Source: Panicum virgatum
Lineage: Eukaryota; Streptophyta; Magnoliopsida; Poales; Poaceae
Reading direction: 5' to 3'
Length of the DNA stretch: 64,000 nt
NCBI RefSeq assembly: GCF_016808335.1
Contig: NC_053146.1
Location: forward strand, 29,303,495 to 29,367,494
Position 1 is the stretch's first letter. Each line of letters opens with the position of its first letter. The position numbers were made by a program, and so were the translations under genes. Shown in pieces: positions 1 through 64,000 of the stretch. Below the pieces are notes generated by a model. That model saw nothing but the letters and a program-made list of their open reading frames with translations, made no database searches and was not told where the DNA came from.

Positions 1-1571
1 CACCCGGGGAACCCCCCTAATCAAAGGAGAATAACCCCCCTAATCAAAAGGAGGATCTGGGCCGCTCATGACCGTGAGCACGGCTAGTATACCAGTTTTA
101 CACTCTGCAGAGGTTGCACATCTTTACCCACAAGTCGTGAGCTACGCTAGTTGTTCATCACACTTTCGTAGGTGAGATGACTATCAAACTCACTACGAGG
201 CCTTTACAAAGAATCTCGTTGGTAAGGAGCAACCGTGAGGGTTGGATCGGCGACTATGGAGCAGGTCTAGTGGGCGTCAAGACACAGAAGCACAGACGAG
301 GCCACTCAGTACGAGGGCCATAGAAGCTTACCACCCTTGCCCCACAAGTAAGTTACTCCAAACCAAAAAGACCTAATTAATAAGCCAAGACCGTCTCATT
401 CCAGTCTTGTGGTAGCGCTGTTGTCCCAGGTTGTCGCTCTATGAACCGGTCCTTATGGAGAGTGGCCAACCAAGCACTAAGCACCGTGCTGGCCCCCTAA
501 ACCATGTTTCTAAAAAAACCAATTTTTAACAAGACGTGAGCCACTCAAGCACAGATCACATAGGGCCACTCCCAGAAATAAGTTGCATATACCATTAACC
601 AAATTAATTAACAAGGACCATTATGTGTGAGAGCGCAGCAACCTAGCACAACTAACCAAAATGCAACCCAAGGGATATACAAAGGATATAAAGTGGCTAG
701 GAAAATCCTTATAGGCATACAATATTAAAATGCAGTATGAAAATGTATTTAAAGTGATAGGTGTTGTTCATGTTATACTTGCCTTCCTCAAAGTGTTCTT
801 GCTGCTCGAAGTGTCTCGCGGAAGCTGGCTCCTGGTACTCCTCTGAAGGATCAACGTCTCCTCACGATCACAACGCCAAAACAAGTCCAGCACATACACA
901 TACATGCAAACAAGAGCAAACACTAAGAAACAATACAACAATACATCCCGCGGCGGCGCGGCTCGGGGCTCGCCGGAGAAAGCCATCCTGGCGTTCCCTT
1001 GGCTAATTCGGGCCGGGGTTTGGCTCTGGAGCATGCCCGTGGCACGCGTGATCCACTGGTGGCCCTAGCGTGGGAGTTCGTCCAGCAGGACCATTTCTGG
1101 CCATGGCGCGACGGCGGAGAAACGTCAGCGGCCGGTGCTCTGGCACCCAGGGTGGCCTACTGTCTTCAGGTGCGGGCGCAAAAGGAAAAGGAGGTCAGGA
1201 GGTGGCTTACCGAAACTTGGAACAGGCGGAGGCGTGACGCAGATGTGCCGGCGGCGAGGTCGGGCTGTGGCGTGCAGGCGGAGCTCGGATGGAGCTCGAG
1301 GAGGAGGCGATGCGGTGGAGCTCCAAGCCTGCTGATCCGCCCAATCGATCCGTGCGGGTCCTGCAGAGGTGCAGAGGGGATCAGGGAGGTCAGGGATCGC
1401 CGGAGGCGAGGAAACGGGCGGCGGACCGGGTTACCTTGCGGCGGCGCTCTGGGGAAATCTCGGCGCAGGTGTGGACCGGGGTCAGGGCAGTGAGCTCGGG
1501 GAACTTCTTGGGCTCGAGGTGAAGCTACGGCGTGACTCGGGGGAGGCTGCGGTGTGGCGGAGCGGCGTGGC
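1..1571 (-). mobile_element. Element B, distal part of a long LTR (probably solo LTR or LTR of a chromovirus)
   Basis: Read on the minus strand, this is the downstream part of a long LTR of the same family as element D (9614-13090). The two align through the block with GTGTAAAACT (here 61-112, in D 12401-12455), exon 2 and the GC-rich first exon. The copy is cut by the window edge at base 1, at a point matching about D 12505, so the last 0.6 kb of the LTR is missing. Element C interrupts it at 1572; the rest is at 15550-16494. The GC-rich stretch 950-1571 holds several overlapping open frames, but none resembles a known protein and they most likely reflect base composition. Confidence 0.8.
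783..857 (-). other. Putative LTR exon 2 of element B
   Basis: On the minus strand a 75-nt open segment begins after AG and ends before a GC-type donor (GAAG|GCAAGT). In phase 1 it reads as an acidic, glutamine-rich peptide starting DVDPSEE and ending FEQQEHFEE. The same start and end motifs occur in D exon 2 (90 nt); the 15-nt length difference keeps the frame. Exon 3 of this copy would lie beyond the left edge. Whether it is spliced is inferred from comparison only. Confidence 0.5.
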
Positions 1572-2972
1572 TGTGGACGCTCCTTAGCGCCCCCGATTTG
1601 TATACCGCAAACGCACGGTTCGTGTAGGTTTTCCCTTAGAGTATTCCCCCAATGTTTATCAATCCACAGAACCAAAGATACAAGAAACAATCTACTAGCA
1701 TAGAGATTCCTTTGTGTTGAGATGGTGAAAAACGAATCTAATCTACTAAAACAACAAACACCGAAGGTAGCAAGAGAAAGTTAGAAATAACCAATCTAGA
1801 TCACCTAGATCGTGCATATGTTGTAGTTCCAGCTAGATGTAGTGAAGTAAGATAGACGTGAATCTCAATGAAAAGCATCTTTAAACTCAAAATCTCCAAT
1901 CCGATCCCTCGATACCCCACCTACTCAGTGGCAACGCCCTGTCACGACGCCCCCCTTTGGATGAAAGTACCCTGAAGCAAGCCGAACCCCCTTTGGTAGT
2001 TCCGCCATGAACCTCCAGCCACCATGACTACAAGATCATGCTAAGCGATCTATCTCGATAATAGATCTAGGATGAAGCAAACCCAAAGAAAAGAACGAAA
2101 TCGAAAGAGAGAACATGGTCGCTAAACATTCGGAATCACAACTAACTTCACCATGAATGATTGTACATCACAAGATCACAACCGGGGCCTACCTTGATCT
2201 TGATGATCCAAGCTCCAGAACTACGATGTGGTCTTCCTTGCAAGGTTCCCACGTCGGCTAGGGAAGCCCCTAGACAACTAGCACGACCCTCGGCTCTCCG
2301 AGAGGTGTCCCTCTATCTTCTCTGCTCCTTGGCGTCGTCTCCCGAATTGATCTCCTCGTGAACCTTGGGGAGGGGTCTTTAAATAGCCTCAGGAAACCCT
2401 AGGTCAAAGGGGAGGCCGAACCGCCTCAAAAAGGGGCTGGGCCATGGCCAGGCCGGCCTGGCCCATTTCTTCGCCGCCTCGTGTCCTCCTTTCTCCACAA
2501 GTCTCCTGGAGTCTTCTAGAGTTTATGCCTTTCACGATTGCACCCCATTAGACGTCGTTATCTTCGATATTTCTTCGAGGAAAAGGATTGGATGGAAAAT
2601 CCTTGTTTAAATCTCTATTAACTTTGCTTAGCCCCGAAGTATCTTGATCTTATCTTGTGGGCTTTGTCCTTTGGGCTTCATTGGAGGGTGGATGTGCACG
2701 AACGGGCCTCTAATCATCATGGCCTTTGGTCCTTTGTTCGGGCATTGGCCTTCGTATTTCTTCGTTTCATCGCGTGATCGTGGGCCTCGTCATTTCATGC
2801 TCCAAAATTGGTCAAAAACCTGCAAAAACGAAGTACCTCCAAAATATATGTGCAAACCCGAAAACGACCTATAATTGGGCCGAGGTTCGGATGTTTAGTG
2901 ATTTTGATATTAAATTCATGCCATTATCAAAGTTAAACATGGGATAAAATGGATACTTAAGGAGCGCCAACA
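1572..2972 (-). repeat. 3' LTR of element C
   Basis: 1401 bp, matching 14134-15549 along its whole length. On the minus strand it runs from TGTTGGCGCTCC to GGAGCGTCCACA. It has a TATA-like box near its middle and a GGCCGGCC-type palindrome about 60-80 bp upstream of that box (2440-2465). Compared with the 5' LTR it has a short deletion inside the palindrome pair. Confidence 0.9.
2377..2385 (-). promoter_or_regulatory. TATA-like box of C 3' LTR
   Basis: Minus-strand TATTTAAAG in the GC-rich centre of the LTR, with an identical copy at 14938-14946. Position and spacing fit the LTR promoter of plant retroelements; activity is not shown. Confidence 0.5.
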
Positions 2973-2984
2973 TTCCCCGCATGC
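2973..2984 (-). other. Polypurine tract of element C
   Basis: Minus-strand GCATGCGGGGAA directly precedes the 3' LTR, where plus-strand priming is expected. It is short and not purely purine. Confidence 0.5.
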
Positions 2985-4884
2985 TTAAACCTTGCTCGTC
3001 CTCGAGTAAGTCTTTGATAAAAATCAGCATTGCCTTTCAGTGTCCAATCCCTGCACTTGATCATACACGAGAAAACACAATGCTCCCAAAAATATTTTGC
3101 AGTTAATAGTTCAAGTAGTAACCAGCTCTTTCAATGTGGAAGGTAGATACAAGTTAAATGCTTCCCCACAATTATTAAGCACATGCTCTCAAAATTAAAC
3201 AAGTCTCAGAATTAAGAAAGTAAGTTCCATAAATAATGCTAAACCAAGATCAATAATTTAAACCTCATTGCAGTTTGCTCATGGAAACTCTCAGCTCATC
3301 TTGTCTCTCAAACTTGCTAGAACTTTCTCCTTTCTTTCTCTCATATGTATATGTGAGGCTTTATCTATAGCTCTGGAAAGGTTAGTCCTAACAAAAGATA
3401 TTATAATAAAGATATTATCAAAATAAGAAATACTTCTTATGGATTTACTGAGACTCGTCAAAAAGACCATTGGAAAATAATTTCTTTATGGAGAGGGAGA
3501 GAATTGAACACACACTTTAGATGGTGGACATGTGCAAATGGCAACGATTGATCCCAAGGCACAACTGAAGTCCTTGTTATCGGATTTCACATGGTTGGAA
3601 TAATTGAGTATAGAATAATCTTCAAAGTACCTGGAGTTTAATGAAGCTAAAGGAACCGAGGAGCTTTTCATCATCATTCATTTTTTTTTCTTTTCTCTCT
3701 CCCTTTTTTTTCTTTCTTTCTTTTTGCTCCTCAGAACCGTTGGCAACACAATGTACTTACTCCACCTCCCCCCATGCTTGAACGTTTGCTTGTCCTCAAG
3801 CAATGAAGTGATGATAACTTGATGGAGTGAGTGCACAAAACCTTTATCAATTCTCTGGACTCAACTTTGGAATTCAAGGGAGCATCTCCTTGTGAAAGAT
3901 TGAAGCCAACAGAGGAGGAAAAGGGGCAGGCCGGCCGGCCTAGGGGTGTTGGGCCGGCCGGCCTACTGCCTGTAGGCCTCCACTTCTTCGGATTTTTCTT
4001 CTGCGAACTCTTTGATGCTTCCCAAGCTTATGTTTTACTGAATTTTGCTCTTGATTCCACTGTTTTGCCGTCGAAATAAAAATATATACTCAATATATAG
4101 GTTGTGGTCAAGGAGGTGTTTAACAAAAAAGATGTTTTTGGTTAAGGGTGGATATCCAGTGAGGTTTGCGATGTTCCCGGTATAGAAACTCACAATGCAT
4201 GGATAGAATGGCTAGCAAAAGAGAGGTACGCAAAAATACGGAATGGTCAGCTTCTTAGTCTCGTACCAAAGAAGATAAATCCTGAATTAATTCACCTGAA
4301 AATAATTCTTGCTCTATGGTTTGTTATGATATATCATTTAGGCTTGTAGAAGGGTAGAGCAATTGTAAAAGGTATCATTGACAAGGTTAGCTCAAAATTA
4401 AATCCAAATTAAATTTTCCTTGACAAGCTTAAGTAAGAGAGCAAGAATAAAAGATATGGGTCTTAATTTATCATAACCTCCACAATTGAATTAGCCGGCA
4501 TTTAATTAATTTTCAGATCATGTTAGAGAGAGCATTAGTTTAATCATGCATAAACCAAGTACAAGAAAGTAGACAAGGCGGCAACGATCATCATATTTTA
4601 TCATGGCACAAACTTTCTATCATCATTACTAACCATAACATTAAAGCGTGGGTGATGCATTTATTTATTATGGTTATGAAAACAAAAGAAAGCAAATTGC
4701 ATACATGCTGAAAAATAAATAAAACAGAAAAATTGTTACACACATACAAGCTTGCACACATGCTGAAAATAAATGAAAAGAAATAGAAAAATCCAAACCA
4801 CACATGCGAGCATTTTATTCATGGTCTTGTCGTCGATCACTCTCCTTGATTGGCTTTTGCGTTGTATCCTTGGTCATAATACTG
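2985..4884 (-). other. Untranslated 3' region of element C
   Basis: No supported gene. AT-rich with a pyrimidine-rich run on the plus strand near 3680-3730. A paired palindrome (two GGCCGGCCGGCC-type blocks, 3928-3963) matches the ones seen in Athila-type LTRs in this window. Confidence 0.6.
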
Positions 4885-6446
4885 CTAAAATGCTCCTCCA
4901 TCAAATTGTTCCGGTGGCGCTAGGCCTAGAAGTCCCATTTGATATGCAATTCCCGCGGTTCCATCTTCTAGTTGGCTTGTGTGCCTCCGGATGGCGTCTA
5001 TGTCTTCCATGTTTCTTCTTGCATAGGCACCCATGATTCTCATTCCTTGTTCCGGTTGAGGGAGGTCAAAAAATTGTGCTCCAAATGACGGGTCGGGCAT
5101 CTCTCCTTGGTATTATGGGGGTGGGTAGCCATAGTTGCTAAAAGGTGGGGGCGCCGGGTACACTGGTGGAGGCGCCGCCATCCCATGCCCCCATGCTTGA
5201 TCTTGGTTTCCTTCCCATTGACTCATCCATCCTTGCGGGTGTCCTTGTCCACTTGATGCGCCTTGAAATTCATTCGTCCAATAAGCGGAACTTGGTGGTG
5301 GAAGCTTTACTTCTAAATTTTCTTGTTGTGCCGACTCCGATGTTCCTTCAATCAACCTTCCTGGACATAATATTTTTGTTTTCTTCACTTTGGCTACAAT
5401 GTTTTCAACTCGCCAATCGGTCCTTCCTCTTGCGAATAATTTAAGCCTTTGATCGGGGAGGGAAATATCCATCTCAGAAATAGTGAATCCCTTCTTTTCA
5501 TCCCCTCCAATATAATGGCCTTGCATCAAATGTTCAATCTCAATATCTCTTCCCGGGACATAATATTTTTGGATCACTCGTAACCCCGGATTCATGGCTC
5601 GGGCTATCATTGTGAGATAACACCCCGAACCAACTTCTCCCGTACCGGATGATGCTTCACAAATCCACCCTTCAACCATGATGTAGGTGGGATCAATCAC
5701 TTGCTTCTTCACCAAGAGTGGAATATTTGGAGGGTCACATTACTTATATTCTTCCTTTGGTGGTTGACATCTTTTGCTATCTTTATCCAAAATTCATCAA
5801 GCTCTCCATCTTCAACTTGCACCATTTCATATGCATTACTTTTGAATCGGAGCAAACTCCCTATTTCTCCATAGGTGATGACTTTTTCTTCATTCTTTAC
5901 CCGAAATTTCAGACATGGAACTTCTTCATCATCCACCACTTCCGTTGTTTTCTCCAGTGTCATGAACATCTCCAAAGCCACTTCTTCTTGCATGTCTACC
6001 GTGACACCGTCGGAAAATAACTTCCAACCAATGTTCTCCAAGAGTTGGTAGATGTCATGATGAAATCCCAACTTCTCCAATGCTTCATCATCAAAATCAT
6101 AGTTTGCTCACAGCCTTCCCTTCATGAACTTGAGCCTTTCTTTTTCTTCCTTCGACAAGATAATAAACCCATATTCTGAATTCTTGGGCTTGTATGGTGG
6201 TGGTGCGGATGACCTTGTCGAACGCTGTGGAGGAGGTGACATCCCTTCGATGAATCTCATGGAGGAGCTTCTCGGGTCTCTCATCCCACCAAGGAGCAAC
6301 ATGTCGCTACTTGGTGTGGGGTTGTCTTCCTCCATGCTCCGCGGAGACTCGGACACCGCGTGCCTCCGTGAAGAACTTGCCGATCCGTCGGATGTCGATG
6401 AACGTGTCCTTCTCCTCCTGGTGACGAACCTCATGATGCCACTCAT
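4885..6446 (-). pseudogene. ATHILA-family ORF of element C (broken)
   Basis: A likely start is the methionine at 6446 (MSGIMRFVTRRRRTR), although the open frame extends back to 6689. The first 110 residues are basic and serine-rich. Next comes a segment with YQLLENIGWKLF and YGEIGSLLRF, the pattern of the Pfam ATHILA ORF-1 family found downstream of pol in Athila-type elements. It ends in a proline- and glycine-rich tail with YGYPPP and a short last segment. It is broken by TGA near 6090 (probably CGA before), a one-base frame change near 5712, and TAA near 5103 (probably CAA before). The role of this family is not settled; an envelope-like or accessory role has been proposed for related ORFs. 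Confidence 0.7.
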
Positions 6447-7874
6447 GGTGACTCCTTGCTGCACACACTTCAAAAACAAACACACCGGGGGTTTCTTGCT
6501 GGCAGGAGTACAATATATCGAAGAGTGGAGCAAACTAGGATTTGTGGCAAATTTTCGGAGATTTTTGGAGTAGATTTTGGTGGACGAATTTTTCAGGGCT
6601 CTAACTGATGTTTCTGGGTGAAGAACTTGAAGAACATAAGCAATGAACTGAGTGAGGAGCGTACCTGTCAAAGGGGAGCACCAGAGCACTTAAAAAGGGG
6701 CCAGGCCGGCCGGCCTAGGGCCTTGGAGCCGGCTAGCCTAGGGCATTTTTGGCTCTCCTCCACTTCAATTTTCTCTTGTGGCTTGCTGGTGCAATTATTT
6801 GCTTCTGTCCAGTACATCTTTCATGCTTTGCACCATCCAAATCCTGTGAACCACTCCTTCTTTGCCTTTGATGTCCACTTGCAACATTATTTCTTCACTT
6901 TGTGTCATTCACCTTGTCCCATGCTTAATCATTCATCACATGGTGCCATCTTTGCTGAAAATCACATGTCCTTCCCATGAATGGCTGCTCCCTCCTTTGG
7001 ATTATTTGCATGTGGTGGGGTAGAGAGCACGATTTCTTCCCGTGAACTCACTTTGATCAATGGATGTTAATCAAGCACATAAACCCTCTCCAAATCATGC
7101 TTAGATGTTTAATCCTCCTCTAACTTCGAAATTTCAGAATTGACTCAAAGCATGCATTGAGCTTAAATGGATAATCAGAGGGGAATTAAAACATCTTTAC
7201 ATTTGTAAGTCGAAAAATATTTCCCGACTACATTAATTTTGGTTGCACCAGAACTGTTCACTTTCATGAATTGATAGCGAACAATCTCGAATTCAACCGT
7301 GGGTCTTGGGTTTAGGTTCTAATTTTTTGCCAAAATGAGAGAGATTTTTGAAAAAGGGAACAATTAAAGTTAGGAAAATTCTAGTCCTATGATAATGAAA
7401 CTGAAAATTCTCTCTATGTTTGAGCGAACCTACGCATCAAGAATTTAAATGATATAAACATAGCGTGGCTTTACTCATGTTTTTTATCTCAACTTGGTCC
7501 GGCCGTCATGGAGAGAATGGTCGCCAAAAATGGGTATGGAATTTTGGATGTGGCTTTCTCAAGAAGACGCAAATAAATCATAGGATGGCTCATGTCATTG
7601 GTTTAAAATAAGAAACAACATGGAAATGACCGAGCGAATAAAATCCAAATCGAATTGTTCGACCGAACGACCAATTGTTCAAAAGTATATCATGTCCTTG
7701 CGTAGCAAAATTCTCAACTCACTTACCCAAACCTCTCGCGGGTTCTCCTCCCGGCAGCTTATTCTTGACTCGACGAACGGGTTGAACTCCCGGCAGCTTT
7801 ATTCTTGACTCGACGAACGGGTTGCCTCCCGCAAAGCGCTTCGTTTATAGTCTATAGCTAGACTTTCTTCTTCT
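6447..7874 (-). other. Spacer between protease and ATHILA ORF of element C
   Basis: This is where reverse transcriptase, RNase H and integrase would lie in an autonomous Athila element. No trace of the usual motifs is present in any frame. It contains a paired GGCCGGCC-type palindrome (6701-6740) and a short tandem duplication (7748-7824). The ATHILA frame is also open from 6447 to 6689. Confidence 0.6.
7748..7824. repeat. Tandem duplication of 37-38 bp
   Basis: Two copies (7748-7784 and 7787-7824) of a unit starting CTCCCGGCAGCTT and ending GACGAACGGGTTG, separated by two bases and differing by a single T. It lies just downstream of the protease frame. Confidence 0.85.
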
Positions 7875-9613
7875 TCACTTTGGACCAATGCTTGGTGATG
7901 GCGCTGCACTCTTGGGTACCCACTTCCGCACAATCCATGGTGCGGGTTTGTCTTCTAGGTTAGTCGTCTTTTTAGTCTTCACAGGCGGGCTTTTAGCTTT
8001 CTTCTTGACGGGTGCAGCGATCTTCCTTATCGCGATGGACGCGATGACTTCTATCTCCTTCTTCGCTTCCATCTTGTTCGGCTCCTCCTCTTTCTTTGGC
8101 TTCTCCTCTGTGATACGGTGGTGAGGCGGAACATATTTGACATTGATCATGTTGCATACCTCGAGGCGTTGACGAAACTTGAATTCGCTTGTGGTGCCAT
8201 TGATGTCGAACTTTATCTCCCCCTTGCCAACGTCGATGTTCGCCCTTGCGGTCTTGAGGAAAGGCCTCCCAAGTATGAGAGGCGCCTTGCTCCCTTCTCC
8301 CATATCGAGAATCACAAAGTCAATGGGGGCTAAGTGTTCTCCAATCTTCACAGGCATGTCTTCGGCGATTCCCAAAGGATAGCGAACGGAATTGTCCGCT
8401 AACTCTAGGCACATGGCGGTGGGTTCCAGCTCTGGTAAACTTAGCTTCTCGAACACGTTCTTTGGCATGACGCTCACATTTGCACCGAGATCACAAAGTG
8501 CTCTTTCGAACATAAGAGATCCAATGGAACATGGGATGGCAGGACATCCGGGGTCCCTCTTCTTCTCAGGAGCTTCATTAGCGATCGCCGCGCTACACTC
8601 CTCGGTTAGCTTGACGGTGCTTGGTGGTATCTCGCGCTTGTTTCCCATGATGTCTTTGAAGTAGCGAGAATATGTTGGAACTTGTAGAGCGTCCAAGAGC
8701 GGCATGTTGATGCTCAACCTGCGTACCATGTCAGCAAATTTGTTGAATTGCTCATCTTCATGTTTACCTTTGCAGTATCGTGGCCTTGGTGGTAGAATCT
8801 TGGTGTCTATATCATCTATTTCAAACTCCAGCTCTTCAGTGACTATTTTTGGCGTAGGAGTAGGCGCCTTCTCCTTGATGATGGTCTCCACTTCAACTCT
8901 TGGCTTAGGCTTCCTTGCTCCCGCCGCATGTTCGGGTTCTTCAGTCTCCTTTCCCGAGCGAGTTTGAATTGCCTTTGCCATCTCTGGACCTTGAGGTTGC
9001 CCCGGCAATTTTCCTTCGTTGCTAGATAAGCGTCCGGCGAGCTGGGCTACTTGCGTTTCTAGCATCTTCATCATGTTGAGTACTTGAAGGTTAGAGCTCC
9101 CGACCTCCGTCACCATTGCCGTCAATGTTCTCCAAGATCATGTCCATAGCCTTGAACTTGGTGATGGTGTCCTTGTTGATCTTGCCTTGCTCCTCCATGA
9201 ACTCCTTCAATTGTATACGAAGAGGCACCGAGTTTTGAATGGAAGAGCTTTCATTAAATTGGGGTCTACCTTGCCCGTAGCGGAAGTTGGGTTGCGGGAT
9301 CCATTCTCCCTTCTTCATGTAGTCGAGCATCTTGGCTTCCTCCGGGCAATTCTTTTGGACATGGCCGTACTCTCCACATTCTTCACATGTAGACCTTGCT
9401 TCGGCCGCCCTCAAATCAATAGCTTGGGCTTCTCTCTTTTCCACTTCCATCTTCTCCAACCTTCTCATGAGCGAGTAGATCTTCCCTTCTAGCACTTCTT
9501 CACGTTCCACTTGCAATACACTCTTCGCGGAGCCCATGGCTTGGAGTGGTTGTAGGCGCCCCGATGATGCCCATGCGTCATTATCTGCCACCTTCTTGAA
9601 TAGCTTGAAAACT
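7875..9613 (-). pseudogene. Element C gag C-terminal part and aspartic protease (broken)
   Basis: This continues the gag frame of 13091-13868 after removal of D. It starts KLFKKVADNDAW, carries a zinc knuckle CEECGEYGHVQKNC (about 9380), then a one-base frame change near 9107 after LENIDG. The second segment includes QVAQLAGRL, a linker rich in lysine, glutamate and proline, and a retroviral-type aspartic protease with CDLGANVSVMP and, about 80 residues on, LILGRPFL. The active-site triplet reads D-L-G where D-T/S-G is usual; D-L-G is common in Athila-type proteases. The frame stops at 7875 just after the protease and no reverse transcriptase follows. Confidence 0.85.
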
Positions 9614-11641
9614 TGTAACACCCTAATTTAAATTCCAGCTTTTAATAATAAATTTAATTGGCTTTATTTAAATTTCTAAGGTTTATTGTGTTTAGCCTTG
9701 CATTTAATTTAATTTTGTTTCACAAGTAATTAAAATTTGTCTAGGCTTAAAATTTTTGTTGTGCATTCATGCTGGTGCATACTTTTAATTGAGTGTGGTT
9801 TGAATTCAAATTTTGCATTTGAATTCAAACTTGTTTGAATTAGGAATAGAAAGGGAGCCCAAATCCTAGAGCTAGCCCAGCAGCCCAACCCTCGACCCAG
9901 GCCCAGTCCCACCTCCCCTGGAAACCCAACCCAAATCCCTGGCCCAGCTGAACCCCACGCGGGCCCAACTCCCCTCCGCTCCCCGCGTCCGGCCCAGAGC
10001 CGCGAGCCCAACCCCGCTTCTCCCCCCGTGCGCACCCCGCCCACCAGGCCCACACGCCAGTGTCGCCACCAGCCCAGCAATCCCGCCCCGGCTCAGTCCG
10101 CTCGCCCGGGCCCGCCTGCCAGCGCCTGTGGCCTACTCAGCTCGCCCCCCCCCCCCTCTATCCCACCGATGCCCCGGGCCTGCGCGTCAGCCCCTTCCTC
10201 CTCTTCCCCGCGCCGCGCGCACACATTGGAAGTGCCGCGATCCCCGCCCGGGATGCTCGCCGGCTTTCCGTATCTGGCGCGGACGCCAAGATCCCCGCAG
10301 GCCTTTAATTGGCCCCCCACGGCTTCCCCTGCACCCCATCCACCCACGCGCCGCCCCACACAACCCTAGCCGCCGCAACCGTGCAGCCCCGCCGTGCCGC
10401 ACCTCTGCGCCGACGTAGCCACGCCGCTTCACCACCTCCCCACCCTCGCCGAGCACCGCAGGAGCTCCGCCGGGCTGCTAGGAGTTTTCCCCGAGGTTGC
10501 TGCCCCGATCTCCACCACCATCGCGCCAAATTTTCACCAAGACCTCGTCGCCGGTGAGAAGCTCCGCCCGCTCGATTTCTCGCCGCCGGTGGTCCCTGAC
10601 CCGTCCTGACCCCAGGTTCTTGTTCGCAGCGCAACCCCGCATTGTTCCGAGGAGATCCGGAGCCCGAAGCATCGCGGTGTCGACTCCTCCGCGAAAGACA
10701 CCCACGCCATCGCCGCCGAGCTCGCCGCCGACCCTTCTGCGCCACGTCTCCTTCCAAATTAGAGCACGGTGAGCACCGCCCGGGCCCCTTGATCCCTTTG
10801 CGCTAGATCCCGTAGGCCCTGGCGCGCTCTAGGCGCCCCGGCACCGCGCTCCGGCGAGCTCCGTGGCCGCCGAGCCGCCCTCGCCGTCGAGGGGCCCGTT
10901 CCCAGCCCCGAGCCGCCTCCTTGTGGCCTCCAGTGCGTTACGCACGCCGCGGCGGAGCTCCACGGCCAAGTCCCGGCGCGAATAGCCCCCTGGAACGCCG
11001 GATTCGGCTTATGCCGGCGATCCCCCACCGCGGGAGCACGCCGCCGGCGTGTTCCGCCGCCGCCCCGCGCCCAGACCCTCCTGCGCCGTTAGATCCCGCG
11101 TGGACGCTCCCGATTAGAACCCGATCAGAACAGCTCTGAACCGTTAGATCAAGATCTGACAGCCCTAATCCGTGTGTACCGGTTTGGCCTGGACGTTTTG
11201 TTAAAGAGCCCCTAGCTTTTTCCTGTTTCAACCCGCAGTCCTGAGTTATTCAAAAGAAATTGCAGTTTAGTCCTGTTTTTAGCGCATAGCCCCCTGACCT
11301 TTCTAGATTTAGTACCCGCGGTCCAGCCCTGGTTCTTTTATGAGTTAGACCCTGGAGTTAACGTTTAATTACGTTTAGGCCCTCAGTTTTAGCAGAAAAG
11401 CCCCTGGAACCCTGTTTTTCTTACAAATAAGCCCCTAGAACTTGTTTTTGGCCTAGATAATGCGTTTTAGCTCCGTTTTAAGCGTTCTTTATGTCCACGT
11501 GATCGTTGTAACGAGTAGAACAGTTTAGGCTTAGTTTCTCTTGCTGTTTTTTGTGTATTGATGTACTGTTTATTAGTTTTGGTTAGTGTTTGCTTGTATG
11601 CTTATTATTGTGCTTTGTTTTGGCCATGTGTTCGTGAGTAG

Positions 11642-11731
11642 ACGTTGATCCATCTGAGGAGCCCCAGTACCAGTACCCGGAGCAGCCGTCTTCGGAGCAG
11701 TTTGAGCAGCAGCCAGAGCAGTACGAGGAAG
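11642..11731 (+). other. Putative LTR exon 2 of element D
   Basis: 90 nt, open in phase 1. It follows TAG and ends GAAG|GCAAGT, a good GC-type donor. The peptide begins DVDPSEEPQYQYPEQ and ends EQYEE, very rich in glutamate, glutamine and tyrosine. The B copy keeps both ends and differs by five codons. Confidence 0.55.
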
Positions 11732-12777
11732 GCAAGTATAACATGAACAACCTATCACCTTTAATTACAATTTCATACTGCATTTAATACTGCATGCCTA
11801 TAAGGACTGTCCTAGCCACTTTATATCCTTTATATATACTTGGGTTGCATTTTGGTTAGTTGTGCTAGGTGCCGCGCTATAACACACTCTGGTCCTTTTT
11901 AATTAATTTGATTAATGGTTTACTTGAACTTAATTCTGAGAGTGGCCCTCTGTGTGGATGAGTGGCTCACGTCTCGTTAAAAGATGGTTTTTGTAGAAAC
12001 ATGGTTTAGGGGGCCAGCACGGTGCTTAGTGCTTGGTTGGCCACTCTCCATAAGGACCGGTTCATAGAGCGATAACCTGGGACAACAGCGCTACCACAAG
12101 GCTAGAATGGGATAGACTTGGCTTACTAATTAGGTCTTTTTGGTTTGGAGTAACTTACCTGCGGGGCAAGATTAGTAAGCTTCAACGGTCCCTGCTCCTC
12201 CGGCTTGGTCTGTGCTTGGATTGCGCTCCTGTGCTTGTACCCCCGGAGGTGGGCCCCATCGTTGCTGACCTATCTCTCGCGGTTACGGCTTACCAACGAG
12301 ATTCTTTGTAACGGCCTCGTAGTGAGTCGCTAGTCATCTCACCTAAGGAAGTGTGATGAACCTCTAGCATAGCTCACGACTTGTGGGTAAAGATGTGCAA
12401 CCTTTGCAGAGTGTAAAACTGGTATACTAGCCGTGCTCACGGTTATGAGCGGCCCAGATCCTCCTTTTGATTAGTGGGGTTGTCTCCTTCCGACGAGGGA
12501 GGTGCCTCTCGGGGTTACCTTGGTGGCTTGGTTTTGGTTTGGTTCTCAGTAGTATCATGATTAAATTTGACTAATTACTATGTAACTGGGTTAATGGTAA
12601 TTCATCAACTTGTAGTAAATAGTTTTAATAAAATTTTGCCAACACTTAAAAGCTAATGCAGTTGAGTCAGCCAACCTTAGAGCCTCATAGTTTGTGTTAT
12701 ACTTGTTGAGTACAAGTTGTGTACTCACTCTTGCCTCTTCTCTACTTTTTCCTCTTGGCTACGCTACTGCTGCTCAG

Positions 12778-12833
12778 TTCCTGCCGAGACGAGGGAGTTC
12801 GTCCAGCGCTACCAGGACTACGAGGACTTCTAG
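12778..12833 (+). other. Putative LTR exon 3 of element D with stop codon
   Basis: Follows a pyrimidine-rich tract and CTGCTCAG. With the single G left over from exon 2 the frame reads VPAETREFVQRYQDYEDF and then TAG. The acidic, tyrosine-rich end suits the composition of exon 2. Splicing is inferred from frame agreement. Confidence 0.5.
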
Positions 12834-13090
12834 GTGTTCGTCTCCCAGTCGACGTCCCTGTGGCGCCCTGCTTCAGCTTCGGAGAGTCTTTATCGTATTT
12901 TGTACTTCGCTTCCGCTGTATCAGACATTTCATCATTATTGTAATAAATAACATTCGTATTTCAATTTATTATGTCTTATTCGTGATATGTGCTGTGATA
13001 TACTGTTCATTCTGTTGTATATACGTGTGACTTGATCCTGGCACGTATATGATTGCTCGGTTTATGTTCTTTTATAAACCGGGTGTTACA

Positions 13091-13868
13091 AAACTTGAGT
13101 AGGCGTGAGCTCAATGATAGAACCTCTAGCCGATGCGCCAATGATCCCCCTTGATGCAGTAGTGAGGCCTTGATAGAACTTCTGGACCACATCTTCCCTT
13201 GAGAACTTGTGATGAGGTATAGCGCAGATGTAGTCGTTGAACCACTCATAGGCTTCTGCAATAGTCTCCGTCGGGGCTTGCGTGAATGTAGCAATCTAGT
13301 TGCGCAAAATTTGGGTCTTGCCCGGCGAGTAGAACTCCGTCATGAACTCCTTCATCAAGGACTCCCAATTTTGCACCGTGTGTGCCGGTAGAGAATGAAA
13401 CCATTGCAGCGCTCTCCCAAGTAGAGATAACGGAAAGAGCCTCGCTCTCATTTGATCTTGAGTCATCCCTTGCATGTCGAAGGTGCGACATAGTTGGAGG
13501 AACGCTTGAAGATGTAGATTAGCGTCTTCTTTTCCAGTGAAGGGCGAGCTTTGCACCATCCTTATGATTGAAGTCTTGATCTCGAACGGAACTCTAATGT
13601 TGTCGAGATTTTGGATCGGCAAGTCCCGAATGTCCGAAGTGCATAGATCTCCGATCGTACACTCCTGCTCCGGTAGCGCCATCCCTCGGTGAAGTGGCGC
13701 CTCCTTTGGACTTGTTGGTGGAGTCGCTTGAGGTGAAGCGATGAACCGGCGACTTCTTCTTTTGGATCTACTAGTTCCAGCTTCCTTGATCGTGCTTCTC
13801 GTCTCCTTTGCCTGTAAATTTTTTTGGATCATCCACAAAATTTTCGGGATTGTTAGAGAGGCTCCCAT
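13091..13868 (-). pseudogene. Element C gag N-terminal part (broken)
   Basis: Starts with the methionine at 13868. It has a basic, serine-rich leader, then the gag core with FLQLCRTFDMQGMTQDQ, LFPLSLLGRALQWFHSLP and FMTEFYSP, typical of Athila-type retrotransposon gag. A TAG at about 13296 replaces a glutamine codon in LRN-Q-IATF. The frame then continues through EAYEWFNDYI and ITQVF-like sequence to the D insertion at 13090 and resumes at 9613. With one stop here, one frame change downstream and a 3.5-kb insertion, it cannot give a full gag. Confidence 0.85.
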
Positions 13869-14107
13869 CCATCTCCTGTTAGGGGTTAGTGAAAAGAAAA
13901 ATATATACGAGATCTAAAAGATGAATATACAAGATCTAAAATATAAAAGAAAAATAAAGCAAACTATAGATTAGATTGATTTTCGTGGAATAGATCCGTT
14001 TTTTTAGTTAGCACAAAAAAAATAAGAGATCTAAAAAGGTCAAAAAGAAAAATCAAGAAAAAGAAATATTTACGAATGCAAGTAAGATTGGATCTTAAAT
14101 CGATGGT

Positions 14108-14125
14108 TCCCCGGCAACGGCGCCA
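14108..14125 (-). other. Primer binding site of element C (tRNA-Asp)
   Basis: The plus strand reads TCCCCGGCAACGGCGCCA, identical to the 3' end (with CCA) of plant tRNA-Asp. The minus strand would pair with that tRNA. It lies 8 bp from the 5' LTR (14134-15549), which fixes the orientation. Untranslated leader fills 13869-14107. Confidence 0.85.
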
Positions 14126-14133
14126 GAAAAGCT

Positions 14134-15549
14134 TGTTGACGCTCCTTAGCGCCCCCGATTTATATACCGCAAGCACACGGTTCGTGTTGCTTTTCCCTTA
14201 GAGTATTCCCCCAAGGTTTATCAATCCACTGAACCAAAGATACAAGAAACAATCTACTAGCATAGAGATTCCTTTGTGTTGAGATGGTGAAAAACGAATC
14301 TAATCTACTAAAACGACAAACACCGAAGGTAGCAAGAGAGTTAGAGATAACCAATCTAGATCACCTAGATCATGCATATGTTGTAGTTTCAGCTAGATGT
14401 AGTGAAGTAAGATAGATGTGAATCTCAATGAAAAGCATCTTTAAACTCAAAATATCCAATCCGATCCCTCGATACCCCACCTACTCAGTGGCAACGCCCT
14501 GTCATGACACCCCCCTTTGGACGAAAGTACCCTGAAGCAAGTCGAACCCCCTTTGGTAGTTCCGCCATGAACCTCTAGCCACCATGACTACAAGATCATG
14601 CTAAGCAATCTATCTCGATAATAGATCTAGGATGAAGCAAACCCAAAGAAAAGAACGAAATCGAAAGAGAGAACATGGTCGCTAAACATTCGGAATCCCA
14701 AATAACTTCACCATGAATGATTGTACATCACAAGATCACAACCGGGGCCCTACCTTGATCTTGATGATCCTAGCTCCAGAACTCCGACGTGGTCTTCCTT
14801 GCAAGGTTCCCACGTCGGCTAGGGAAGCCCCTAGACAACTAGCACGACCCTCAGCTCTCTGAGAGGTGTTCCTCTATCTTCTCTGCTCCTTAGCGTCGTC
14901 TCCCGAATTGATCTCCTCGTGAACCTTGGGGAGGGGTCTTTAAATAGCCTCAGGAAACCCTAGGTCAAAGGGGAGGCCGAACCACCTCAAAAAGGGGCTG
15001 GGCCGACCGGCCCAATGGACCCAGGCCGGCCGGCCTCGCCCATTTCTTCGCCGCCTCAAGTCCTCCTTTCTCCCCAAGTCTCCTAGAGTCTTCTAGAGTT
15101 TATGCCTTTCACGATTGCACCCCATTAGACGTCGTTATCTTCGAGATTTCTTCGAGGAAAAGGATAGGATGGAAAATCCTTCCTTAAATCTCTTTTTGCT
15201 TTGCTTAGCCCCGAAATATCTTGATCTTATCTTGTGGGCTTTGTCCTTTGGGCTTCATTGGAGGGTGGATGTGCACGAACGGGCCTCTAATCATCATGGC
15301 CTTCGGTCCTTTGTTTGGGCTTTGGCCTTTGTCTTTCTTCGTGTCATCGCGTGATCGTGGGCCTCATCATTTCATGCTCCCAAATTGGTCAAAAACCTAC
15401 AATAACGAAGTACCTCCAAAATATATGTGCAAATGCGAAAACGACCAATAATTGGGCTGAGGTTAGGATGGTTAGTGATTTTGATATTAAATTCATGCCA
15501 TTATCAAAGTTAAACAGGGGATAAAATGGATACTTAAGGAGCGCCAACA
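14134..15549 (-). repeat. 5' LTR of element C
   Basis: 1416 bp, direct copy of 1572-2972. It carries the fuller palindrome pair 15001-15040 upstream of the TATA-like box on the minus strand. The last bases on the plus strand are GGAGCGCCAACA, next to the GTGGC target duplication. Confidence 0.9.
14938..14946 (-). promoter_or_regulatory. TATA-like box of C 5' LTR
   Basis: Minus-strand TATTTAAAG, conserved with 2377-2385. This copy would drive the element's genomic transcript. Confidence 0.5.
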
Positions 15550-16494
15550 GTGGCCTTGGCGGCGCAGGGGCCTCTTCGCGGTGGAGCTATGCGGGCGCGG
15601 CGGGCTAGGGTTTGGGGCGGTGCTGTAGAGGTAGGGATGGGTCGCAGGGCCGCGGCGTGGGGGTTTAAAGGGGAAGGCCAGGGTCTCGGCGTGCGGGCCC
15701 AGGACGGGGGAGCTCGCCGGAGATCTCGGCATGACGGGCGAGCGAGGGACGCGGGGAGGAGGGGGATGATAGGCGGGGCCAGCACGTTAGAGAGGGGAGG
15801 GGGACGCGTGCGGGGCTGGGCCAGTGCCGCTGACAGGTGGGGACGGTTGCGGGTGCTGGCTTTGGCGAGCGGGCGACGCGCGAGCGGCGTGTAGGTGAAC
15901 GGGCGCCGACAGGTGGGGCCGGTTGCACGGGGAGACGCGTCCGCGCGCGACGCGGGTGGGAGCGACTCACTACGGCTGTCAGGTGGGACCGCGGGATTAG
16001 GGTCAGAGGCACGCGTGGCTGCGCTGGCTGGCATGCGGGTCCGGCCGGGGAAGGGAGGGAGCGGACCGAGCTGGGCTGCTGGTGCGGAAGAGGCGAGCGC
16101 TGGCTTCTGCGTGGGAGCTGGGCCGTCTGGAAGGGAGATGGGCCGAGTGCGGGGAGAGGAAGGAGTGGGTCTGGGCCAGCTCGTGGGTTGGGCTGATTTC
16201 TGGGTTTGGGCTGGTTTTGGTTTTCCTATTTCTCTAGTTTTCCTTTCCTTTCTTTTTCAAACTTACTCAAACTATTTTGAATTCAAAAGAAATTTGAATT
16301 CAACCCTAGGCACTCAACCAAATAAAACTTATGCACTAGCATGAATGCACAAACAAGTTTAATCCTAGAAAGATTTTAATTACTCGCGAAAGAAAATTAA
16401 GTTAGATGCAAGACTAAGCATATAAACCTTAGAAAAATAAATAAAGCCAATTAAATTTATTATTGAATACTGAAATTTAAATTAGGGTGTTACA
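15550..16494 (-). mobile_element. Element B, proximal part of the LTR
   Basis: On the minus strand this starts TGTAACACCCTAATTTAAAT at 16494 and runs into the GC-rich first exon, aligning with the start of D (9614 onward). It joins 1571 after C and its target duplication are removed. It breaks the reverse transcriptase/RNase H frame of A. The other end and its target duplication are outside the window, so solo LTR and full element cannot be told apart. Confidence 0.8.
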
Positions 16495-16925
16495 AAAAGG
16501 CACTCATCTCAGCTCCAATCATTCAACCCCTAGATTGGAGCCTTCCATTCGACATAATGTGTGATTCTAGCGACTATGCCGTTGGTGCAGTCTTAGACCA
16601 AACCAAAGATAAGAAGCATCATGCAATTGCCTATGCTAGCAAAACTCTGACAGGAGCACAGTTAAATTATGCCACTACTGAAAAAGAGCTTCTCGCAGTT
16701 GTTTTTGCTATTGATAAGTTTAGATCTTACTTGGTTGGAGCAAAGGTTATTGTTTATACTGACCATGCAGCTTTGAAATATTTGATCACCAAGAAAGATG
16801 CTAAGTCCCGTTTGATTCGGTGGATTCTCTTACTCCAAGAGTTTGACCTTGAAATAAAAGATAAAAAGGGAGTAGAGAATACTGTAGCCGATCATTTGTC
16901 GCGTATGCAAGTTACTAACCTGTAG
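16495..16925 (+). pseudogene. Element A RNase H domain (partial)
   Basis: The frame opens at the B junction with [11 protein letters not shown] (end of the RT connection) and goes on with [41 protein letters not shown] and ADHLSRM. These are RNase H motifs of Athila-type pol. It ends at TAG (16923-16925) after VTNL; integrase continues in the same frame, so the stop is probably a mutated glutamine codon. Reverse transcriptase proper is outside the window. Confidence 0.9.
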
Positions 16926-18389
16926 GAATCACCAATCAATGACTTCTTACGCGACGACATGCTGCTCAAGGTGACGGACTCCAACCCATGGTACGCAAAC
17001 ATTGTAAATTTCATGGTTGCAGGTTATATACCACCTGGGGAAAACAAGAAAAAGCTGATCTTCGAGAGCAGACGTCACCTTTGGGATCCACCATACCTAT
17101 ACAGGGTGTGTACGAATGGATTGTTGAGGAGATGTGTTCCTACAGCAGAAGGGGTACAGATCATAGAAAAATGCCATACTGTAGCGTATGGAGGCCACTT
17201 TGGAGCTTTCAGAACACAAGCAAAAATATGGCGAAGTGGTTTCTTCTGGCCCACAATGTATGAAGACACTAGAGAATTTATTCGATGGTGCCGAAGATGT
17301 CAGCTGCAGGGAGGCATCACTGCTCGCAATGCAATGCCCCTCACATACAATCTCCAAGTTGAACTGTTTGACGTCTGGGGCATTGATTTCATGGGACCAT
17401 TTCTAAAGTCCCATGATTGTGAATACATCCTGGTTGCTGTGGACTATGTCTCCAAGTGGGTGGAAGCATTACCCTGCCGCGCTGCAGACGCCAAGCATGC
17501 GCAGAAGATGTTTCATGAAATCATCTTCCCTCGTTTTGGTACACCAAGGATGGTTATAAGTGACGGGGGGTCCTATTTCATTGACAAGACCTTCCGCCGC
17601 TTCCTAAAAGAACTCGGCGCAAGACAGAACATTGCTACACCCTACCACCCTCAGACCAGTGGTCAAGCAGAAACTTCTAACAAATAGATCAAGAATATTC
17701 TGCAGAAAACGGTGAACGAGATGGGTAAAGGATGGAAGAACATGCTACCTGATGCACTTTGGGCATACAGAACAGCATATAAGACCCCCATTGGCATGTC
17801 ACCATATCAACTGGTCTATGGGAAAATGTGCCATCTCCCAGTTGAGCTTGAGCACAGGGCCCACTAGGCCATTAAGAAATGGAACATAAACTATAAGCTC
17901 GCTAGGAGGAATAGACAAATGTAGCTGGCAGAATTAGAGGAATGGAGAGAAAAGGTGTACCATAGTGCCAAGATATACAAGGACCGTACCAAAAGATGGC
18001 ACGACAAGAGGATCAAGCCCAAGGAGTTCAAGCCAGGTGACAAGGTATTAATGTTTAATTCCAGGGTAAAACTCTTCGGAGAAGGGAAACTTCGCAGCAA
18101 ATGGAAAGGCCCGTACACCGTCATCAACACATCTTCTCACGGGGCAATCACACTCCAGGACAATGACGGTGAGTACTTCAAGGTAAATGGCCATCGGCTT
18201 AAACTTTTTTATGAACCTTCCCGGCCCGGTGAAGTTTTCGATGAAATTATATTAGTAGATTTCGATTCTACACATCTTCTCCATAGAGATGAAGCCCATG
18301 CACCCCCTGATCTCCTAGCCCATGACCTTAGAAGCCCGCACGAAGAAACGGAGGCCCAGCCGAGCACAGAGGGGGACGGCCGAACCTAG
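16926..18389 (+). pseudogene. Element A integrase (broken)
   Basis: The zinc-binding HHCC region spans HTVAYGGHFG to CRRCQ (about 17170-17310). The catalytic core has GIDFMGPF, VISDGGSYF and the glutamate in GQAETSNK. After the core come [21 protein letters not shown] and a C-terminal stretch with KPGDKVLMFNSR and KWKGPYTV. Stops lie near 17685, 17866 and 17924. After about 18250 the frame runs on through a poorly conserved tail to 18389. There is no chromodomain, as expected for Athila. Confidence 0.9.
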
Positions 18390-18622
18390 GGGTCGGCCGG
18401 CCCCACCTCGTGGCCGTTGGTGCTGAGCCTTTGAATTTGAACCCTCCAACATCCCTTTTCTTGTTTCCTTGTGTGTAGGCACTGAACTTCGGAAGGTTTG
18501 GTATCATTTTGATCCTCTTTTCCCTTTAAATTCATCTCCTCTCCTCTCCTTCTCCTCATTCACCCAAAGTCCAAGCACTCCACCCTTCCTCAGCCTCTTC
18601 TTACCTGCAAAGCACCATTTCC
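18390..18622 (+). other. Short spacer after pol of element A
   Basis: Untranslated, pyrimidine-rich (many CTCCT runs at 18530-18600). A GGTCGGCCGGCCCC palindrome overlaps its start (18386-18408). Confidence 0.5.
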
Positions 18623-19490
18623 ATGGCCAAAAAGTCGATCGTCCCGTTCGTTGGGTCCGAGTCCACGTACGGACTCAACGGCGAGCCGTCTCCAGCCAAT
18701 CAAGTTCTAGCAAGCCTAGTAGTAGAAGAAGAGGCAATGCAAGTTTCTACGACACCACTGGCGTTCATGCCGGTGTCAGGGAAGAAGGTGGCGCCAAGGG
18801 GCGCCAAGGAGGGGGCGGCCGACCCCCTGGTTCGGCTGAACCAGGGAGGAGGCCCCTCGGCCTCCCCTTTGGCATGGCGCACCGTCAAAGAAGTCCACTG
18901 CCCAGAGGGGCAGGGGAGGGCGCCCTGGGACTACGCCAAGGCCGATGACGGGCGAACTTCGCCCAAAAGACATCGTCGTTCACCTCGTCGCTGATCCGAT
19001 GCCTCCGATGCCCATGGAGGAGGGAATGCAACACGCCTACACAGTGAAGAACAAAAGCGGCGATGTAGTTAGCCACCATTGCACCACCTCTTTCACCACT
19101 GTTAGTGACAACTCTCCAAAGTGCTTTAGGGTCGTAGGAGTCCGGACTCCCGGAGGGGGGTATGGTAAGGTCTCTTCCCCGCACTCTCCCCCAAGGACAA
19201 GGGAGAGGTCGAATCCGTGGCATCCACCCCTAAAAGGGTGAAGAGGCACCTAACTCCTCCCATCACATGTCCTGGGGGGCAGTATGAGAGTGAGGACGAG
19301 AAGGTCCTAAAGGGGCCCAAGGTCATCCAGCTTCTGAGACTGTAGTTGCGTTAAAGAAAGAGAACCAGAAGCAGGGCGACCAACTGGCGGAGTTGTCCTT
19401 AGAGTTGAAATCGGTCAAGACGACTTTGACACCCTCCGCCGTGGCCTTAGCTCCAGGGTCTCACGCTTGGAGAAGGGAAAGGACATCGCT
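18623..19490 (+). pseudogene. Element A post-pol ORF with a predicted coiled coil (degenerate, function unknown)
   Basis: Starts MAKKSIVPFVGSEST and is open for 123 residues to 18994. Further open pieces follow in shifted frames; the last (about 19340-19490) reads KENQKQGDQLAELSLELKSV and then LSSRVSRLEKGKDIA, a leucine-heptad pattern. I do not recognise the N-terminal part. Its position is where Athila-type elements carry an extra ORF, but I see no signal peptide or membrane segment, so an envelope role is not supported. It is broken by several frame changes. Confidence 0.45.
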
Positions 19491-20963
19491 TAGGTGGTCA
19501 CCTCCACCTAGGGACAGGGTGCGTTTACTTTTCATGTTTAGTTCTTAAGTTTATCTTTGCATCATGTAATAAGCGCCCTTTTCATTTCAAATTAATAAAG
19601 TTTGAACTCCCCGGATTCCAATCCGGCAGAGTTCCCTTTTTTGTGCCATATTTTTGTCTTGAGAATTTGTACAGGCACAAAAGCAAGTGTGGGGGGACAC
19701 ACCCCACGAAATCGCAACACAAAACTGACACGACAAGCATGTGAAAGAGGAGGGCGAGAGGGCCCACCTCAAGGGCGGCCAAATCCAGGGGTCGGTCGGC
19801 CCCAGGTGGGGCCCACTCGACTCCATCCAGCTCCAGATCGTTGGTTTGCGTCCCCAGATCCTTAAACCTCCCTGCATTCATTTAAATTTGATAAATCTCT
19901 TCGCAGAAAAAATTAAAAACTTCGTATGCTTCCAAAGAATAAAACCTTGCATGCATTTTATTCTTAGCTTTCTTTTTAACCTTGTGAATAAATTCCTATA
20001 GGGACCCCATGCTTTCTAAGTAATTGGTCACTGAGATATGACTTGGTTTGATGGCATCATGCTCTTCCTTGCAAAAGCACTTGTTTTCTTTTTCAAAAAC
20101 TAAAATAAATATAGTTTGACTCCTCAAATTATCATGAATTCCTACCAAAGCCAAAGAAAAGTCTTTCGTGCTCAACATCCAAAAGCTGTTTACCTTTGCT
20201 TTGAGCTTTCTCAAATTCTTCGACCCCTGTTAGAAACTTGTCATGCTCTCTTGATCAAGATCACGTACACATGCTATACTTCCGCATTGGGAGATAGTCG
20301 TCACATCCATCACTCCACAAAAATACGAACTCTATGACCTTGCTCTCCAAAGCAACTTGGGCTATTCTAAAAAAATGAAAAGAAAAGATGCATACCCAAA
20401 GAAGGTATGCCACATGCTTGCAAAGGCATGATAAAAAAATGTGGATGGCACACGGTTGAAAATAACAAAGAGAGAAAGAGTCAGGCAGAAGAGTTCATCC
20501 ATAAATCACCAAAAATAGTTTGAACACTTGCACATCTTGATCAGACTGTATGACTCGTTTCTTCTCGGATCTTGTTTTTTGACTTAGCAATACAAGCAAG
20601 GCAATCATGCCTCTCCACTCCAACCCAGAGCCCCACATAAGCCTGAATAGATGATAGGAGAGGGACGACAGCATCTTTGCCTTGGTGAGGATATATATTA
20701 AAGAGAGAGAGAGATTCAGAGAGTAATTTGAGGAGCAAAGCTATCTTTTTGTTTTCAAAATAAAACATCCAGGTGCTAAGCAGGAAAAGCCAGGAGCCTG
20801 AATTCTGAGTCGTTCCTTTGTTCAATCACCCTAGATTGTATGATAGCCAGACAAAAATTTACAAGGGTGAGAAGAAGCTTGGAATAACTTGTACGCAGGT
20901 TGAATTCAAGGAGTAGCATCCACCTTGGTCCTTCAAACTTTACTCGAGGACGAGAAAAGGACT
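19491..20963 (+). other. Untranslated 3' region of element A
   Basis: No supported gene. AT-rich, with scattered short open frames that do not resemble proteins. A GGTCGGTCGGCCCC palindrome is at 19788-19806. Confidence 0.6.
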
Positions 20964-20977
20964 AAGTGTGGGGGTGT
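20964..20977 (+). other. Polypurine tract of element A
   Basis: AAGTGTGGGGGTGT directly precedes the TGTTGATGG start of the 3' LTR. Confidence 0.7.
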
Positions 20978-22226
20978 TGTTGATGGTCCTTAAGTGTCGT
21001 TTTCGACCGTCAACTCCTGCAGCTTTTTATCGAAAATAATCACCAAACTTAGATATAGGGCTTATGACTAATCATTTCCATGAGTTTTGGTGAATTGTCA
21101 TCTGCAGGCACCCACATCTGTAAAAGGGGGAAAACACGAGTGAACACGAGGAAGAATGCACAAAAAGATCAACACTAAGACGTGTCACTTACAAGGAGGG
21201 CCCACATGTCAGAGCAAACGGGGGAACCAAGGTAAATGCACTACGGGATCTTGACAAGGGCCCACAGATCAGACTCTCTGAGGAAGATAAGGATGAGCTG
21301 CTGCCAGGTGGGGTCGGCCGACCCTCTGGGTAGGCCGAACCTGGCCAGCATCTCGTCCAGATGCACTTCGATGTGGTGTGCCCCCTACTCCTCCTGATCA
21401 CCTTCCATATATGCATTTGGCGGGAACCGACCCTGAAGACTATAAAAGGGGCCTCCCTCCACCTCTCACAAGACACACCATTTCATATGTGAAGGAGAAG
21501 AGTAGAGAGCCTCCACCTCTTTGTATCATTAGCCTAGGGAGTGTGTGAGGAAGAAGTATGGAGAAGAGCCGGACTTGTCGGGGTCTCTTCGGCCTTGTAC
21601 CTCTACGGATACTGTAGATTTGGAGTACATATCCGGGTTCTTCTATTTGGTGAGTTCTAGTAAAGTTATTCTTTTGTTCTCATTCGTTCACGGGTTCGTC
21701 GTTCGTTCTCGTAGCGGATACACTAGAAGAGGGCCCCTGATAAAGACGGGATAACCCTGCACAACTCTAGAGTAGTAGTCGAAGGCATAGGCATGGTGTC
21801 TGGGCCTTAGATTACCTTTGTTTGTCTCGTGCTCAGCTGGTATTGTGGGGTAGACAGCAGGTGGTGATAGCCCTGTCCGTCCGCTACGGAGATAGTCTGC
21901 GTGGTTAGTGCACTCCCCCCCCCCCCCCGCCTGGGTACGACATAGGGCGATACTGGAGGTCCCTAGCAGACCAGTGTCAGACCGGTGCCTGAAATGAGTG
22001 AGTGAAAACAATAGTGTATCTTCTCTTGAACCCATCTTTAGATCAGAACCACACTATCCTAAGGTCTCTCTATCTCTTATCTTCTTCAGGGTAATCTAGT
22101 TTGAAGACAATTACACACACGTTCCTCATAAAAAAATATGATACCCTGAATACTCCCAGGTGAAGTGCTACAACGGTATTTCCGTGCGCTTGCGGACTTC
22201 TCTGTAAGAGTTAAGAAATACCAACT
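20978..22226 (+). repeat. 3' LTR of element A
   Basis: About 1.25 kb, from TGTTGATGGTCCTTAAG to AAGAAATACCAACT, where the last base has probably changed from the usual CA. It has a TATA box, a GTCGGCCGACC palindrome upstream of it (21310-21347), and near 21858-21883 a block shared in reverse complement with F and G. A run of about 15 C lies near 21910. The 3' boundary was placed by comparison with the end of F and is good to a few bases. Confidence 0.8.
21441..21448 (+). promoter_or_regulatory. TATA box of A 3' LTR
   Basis: TATAAAAG in GACTATAAAAGGGGCC, about 100 bp downstream of the GGCCGACC palindrome pair. Confidence 0.65.
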
Positions 22227-23333
22227 GTGTAATCATCAAAATGGATCTTATTCTGTTACTACTCGATGGCATGGATATTATCTTGGGGATGGATTGGATG
22301 ACTCAACATCAGGTCATACTTGATGTTTCATCAAGAGCAGTTGAAATAGATTCACCAAAATATGGAACCACCACTCTCTACTTGCTTTCGAGATTGCCTA
22401 AATTCTTGTGCCTTCGCCTTGCTCGAATCCAAGTTAGAGAATATTCCTGTCGTATGCGAGTATGCCAACGTTTTTCCGGATGACTTACCAGGCATGCGAC
22501 CAGATCGGGATATCGAATTTATTATTGAATTGCAGCTCGGTACCTCACCGATCTCAAAAAGGCCATACCGAATGCCGCCCAAAGAGCTGGCAAAGCTGAA
22601 AATTTAGTTGCAAGAATTGTTGCTCAAAGGTTTTATTCGCCCGAGTGCTTCACCTTGGGGTTGCACAGCTCTCTTTGTTAAGAAAAAGGATGATAGTTTG
22701 AGGTTGTGTGTTGATTACCGGCCTCTCAATGCGGTGACAATCAAGAATAAATATCCGCTTCCCCGCATTGATGTTCTCTTTGATCAATTGGCTGGAGCTA
22801 AAATTTTCTCAAAGATTGATCTTCATTCTTGTTATCATCAAATCAAGATCAGAACCTGTGATATTCCGAAGACCGCTTTCTCGACAAGATATGGGCTTTA
22901 TGAATATTTGGTCATGTCGTTCGGTCTCACAAATGCTCCTGCCTACTTCATGTATCTCATGAACTCGGTTTTCATGCCAGAACTTGATAAGTTCGCCTTG
23001 GTTTTCATCGATGATATATTGATCTATTCCAAAGATGAGGCAGAACATGAGCAGCACTTGCGAGTCGTTCTTCAACGCCTCCGGGACCATAAATTATATG
23101 CTAAATTCTCTAAATGCGAATTCTGGCTAGATACTATGAAATTTTTGGGTCACACTATCTCCAGTGAAGGCATCTCAATTGACCCCAGCAAAATACAAGA
23201 GGTGATGGATTGGAAACCTCCTACCTCCGTTCATCAAATTCGCAGTTTTCTCGGTTTAACTGGATATTATCGCCGCTTTATTTCGGACTTCTCCAGAATA
23301 GCTAAGCCTATGACGGATCTGCTGAAGAAATGA
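22227..23333 (+). pseudogene. Element E protease end and reverse transcriptase (broken)
   Basis: Opens with the protease-end motif [12 protein letters not shown] frame change occurs near 22395; then VFPDDLPGM and [13 protein letters not shown] lead into RT. A TAG at 22605 probably replaces CAG. The RT motifs [51 protein letters not shown] and [10 protein letters not shown] (catalytic Asp pair intact) follow, then [11 protein letters not shown] and [17 protein letters not shown] stands at 23331-23333. It is closely similar to the RT of J and H. Confidence 0.92.
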
Positions 23334-23860
23334 GTAAAATTTGTGTGGGACGAGAAATGTAAAAGAGCTTTCCACACATTAAGGCAACATTTGACTACAG
23401 CCCCAGTATTAGCTCAGCCAGACAACAGCAAGCCATTCGATGTTTATTGCGACGCATCTGGTACTGGTCTTGGCTGTGTCCCTATGCAAGAAAATCGGGT
23501 TATCGCTTATGCTTCCCGATCTCTTCGACCTCATGAACTTAATTATCCAATTCATGATCTTGAGCTAGTAGTGGTTATTCATGCTCTCAAGATTTGGAGA
23601 CACTATTTTATGGGCACTCATTGCAATATTTACACTGACCATAAGAGTCTCAAATATATTTTCACTCAGAGCGATCTGAACATGAGACAAAGAAGATGGC
23701 TGGAATTAATCAAAGATTATGACCTAGAAGTTCATTATCATCTGGGCAAAGCCAATGTTGTAGCAGACGCACTCAGCCGCAAAGTCCATTGCAACTGCCT
23801 TTCAGTCGAATCTTACAATCAGACCTTATGTGCTGAAATGCAAAAACTGAAATTGGAATC
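23334..23860 (+). pseudogene. Element E RNase H domain
   Basis: Motifs [40 protein letters not shown] and [12 protein letters not shown] are in order and open. Just after, near 23860-23910, about 40 extra bases not found in J shift the frame before integrase starts. Confidence 0.9.
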
Positions 23861-25485
23861 ACATTATTCTTTCTACGTTCAGCAAGCATTAGTCTTCCCT
23901 TTATTCCTTTGGGATCTCTGAATCACATTTATGTTGAACCAACACATTTTGACCAAGTCATCATGGCACAGCTACATGATAAAGGTGTTGGAATCATCAA
24001 ACAAAAATTGGCAGAAGGAGAAGGAAAATATAAATATTTTCGTCTGGACCATAAGGGAGTTTTATGGTTTGAAAGTCGCTTAGTCGTCCCAAAAAATCAC
24101 GAACTCCGGAAGCAAATTCTTGACGAAGCACATCTCTCTAAATTCTCAATGCATCCGGGTAGCACCAAAATGTACCAAGATCTTCGGCAAAATTTTTGGT
24201 GGACCCGAATGAAGAGAGAAATTGCTAAATATGTTGCAGAATGTGACACCTGTCAGAGGATGAAAGCCAGTCATTTGAAAGTTGCTGGAACTCTCCAACC
24301 TCTGCCTATTCCATCCTAGAAATGGGAGGACATCAGTATGGATTTCATTGTGGGCTTATCCAATACTTCACAGAAGCATGATTCTATTTGGGTCATTGTT
24401 GATCGACTCACAAAAACAGCCCATTTCATTCCAATGCACACCACCTATAAGGCCAACAAATATGCGGAGATTTATCTTGATCGCATCGTCTGCCTGCATG
24501 GTGTACCAAAGACGATTATTTCTGATTGTGGTACTCAATTTGTAGCACGTTTTTGGGTACAGCTCCAGGAATCTCTCGGAACCAAATTAATCTGAAGTTC
24601 TGCTTATCATCCGCAGCTGACGGTCAAATAGAAAGGGTAAACCAAATTCTGGAAGATATGCTCAGAGCATGTGTCATCCATTATGACAAGAATTGGGACA
24701 AATGTTTACCGCTGGAAGAGTTTTCATATAATAACAGCTATCAAGCCAGTCTGAAAATGGCACCCTTTGAGGCTTTGTATGGTCGACAGTGTCGAACTCC
24801 TTTGAGCTGGTCACAGACTGGAGAGCGCAAAATATTTGGACCAGAGTTAGTGGTTGAAGCCGAAGAGAAGGTGAAATTAATACAAGAAAATCTGAGGGCA
24901 GCTCAGTCAAGGCAGAAGAGCTATTTTGATAAAAGGAGGAAGCCCTTAAGATTCAAAGTTGGTGACCATGTCTATCTACGAGTCTCACCAACTAAAGGTG
25001 TTCATCGCTTTGGAATCAAAGGAAAATTAGCTCCTCGTTACATCTGACCTTATGAGATCATCGCAGAATGTGGACCAGTAGCTTATCGACTGCGACTTCC
25101 TTTGCAACTTGCCGCAGTCCATGATGTATTTCATATATCTCAGCTCAAGAAGTGTGTCAGAGTTCCTACAGAAATAATTGACCAACAAGAAATTCTCGTG
25201 GAACTGGATCTTTCATACGTGGAACAACCTCTCCGAATCCTTGATTAAAAAGGAAGAGTTACTCGTCGGAAGGTGGTTAAAATGTACAAAATTCAGTGGA
25301 ATCATCACACTGAAGAAGAAGCCACCTGGGAGACTGAAAGCTTTCTCAATCAACAATATCCCGGTTTCCTTGGTTCTACCTCAAGTACCTCCATCCCAAT
25401 CTCTGTTTACCTATTCAAATCTTGGGATGAGATTCTTTTTAGGGTCAGTTGGATCAAATTTTCCCTTCTTTTTAAGGGGATAGGC
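23861..25485 (+). pseudogene. Element E integrase and chromodomain (broken)
   Basis: Zinc-binding region from HLSKFSMHPG to CDTCQ (24130-24255). Core: ISMDFIVGL, IISDCGTQF, and the glutamate in IERVNQ. Stops at 24317 (TAG for TGG), 24594 (TGA), 25045 and 25246, plus a frame change near 24615. The C-terminal part has VGDHVYLRVSP and VFHISQLKKCV. The chromodomain reads KVVKMYKIQWNHH then EEEATWETESFLNQ (about 25270-25355). Chromodomains at this place define chromoviruses and are thought to guide integration to heterochromatin. Confidence 0.9.
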
Positions 25486-26232
25486 TGTGATATCCTATGT
25501 GTTTAAAAGTCATTAATAAGCACTAGAGCAATCGGTTGAATTAATGAGAGGACAAACAATTATTAATGGCCGCAACATACAAATGAAATTCAAATTCAAA
25601 TAGTGGTTTCATCTTGGGATAGCAAATAAAGAAGGTTCTAACTATATTTCATGACCAAATCATCTCACAAGAATGTTGTACACAAAAATTTGGTACACTT
25701 AGTCACATGTGCTTAACTGGAAGTGGACCCAAAATCAACCCAAATAAATAAATAAAATCAATCCTATCGAGGAGCGTTTGAACCTTTTAAAATAACTCAC
25801 AAACTGTTGCTCAAATGAAAAAGTGCCTGAAACAAAAGCTGTAGATCTCGAAAAACTGAACAAAAATAGTATTCAAAAGTTTTTTGTTCGAGGCCATTAA
25901 GAGGGAGAAAAATTGAGTTTACAGAATTGATTTTGAACTTCAATCTATTTACGGTTTTTCCATCCCCTGTGTCTCTCTCTCCTTTCCCTCTCTGTATGCT
26001 CAAGACGGCCGTACGCCATCGCCGGCGCCGGCTGGATGGCGTGCCCGCCCCCTGGCTCGGCCAAGTGGACCCGGCAAACCCACGGTTTTGCAAAACCGCC
26101 CAAACCTGGACTCTCCCCCACGCGGCACGCGTCCAGGATGACACCCCGACACCGCCACCTCGCCGTCGAGCGCCTCCAGTCCGAATAGCCCTTCCCCAGT
26201 ACGCGAACCCTTAACCACGAAGCCAACTGCAC

Positions 26233-26240
26233 TATAAATA
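26233..26240 (+). promoter_or_regulatory. TATA box of E 3' LTR
   Basis: TATAAATA just upstream of the GC-rich exon 1. The same box is found in K (55262) and in the J 3' LTR (46335). Confidence 0.7.
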
Positions 26241-27104
26241 GAGACCTAGGGCTGCCGTGTCGCTTGAGCCGTCGGTTTCCTCTCCGCCCTGCCATTGCCA
26301 TTAGCGCCGGCGAGCTCAAGTTCGCCGTGGCACCGCCCCTCCGCTCCCCATTGCTCGATTGAATCTCACCACCACCTTCCCAAGCCTCCACTGAAGCTCC
26401 CAAGCCGGCCGCACCCTTCCCAGCCCCGCCGGAGTCACCCAGAACCACCGCCGCCTCCTAGGACCTCGATGCGGAGCCCCCTCTCCCAACCCTCCTCTGC
26501 CCGAGCTAACGCCGCAGCGAGCTTCCTCTCGCCGTGGCGCAGCTCGCCGACCCCCTCTCCACCGTATACAATCGCCGGAGACCACCACCGTCGTGCGCCA
26601 CCCTCGCCGGAGATTTGCTCCACGCCGGCAGGCCTCTTCCCGGCCTTCTCCTCGTGTCCCAAGACCACCCACAGGTAGACCTCGATCCCCTCTTTAGTTT
26701 CCCCCAAGAGGCCCTCGCCGCTGGCGACCGGAATCGCCGGATTTTGGCCGGCCGTCGCCCTGTACCCCTCCTCTGTTTTCTAAGTCCAGCCAAGGACCTA
26801 TTGCGAACCAAAAGGACTTAAATGATAGAATCGAGGGCCTGACAGTAAATATGTGTTTCAAGTTTTAGATCTAAAAGCTGCAAACTTGTAAAATGCATAT
26901 AAAATCATAGACAATCATAAAAATGCACACTAAATTTTTCTGAAATCCTTAGAACAAGACCTACAAATTTTGTTACAGTCACATGTTCAGATTTTTCTTC
27001 TATATTAATCCATGATTAAAGTTATTTTAAATGGCACATAATTATTCTAGGAGTTCCACTCAGTATCTGTTGATGATATTTGGCTGGTAAATACTGTGTG
27101 CTAT

Positions 27105-28190
27105 GTCTAGCTTGGTGTAAAATTGTGAGCTCCAGATCACGTATGTAGCTAGATGAAAACCTAGCCTTTGCTAGATCTAGGATAAACATTTGTATTTTTG
27201 TTCTGGTTGTTGCCCTACAAATCTGTGGGTGAAACTTTTTCTGTGTGCTTAGCATACTATGTGAACACAACTATCCAGGTTTGAACATTTTTAGATCTGT
27301 GTAACTAGCTCTGTGATTTAATCCTTAGAAATAACACTATATCATGATAAATAGTTGTTGCATCTGGAAAAATCTGAAAATTTTACCATTGCTTAGTTTT
27401 GAGGGGTCAAACTTACCTGCTAACTTTGAGAGCCAAAAACCTTGTAGCACCAGGGATATTATTTGCTCATGATATCATCTTGTCTAGTTTGTTTATTTTG
27501 CACTGGTCTTAATACTGCATGTTTGTAGATGAAAGTTGAACAAAATCATATCCTAGTTGTGTAGATGCTCCACAAAAATTTTAGGAGTTATTACTTAACA
27601 GAATCTATTCTGAATGTTTATGCTTGTGTTTAAATGAGTAAATACTATGCTGGTTTTATAGCAGGAGATAAATGCTGAGTATCATGTTAACGCTTAGTGT
27701 AGGCTCTGATAAAATTTTGAGAACCAGACACACTCTGCAACTCTCTGTATAATTAGATCTTAATAAATATAGATTTAGTTTGGATAAATTATTGCTTCTG
27801 TATTTTGCATAGAAAAATTATGAAAATTTACAATATGCTCACTAACATATCTCGAACACTGTGTAAAATTTTGAGAACTACTACTGTCATATTTTGTTCT
27901 GTAGAAATAAATCTTGATATGTTCATGTTTAAGTTATCCAATTTATTTATCCTCTTGTCTACCGGATTAAAATCTGAAACAATTACACTAGAGAGTATAA
28001 CATGAATAGAGTCTCCTGTAAAAATTTGAACCCCAGATATGCTGTAAAACTTTCTATACAAATTTATCATGTTATGCACTTGCTCTGTTTAAATGATTTT
28101 TCATGCCTAGATGCTTTACTATTTGTGGCTGAAATTTTTACTACTGGTTCATGCTTATAATACTACCTTGTGTAAAATTTATAGCACCAA
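27105..28190 (+). repeat. Degenerate ~150-bp periodic repeat in LTR intron 1 of E
   Basis: A phrase like GTAAAATTTTGAGAACCAGA recurs at about 27117, 27275, 27423, 27570, 27708, 27861, 28018 and 28170, so the spacing is about 138-158 bp. Between the phrases, words such as ACTCTCTGTA and CTGAATGTTTATGCTTG also recur loosely. It looks like an old tandem array, now diverged. Confidence 0.6.
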
Positions 28191-28439
28191 AAACTGTTCT
28201 TATGGAATGAAATTGTCAAATACCCATATGCATAATGAGTAGAAAATAAAAACCGCCACCTAGTTCATTTTATGAAGTAAAGTGAAGATATGAACTACTC
28301 TATAAATGACTGCCCAGTAAAACAAGTTAAACAAGTACATAATCTAAGTAACACTTTTATTGTACTACAATTTTATCGTGAAGGAAATGAACGTAAATTG
28401 TATCATGTTGTAACAAAGAGCACTTTTGCATTCATATAG

Positions 28440-28598
28440 ATTCTGATCATCTATACGAGGGTATTTATGAGTTGGTGTCTGCGAACGAGAATGAGCCCTA
28501 GGAGTCTCAGCTGAATCTAACTGACTTGAATTTAATTGAATTGAATCAAAACCCGGACCAATGTTCGGAAGAGCCCAAGGTTAAATTTGCTCAGAAAG
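28440..28598 (+). other. Putative LTR exon 2 of element E
   Basis: 159 nt after CATATAG and before AAAG|GCAAGC. In phase 1 it reads DSDHLYEGIYELVSAN and later LNLTDLN and LNQNPDQ, matching the J and K exons at L..G.YEL and LNQ. One TAG interrupts it (NEP-stop-ES), probably from CAG. Confidence 0.55.
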
Positions 28599-29192
28599 GC
28601 AAGCCCCCGATGCATTTAATCCTATTATTTTCGCCTATATATTCATCTATGTTGTACTGTATTTATTTGCGCATTTATGTTTTCAGGAGTTGGATGAAAC
28701 CTTAGATGCATGATCCTAGGTTCCTATGTATTGTTTACCTGGTTTAACTCGACTAGATGCCCTGCTAATTAGGACCAGTAAAAGTCGAGTGGTTTCCTGC
28801 CACTCGCGAGATTATAGGTTTTGACTGCTTTACCACATATTGCAAAAACTATAAGGCATACGGGCGGGGTCAGGGTATTATGTTTCTGGTTGAGACCCTA
28901 TTTGTTTAGTGAAAAGATACTAAGGCCGCAGTGTGTGGTAGCCTTGTTAAGCATTTGAACGTACTAACCACATGCCGAGAAATATGGTAATCGGTAAGCT
29001 TAAATACCTGATCGGACCGTGGAGTGGGACATACCTCCCCACCGTCTTTACTTCTGTTCCATCTAGCTAATGCGCGGGTGCAGAGTACGCTCTGTAGTCG
29101 AGGGCGGTGGGCCTGTCCCGCAACACGAGAAGAAAGGGGAAAAGTTGTGTGAGTGGCGTAGTGCCTCATACGTGTGTGTTAGGTTTCCCTAG

Positions 29193-30580
29193 TGTTGGCG
29201 TTTCTTACGCTCAATAGAATATAGATTTCGCAAGCGCACAGAATCACCGTTGTAGCACTTCACCTTGGAGTATTCCATGGTATTGTATATTTCCTTAGGG
29301 AAGCACTATGGATAAAGAGTAACGAAGAATCGAATGACAAACTTTACTAGGGATATCATCCGACTAACTTAGTGGGGGTAATCCTGATATGATAGATAAG
29401 ATAATGGCCAACGATGACCGTCTGACACAGGAGACTCTACTCCTTACAGAGTTAAGCAGCTGGGAGGACAACGAGCGAGAAAGACTCCAAAAACACTTCT
29501 AAACTATCGAGCTAGCCTCTCTAGACTAAACCTTTGCTTCTAACTAGTTATCGGGAACCTAGAGCTTACTTCGGCGGCTGGAAGAGGAAGGACTTTAGAA
29601 AGGAATGAGAGGGGAGTCCAATGGCAACCTGCAACTACTGCTATGAAAACACCCGAACGTGGTGGACTACAAGGGACGGACAGGGCTGTCACCACCTGCC
29701 GCCTACCACAAAGGTACCATGGGGTGGAACACACTTTCTAGCTAACACTGTGCTCAGACACCACATCTACTCTTGGTGTTAGGATTTCCCTTGTGGCAAG
29801 CAACCTAGGGAACTAACTTGAGCCTCCCTAGTCCGGGCGAGAAAACCCATAAGGTAAGATCCCGATAAACAAGATAGGTACAAAGCCTAAGCTAGAGAAA
29901 TTACTTCCGCACACAAGTAAGATAACTTGGAGAGGTAAATAAATGCGGAATGTAAAGCTGACTCGAAAAGATGAAGAAGATAACTTATATTGATAAATGT
30001 CAAAGGCCGGCCGAGGATTTTTGCTGTTTGGCGCCGACCTTCTCGTGGACGCTCTTGATCTTCTCTAGATGACGGTGTGGGATGCGTTTCTTCAACGCTA
30101 AAAATTGTAGGCCGGCCGGCATCCCCTAGGCCGGCCGGCCTGGGTTCATCACGTCTCGGCCTCCCATTTCACCGACATCTTGATCCAAGGGTGTATGAAG
30201 TCCATAGTGGTGTTCCGGCCCAAAAGATCTCGGTAAGTGGTGCAGGTGGGCCTTTCAATCCATGTGCTAGGCCTTTCGGTCCATTTGATCAAACCAACTT
30301 GCAATCCATGGTTTAGAGGTAATGTGAGCGTGTCACTTCATTCCTGGATCAAAGACATAGTACAGTGTGTAGAGGTGCCAGGTCGGCCGGCCTAGGGGAG
30401 GCCGGTCGGCCTGGGTTTTGGCCCATTTTTCATGATTTTTGGTAGATTAGTTCCTGCCATAACTCATCCAAAACTTGTTGCACTTGTTAGTAATAAGCAA
30501 AATATGTATGGAACATAGTGTGAAGCTCAATTTAATCCCGAGAAGTTGACGGTCATAATGGGAAATAATGGCCGTCAACA
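29193..30580 (-). mobile_element. Element F: solo LTR of an Athila-type element inside the LTR of E
   Basis: 1388 bp. On the minus strand it starts TGTTGACGGCC and ends AAGAAACGCCAACA, with flanks CCTAG and CCTGG (29188-29192, 30581-30585; one mismatch). It has no coding content. It shares with G's LTR a long block with GGACAGGGCTGTCACCACCT and carries two palindrome pairs of the GGCCGGCC type (30109-30145, 30379-30415). It interrupts intron 2 of the E LTR. Confidence 0.85.
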
Positions 30581-30943
30581 CCTGGCCAGGTTAAGAAACT
30601 CGATTCGAATCGTCCGCTTCCCACGGTTTGGGACTGCTTAACACTTTTGCCACATAGAGTAACAAGTGGAATATGATGATGATGAATACTATTGTATGAT
30701 TAATGTTTTCACTACCATGCTTGTTTAGAGATAGTTTCTTATCTAGAATGCTTAAGTGAACTAGAATATGGAAAAGCTAAAATATGAAAATAAGGACCTA
30801 CACTTAGTCGCTTTTTCGGCAAAACAAACCCCTCCAGCAAAAAAAACCTTGCATGTCTAGATAACGGACTAAGGTATATCCAGAGACGGGTAAGCCTTGT
30901 TGAGTATTAGTATACTCAGCCTTGCTTGTGGCTTTGTTTTCAG

Positions 30944-31044
30944 GTATTACTTTTGAAGATGTGTTTGCGGGTGTAATTGCTTTACCTCCGGGTTGGTCTG
31001 TGGAGTGGGTTGTTTCCCCGACCAACACTGACTCTTCAGATTGA
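30944..31044 (+). other. Putative LTR exon 3 of element E with stop codon
   Basis: Follows TTTTCAG. Joined to the G left from exon 2 it reads GITFEDVFAGVIALPP, then GWSVEW, and ends TGA at 31042. J exon 3 has GTNFEDLF and LPPGWSVEW in the same order. In the shared LPPGWSVEW core the two DNA differences are both at third codon positions. Confidence 0.55.
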
Positions 31045-31364
31045 TGTTTCATATTTTTATACTTCCATTGCAAATAATGATACTCTGATGAACTATTGTA
31101 GATAATACCTCTGTAGTACTTGTCTTATTTTCAGAACTGTTTTGTAATAATTAAATTCCGCTGCAACTTTAAGATGTAAGAAATGATCTATGTTGTAATC
31201 TCTGGGCTCACCTTCATGTGGGTGTTGTCTGTTTGATCTTGGAAAGCATGGATTTAATCGAGGCTTCACTCGAGGAACTACCGGTGCGTGCCATTTTGGG
31301 TCAGAGTTGCTTAGCAGCGAAGATCAGAGCACCCGGGCCCAGTCTTTTGGGTGGTTCTGCCACA

Positions 31365-32371
31365 AACTCCTCATCAGAAAATTCAAACTTGTCCTCTGAG
31401 AATTGGAACTCCACGTTGTGGAATGGTGAATCCTCCTTTCCTTGATCAGTGTTGGGCAATGATTCTTCATAAGGATCGGGAGTCGCTACCTCAGATTCTC
31501 CATAAGCATCACTTTCTTCTCTTGATGATGATGAGACATAATCATCCACTGTCGATTCATCGTCGTCAAACATGGGAAAGAAGAAAGGTCGATGATCTTT
31601 GCTGAAGGGTTTAGGATCTGAGGTGGGAGGTTCTGGTTTGGCAATCTTTTGTGGGCAAGATGTTGGAGATTGAACAAAAGTTTTTGCTCTATCAGCGGGA
31701 TCTTGAGATTCTTTAGGCAGAACTTCGTATATTCCAGTACACTCGGTATTCCTGAGGATCCTATCAAGGATGGAATTTCCTTTGCTTACGGTTTTGTGCA
31801 AGAAGGACCCCTCGAAGGCCTTGTCTAAAAAGGTTGCACTATTTGTTCTAAGGCCATAGGCAAAATGTTGTAAGTGTATAGCCTCTGGTATACCCAAGTC
31901 TGGCCCTGAAGAAATTAGCTCAGTATAACGAGACCATGCTGCTCCTAGTGATTCTTCCTCTCGTTGTTCAAAAGAGATAGCTTCCATACGAAGGGCAATG
32001 ATCTTCCTTAAATGGAAGTAGAAGAGACAAAACTTCTCTTTTAGAACATTCCAATCGCCCTCTACACTTCCTAGGGTTATGGAGTACCAATCTTTGGCAG
32101 GACCAGTCAAAGAGAATGGAAAAAGCTTCCATTTGATGGTTTCGTTGTGCATGCCTGGTATTGAGATGATAGAGTAGTTCTGCTCGAATTCACATAGGTG
32201 AGTGTAGGGATTTTCATCCCTGCGCCCCGAAAAACATTGTGATCGAACCATGGCTACGAGACTAGTGGGGATCTCATAGCCTAGTGTAAGGATGGGATGG
32301 CATGAAGGTGGAACCTCTCGATGACTACTACGGCTTGGAGCCGAGAAGTCACGAAGGGTAATGGACTCCAT
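31365..32371 (-). pseudogene. Element G gag (truncated)
   Basis: The likely start is the methionine at 32371 (MESITLRDFSAPSRSS); the frame is open further upstream to 32413. Gag core motifs are FSGRRDENPYTHLCEFEQ, LFPFSLTGPAKDWYS and YGLRTNSATFLDKAFEG with ILDRILRNTECTGIYE, as in grass Athila-type gags. The C-terminal part is acidic and serine-rich with an FFFPMFDDDES stretch. It is open for about 336 residues and then runs into E's LTR, so the zinc knuckle and protease are lost. No stop is seen in the kept part. Confidence 0.85.
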
Positions 32372-32426
32372 GGTAAAGGTGGATGATATAACGATAAACT
32401 TGAATCGATACAAGTACAGCTACCTT

Positions 32427-32444
32427 TCCCCGGCAACAGTGCCA
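32427..32444 (-). other. Primer binding site of element G (tRNA-Asp type)
   Basis: The plus strand reads TCCCCGGCAACAGTGCCA, two mismatches from the tRNA-Asp end seen exactly in C. It lies 7 bp inside the 5' LTR. Confidence 0.75.
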
Positions 32445-32451
32445 GAAAGCT

Positions 32452-34257
32452 TGTTGGCGGTCCTTAGACTCACCTTGGAGTATTCCAGGGTATCGAATCC
32501 TCGAGGAAAAAGAAGTGTACTAGTACTGACTCTTGTTTATCCAAGGGATATGATGGGAGTGAAGAGGTCCAGATAAGATAGGCAGAGGAGGTCTAACGTT
32601 GTCTTGCTAACTACTCCTATCATGAATACTTGACTTGTACTCTAGTTGCTTCGGCGGTTGGAAGAGGAAGGACTTCAGAAAGGGATGAGAGGGGAGTCCA
32701 ACGGCAACCTGCAACTTTTGCTATAAAAACACCCAACACATGGTGGACTACGAAGGACGGACAGGGCTGTCACCACCTGCCGCCTACCACTGCGGTTCCA
32801 TGGGGTGGAACACAACCCAAGGTAACTATCAAGCCTAGGCACCGTGCCTACACTATCAAGTCACTGACTTATGCCTCACGTTAAGGCAAGAAGAAACCCC
32901 AAATAGATAGAACTTGCTACCCACGTAGACAAGGGATCCCACAACTAGAAAGACCAAGTATTCAAGTACTAATAGAGTAAAGGAGAAAAAGCAATATTAC
33001 TGACGAAAGAAGAGGAAATTACTCAAACCGGAGCTTCATTCCTCCAAGGCACAAAGTTGGAGAGGGGCCGACACTCCGGCTCCTCTCCGGACTCTCACCT
33101 CACCTCTCTCCCTATTTTCTAAGATATGTGGAGTGCTACGCTTCTCCTTAGACTTGCTTCAATTCTCCGTGCTTTGGAAGTGAGGTGAGGGCTACTATTT
33201 ATAGTGCTTTGGAGGTCAGTACTTGAGCCAATGCGTGGCTTGTACGCAGGTACATCAGTTGTGTAGCTTCCACATGAAGGATGAGCACGTGGTGTGAAAA
33301 TGTCAGGCTGGTCGGCCTCCCATAGGCCGGCCGGCCACTTGATCCACCGACTTTTGATCAAATGCTCAATATTCCTCCTTGCAATGTCGGTTGGACTAAC
33401 CGCCAACTTGATTCGGTCCGATCAGCCGAAAAGTGAAGCCAGCTGGCCTGGGATTTTCTCCCCAGGCATCGGATCAACTGCCATTGTGTGATGGACGGTG
33501 TGGTGTTGCTCTTCCAAGGCGATTTCACGTCGGTTGGACGTTATCCATGCGAAAGGTGGGCCCTTTGATCCATGTGTCAAGCTCATCCATCCCTCCACTT
33601 GTCTTAAGCTTTATCCAACGGTTGGCATTGATTCTCTTTGTGTTTCTTTGTATGTAGGTGTAGGTCCAACCTTGGATGATCAGCCCAACATCGAACGGCC
33701 ATTTCGGGAGCCCATTGGAGGGGCATATGAGGCCTTTCGGTCTTACTTTCACTTTTGGCTTGCCTCCAAGTGTTTGGGGGTCCATTTGTGAGTCCCCAAG
33801 GCTCTAAGGAAGAGTGGAGGGTCATTTGTGGAGGTGCCAGGCAGGCCGGCCTTGTCCAGGTCGACCGGCCTGACAGGGCCGCGTCGGTGATTTTCCTGGA
33901 GGCGTAATTTTTCCATCCGGACTCCGAATTGGGTGATCCAAGTGTCCATTTTGATCAACTCGATGAGATATTGGACATGGTACTGTAAAATATGTGATTT
34001 GATGAACTTTTGTACCATGTCCAAGTATCATTTGTACCGATACGTCTGAATGAACTTTCATTTGTATGGCCTCACCTGCTACTTCACCAATAATTGTATT
34101 TGTGCACCATTTTACCTATATTTCTTGCAAAACATGGTGGGGCACAAAACTCGTGGAACTCATCAGTTTAAATAGAACTTTATATCAAAACTTCTTCAAG
34201 TTCCCTCATTAATGGAAATGGTTGGCGGCCAAAATGAGCGTATAATGGCCGTCAACA
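32452..34257 (-). repeat. 5' LTR of element G
   Basis: 1806 bp. On the minus strand it runs from TGTTGACGGCCATTATACGC to CCGCCAACA. It shares the block at 32755-32780 with F and A. It has a TATA box at 33196 and palindrome pairs at 33305-33338 and 33838-33872. No coding content supported. Confidence 0.85.
33196..33203 (-). promoter_or_regulatory. TATA box of G LTR
   Basis: Minus-strand TATAAATA, about 100 bp downstream (in element sense) of the GGCCGGCC palindrome pair. Confidence 0.65.
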
Positions 34258-34921
34258 CTTAGGGACCATTAGCTATATGCCAAATTCTCGAAATGTGAAT
34301 TCTGGTTGGACAGTGCGAAATTTCTAGGTCACACTATCTCCAGTGAAAGCATATCAATGGATCCCAGCAAAGTTCAGGCAGTGATGGACTGGAAACCTCC
34401 CACCTCCGTTCATCAAATTCGCAGTTTCCTTGGTTTAGCCGATTACTAGCGTTGCTTTATTCTAGATTTCTCCAGGATTGTGAAACCAATGGCAGAATTG
34501 TTGAAGAAAGGTGTGAAATTTAATTGGGATGCAAAGTGCGATGAAGCTTTCCATACCTTAAGAGTACATCTGACCACAACACAATATTACCTCAACCCAA
34601 CAACAGTAAATCCTACGATGTTTATTGTACACATTGGGCACTGGTCGTGGTTGTGTTCTTATGCAAGATAATAGAGTTATTTCTTATGCTTGCCGAGCTC
34701 TTCGACCGCATGAACTCAATTATCCGACCCATGATCTTGAGCAAGCAGTGGTTATTCATGCTCTCAAGATTTGGAGACACTATCTTATGGGTACTCATTG
34801 CAATATCTATACTGACCACAAGAGTCTCAAATACATTTTCACTCAGAGTGATCTGAATATGCGACAATGGCGATGGCTGGAATTAATCAAAGATTATGAC
34901 CTGGAAGTCCATTATAATCCC
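34258..34921 (+). pseudogene. Element H: end of reverse transcriptase and RNase H (fragment)
   Basis: Starts within RT at [19 protein letters not shown] and continues [19 protein letters not shown], a TAG at 34447 in the GYYRRF region, KPMAELLKKGVKF and [13 protein letters not shown]. After a damaged stretch (34560-34640) it reads [33 protein letters not shown] and [10 protein letters not shown], where I breaks it. The next residues of RNase H resume at 52868 ([17 protein letters not shown]). It is bounded left by G's LTR. The family is that of E and J. Confidence 0.88.
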
Positions 34922-36054
34922 TATAACATCTTGTAAATTCATAGAATATTTGTAGTTGCAAAAATATGGATTTTAAAAAAAATTGAGTGGAGTGCAAATA
35001 AAATAGGATAATTTAAGTATTAACTCTATCTCTCTTCTCCTAGTGCAAATAAAATCACAATAACTATAAGAAGTAAAATACTAGTGTGAAAAATATTTGA
35101 AATCTTATTTGGACTTATGCCTCTCCATTGTTTAAATTTATTGGGAAGATTTTTGTTTGAGTTTCTGCGGTATTTAATTTGAATTGGGGATTCAAATTGA
35201 ATACAAAGTCTAACCTAAAACCCCTAGCTCGATTCGGGCCTAAACCTACTAACCCGACTAGCCCAAAACCCCGAAATGGCTTGGCCCGCTAACCCTCGCC
35301 AGCCCGACTCACCCCCATCCCCGGCACACTTCGTGCACGCACGTGCCCATGCACGTGAGCACGCCGCGTGGCCCAAACTGTCGCGCTATCCGCCGCTCGG
35401 CCTGCTTGCACCCGCGCACACCTGCTCGCCGCCACGTGAGACTGGCAGGTGGAGCCCACCTGCCAGGGGGCACTGTGCCCCTTTCTTCTTTCTCCACCGC
35501 GCCGCGTTGTTTGCCCGTTCTCGCCTCCGCACTCGCCTTTTCGCCAGTTGCGTACACCGCCTGCCACTGCCCTGCCCTGCTGATGCCTGTCTGCACCCCC
35601 GGTCGGCAACTACTCATGTTCGAGCCCAAAAAACCCTAGACACGGAGTGGCCCGATGCTCGACACGTACCCCTTCATGTGCCCCCGTCCCATCCACGTCG
35701 CTGCATCGGTGTCCGGGCCCGCCGGAGTCCGAGCAACCACCTATAAAACCCCTGGAGCCACCGCTGTCGATCCCTAGAGCCCAATTAGGGTTTCCATTAG
35801 CACTGCCGCCAGATTCGGAGAAAGGGGGAAGAAGCAGAGGAAGAGGAGAAGGAGGCGGAGCGCCACAGCAGACGATGAGCCTTGCCGCGCCTGCGCTCGA
35901 ACGGCTACACCGACGTAGCTGGTCTCCCTGCACAGCCTTGACATCCCCCGCACCGCCTCGTCATCGCACAGAAACCAGTGACCCTGGCCTCCCTTCTGCT
36001 CTGGTGAGCATGGTCCGTTGTGGCCGAACCTGGACGACACTAGGACACCCTTTC
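34922..36054 (+). repeat. Element I LTR, left part
   Basis: AT-rich to 35210, then GC-rich. A TATA box lies at 35742 and the start of the presumed first exon follows. Open frames such as 35276-35746 and 35647-36183 are best explained by GC content; they resemble no family I know. Confidence 0.7.
35742..35748 (+). promoter_or_regulatory. TATA box of I LTR
   Basis: TATAAAA in CCACCTATAAAACCCCTGG, upstream of a GC-rich transcribed-type region. Confidence 0.6.
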
Positions 36055-37979
36055 TGTGACACCTCAGGTGTCAGTACTCTTAAAGACAATCACTGTACCC
36101 TATTTGAACTTCAAAGAAAAATGTGGGAAATTAATTCAAAGAGAAGGGGTCAAATAAAAGTTAAAGTATACAAAAGAAATTAAAGGAGAAAGAAAAAGGA
36201 GTGAAAATCTACTCAAATTTTCAATTCAAAAATGTGCACAAAATTTTAGTTGGCTCATGAGAGGTACTTCAATTGACATGTGCTCAATTGAACTTCAGCC
36301 AAAAACAAATCAAAAACTGAATAAAACCAAAGCCCTTTTTTGCGCAAGTTTGAAAATTTACAAATAGTTCAAAATGTGAGTTTCAAATTAAAATTTGCAT
36401 AACACAAAAGTTGTAGATCTTGAAAAGTTATGCAAAATTGGTATTCAACACTTTTTCATTCGAGCCCTCTAAATAGGAGATATTTTTAGATTACCGAGAG
36501 GTCCCTGGATTTTCAGAAATCACAGAAAGGCCATCACCTCCATCTCTCTCTCCTCCCGGTGCTCTGTTTCGCCGCCGCCCGCCGTACGCCGCCGGAGGAC
36601 CTCGTCCACGGCGCGCTCGCGGCCAAATGGACCCGGGGAACCCCTCAAGCGCCACCTGGCCCGCCCCTTGGCACCTCCCCAGGCGCACACGCGTCCCAGA
36701 CACTCTCCCAAGCCGTCACGCCGCCCCGCCATGCGCAGCGCCGCTGGCCGCTCCGCCCGCTCGCCGTCGAGCCACCCCGGACCGAATCAGCCTCCCCCAG
36801 ACACCACTCCACTCGCCCAGGTGCTCCCTGGCCTAAAAATGCCCCCAGAGCCCCGCCGTCGCGCGACCTTCCCTTCCTTCTTCCTCCTCCCATCGTCCGC
36901 CATGGCCGGCGAGATCTAGCTCGCGTGGACCGGCCACCACAGCCCTGCATTGCTCCATCCATCCACCCCAGCAGCTTCTCCACCCTCCATTTGAACTCCA
37001 CGCGCGCGGAATCGAACCCAGTCCTTTTCCCGACGCTGTCCCCCTTCTGCGCCGCCGCCGGCGAGCTCGGGCTCACCGCGGACCGGCCAGCCCAGAGGGA
37101 GACCGAGCACGACAGCTACCCCAGGTGCATCCTCATGCTCTCGCGGTGCTCGTGCGCGCCATGTTGCTCCACCCCGAGCCCTCCTCCGCCTACAACGCCT
37201 GCGACCCGAACCTCTTCTCCGCCATTAGCGCCGGCGAGCTCACCTCCGTCCTTCTTCCACCCGAACGGCTTCAAGGGTAGGTGTTCCTCGATCTCTACTC
37301 TCCCACGCGCCTCCCCGTGGCAGCCCTGGTAAACCCTGCTTAGCAGAACACCACCGGCAAGATGCCACGGCGGAGAAGGCCGGCGAAGGGTCCGGTTGCA
37401 ATTTCTTTTTTCGCTTAAGGGTGTGTCTGCAAAAATTCTAGTGTATGGCAGTGAACTTCAAAAATGCAAAATAAATCACAGAAAAATGGTAAAAATATAA
37501 ACTCAACTGATCTGGAATCCTTGTAACAATATCTACATGTTTTGTAACAGTCAAATATGTAGAAACTCTACCAAATTTAATCTAAGAAAAAGAATAAGAA
37601 AATCGACATATGCATGTTCAGGAAGTTCTACTCAACAAATGAATTTGATTTTTGAATATTTTATCACTAATGGAATATTAAGCTCAAAGTAAAAATATGG
37701 CACCCAACCAAAACAGTTATCATGTTGGAACAATCAAGATTCTCTAATCTGTTGTTGACTTTCCTGAATTAATGCTGGAAAGCATATACATGATCTTGCT
37801 CTGTAATTTTTACTGCATGCATGTGTAGCTGAATACTTGTTAATCCATAAATTTCAGATTTATTAGAGATCATTTTCTATATACCATGTTTTATGCTTGT
37901 TTAAATAACTTAATTCATCATATATTTTTATTATACTTAGAAAAATCTATATTTATTTTTGAAGTCTCATTTTAGTTCT

Positions 37980-38600
37980 GTGTTACTGCCTATAAATATT
38001 GAGCTGCAGTTACTGAGTTTTGCTCTAGTTAAAAATCATGCTTAGCATCTCCTGGCTAGTTTTACCATTTTTGTGCTGAGTAAACTACACCATATCTGAT
38101 CTTGATTTTTGGGCATGTTCTTCTTTAGAGTATGTTCTGTCTGTAATAAAAAGTTTACATGCAGTACTGGTCAAATGAACTATGAGAAATTTATGCTAAC
38201 TCATGTTAAGTTAACTGCATAACTAATTGATCGTAATAACATAAAGCTTGATAATTTTTTTGGAGTATGTTTATCTCATGTTTAGGCTCTGTTAAAAAAT
38301 TGAGAACCATATACCTAGTATAACTCTCTGTAGATTTAATCTTAGTTAATAACTTGCTAATTTTGTTCTTTTTGTCACCTCTGCTGTATAAGTGAATAAA
38401 ATCTGGATAAATTACAGTACTGAGTAGATGCTTTGTAGATGCTTCCATAAAATTTGTAGCACAAGAAACCATGTCAAACGTTCTGTGAAAAAAGGTGAAA
38501 CAACTAGAGTAATCTACTTACATGAATAGTTATGGTAATTGCTTTATGGTTAGATGCTGAAATTTATACCATAAATGCTTAAGTTTTGATCTGTGTTACT
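37980..38600 (+). repeat. Degenerate ~150-bp periodic repeat in LTR intron 1 of J
   Basis: The TAAAATTTGAGxACCA-like phrase occurs at about 37989, 38142, 38288 and 38445 (spacing 153, 146, 157). The same array is in the 3' LTR about 9.5 kb further on. Confidence 0.55.
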
Positions 38601-38859
38601 TTAGTTTTTCATCACTAGCTCATGAGTAGTTTTGTTGTTATGAAATAATGAAAGCATGCTATGTGTTGAATTTGAAAATGAAAACCAAAACCCCCACTCA
38701 TTCATGAAGAAACATAATTGTGGTTACTACTCTATAAATGGCTGCCCATGAAATGAAATGTAAAATCATCACTAAATTAACTTTTGTTGAACTACAACTT
38801 TATCGTGAAGGAAAGAAATCGTTATCCATGAATAACTCATAATCTTGCATTGCATATAG

Positions 38860-39003
38860 AAACGGTTAATCTCGCGGACGGTGACTACGAGTTGGTGCCC
38901 GCGGACTCTCGTGTGGATCAGGAGGTCAATTTGAACTGTGCTAACTTGTCTCAAGACCTGGGCCAAGCCCCAGAGACTTTTCTGCCTGACAGTGCCCAAG
39001 AAG
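38860..39003 (+). other. Putative LTR exon 2 of J 5' LTR
   Basis: 144 nt after GCATATAG and before GAAG|GCAAGC, open in phase 1. Reads ETVNLADGDYELVPADS, then a part with LSQDLGQAPE and DSAQE. Against the 3' LTR copy there are few changes, two of them silent (GCG/GCA, GAC/GAT). Confidence 0.6.
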
Positions 39004-39975
39004 GCAAGCCCCGGTGCATTATGCCTTATTTTTTCCGAGTTATTATTCATTTATCTATTTATAATGTGTTGTAGTAGTTTCTTTCTGCATTTAAGTTTTC
39101 TAGGCGTTGATCGAAAACCTTAGATGCATGATACCTAGGTACCTATGTTTGCTACCGGGTCTTTTTATCGACTAGTTGCCATGCTAATTAGGTACGGTAG
39201 AAGTCGAGTGGTTTCCTGCCTCTCGCGAGCAAATAGGAATTTGACTGACTTTAAATCCTGCTGAAATGTAAGGACAATGGGCGGGGTTGTGTAGTTGTGA
39301 TACCCCGCTGGTGTAGTCAAAAATGGCTAAAGTCGCGGTGTGTGGCTCATTTCGTTAAGCGTTTGAAAGTACTAGCCACATACCGAGAAATATGGTAATC
39401 GGTAAGCTTAAGTACCTGATTGGACCAGCGAGTGGAACGATCTCGCACCCTCTTGGTAGAAGTAGGGTTTATATTTTTTGTCGCGACGTACGGGTGCAGA
39501 GTGGTCGGACCCTGTAGTCGGGGAGGGTGTTCTGGATCCATGGACTGGAAAGAAAGGGGAAAAGTAGCGTGGGCGGAAGCGAAGTCGATCCCCATGCATG
39601 TGGTCTAGGTTCCCCTGGCTAGGTTGAAATTCGATTCGGAATCGTCCGCCTCTCACGTCATGAGATTGCTTAAAGTTTTCGGTCACACAGAGTAACAAGT
39701 GGAACATGAGGATGATAATACTGCTGGTTGATTAAATGGTTGCTCTACCATGTTTGTATAGAGTTAGATGCAAACTTAGAATAGTTAATCCAACTGGAAG
39801 ATGGCTAATTAAAAATCTGAAAATAAGGATCAACTCTTAGTGGCGTTTTTAGCAAAACAACCCCACCAACCAAAAAGCCTTGCATGTCTAGTTATGGGAC
39901 TATGTTATATCCGGAGACGGGTCAGTCTTGCTGAGTATTAGTATACTCATCCTTGTTTGTGGCACTGTTTTTCAG

Positions 39976-40368
39976 GTACTAACTTTGAAGATCTGTTTGC
40001 TGAGAGATGGGCAGCTTCAGGAGGCTAGTGCCGAGCTCGAGAGCAGGGCTACTCTTATCGCCCAGCTCCATGGACAGGTTCACGAGCTTCAGGACATGGT
40101 GATGTATCGTGACGCTACGATCAACTTCCTAGAGGACCAGTTTCACGACCTGCAGCTTGAGTTGGACGAGGCCCAGGGGCAGCTCCACGAGATACAGCAT
40201 GCGCAGGATGCTCTTCACGCACCACCTGACGAGATGCAGGTGGACGGTGAGGAAGAGCCCCAGGAGATCGAGGGCGTTTCGGAGATGGACTCCGAGGACC
40301 AGGCGCCGCAGCCCGCACCGGTTGAGGTTCACACTCCCGCGGCGGGTGAGGCATTGGTCAACATGTAG
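39976..40368 (+). CDS. Acidic coiled-coil ORF upstream of gag in J (function unknown)
   Basis: Begins after TTTTTCAG, where the other LTRs have exon 3. The first bases still spell GTNFEDLF in the exon-3 frame. The long open frame is a neighbouring one: LQEASAELESRATLIAQLHG, then VHELQDMVMYRD, FLEDQFHDLQLELDEAQ, and an acidic end with EEEPQEIEGVSEMDSEDQ, closing at TAG 40366-40368. Leucine heptads over about 70 residues predict a coiled coil; the tail is acidic and proline-rich. The frame is open about 146 residues counting upstream of the acceptor. A small indel near 40005 may have separated it from the exon-3 frame. It could be a long form of LTR exon 3 or a separate leader ORF. No enzyme motif is seen. 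Confidence 0.5.
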   Translation, partial: VLTLKICLLRDGQLQEASAELESRATLIAQLHGQVHELQDMVMYRDATINFLEDQFHDLQLELDEAQGQLHEIQHAQDALHAPPDEMQVDGEEEPQEIEGVSEMDSEDQAPQPAPVEVHTPAAGEALVNM

Positions 40369-41024
40369 ACCGAGGCGCTGTTTTCTTAGCTTTTGTAGAC
40401 TCCTCTTAGTGTAGCCTACTTTTGGATCATGGCTACTAGGCTAACTTAGAGTTGAGTAACCCCCTTAGTACTGATGTTAGAAGTAACCAAGCGGAAATGA
40501 GAGGATGATGAATGTAATGGACCTCTAATGCTACTAATGTGATATATCGGTGATCTGTGAAAAGCTGAATGCAGCAGCTAGTTCGAATTTTTATCCTCCT
40601 TTCCTTTCTGATTTAGATTCTGAGTTGAATACCAAAGTTGTTCAAAATTTCATCGTGGAAATGCTCACAAAATTTCAGCTCAAACGGATTAGTATCGCAG
40701 GAGATAATCGCAAATTACAGAAGCTCTGTTTTCTGTAAAACAGAAAAACCAGAGGAGGAGTAAATGAATTTTTCGACTAACCTACTCTGGAAATCTGACT
40801 TTGTGATGACTACAAAAGTTGTAACTCATGAAATTATCTATCTCCTGTAAAAGTTTCAAGTTTCTATCATGTACAGAACTCCAGTTATGAGCGATTTCGT
40901 ATCATTGGTTTTGCTGCACAACATGATTTAAACGATTTCCATTACTTCCATGTCATTTTGAGTTGTATGTTCCATTTGAAATGATGATAATGTTGAGCCT
41001 AATGCAAAAGTACTCACATTTCAG
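40369..41024 (+). other. Leader of element J before gag
   Basis: Untranslated. It ends CTCACATTTCAG directly before the gag ATG, which looks like a splice acceptor. It contains no tRNA-Met primer site that I can find, so the LTR/leader junction has been altered. Confidence 0.5.
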
Positions 41025-42560
41025 ATGGTTGGATCAACTCGAGGCACCCCTAGTGGTTTTGGAGCCGGGGGGAATGGCGATCCACCTCCACCTCCTCCAC
41101 CAGTGGGTATCGCTGAGGTTCTTGCCGCCCAGACGGAAATTTTGCGGCAGTTGGTTCAAGCTCAGCATCAACCGCGGGGTGGGCATCATGCTCATCAAGC
41201 ACAAGAAGCGAGCTACCAAGATTTCCTCAGTACTCAGCCTCCACTGTTCAATCAAGCGGATGAGCCTCTGGACGCGGATGCTTGGATTCGCACAATCGAG
41301 TCCAAGTTTTCTCTATTGACTACTCCTTGTTCTGAAGCGAATAAGACTCGCTACGCCGCGCAGCAGCTTCGTGGATCAGCTCGTATGTGGTGGGATCATT
41401 ACCACGGGATGCTACCGGCTGATCATGTGGTGAATTGGAATGAGTTCAAAATGGCTTTTTGGGATAATCATATTCCAGCTGGACTTCTTGACTGTAAGCT
41501 CAACGAGTTCTTGGCTTTAACTTAGGGCACTCGTACTGTGGTGCAGTATGCCCAAGTATTCAATCAATTGAGTCAATATGCTGGACATCACGCGGATACC
41601 GACGCTAAGAAGCGTGAACGCTTCTGTCAAGGCCTTAGCACCAAGTTACAAGAAAGGCTAAATCTTGTCCGTGCGGACTCTTTCAATGGATTGGTGAATA
41701 TGGCTATCTCTCAGGAGGATCTTATTTCTGCACACCACGCTGAAAAGAAGCGCAAGGCACCTGCTGGACCCTCGAGTGCCTCTGCACCGAGGTATCGCAT
41801 TGTGCAGAATAACCCACCCGCACCCTCTCAGAAGGCCCCTCAGCCAGGGCGTTGGATTATTCGGCCTCCTCAACAGCAGCAGCAGACTCGAATCGGGTTT
41901 TCTCAGCAAGCTCGATTTGCACCTCAGCAGCAGCAGAACGGCCCAAGGCCGAATACTCAGCAATGCGCTCGTCCTGACAACAATAACCGCTATTTCAAAT
42001 GCGGGAGTCCGGATCAATTTGCCAAGATGTGCCCCCAGGCGGGACAATCTCAAGGGCAGGCTTTTCGCAGAAATGATCAGAACAAGGGCAAGAGGCAAAC
42101 CATTCAAGTCAGGCAGGGCCGACTTAACTTCACCAGCCTTGCTGACCTTCCTGAGGGAGCACCAATTATGTCGGGTACATTCTCTATAAACCATCACCCC
42201 ATAGTTATCTTATTCAATTCTGGTGCATCTCATAGCTTCATTAGTTCTAAATTCGGAGCAAGGGTTGGGTTAGATTTTTGTCACACGAAAGGGTCATTCA
42301 TGATATCTACTCCGGGTGGTAAAGTCGCATCAAACCAAATCGTTCATAATGTGCCACTTAGTTTGGGTACTAAAACCGTTCCTACCACTTTAATCTTGTT
42401 GCCACTAGAAGGTATGGACATTATTCTGGGAATGGATTGGATAAAAAGACATGGGGTATTGTTAGATATCTCTTCCCGAGCCGTTGAAATAAATTCTCCA
42501 ACTCATGGTCATTTGGTTCTATTTTTACCTCATCATCAATGCAACAACTTTTGTGCCTAT
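41025..42560 (+). pseudogene. Element J gag and protease (broken)
   Basis: Start ATG at 41025 (MVGSTRGTPSGFGAGG), chosen because it follows an acceptor-like site and matches the gag frame. A run of seven prolines, then LAAQTEILRQLVQAQ and the gag core with ARMWWDHYHGM and WNEFKMAFWDNHIP. A TAG at 41523 probably replaces CAG before [14 protein letters not shown] glutamine-rich linker leads to a damaged zinc knuckle, [14 protein letters not shown], with Tyr at the first Cys and Gln at the His. The protease has [11 protein letters not shown], Asn in place of the catalytic Asp, and [11 protein letters not shown]. Confidence 0.92.
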
Positions 42561-43960
42561 GCCATGAAAGATATTCATCTCGAAGATATTCCGGTAGTCC
42601 GTGAATATGCAGATGTATTCCCGGACGATTTACCTGGTATGCTGCCAGACCGGGATATCGAATTTGTCATTGAACTTCAGCCTGGTACAGCACCTATTTC
42701 AAAAAGGCCGTACCGAATGCCGCCTAAAGAATTAGCTGAACTAAAAACCCAGCTGCAAGAACTTCTGGACAAGGGTTTTATTCGCCCAAGTGCTTCACCT
42801 TGGGGCTGTCCAGCATTGTTCGTAAAGAAAAAGGATGATATACTGAGGTTGTGTGTTGACTACCAGCCTCTCAATGCGGTGACCATAAAAAATAAATATC
42901 CACTTCCCCGCATTGATGTACTGTTTGATCAGTTAGCTGGAGCAAAGATCTTCTCCAAGATTGATCTTCGTTCGGGGTACCATCAAATTAAAATCCGGCC
43001 TTGTGATATTCCCAAGACCGCTTTCTCAACCAGATATGGTCTCTATGAATATTTGGTTATGTCTTTCGGTCTCACCAATGCGCCAGCTTATTTCATGTAC
43101 CTCATGAACTCGGTATTCATGCCGGAACTTGACAAGTTTGTCGTGGTTTTTATTGACAACATTCTGATCTATTCCAAGAACGAGGCGGAACATGAGCAAC
43201 ACCTGCGAATTGTTCTTCAACGTCTCAGAGATCATAAGCTGTACGGAAAATTCTCCAAGTGTGAATTCTGGCTGGACACAGTCAAATTTCTGGGTCACAC
43301 TATATCCAGTGAAGGCATCTCAGTTGATCCCAGCAAAGTACAAGAAGTGATGGACTGGAAACCTCCTACTTCAGTTCATCAGATTCGCAGTTTTCTCGGC
43401 TTGGCGGGGTATTACCGCAGATTTATTCCGGACTTCTCCAGAATTGCAAAACCCATGACAGAACTACTAAGGAAGGATGTCAAGTTTAAATGGGATGCGA
43501 AGTGTGATGAAGCATTCCATACGTTGAGAGCACATCTCACCACAGCACTAGTCTTGGCTCAACCTGACAACAATAAACCCTACGATGTTTATTGTGATGC
43601 TTCAGGTACTGGTCTTGGTTGTGTTCTAATGCAAGACAATCGAGTTATAGCATATGCTTCCCGAGCTCTTCGGCCACACGAGCTAAATTATCCCACTCAT
43701 GATCTCGAACTAGCCGCCATTATTCACGCTCTCAAGATTTGGAGACATTATCTTATGGGCACTCATTGCAATATCTATACCGACCATAAGAGTCTCAAAT
43801 ACATTTTCACTCAAAGTGAGCTAAATATGAGGTAACGAAGATGGCTGCAATTAATCAAAGATTATGACCTGGAAGTTCATTATCATCCGGGCAAAGCCAA
43901 TGTCGTAGCTGATGCGCTCAGTTGTAAGGTTCACTGCAATTGCCTTTCAGTGGAGTCATA
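42561..43960 (+). pseudogene. Element J reverse transcriptase and RNase H (inactive)
   Basis: RT motifs in order: [60 protein letters not shown]. The catalytic loop reads FIDNIL where E has FIDDIL, so the second metal-binding Asp is Asn. Then [11 protein letters not shown] and [13 protein letters not shown]. RNase [30 protein letters not shown] and [15 protein letters not shown] at 43833 probably replaces [16 protein letters not shown] follows in frame. Confidence 0.93.
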
Positions 43961-45563
43961 TAATGACACATTGTGTGCTGAAATGCAAAAGCTGAAATTG
44001 GAAATCATTCCTCAGGGCTCTTTGAATCATATTTTGGTGGAACCAACACTTTATGACAAGGTCATCATGGCACAATTACATGACAAAAGTGTTGGTATCA
44101 TCAAGCAGAAAGCAGTAGAAGGTGAAAATAAATACAAGTGTTTCCGAGTGGACCATAAAGGAATTTTGTGGTTCGAAGATCGCCTAGTCATTCCCAAAGA
44201 TCATGAGCTGCGGAAACAAATCCTGGACGAAGCACATCTCTCTAAATTTTCCATTCATCCGGGTAGCACCAAGATGTACCAAGATCTCAGACAAAATTTC
44301 TGGTCGACTCGCATGAAGAGAGAGATTGCCAAATATGTCGCAGAGTGTGACACATGTCAGAGAGTGAAAGCTAGTCACTTGAAAGTTGCTGGAACTCTCC
44401 AACCTCTGTCAATTCTGTCTTGGAAATGGGAAGATATCAGCATGGATTTCATCGTGGGCTTACCAAATACCTCTCAACATCATGATTCCATTTGGGTCAT
44501 TGTCGACAGGCTCACAAAGACCGCTCATTTTATTCCAGTGCATACTGAATATCGAGCCAAGAAATATGCTGAAATCTATATCGATAGGATTGTCTGTCTA
44601 CATGGTATACCGAAAACTATTATCTCGGATCGTGGTCCTCAGTTTGTGGCAAGGTTTTGGGAGCAGCTCCAAGAGGCTCTCGGAACCAAATTAATTCGAA
44701 GCTCGGCTTACCATCCATAGACTGACGAACAGACCGAAAGAGTGAATTAAATTCTTGAGGATATGCTTCGAGCATGTGTCATCCATTATGACAAGAACTG
44801 GGACAAATGTTTATCCTTGGCTGAGTTTTCTTACAACAATAGCTATCAAGCCAGTCTGAAGATGGCACCATTCGAGGCCTTGTATGGTCGACGGTGTCGA
44901 ACTCCTTTGAGTTGGTCCCAGACTGGAGAACATCAAATATTTGGACCCGAATTAGTGGTCGAGGCTGAGGAAAAAGTAAAAATAGTACAAGCAAATCTCC
45001 GAGCAGCCCAGTCTCGGCAAAAGAGTTATTTTGATAAAAGAAGAGATCCTTTGAAGTTCATGGTTGGTGACCATGTTTATTTACGAGTATCACCAACTAG
45101 AGGCGTTCAACGTTTCGGAGTCAAGGGTAAGCTAGCACCTCGCTATGTCGGGCCATACGAAATCATTGAAGAATGTGGACTCGTGGCTTATCGTTTGCGA
45201 CTTCCTTCACGACTTGCTGCCATCCATAATGTTTTTCACATATCCCAACTCAAGAAATGTGTTCGAGTTCCTACGGAAATCATCGATCAACAAGAAATTC
45301 AAGTGGAGCCCGATCTCTCATATACCGGATATCCACTTAGAATTCTGGATCAAAAAGAGAGAGGTACTCATCGAAAGGTGGTAAAAATGTATAAAATTCA
45401 GTGGCCTCATCACACTGAAGAAGAAGCCACCTGGGAGACGGAAGTTTATCTTAATCGGCATTATCCGGGTTTTCTTAGCTCCACCTCAGGTATATCACTT
45501 CCCTACCTAATTTCAATCATCCAATATCGGGGCGAGATTCTTTTTAAGGGGGGTAGGCTGTGA
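43961..45563 (+). pseudogene. Element J integrase and chromodomain (broken)
   Basis: Zinc-binding part from HLSKFSIHPG to CDTCQ (44235-44360). Core: ISMDFIVGL, IISDRGPQF and the glutamate in QTERVN. Stops at 44718 (TAG in YHPQ) and 44748 (TAA in RVNQ) sit next to that glutamate and both probably come from glutamine codons. The frame from 44763 is open: FEALYGRRCRTPLSW, VGDHVYLRVSP, GPYEIIEECG, VFHISQLKKCV. The chromodomain is KVVKMYKIQWPHH and EEEATWETEVYLNRHYPGF (about 45380-45475). It ends at 45563, overlapping the first bases of the 3' LTR. Confidence 0.93.
45544..45558 (+). other. Polypurine tract of element J
   Basis: TTAAGGGGGGTAGGC ends at the LTR start. The same place in E reads AAGGGGATAGGC. 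Confidence 0.75.
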
Positions 45564-46334
45564 CACCTCAGGTGTCAGTACTCTTAAAGACAATCACTAT
45601 ACCCTATTTGAACTTCAAAGAAAAATGTGGGAAATTAATTCAAAGAGAAGGGGTCAAATAAAAGTCAAAGTATACAAAAGAAATTAAAGGAGAAAGAAAA
45701 AGGAGTGAAAAGCTACTCAAATTTTCAATTCAAAAATGTGCACAAAATTTTAGTTGGCTCATGAGAGGTACTTCAATTGACATGTGGTCAATTGAATTTC
45801 AGCCAAAAACAAATCAAAAACTGAATAAAACCAACGCCCTTTTGTGCAAGTTTGCAAATTTACAAATAGTTCAAAATGTGAGGTTCAAATGAAAATTTGC
45901 ATAACACAAAAGTTGTAGATCTTGAAAAGTTATTCAAAATTGGTATTCAACACTTTTTCATTTGAGCCCTCTAAATAGGAGATATTTTTTGATTACCGAG
46001 AGGTCCCTCGATTTTAAGAAATCACAGAAAGGTCCTCATCTCCGTCTCTATCTCCTCCCGGTGCTCTGTTTCGCCGCCGCCCGCCGTACACCGCCGGTGG
46101 ACCTCGTCCACGGCGCGCCCGCGGCCAAATGGACCCGGGGAACCCCTCTAGCGCCACCTGGCCGCCCCTTGGCACCTCCAAACGCGCACACGTGTCCCAG
46201 ACGCTCTCCCGAGCCGCCACGGCGCCCCGCCATGCGCAGCGCCGCTGGCCGCTCCGCCCGCTCGCCGTCGAGCCACCCCGGACCGAATCAGCCTCCCCCA
46301 GACACCACTCCACTCGCCCAGGTGCTCTCTGGCC

Positions 46335-46342
46335 TATAAATA
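46335..46342 (+). promoter_or_regulatory. TATA box of J 3' LTR
   Basis: TATAAATA in GGCCTATAAATACCCCC. The 5' LTR copy is mutated. Confidence 0.7.
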
Positions 46343-48359
46343 CCCCCAGAGCCCCGCCGTCGCGCGACCTTCCCTTCCTTCTTCCACCTCCCGCCGTCCG
46401 CCATGGCCGGCGAGATCTAGCTCGCGCGGACCGGGCACCACAGCCCTACATTGCTCCATCCATCCACCCCAGCAGCTTCTCCACCCTCCATTTGAGCTCC
46501 ACGCGCGCAGAATCGAACCCAATATTTTTCCCGATGCCGTCCCCCTTCTGCGCCGCCGCCGGCGAGCTCAGGCTCACCGCGGACCGACCAGCCCAGAGGG
46601 ATACCGAGCACGACAGCTACCCCAGACGCATCCTCACGCTCTCGCGGTGCTCGTGCACGCCACGTTCCTCCACCCCGAGCCCTCCTCCGCCTACAACGCC
46701 GGCGACCCGAACCTCTTCTCCGCCATTAGCGCCGGCGAGCTCACCTCCGACCTTCTTCCACCCGAACGGCTTCAAGGGTAGGTGTTCCTCGATCTCTACT
46801 CTCCCACGCGCCTCCCCGTGGCAGCCCCGGTAAGCCCTGCTTAGCAGAACACCACCGGCAAGATGCCATGGCGGAGAAGACCGGTGAAGGGCCCGGTTGT
46901 AATTTCTTTTTTCACTTAAGGGTGTGTCTGCAAAAATTCTAGTGTATGGCAGTGAACTTCAAAAATGCAAAGCAAATCATAGAAAAATTGTAAAAATGTA
47001 AACTCAACTGATCTGGAATCCTTGTAACAATATATACAAGTTTTGTAACAGTCAGATATGCAGAAACTCTTCCAAATTTAATCTAAGAAAAAGAATAAGA
47101 AAATCGACCTATGCATGTTCAGGAAGTTCTACTCAACAAATGAACTTGATTTTTGAATATGTTATCACTAATGGAATATTAAGCTCAAAGTAAAAATATG
47201 GCACCCAACCAAAATAGTTATCATGTTGGAACAATCAAGATTATATAATCTGTTGTTGACTTTCCTGAATTAATGCTGGAAAACATATACATGATCTTGC
47301 TCTGTAATCTTTACTTCATGCATGTGTAGCAGAATCCTTGTTAATCCATAAATTTCAGATTTATTAGAGTTCATTTGCTATATACCATGTTTTATGCTTG
47401 TTTAATTAACTTAATTCATCATGTATATTTATTGTGCTCATAAAAATCTATATTTATTTCTGAAGTCTCATTTTAGTTCTGTGTTCCTACCTATAAATTT
47501 TGAGCTGCATTTACTGAGTTTTGCTCTAGTTAAAAATCATTCTTAGCATCTCATGGCTAGTTTTACCATTTTTGTGCTGAGTAAACTACACCATATCTGA
47601 TCTTGATTTTTGGACATGTTCTTGTTTAGAGTATCTTCTGTCTGTAATAAAAAGTTCACATGCAGTACTGGTCAAATGAACTGTGAGAAATTTATGCTAA
47701 CTCATATTAAGTTAACTGCATAACTAATTTATTGTAATAATATAAAGCTTGATAATTTTTCTGGAGTATGTTTATCTCATGTTTAGGCTCTGGTAAAAAT
47801 TTGAGAACCATATACCTAGTATAACTCTCTGTAGATTTAATCTTATTTAATAACTTGCTAATTTTGTTCTTTTTGTCACCTCTGCTGTATAAGTGAATAA
47901 AATCTGGATAATTACAGTACTGAGTAGATGCTTTGTAGATGCTCCCATAAAATTTGTAGCACCAGAAACCATGTCAAACATTCTGTGCAAAAAGGTGAAG
48001 CAACTAGAGTAATCTACTTACATGAATAGTTATGGTAATTGCTTTATGGTTAGATGCTGAAATTTATACCATAAATGCTTAAGTTTTGATCTGTGTTACT
48101 TTATTTTTTCATCACTAGCTCATGAGTACTTTTGTTGTTATGAAATAATGAAAGCATGCTATGTGTTGAATTTGAAAATGAAAACCAAAACCCCCACTCA
48201 TTCATGAAGAAACATAATTGTGGTTACTACTCTATAAATGACTGCCCATGAAATGAAATGTGAAATCATCACTAAATTAACTTTTGTTGAACTACAACTT
48301 TATCGTGAAGGAAAGAAATCGTTATCCATGAATAACTCATAATCTTGCATTGCATATAG

Positions 48360-48503
48360 AAACGGTTAATCTCGCAGATGGTGACTACGAGTTGGTGCCC
48401 GCGGACTCTCGTGTGGATCAGGAGGTCAATTTGAACTGTGCTAACTTGTCTCAAGACCTGGGCCAAGCCCCAGAGGCTTTTCTGCCTGACAGTGCCCAAG
48501 AAG
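48360..48503 (+). other. Putative LTR exon 2 of J 3' LTR
   Basis: 144 nt, same borders and frame as 38860-39003, open. The leftover G joins exon 3 in frame. Confidence 0.6.
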
Positions 48504-49474
48504 GCAAGCCCCGGTGCATTATGCCTTATTTTTCCGAGTTATTATTCATTTATCTATTTATAATGTGTTGTAGTAGTTTCTTTCTGCATTTAAGTTTTCT
48601 AGGCGTTGATCGAAAACCTTAGATGCATGATACCTAGGTACCTATGTTTGCTACCGGGTCTTTTTATCGACTAGTTGCCATGCTAATTAGGTATGGTAGA
48701 AGTCGAGTGGTTTCCTGCCTCTCGCAAGCAAATAGGAATTTGACTGACTTTAAATCCTGCTGAAATGTAAGGACAATGAGCGGGGTTGTGTAGTTGTGAT
48801 ACCCCGCTGGTGTAGTCAAAATGGCTAAGGTCACGGTGTGTGGCTCATTTCGTTAAGCATTTAAAAGTACTAGCCACATACCGAGAAATATGGTAATCGG
48901 TAAGCTTAAGTACCTGATTGGACCAGCGAGTGGAATGATCTCGCACCCTCTTGGTAGAAGTAGGGTTTATATTTTTTGTCGCGACGTACGGGTGCAGAGT
49001 GGTCGGACTCTGTAGTCGGGGAGGGTGTTCCGGATCCACGGACTGGAAAGAAAGGGGGAAAAGTAGCGTGGGCAGAAGCGAAGTCGATCCCCATGCGTGT
49101 GCTCTAGGTTCCCCTGGCCAGGTTGAAATTCGATTCGAAATCGTCCGCCTCTCACGGCATGAGATTGCTTAAAGTTTTCGGTCACACAGAGTAACAAGTG
49201 GAACATGAGGATGATAATACTGCTGGTTGATTAAATGGTGGCTCTACCATGTTTGTATAGAGTTAGATGCAAACTTAGAATAGTTAATCCAACTGGAAGA
49301 TGGCTAATTAAAAATCTGAAAATAAGGATCAACTCTTAGTGGCGTTTTTGGCAAAACAACCCCACCAACCAAAAAGCCATGCATGTCTAGTTATGGGACT
49401 ATGTTATATCCGGAGACGGGTCAGTCTTGCTGAGTATTAGTATACTCAGCCTTGCTTGTGGCACTGTTTTTCAG

Positions 49475-49590
49475 GTACAAACTTCGAGGATCTGTTTACA
49501 AGTCTTACTTGGCCGTGTACCTTGCCTCCGGGTTGGTCTGTTGAGTGGGATGGCCCTTCAGCTGGTGCTGACCACCCTCCCGCTGAGTGA
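49475..49590 (+). other. Putative LTR exon 3 of J 3' LTR with stop codon
   Basis: After TTTTTCAG. With the G from exon 2 it reads GTNFEDLFTSLTWPC, then TLPPGWSVEWDGP, and ends TGA at 49588. The motif order matches E exon 3. Confidence 0.6.
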
Positions 49591-51244
49591 CTCTTTCGTA
49601 CGGGCTTTATCGATGCGTCACGTTAATTCGCTAGTTATCTTTTAATGCTTCCGCTGAACAATGAGACTTGAATAATTTGAGTAGATGGAACTCTGTAGTA
49701 CTTTACTATTCTGAACCTGGTTTGTAATAAATTTTCCTTTCCGCTGCAATCACTCTGAGATGTAGGAAATGTTCTGTGTTGTAATCTCTGGGCTCACCTT
49801 CGTGTGAGTGTTGTCTGCTGATCCTGGAATAGCGTGGCTTTAATCGAGGCTTCACTCGAGGAACTACCGGTGAGTGCCAATTTGGGTCAGAGTTGCTTAG
49901 CAACAAAGATCAGTGCTCCCGGGCCTAGTAGTTTTGGGTGGTTCCACCACACTTTCCCCGACCTCTCTTGCGTGTAATCCACGAAGACCCATCGAACCCC
50001 ATCGTCGCCGCCTAACCCTAGCACCACCGTGCCGAGTCCGCTTGCCATGGATACGCTGCGGCCCTAGACTGCCAGGATCCGCACGCATGCGTGCGCCACC
50101 CTCGCCAAGGCTCCGCCTTGCGATTCCTCGCACAATTCGAACCCCGGACGCCGCCCTTTGGCGCGCTCTAACAAGCTCCGCGTGCGCGCGGGAACGTAAG
50201 CAGGAGACCAAGGTTGGGCCTTTTCCCCGCCTTGGCCAATGGCCGGGCCGACCTACGCCACCATCGCCGCCGTTTGCCCCGTCTCCGCCGTTGCCACGGG
50301 TCTGCTTCGCCGGCCCCGCCCGCGTGCGCGAGGCACGCTACACGGCCAATGGCCAGACTTTTTTTGGCCTAAGCACACGGCCAAGCCTCGCTGCCGGCAT
50401 GCCGTGGCAGCGCTGTTGCCGCACCGCGCACGGTCACCACCGCGGCATCGCGCGTGTCGTGCCCCAGCCACCACACATGCACGCACGCACAAGAAGCTTG
50501 CCGTACTGGATCGAGAGGAGGCCGCACCGGATCCAATCGCCACTGATGGGCGGGAACCACAAGACAGAGAGGGGAGAACGACATCGACATGTGGGCCCAA
50601 GATGTCAGTGAGAGGAAGGGAGAAGAAAAAGAAAAAGAGGAAGAAGGAAATCGGGCCGAAGCCGAGCCAGCCCGTCAAGCCGATAAGCCGTCAAGCTGAC
50701 CTGAGCCGGCCCAAGCCAAGGATAGCTAGACCGCGAGCCAACCCAAGCCGTGGATTGATGGGCTGCGAGCCGGCCTGAAGCCGTTTTGGCCCACGAGCAC
50801 AATCGCATATTTCTTTTTCCCTTTATTTTTCCACGCGCTGACACATGGGACCCACAGGTCAGTGACATGCTGACGCCGACATGTGGGCACTTTGACCATT
50901 GACCAGTCAATGTTGACCGGTTGATGCTGACGTCAGCAGACCCGAGCCCCTGGCTGACGTCATGCTGACATCAGCATGCCATGTGGCATGCCCAGAGCCT
51001 GCCACATGTCACTTATTTTCTTTTTAATTTCCGAAAATCCTTTTATTAATTTCAAAAATCCTTTTTGACTTCAAAAATTCATAATAAATCCAATCTAACT
51101 CCAAAAATTATCAAACCAGCTTCACAATTTTTCTAAAAACATGATCTACATGTTAGAATAGGTTTTGAGTTCTATTTGGTCTTATTTGAGAAGTTTGTGC
51201 ATATTCGCACTTTGGCCCCTATACTTATATGTAATTACAAATAG

Positions 51245-51316
51245 TACCCGCTGCCGAGGAGCTAACCGAGGACCAGGAGCACCAGGAGGCCCAGGAGTTC
51301 TTTAAAGAACGACCAG
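51245..51316 (+). other. Putative LTR exon 2 of element I
   Basis: 72 nt after ACAAATAG and before CCAG|GTTCAC, open in phase 1: VPAAEELTEDQEHQEAQEFF and then KERP. Acidic and glutamine-rich like D exon 2, but not clearly alignable. Confidence 0.5.
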
Positions 51317-52503
51317 GTTCACGCCCATCTTTGCTCTTATCTCCTATAGACATCGCATGATAGATCTGCTACCGCTTTTACTTACTGTTGAGTGAAACTG
51401 CATGACCCCTTTATATAACAACTCCTTGGCCACCTACTCCGCCAATATATGGTTAGGAGAATACAAGTGTGTTATGGGATACTGGGAATGTGATATAGTC
51501 TTGGTGTGAGTGGAGCACTTTTGAGGAGAAGGTGAATAGGGTTATGTCGCGGGGACGAACAATGTAACTCGATCATGGATCAAGGGCTGGGGGCATGTGT
51601 TGGGCATGACCTGCGAGTACCAACGGCAGGTACAAGTGTTCCCGCTATGGGAAAAGATCCTATGGGTTTCGAGATAGTATAGGCAAGGTGCATGTGGGCC
51701 ATACCTGTGATGGGTGCCAGTTGCGGACAGTTGCGGCGGAGACGCTTGGTGACGAAGATGCTTGTTTCGGCAAGTAAGGACCGAGTTAGCTGGACCTGGT
51801 GATGAAACTTTGTCTGCGTGCACATCATATCCTTTATGAGGAAGGATCCGGTCTGAGCTAGCTACGCGCGGCGCCAAGCCTGCAAGAGGATGGAGATCAG
51901 TGTAGGGGGAGGGCCAATGCTGGCGTGAAGGGGTGTTGGCCCTTGCGAATCCTGATACAGCAGGGAGAGGCTTCACAGTCCCGGGATGATCTCTCGCGGG
52001 AGATCGTACCCAAACCAGGGAAAGCAGGATGGCGGCCGTAGTCATTGGTTTTGTGACAGTAGACAGGTGTCTCATTATCCGGGAGGGTCATTCCCGACTG
52101 GCTACGATTCGAGTGGGTCATGGTGTACAACCCCTGTAGGGTGTAAAACTATACGTATAGCCACGTATTCGGATATGTACGACTCTTGATCTGGCTTCAC
52201 TATCTAGAGTAGGGTTACCAAACTTCTACCTCTCCCTAGTTGTGTTATCCTGCCAGTGTGTATCTGAGGTACGGGGAGTGTTTGTTCTCGTACCGACCGA
52301 GTGAGTGAGTGGTTTGGAGGAGAGAGTGGTTCAGGAGTCCAGGATGCCAGAATGGACCGAGATGAGAAGAGTTATGTTTATTTTGAGTTACTTTTGCACA
52401 TAGGAAACCCCTGCCTTTCCTTGGCTATACTTTTATACCGTTGCATCCACAAAGCTTGCATACGGATGGTGACGTGAACCTATCCCATCCTTGGGGATAG
52501 CAG

Positions 52504-52628
52504 GGCAAGATGTCGGATTCGAGGAGGAGTTCGACACCAACGATGACGGCTGGTACCATTGTGGCTCGGACTACGCTCAAGTCTGCTTGTGGGGAAGGAG
52601 TCCCAAAGATGGAGGCCCAGAAGACTAA
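52504..52628 (+). other. Putative LTR exon 3 of element I with stop codon
   Basis: After GGATAGCAG. With the G of exon 2 it reads GQDVGFEEEFDTNDDGWYHC, then GSDYAQVCLWGRSPKDGG and PED before TAA. Acidic and aromatic. Confidence 0.5.
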
Positions 52629-52862
52629 TTCCGCTGTCACTTTCTGTTTACTCTAAGAATTCAGCCCTGCGGCTTGTAATGGGATAAAACTATGAGACTC
52701 TCAGGATTTATGTAATAATTTGAACCCGTGATGGTACTATCTAGGTGGTATGACTTCGATATTGCCTGAAATGGTGATTCTGCATGTGATAGCGTCTAAT
52801 CCAGGGACTATCACGCCAATACAGGGGGTCGGGTTTGCCTTACGGGAACCCAGTTCATTTCA

Positions 52863-54494
52863 ATCCCGGTAAAACCAATGTTGTTGCGAATGCACTCAGC
52901 CGCAAGGTTCATTGCAACTATCCCTCAGTTGAATCATATAACGAGACCTTATGCGCTGAAATGCAAAAGATGAAATTGGAGATCGTTCCTCAGGGGACTT
53001 TGAACCACATTTTTGTTGAACCAACACTCTTTGACCAAGTCATCATGGCACAACTACATGATAAGGGTGTCAGAATCATCAAACAGAAATTATCCGAAGG
53101 GGAAGAAAAATATAAATTCTTTCGTGTAGATCACAAAGGAATTTTGTGGTTCGATGGTCGCTTAGTCGTACCTAAAAATCCAGAACTCCGAAAGCAGATC
53201 TTTGATGAAGCTCATCTTTCTAAATTCTCCATTCATCTAGGTAGCACCAAGATGTATCAGGATCTACGGCAAAATTTCTGGTGGACCTAAATGAAGAGAG
53301 AAATTGCTAAATATGTTGCAGAGTGTGACACCTGTTAGAGGGTGAAATCCAGTCATTTGAAGATTGCTGGAACTCTCCAACCTCTGCCTATCTCATCTTG
53401 TAAATGGAAAGATATTAGTATGGATTTCATAGTGTGTTTACCCAATACATCACAACATCATGATTCTATTTGGGTTATTGTTGATCGACTCACAAAGAAA
53501 GCTCACTTCATTCTAGTAAATATTGAATATCGAGCCAGAAAATGTGTGGAGATTTATATTGATTGAATTGTTTGCCTGCATGGTGTACCCAAGATGATTA
53601 GTTTTGATCATGGCACTCAGTTTATGTCTAGATTTTGGGAACAACTTCAGGAGGCTCTCGGAACCAAATTGATCTGAAGCTCTGCTTACCATCCACAAAC
53701 TGATGGGCAGATAGAAAGGGTAAACCAAATTCTTGAAGATATGCTCAGAGCATGTTTCATTCATTATGACAAAAATAGGGACAAATGTTTATCCATGGAG
53801 AAGTTTTCTTAGAATAACAGCTATCAAGCCAGTCTGAAGATGGCACCTTTCGAGGCCTTGTATGGTCGGCGGTGTCGAATTCCTTTGAGTTGGTCACAGA
53901 TTGGAGAGTGCAAAGCATTTGCACCTGATTTAGTGGTCAAAGCTGAAGAAAAAGTGAAAGTGATCTAGGAGAATTTGAGGGCAGCTCAGTCCAGGCAAAA
54001 GAGCTACTTTGATAAATGGAGGAAACCTTTGAAATTTGATGTTGGTGACCATGTACACCTACGGGTCTCACCAACCAAAGGAGTTCAACGTTTTGGAATC
54101 AAAGGCAAATCATCTCCACGCTATATCGGGCCATATGAAATCATTGAAGAATGTGGACCAGTGGCTTATCGACTGCGACATCCTTCACAACTTGCCGTAG
54201 TCCATAATGTTTTCCAACAGAGATCATTGAACAACAGGAAATCTCTATGGAACCAGACCTTTCGTATTATGAATATCCTGAGTTTTGGACACCAAAGAAC
54301 GAGGTACTCGTTGAAAGGTAGTCAAAATGTATAAAATTTAGTGGAATCATCACAGCGAGAAAGAAGCCACCTGGGAGATGGAAGATTATCTAAATCGACA
54401 TTTCCTTGGTTTTCTTAGCTCTACCTCAGGTACCTTCACCATATTCCAGTTATTCCTACAATCTTGGGACGAGATTCTTTTTTAGGGGCTAGGC
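52863..54494 (+). pseudogene. Element H: integrase and chromodomain (broken)
   Basis: Resumes RNase H at [17 protein letters not shown], then LNHIFVEPTLFDQVIMAQLHD, HLSKFSIHLG (integrase zinc region), ISMDFIVCLPN and a damaged core. Many stops: 53288, 53336, 53564, 53676, 53811 and 53967 (several TAG or TGA from CAG or CGA). C-terminal VGDHVHLRVSP, GPYEIIEECG, and chromodomain remnant KEATWEMEDYLNRHF (about 54365-54405). The purine run AGGGGCTAGGC leads into LTR K. This is the most decayed pol here, in line with H being the oldest. Confidence 0.88.
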
Positions 54495-55261
54495 TGTCAC
54501 ACCCTAGGTGTTTAAAAATCATAATTAAGCCAACTCAATTAATTTCCAACATAATAATGAGGGCAAATAATTAATGGAGGCAACACATTTGAATTTAAAC
54601 TTAATTTCCCAACATAAGGAATTCATGTAAAGGGGTTAAAATCAAAAGTTATCAAATTTAAATCAAATTCCAAACAAGTCACAAAAATAAACATTGATGA
54701 AAACTAGTACCTTTAGTAACATGTGCTTAAATAGATTTCAGCCAATTTCCATTTAAAACAACATCAAATTTGAGGGCCTTTAATGTAAAATGGAATATTG
54801 AAAATAATTTGCAAGCCTGTGCTTAAATTAAAAAGTGCATGAAACAAAAGTTCTAGATCTTGAAAAACTAAACAAAAATGGTATTCAAAAGGTTTTCATT
54901 TGAGTCCAGGAAGAAGGAGAAAATTTAAGTTTACAGTTAGTTGCTAGAAATTTCAGAAATCACAAAAGGCCAAAAACTCTATTTTCTCTCTCTCCTCTCC
55001 TCCGGCACCGATACGCTGGCGTTCCATCGGGGAAGCAGCCCTGGAGCGCCACCTGGCTGTCCAAGTGGACCCCCCACGCCCCTGGTTTTCGCCCAAACCG
55101 GCCCCCCTGGCATTTCCCTCGCGCGCCATGCCTCGTGGACGCCCGAGCGGCCGCCACCTCGCCACCGGCCTTCCCAGCGCCGCCACCTCACCGCCGGATC
55201 ATCCCAGGCCAAATGACCCTCCCCCAGTCGCTCAATCCCTTCGCCATTAAGACTCCAACCC

Positions 55262-55269
55262 TATAAATA
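55262..55269 (+). promoter_or_regulatory. TATA box of LTR K
   Basis: TATAAATA in ACCCTATAAATAGGCCCCC. Confidence 0.7.
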
Positions 55270-55817
55270 GGCCCCCAGGCTGACCTCATACGCGTTCGCC
55301 GCCATTTCCCTCTCCACCGCATGCCATTGCTCCGGCATGCTCGAGCTCACCGTGGAGCGACCTTCTCCACCCCTCATTGCCTAATTCGACCACTCCATCA
55401 TCTTTCTTATTGCTCGGTGGTGCTCTGGAGCCCGAAGCCCGACGCCCAGGACCGCCGGAGCACCCTCGCCGGTGTCAACCGAACCCGACCGCCACTTTTC
55501 GTCACCGACGAGCTCCTTCCTGGCCACCCCGACCCCAACTTCTAGCACCAAAAGGTGTGCACGGCTTCCCTCTATCGATTCCCCCACTTATCCCCCGCCG
55601 AGGCCGAGCCTCGCCGGAACATCACCAGAGAGCGAGGCTCTACACGAGCTCCGGTGACCAGGGACCAATTTGTAATTAAGGAACTTGATTTCAGGGGCTA
55701 GTTTTCAAAAAGTACATGAACTTCTAGATTCAAATCTATGAACTTGAGTTTATTTGTTCTAGGAGTTTGGTTTAGTATATTTAGCTGGAATGCATCTCAT
55801 GCTAGTTCTAGTACCAG

Positions 55818-56745
55818 GTAAAAATTTGAACTCCAATAGATCTCTGCAACTAGCTGAAACCTTACTCTTTTCTAGATCTACTAGTGAACTTCACATTTTA
55901 TTTTGGGTAGATCTACTTGAGTGCTGTGCATGAAACTTTATCCATGTGTTAGGGCTGCTAAATGCTCACACATGTGAAAGTGTAGATATTTTTGGATATG
56001 AGTAGATTTATCTGTGATTTAATCCATTTTAGTAGCACTTATTTGTGATAAATAGTTTCTTTCCCTAGAAAAATATGGTAAATTTTGAAGCACTTCATTC
56101 TTTTCATATAAACTTGTCTGCAAAGTTTGAGATCCAGATGATGAGTAGAAATGGAGTTACATTTTGTTCATGCTATCACATAGCTAGTCTTGTTATTTTT
56201 TCTCTGGTCAAAATACTACATATATGATTATGATTTTTGTGCCAAAGCTTGATATCTGTACCTTCATGCTGTATATAAAGTTTGACCTGGTTTACTCAAT
56301 AGCAAGTAGCCCAAATAATTTTGCATGTGCTCATGTTAGTAAATGCAAAGCTAAATGTATTTTTGAAAATAATTGCTAATATTTTTACGGAAGCATGAGT
56401 AGGAGTAGATTAAGCTCTGGTAAAATTTTAGTACACAGAAACCTTATACAACTCTCTGTAGAAACTAATTTTGCCCTGTACATGCTTAATTTGTCAAATT
56501 TGTTACTCCTGGTATATGCTCAGTTAAAGTCTGGAACATTTGTAGTAAGTAGAATATCATGTGTAGGATTTGCTGTAAAAATTTGAGCTCCAGAATCCTG
56601 ATAGATCATTCTATATAAATTTTGTTTGGTCTTAACATGCTTTGTTTTAATCATTTTTCATGCTTGCATCCTCTACTATTTTTAGCTGAAAATGTTACCA
56701 TAAGTTCCTGAGTATATGTTCTGTATTGTGTAAACTTTTTAGCAC
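55818..56745 (+). repeat. Degenerate ~150-bp periodic repeat in LTR intron 1 of K
   Basis: The phrase GTAAAAATTTGAGCTCCAGA or close variants stands at about 55818, (55968), 56119, 56271, 56418, 56574 and 56728; spacing 147-156 bp. Confidence 0.6.
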
Positions 56746-57000
56746 CAGATCATGTCTCTAGCATCTGTTTTAATTTATGCAAGTATCCTTATGATTATTG
56801 AGTAGAAAAATGAAAACCCCTACCCAGCTCAATTTATGAAGTAAAGTAAATGTAATAACTACTCCATAAATGACTGCCCAGTAAATTGAATTAAACAAGT
56901 TCATCACTAAAGTCACACATTTGCTGGATTATAACTTTATAGTGAACGAAAGAAATGATTTATGTCATGTTGTAACAAAGATCATGTTGCTTTCATATAG

Positions 57001-57150
57001 AGGCTACCAATCTGTCCGACGGAGTGTACGAATTAAGTCCTACCAGCGATACTGTTGTTGAGGGGTGTTCTTTGAATTTGACTGAGTTGAACCAAGACCT
57101 GGACCAACGTCCGAAAGAGCCCAAGGCTGTCAGTGATAGTGCCCAGGAAG
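57001..57150 (+). other. Putative LTR exon 2 of K (element H)
   Basis: 150 nt after CATATAG and before GAAG|GCAAGC, open in phase 1. Reads EATNLSDGVYELSPTSD, later LNLTELNQDLDQ and DSAQE, aligning with J exon 2 (NLADGDYEL, LSQDLGQ, DSAQE). Its exon 3 would lie beyond the right edge. Confidence 0.6.
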
Positions 57151-57445
57151 GCAAGCCCCGGTGCATCAATCACATTATTTTTGCGCATATTTAAATCTAA
57201 CTATTCAATATATGTTGTAATATTTTTATTTGCACATTTATGTTCTTAGGAGTTGGTTGAAACCCTAGTTGCATGATCCTAGGTTCCTATGTAGTGTTAC
57301 CCCGGGTCACTTCGACTAGTTGCCCCGCTAACTAGGAACGATAGAACCACACTGGTTTCTTGCCTCTCGCGAGATTATAGGAGTTGACTGACTTTACTTA
57401 CCGTTGCAATATAAGGTCAATGGGCGGGGTTGTGTAGTTGTGATA

Positions 57446-58565
57446 TGATGAATCTCGTTCCCGATCTTCACGACGTAGGATCTTGAATAAGATAACTAGC
57501 TGAAATCTCAGCCAAGGTAACTAGCTACAAGCAGCCGGGTAACTAGTGCAACCTGACGACACGCACAAGGAGCCAACCACTGTCTCTACACGGCAGGCTG
57601 AACCAAGGATTTGCCCAATCACACTCTCAAAGAACCAACCTACGCAGCCTGCATATGAAGTAGCAGGAGCACGGATTGGGTGCTGATGAAGCGGCCGCTT
57701 CTGTAATTCCAAGGGAAATCACAAGAGCAAAGGGTAGAGATCACTCTCTAAATTTATTAGCACACAGCTGAACAAAGGGGTTCTATTTCATTATCAAAGT
57801 CCTCATCATTCTCTGAGATACATGTGTTATTTATACAAGGAACAACCCTCCTTGTTGGGTGTAAATGACTCTTGGAGTTTATGGAGTTATGGTAACTCAA
57901 AAGTCACCACGAACTGAAAACTCGAGGAGCCTCGTGTGGCTGTTGGTCTTCTGTGCAGTTTCCACTAAATCGGCCATAACTCCTTATTAGGAAGTTCAAA
58001 TGACATGAGGTTTGTTGCGTAGGAAAGCTAATGTGATAATCTTTCCAACCATGTGCAGCATGAATCACGAAACATTGTACAGTGGTACAGTTTTGTATGG
58101 AAAATTGAACATCTGCCAGACTGTTGACATTCTAACCAGTCTTCACTAAAGAACTCAGATCTCATTACTGGATAATCAAAAGTACTCGGCAAGTATACCA
58201 TTGGAAAGTAGACTTGATAAGTTTCCAAAATGTCCTCATTGACCATTATAGCTTTTGGGAATCAAGAGTTATGACTGATTCTTTAGGACTGTTCTGCAGC
58301 ACTGGTCAGGTTCGAGTGTGGTCCTTCTGTGTTCTTGTCATCCTCCTTGGTGAACCTGAATAATAGCAATGTGCACGACTTAGAAAGTATATAATTCTCA
58401 TTAATATTAAAATGAATTTCACAAAGTAGCGTGTTCACCTCTTGTTGTAGTTTCTTAGCTCGGCTACATGTAATTGGTCCAATGTTCACTTGTTCTCTTG
58501 CTTAGTTGACATCTTCCACATCATGTGCTTGATTTACATCTGGTTTAGTTGAGATGGCCTCATCA
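57446..58565 (-). repeat. 3' LTR of element L
   Basis: 1120 bp, direct copy of 62508-63646. It contains the end of the long ORF (stop at 58502) and a TATAAATAA box on minus (57827-57835). Confidence 0.9.
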
Positions 58566-59182
58566 TCCTCCCCCTCTTGAAAAGGAGTCATCCTCGACTC
58601 AGATTCTTCCAAGCCAATGTATGGTGTTAGATCAGCAACATTGAATGTTGTGCTAACACCATAGTCATCATCTTGGTTGTTGAAATCATCATTGTAGCTG
58701 AAGTAAAACTTTGGAGTTGTAGTTGTATTTATTTCTTCGAGTATAGCAAGGTGCTTTAACCTGTAATCATACAAACCAAGTAGTAGACTTGCTAAAGAAA
58801 AACAATAATATTTGGAGTTCAATATAGCTTTCACCTTATATGAACATTCAATATTGAGAGTATTTGTTGAAATCCTTGAGATGGTCTTATCATCCTCCCT
58901 CCCTTGAAGAAAAGCCGCCCTCAGCTTTTGTTGATCTGAAACCAATCTATAAAAAGCACAGGGTGTATATATACAACAATTTCCATGATAAATCATTTCA
59001 GCTTCCTCATTTCTTCCTTTGTAATCCATATCCATGTGTTGACATTGATAACATGGTGCATATGTGTTATGCACTTTATTAGGATGAGCTTGAAACAACA
59101 TGGTTGATGGGAGAACAATAATTTCATTCAAACAACACAATTGATTCAAAATTTCAGATTTCATCATTGCAACATTGAACAT
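58502..59182 (-). pseudogene. Element L ORF, last segment with integrase-tail motif
   Basis: Continues the frame of the middle segment after a one-base shift near 59184. It begins FNVAMMKSEILNQLCCLNE, goes through a region I do not recognise with CYQCQHMDMDY and a glutamine- and leucine-rich part, and ends FNVADLTPYIGLEES, then MTPFQEGEDDEAI. That last motif is the usual C-terminal end of grass gypsy polyproteins, where the purine tract codes for QEGEDDE. The stop lies inside the LTR. Only this tail of pol is kept. Confidence 0.7.
58566..58578 (-). other. Polypurine tract of element L
   Basis: Minus-strand AAGAGGGGGAGGA immediately before the TGATGAGG start of the 3' LTR. Confidence 0.85.
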
Positions 59183-59183
59183 T

Positions 59184-60586
59184 TCAAAATTTAGCGATGG
59201 AGTTGTTATTCATCATATTCAACTTAAAATCAACAAGGTTGTCACATGTTATGCACATCGCATATACCAATAACTTATCAACAACATATTCAACAATCAA
59301 ATTGAATGTAAACTTGCAGCTATGAGCATTGTTCAAAGATCTCATGGATGTTATCATAGAAATATTCTCAAGCATTTCATTAATATCAACAGGTTTATCA
59401 AGCATGGTGTAACACAAACATTCAGTAGGAGATATCTTTGCAAATAATTTAGCTTGAGTAATCAATTGAATATGATGAAGTTTATTGGCATGTAAATCAT
59501 CACAATGATCAATCAAAATATGACAAGAATTATGCATGCTAGAACAATGGGTTTTATTTTGCAAAATTTCAGCACTTGACTTGACTTGTGAATGAATTGA
59601 ATCAGCACAACGATTTCGAGTAACTATAGAAGATGTTTCATCATAATTACTCACCATGTGTTCTCGAAAATTTAGATCTGAATTATTTTCATTACCTTCT
59701 AGTTTTGGTGATTGTACATTAGATTGCACTTCTGAATTTTTACCTCCATCTCCTTTGAGCTTCATGATTGTGGCAGTAACAAATTGATTTTGGACATCGG
59801 CAATCTTCTCACTTCTCTGATCAAGTGGTGTGGTGTGATGAGCAAACATCTCTTGCTCAATGTCCTTGCAAATTTGCACACTTTGAGAGACAACACTAGA
59901 AGTAGAGATTAGTGGGTTAGTATTAAAATCATCCTTACATGCTTTGCAATAAAGCACTTTCACTTTGTGTGGTGTTTCTCTCACACTCATATTATTGATG
60001 GTCTCAACTTCACATTTGGTGGAATCACACATCTCACTTTTATTTTCAGTCACACTCAATTTGGCTATGTGGCTCTCATTTTCACATGGGTTTTGAGGCA
60101 CAATATCTTCAACTTCTTGTGGAGCAACATATGAATAGATGCCTTCATTCATGGTCTTTCTCAACGGCATTGGGACAGCAATAATTGCATCAATATAGTC
60201 ATCTTTCACCTTCTCAAAAGACACTAAACTTGCTTCGGAAGAAGTGGAATCATATGTGTTATTCTTGCCTTCAAACTGAACTTCTTGAGGCATGTTAGAG
60301 CACAAACTTCCAGCACAACTGTCCAACAATTCATCACAAGTGACAGCTGATGGCTCAACACATCTTGGCACTTTGTTCAAGCTTGGAACAATATTAGCTT
60401 GTAACTGCAAATCCGTTGAAGCATGATGAAGTTCATCTTGGACAGATTTCTCACTTGGATGAGGTTGCATAATAGAAATGTTTTTCTTCTCACATTCAGC
60501 TCTCAAATTGACACTTTGGTTAGCCTTCAAATTCAGATTCGATGCACAATCTGAAGTGCTATCAATTTCTTGATCACATATTGGTT
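59184..60586 (-). pseudogene. Element L middle ORF (no recognised family)
   Basis: Open from just after the gag stop (TLEPICDQEIDSTSDCAS) for about 465 residues to 59184. Rich in Ser, Asn, Cys, Glu and Lys, with scattered Cys (CKACKDDFN, HCSSMHNSCH). I see no DTG protease motif, no RT or integrase motifs, and no membrane segment. The gag frame ends TAG-offset by one base near 60590 and the next frame shift is at 59184, so gag, this part and the tail probably once formed a single frame of roughly 1,000 residues. Base composition is like its neighbours. It may be decayed pol beyond recognition or acquired sequence; the openness over 1.4 kb speaks against simple decay. Confidence 0.5.
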
Positions 60587-61570
60587 CTAAAGTCTAACCA
60601 TGTTGTAGAGAAAAATTTTGGACAGTTTGGAGCATACATCTTCACCACATTTATCACTAGCACAAGGCACAAGACTTGTCAATTCTACAACACTTGAGTT
60701 CAGGCATGGTGATTGTGCTTCTTGCTGAATAATTTTCAGATTTTTGTGATGTGAAACTGCAGCATGTTCCTTCAACTCCTCTGTGGCATGTGCAGCAGAA
60801 CTTTCTTCTTGATCTTGCTTATTATTTCTCTCATAAACTTGAGGCATAAATCTATCTTCTTGCTGCTCAACAAAAATCATTTTGGAGTTGCATTGTTTAT
60901 GTTCTCTTCTTTTAGCACTAGAATCAACTAATGGAAGTTTTGGGACAGCATGTCCTCTCTTCTTGCATGGACTTGATGATGACTTCTCTCCAACAACAGA
61001 GGATATATCTGAATGTAGCTTTGCACAGAAGTCTTGGCTCAAATTAATGCGCCTTGTGATCTTGTCTTGCTGCATCTTCAAAATTTTCTTCTCTTCTCTA
61101 ATTGCCCAACTTAGAAGATCTTGCAAACTTCTAAAATACTTTCCCTCAAGTGCAGTAGCAATGTCATCATTAAGACCCCTCTCAAAGCATTCCATTGCAT
61201 TCACGTCATCAACAATATTTGCACTATGCAAGGAAGAATATAGCTTATCATAATATACTTGGATAGATTTACTACCTTGCTTCACATTCTCCAAACAACG
61301 AAGGAAAATCAGCCTATATTTTCTTGAAACAAATTCTTTTCTCATTGTCTTCTTCAGATCTTTCCAATTCTTGATGAAACGCTTCTGTGGATATTGCTTC
61401 CACCAATCAAGAGCATAATCTTCAAACTCAAGTACAGCTTGTTGTATCTTCTTTGATTCTGAAAATCCTTGAACTTCAAGTTCAATCTCCATTTTCTCTT
61501 GCCAATCAAGAAACTCTTCCGGATTAGTACTTCCATAGAATGGAAGATTGGTGTATCTCCGGCCTGCCAT
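60587..61570 (-). CDS. Element L gag (328 residues, open)
   Basis: Starts MAGRRYTNLPFYGSTNPEEF at 61570, just below the leader. Gag core: FLDWQEKMEIELEVQGFSE, ALDWWKQYPQKR, TMRKEFVSRKYR and GSKSIQVYYDKL, then ECFERGLNDDIATAL and a basic stretch, the usual gypsy gag (Retrotrans_gag) pattern. The zinc knuckle is missing: only HKQCNSK remains where relatives have GHxxxxCPNK. The last 100 residues are serine- and histidine-rich. It forms the particle protein in active relatives; here it is open but probably truncated by a frame change near 60590. Confidence 0.8.
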   Translation of the reverse strand: MAGRRYTNLPFYGSTNPEEFLDWQEKMEIELEVQGFSESKKIQQAVLEFEDYALDWWKQYPQKRFIKNWKDLKKTMRKEFVSRKYRLIFLRCLENVKQGSKSIQVYYDKLYSSLHSANIVDDVNAMECFERGLNDDIATALEGKYFRSLQDLLSWAIREEKKILKMQQDKITRRINLSQDFCAKLHSDISSVVGEKSSSSPCKKRGHAVPKLPLVDSSAKRREHKQCNSKMIFVEQQEDRFMPQVYERNNKQDQEESSAAHATEELKEHAAVSHHKNLKIIQQEAQSPCLNSSVVELTSLVPCASDKCGEDVCSKLSKIFLYNMVRL

Positions 61571-62493
61571 GGTTAATGTATATGCAACAACAAGCTTATA
61601 TGTTGTATAGGATAATATGTGGAACTCTCACAAACTCACCTTCTCTTACCAACTAAAGCTCTTATGTTTCCGACAGATCACAGAAGTAATCCGTGTGGTG
61701 GTAAAGAGTAGTGATAACTGAGCGAATACAAAATCAAGCAAACCATACATGATGGTTTTTATGTGGAGCTCGGTAAGGGTGATACACAAGGGGCAATCTG
61801 AATTCTAGTTGTTGTAAAGTTAAATAGCAGTCCAAACTAGAGATCCAATGTCTAGTGCTGATCACAAGATATGAGTGATGTAAAGGATGCAACACACGCA
61901 CAAAAGAAATTTCAGACTTGATGCAAACAAGGATTATGCTAGGGATGGATGATTCACAAGGAATCTCCTAGCAAAAATTGCACCAAAGGAAGATAGCAAA
62001 CTCGTTACACAACTTGATATGAAAATTCAGCACTTGTGCATACCAACACTCTGATCTCCCTTCTTTCTTTTCCAACTTTCTCAGCACAACAATTTTTTCT
62101 TTGCTGCAACTTTTCTTTCCTCTTTTTTTTGACTCTTTTTTTAACAATACTAAGACAAGATCAGATATAGTACTTGCAAAAATTAAAGGTAGAAAGTTAT
62201 GCAACCAGCAGCTATATATGTTGATAGGATAAAAGTTTATGCAAAGGATAGAATTGGTTTACTCTGTTTTTGTGGGAATTTTTTCAGAGATATGAAAGGC
62301 ACAAAAGGACACGCAAAGGATGATATGATCAGCAACTAAACAAAGACTCTAATGGACTGAAACTTAACCAAACTCACTAGATAAACAGATTGAGATAAAA
62401 GGCTATGACAGAATTTTTTTTGGCTTTATGGTGGATAGGACGAAGACAAAAATATATGTAGCTAAGGGTAAAGAATCCTACCGTGGCAACGCA
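61571..62493 (-). other. Leader of element L
   Basis: Untranslated region between primer site and gag, 0.92 kb. Purine-rich on minus near 62040-62150. No gene supported. Confidence 0.65.
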
Positions 62494-62505
62494 GCTCTGA
62501 TACCA
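62494..62505 (-). other. Primer binding site of element L (tRNA-Met)
   Basis: Minus-strand TGGTATCAGAGC, the standard match to the initiator tRNA-Met end, two bases from the 5' LTR. Confidence 0.9.
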
Positions 62506-62507
62506 AA

Positions 62508-63646
62508 TGATGAATCTCGGTCCCGATCTTCACGACGTAGGATCTTGAACAAGATAACTAGTTGAAATCTCAGCCAAGGTAACTAGCTGCAAGCAGCCGG
62601 GTAACTAGTGCAACCTGACGACACGCACAAGGAGCCAACCACCGTCTCTATACATCAGGCTGAACCAAGGATTCGCCCAATCACACTCTCAAAGAACCAA
62701 CCTACGCAGCCTGCACATGAAGTAGCAGAGCACAGATTGGGTGCCGATGAAGCGGCCACTTGTGTAATTCCAAGGGAATCACAAGAGCAAAGGGGTAGAG
62801 ATCACTCTCTGAATTTGTTAGCACATAGTTGAACAAAAGGGGTTCTATTTCATTATCAAAGTCCTCATCATTCTCTAAGATACATGGGTTATTTATACAA
62901 GGAACAACCCTTCTTGTTGGGTGTAAATGACTCTTGGAGTTTCTGGAGTTATGGTAACTCAAAAGTCACCACGAACTGAAAACTCGAGGAGCCGCTCGTG
63001 GCTGTTGGTCTTCTGTGCAGTCTCCACGAAATCGGCCATAACTCCTTATTGGGAAGTCCAAATGACATGAGGTTTGTTGCGTTGGAAAGCTAACGTGATA
63101 AGCTTTCCAACCATGTGTAACATGAATCGCGAAACATTATATAGTGGTATATTTTTGTATGGGAAGTTGAACATCTGCCAGACTGTTGACATTCTGACCA
63201 GTCTTCACTAATGTACTCAGATCTCATTACTGGATAATCAAAAGTACTCAGCAAGTATTCCATTGGAAAGTAGGCTTGATAATCTTTCCAAAATGGCCTC
63301 ATTGACCATTATAGCTTTTGGGAATCAAGAGTTATGACTGATTCTTTCGGACTGTTCTCCAGCACTGGTCAGGTTCGAGTGTGGTCCTTCTCTGTAATCT
63401 TCTCCTTTTGTGTTCTTGTCATCCTCCTTGGTGAACCTGAGTAATAGCAATGTGCATAACTTAGGCAGTATATAATTCTCATTAATATTAAAATGAATTT
63501 CACAAAGTAGCACGTTCACCTCTTGTTGTAGTTTCTTAGCTCGGCTACGTGTAATTGGTCCAGTGTTCACTTGTTCTCTTGCTTGGTTGACATCTTCCAC
63601 ATCATGTGCTTGATTTACATCTGGTCTAGTTGAGATGGCCTCATCA
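62508..63646 (-). repeat. 5' LTR of element L
   Basis: 1139 bp, copy of 57446-58565, with a few small insertions relative to it (e.g. near 63395-63405). Ends TCATCA next to the TGAAA flank. Confidence 0.9.
62889..62897 (-). promoter_or_regulatory. TATA box of L 5' LTR
   Basis: Minus-strand TATAAATAA, conserved with 57827-57835. Confidence 0.6.
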
Positions 63647-64000
63647 TGAAACCCCATCGGTATAGTGGAGATTAGTTAAGGTCGTGGTGTGTGGCACATT
63701 CTGTTAAGGTTTTGAAAGTACTAGCCACATGCCGAGAAATATGGTAATCAGTAAGCTTAAGTACTTGATTGGACCAGCGAGTGGAACGACCCTGCACTCT
63801 CTTGTGGACTTGGTCCAGATTGAACGCAACATGCGGTTGCAGAGTAGCCGTACTCTGTAGTCGAGGGGAGTGCCCCGGATCTACGGACTGGAAAGAAAGG
63901 GGAAAAGTCATGTGGGTGGCGTAATTCCCCATACGTGTGTGTTAGGTTTGCCTTGCAAGGTTCAAAAACTCTATTAGAATCATCCACCTCTCATGGTTTG
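63647..64000 (+). repeat. LTR K (3' LTR of H), second part, cut by window end
   Basis: Resumes at CCCCATCGGTATAGT after L and matches intron 2 of the J LTR, including the well-kept block CCGAGAAATATGGTAATC (about 63733-63751). Exon 3 and the LTR end are outside the window. Confidence 0.85.

Follow-up and report, generated by a model that had tools for sequence, protein, structure and literature searches.

Within the long terminal repeats (LTRs) of one type of chromovirus, represented here by the elements J, E, and K, and possibly in those of the family D/B, we found what we judge, with a probability of about 0.55, to be a small spliced accessory gene with a GC-AG intron, lying between the TATA box and the poly(A) signal of the LTR. 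That the J/E/K-type LTRs hold a real, unusual coding feature of some kind seems to us somewhat likelier than that they do not. Coding by exon 2 of D/B is plausible, and for the LTR-like region I chance is the likeliest reading.

The window, that is, the whole stretch of 64,000 nucleotides of Panicum virgatum DNA that was analyzed, is crowded with nested Ty3-type elements, as recognized by self-comparison, end motifs, and Pfam matches. Element J has protease, RT, RNase H, and integrase in Ty3/gypsy order (Pfam matches in 41526-43832 and 43836-44717), followed by a chromodomain match that is subthreshold (PF00385, 19.8 bits, E value of 7.5e-4, under the cutoff of 25.1 bits). The 5' LTR of J stops at 39998, after FEDLF, and lacks approximately 455 bases that correspond to the end of the 3' LTR and contain the poly(A)-like signal. 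The 3' LTR of element E ends near 31369 and carries an insertion at ~29190-30580, and the LTR of element K is split at 57445-63647 by another element. The D LTR occupies 9614-13091 with no adjoining internal region of its own family, and we suspect it to be a solo LTR; B is of the same family and lies on the minus strand. I is a single region with one copy in the window.

The preliminary description of this DNA had listed an open island, taken as exon 2, in each of six LTRs. All six islands were found at the claimed places and with the claimed lengths (75, 90, 159, 72, 144, and 150 nt in B, D, E, I, J, and K), each preceded by AG and followed by GC or GT, and J, E, K, D, and B have the GC donor in common, at the same phase. 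Openness, also claimed for all of them, fails for E, whose island carries an in-frame TAG, so five of the six are open. Nor can the island pattern serve as evidence by itself. When the rule was applied to J 47000-49952 (AG, an open multiple of three of 72 to 160 nt, GC or GT), 29 of 160 AG starts qualified, and 100 dinucleotide shuffles of the same region gave a mean of 19.9 with a range of 7 to 36, which places the observed frequency within chance.

Features of the LTRs and of the predicted spliced frame in the window
Feature	Position	Strand	Description	Basis or remark
Element J 5' LTR	36055-39998	+	3' end lost	Self-comparison
Exon 2 of J 5' LTR, 144 nt	38860-39003	+	Open	1 amino acid differs from 3' LTR copy
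Exon 3 of J 5' LTR	39976-39998	+	Ends after FEDLF	Truncation of that LTR
Element J 3' LTR, 4,394 bp	45559-49952	+	Starts TGTGACACC after polypurine run, ends CCACCACA	Self-comparison, sequence, ends
Presumed TATA box of J	46334-46342	+	CTATAAATA; CTAAAAATG in J 5' LTR	Aligned counterparts in E (26232) and K (55261)
J exon 2, 144 nt	48360-48503	+	Donor AAG/GCAAGC (GC type)	Crossed by homologues P0072, P0080, P0121, P0122
J intron 2	48504-49474	+	GC-AG	Missing at homologous place in four database proteins
J exon 3	49475-49590	+	GTNFEDLF...LPPGWSVEW...PPAE stop	
Presumed poly(A)-like signal of J	49723-49731	+	TGTAATAAA	133 bases after J stop
E exon 2, 159 nt	28440-28598	+	GC donor	In-frame TAG at 28499-28501
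E exon 3	30944-31044	+	LPPGWSVEW, then 10 residues, TGA	TGTAATAA at 31143
K exon 2, 150 nt	57001-57150	+	Open, GC donor	
D exon 2, 90 nt	11642-11731	+	Donor AAG/GCAAGT	
D putative exon 3	12778-12833	+	TGTAATAA at 12940	One copy
B exon 2, 75 nt	783-857	-	GC donor	Family of D
I putative exon 2, 72 nt	51245-51316	+	GT donor	One copy
I putative exon 3	52504-52628	+	Stop TAA; TGTAATAA at 52711	One copy

The splice itself is indicated by four database proteins, P0072, P0080, P0121, and P0122, which run from ...AQE through G into.TFED or.NFED and switch from exon 2 to exon 3 precisely where the GC-AG junction is predicted, as a cDNA would. Over exons 2 and 3, the joined J prediction shares 97% identity with P0121, 50% with P0072, and 48% with P0080; the joined proteins of J type and of P0072 type, ~50% identical, have the same product ends. 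The joined J prediction as the query gave 149 matches among 319 candidates, the best 120 of which were listed, and a profile of exons 2 and 3 gave 840 matches among 942 candidates, again with the best 120 listed. Most of the listed matches that have exon 2 read straight from it into the intron (e.g., ...AQEGKPR...). All four joined proteins are JGI entries from contigs not marked as RNA or DNA, one of them representing 2 contigs and another 3. Among the matches listed, joined forms account for 4 of the 16 JGI entries with exon 2 and for 0 of the 192 other entries (190 from ENA and 2 labeled src; P value of 2.4e-5). To obtain these counts, the 237 distinct proteins listed were sorted by pattern, and 29 were excluded (those with exon 1 or exon 3 only, those left unsorted, and one missorted exon 3 entry, P0081). 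The restriction of joined forms to JGI entries fits the presence of RNA contigs among the JGI data.

A query combining D and I gave 179 matches, and the best 120, which were listed, all have the D-type exon 2. All of them run into the intron, with no joined D-type relative (0/120) and no I motif (0/120) among these listed matches. Scans of viral_contigs for further DNA copies gave no relative. A 27-base pattern used against genome_contigs found two loci in bacterial metagenome-assembled genomes (L001 and L002), which we presume to be chance hits and set aside.

The second line of evidence is the reading frame. In nucleotide alignments made blind to codons, the independent clear gaps within exons measure 15 and 6 nt (exon 2 of J/E/K), 9 nt (exon 3), and 12 and 3 nt (exon 2 of D/B), all five being multiples of three. 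Outside the exons, 7 of 66 gaps are multiples of three in pairwise comparisons, where a gap common to several pairs was counted once per pair and alignment ends were included. The claim that indels within a family keep the frame is thus upheld by the clear exon gaps (5/5), a sixth gap of 46 nt, which runs from the end of exon 3 across the stop, being left out; with it, five of six are multiples of three.

Codon positions gave a similar signal in some of the pairs. The third-position excess of J-K exon 2 (0.149) was reached by none of 240 flanking windows, although it barely exceeds the best of them (0.141); that of D-B exon 2 was equaled or exceeded by 2 of 464, and that of J-E exon 3 (first 72 nt from 49477) by 1 of 523, and since the flanking windows overlap, these counts are not probabilities. 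The excess is absent in exon 2 of J-E and K-E, values at least as high being reached in 106 of 240 and 73 of 222 windows. By the Nei-Gojobori method, dN and dS in exon 2 are 0.53 and 1.70 for J-K, 0.62 and 1.44 for J-E (from a protein alignment that is poor at its end), 0.41 and 0.92 for E-K, and 0.18 and 3.0 for D-B; for exon 3 of J-E they are 0.42 and 2.0, a value that takes in one codon past the stop of E. Hence dN is below dS in all five pairs, over only 23 to 46 codons, with dS near saturation and no intron control.

As DNA, the islands are not better conserved than their surroundings; it is the frame that is kept. Identity between J and E in exon 2 is 0.50-0.58. It is 0.70-0.72 immediately 5' and 0.66-0.80 immediately 3' of the exon and reaches 0.90 farther into intron 2, and values as low as those of exon 2 are found elsewhere (0.51-0.58 in some intron 2 windows and 0.35-0.67 over most of intron 1). 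Exon 3 of J and E, at 0.60-0.69, lies beside 0.92 upstream, and the core of exon 2 in D-B, at 0.72, compares with 0.60-0.98 in intron 2. As the exons are not the best-conserved DNA, the argument is that of a kept frame together with proteins that cross the junction.

Exon 3 behaves as had been described. The leftover G and island 3 stay open to a stop in J, E, D, and I, which are the four families where exon 3 is readable, because island 3 of B and K lies outside the window or past an insertion. LPPGWSVEW is common to J and E, with silent differences only. The sequence TGTAATAA follows the stop by 83 to 133 bases in all four of J, E, D, and I; in the window it was counted nine times on the plus strand and never on the minus strand. 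By their motifs we take CTATAAATA to be a TATA box and TGTAATAAA to be a poly(A)-like signal. Splicing had been proposed for three families. For J/E/K the proposal is sustained by the four junction-crossing proteins and the frame-keeping gaps; for D/B, the coding-like change of exon 2 between D and B stands, and splicing in D, with no joined form among its listed relatives, is not supported; nor is it in I.

At the upstream end, the proposed junction of exons 1 and 2 found no support: the joined proteins that reach upstream (P0072, P0080, and P0121) all keep the final part of what was proposed as intron 1, while P0122 begins within exon 2. An in-frame stop lies 2 to 15 codons upstream of exon 2 in all seven window copies (J twice, E, K, D, B, and I), none of which has an in-frame ATG between the last stop and exon 2, so that either an upstream exon or a non-ATG start is needed. 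The GC-rich stretch after the TATA box (46366-46780) has an open frame common to a number of database entries. We considered this frame, which precedes the GTAGGT of J (intron from 46778), as a candidate for exon 1. The ATG of the frame, at 46534, is replaced by ACG in the J 5' LTR, and beyond the TATA box the region aligns poorly across E, J, and K; since the ATG is not kept, the frame was not accepted as exon 1. A scan for an ATG with a phase-1 donor, for which we assumed donor weights, gave no candidate common to J, E, and K.

The predicted product is acidic, as the preliminary description had said, with 16 D/E against 1 K/R in the 85 amino acids of the joined J prediction, 15 against 2 in the 48 of D, and 19 against 4 in the 65 of I. 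In Pfam it has no match over the cutoff (best, 12.4 bits versus 30.5 bits), and a sequence search of PDB gave no convincing match. An AlphaFold model of P0121 from an alignment of four sequences has a mean pLDDT of 46.3 and a pTM of 0.18, with no confident fold. A WW domain, which the start LPPGW recalls, was rejected, as the alignment to Salvador WW chains covers no more than 10 residues (E value of 0.13) and Pfam has no WW match. FEDLF and FEDMF may resemble acidic activation or FxDxF motifs.

If there is such a gene, islands 2 and 3 would be joined by removal of the GC-AG intron, a step supported by the evidence above, to give an acidic segment of ~85 residues that ends soon after LPPGWSVEW. 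Transcription would begin near the conserved TATA box and end after TGTAATAA, which, if so, puts the gene in the R region. RNA running unspliced into gag-pol would then be the genome and spliced RNA the message. A GC donor is usually weak, which would suit partial splicing. The start codon might be supplied by an upstream exon through a CATATAG acceptor, a step so far unsupported, and the product may be a disordered regulatory protein with a role in expression of the element itself or in export of its RNA, like Tat, Rev, and CERV. A further-reaching version, which we regard as tentative and rather doubtful, would make every LTR a self-contained gene with promoter, exons, and poly(A) signal in R: solo LTRs could make a regulator acting in trans, weak GC-AG splicing would pick between message and genome, and the intron would carry signals that only the genome requires.

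Other readings accept the splice and deny the gene. Intron 2 may be spliced from a long 5' leader of the gag-pol RNA, the exons being leader and the frame at most a regulatory upstream open reading frame (ORF). The missing start codon upstream of exon 2 in all seven copies would then be no surprise, nor would the want of a conserved exon 1 or an exon 2 conserved no better than its surroundings. A leader, however, does not call for gaps that keep the frame, for silent changes in LPPGWSVEW, or for product ends shared between J-type and P0072-type proteins that are only ~50% identical, and we consider this reading unlikely. It is also conceivable, though improbable, that the joined proteins derive from copies in genomic DNA from which intron 2 has been lost, e.g., through copying of spliced RNA, and so record past splicing of some copies and no working gene. 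In keeping with this, each of the four either retains sequence from upstream or begins within exon 2, no contig is marked as RNA, and two of the proteins represent more than one contig (2 and 3). Their occurrence in JGI entries alone (four of four, with none among the 190 ENA entries) argues against it, and an exact loss at GC-AG ends would require splicing even so.

Very unlikely, in our judgment, is that open islands in LTR DNA were simply picked post hoc and no splicing takes place. Shuffled sequence yields such islands about as often, most of the database matches are LTR DNA read straight through, and family I has no support, all of which would be expected by chance; the proteins that cross the junction exactly and the lengths of the gaps would be left unexplained. 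The spliced accessory gene in the J/E/K-type LTRs is the reading we prefer.

MMTV sag and HIV nef are accessory proteins coded wholly or partly in LTR sequence; they belong to animal retroviruses, and we liken them to the present frame without sequence comparison. In plants, the introns of Ogre and EVADE concern gag-pol and are not known to involve an LTR gene. According to a 2025 review, plant elements are generally without introns, Ogre and EVADE being the exceptions (PMC12786077). These two resemble the present case as plant LTR elements with partly spliced RNA. The additional ORFs of plant LTR retrotransposons (aORFs or eORFs) are placed in the internal region, on either side of gag-pol (PMC7264820 and PMC6317226). 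What they share with the present frame is coding capacity beyond gag-pol in plant LTR elements, fast change, and unknown function. Unlike them, the present frame is spliced, and its exons 2 and 3 are both within the LTR (45559-49952); joined, these amount to ~85 codons, compared with the unbroken frames of at least 250 codons counted in the 2019 eORF survey (PMC6317226).

The nearest experimental parallel, by its splicing scheme and without sequence comparison, is CERV, a protein made from a spliced mRNA of the Caenorhabditis elegans Ty3-type element Cer1, the unspliced RNA being the genome (PMC10309623). CERV has been shown there to act in the export of genomic RNA, whereas a role of the LTR protein here can only be proposed. 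We found no recognizable description of a spliced ORF inside plant LTRs in the literature searched, which left out most subscription papers and all bioRxiv preprints. If our reading is true, LTRs counted as noncoding regulatory DNA, even solo ones, contain a gene for a protein, and this gene is present in a great number of copies; accessory genes controlled by splicing, known from retroviruses and Cer1, would exist also inside plant chromovirus LTRs; and surveys limited to the internal region and to long uninterrupted frames would miss such a gene.

We also looked at the RNA structure of intron 2 and its surroundings. A stem in intron 2, GTGTGTGGC..GCCACAT, is kept in J (48850-48885) and K (near 63690-63730), and in E (near 28930-28970) it reads GTGTGTGGT..ACCACAT, a change on both sides judged by eye in the alignment. 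Shuffle z-scores for structured RNA in intron 2 disagree among the copies (J, -3.19; E, 0.51; K, -0.65; D, 0.27; B, -0.70), and Rfam has no match in the window at the gathering threshold. A few tens of bases 5' of exon 3 there is a hairpin-like repeat, TGAGTAT..ATACTCA, in J (49429-49446) and E (near 30908), with a counterpart, TGAGTAC..GTACTCA, in D (near 12707-12727); fold z-scores are -2.44 for J, -1.47 for E, and -1.32 for D, whose best fold does not use the repeat. Finally, the block ACTACTCYATAAATGACTGCCCA is strongly kept ~110 to 130 bases before exon 2 (J 48225-48247, E near 28295, and K near 56855). It contains a TATA-like sequence at 48231 (CTCTATAAATGACTGCCCA, the same in E and CATA in K), and one guess is that this is a second TATA box or start site.
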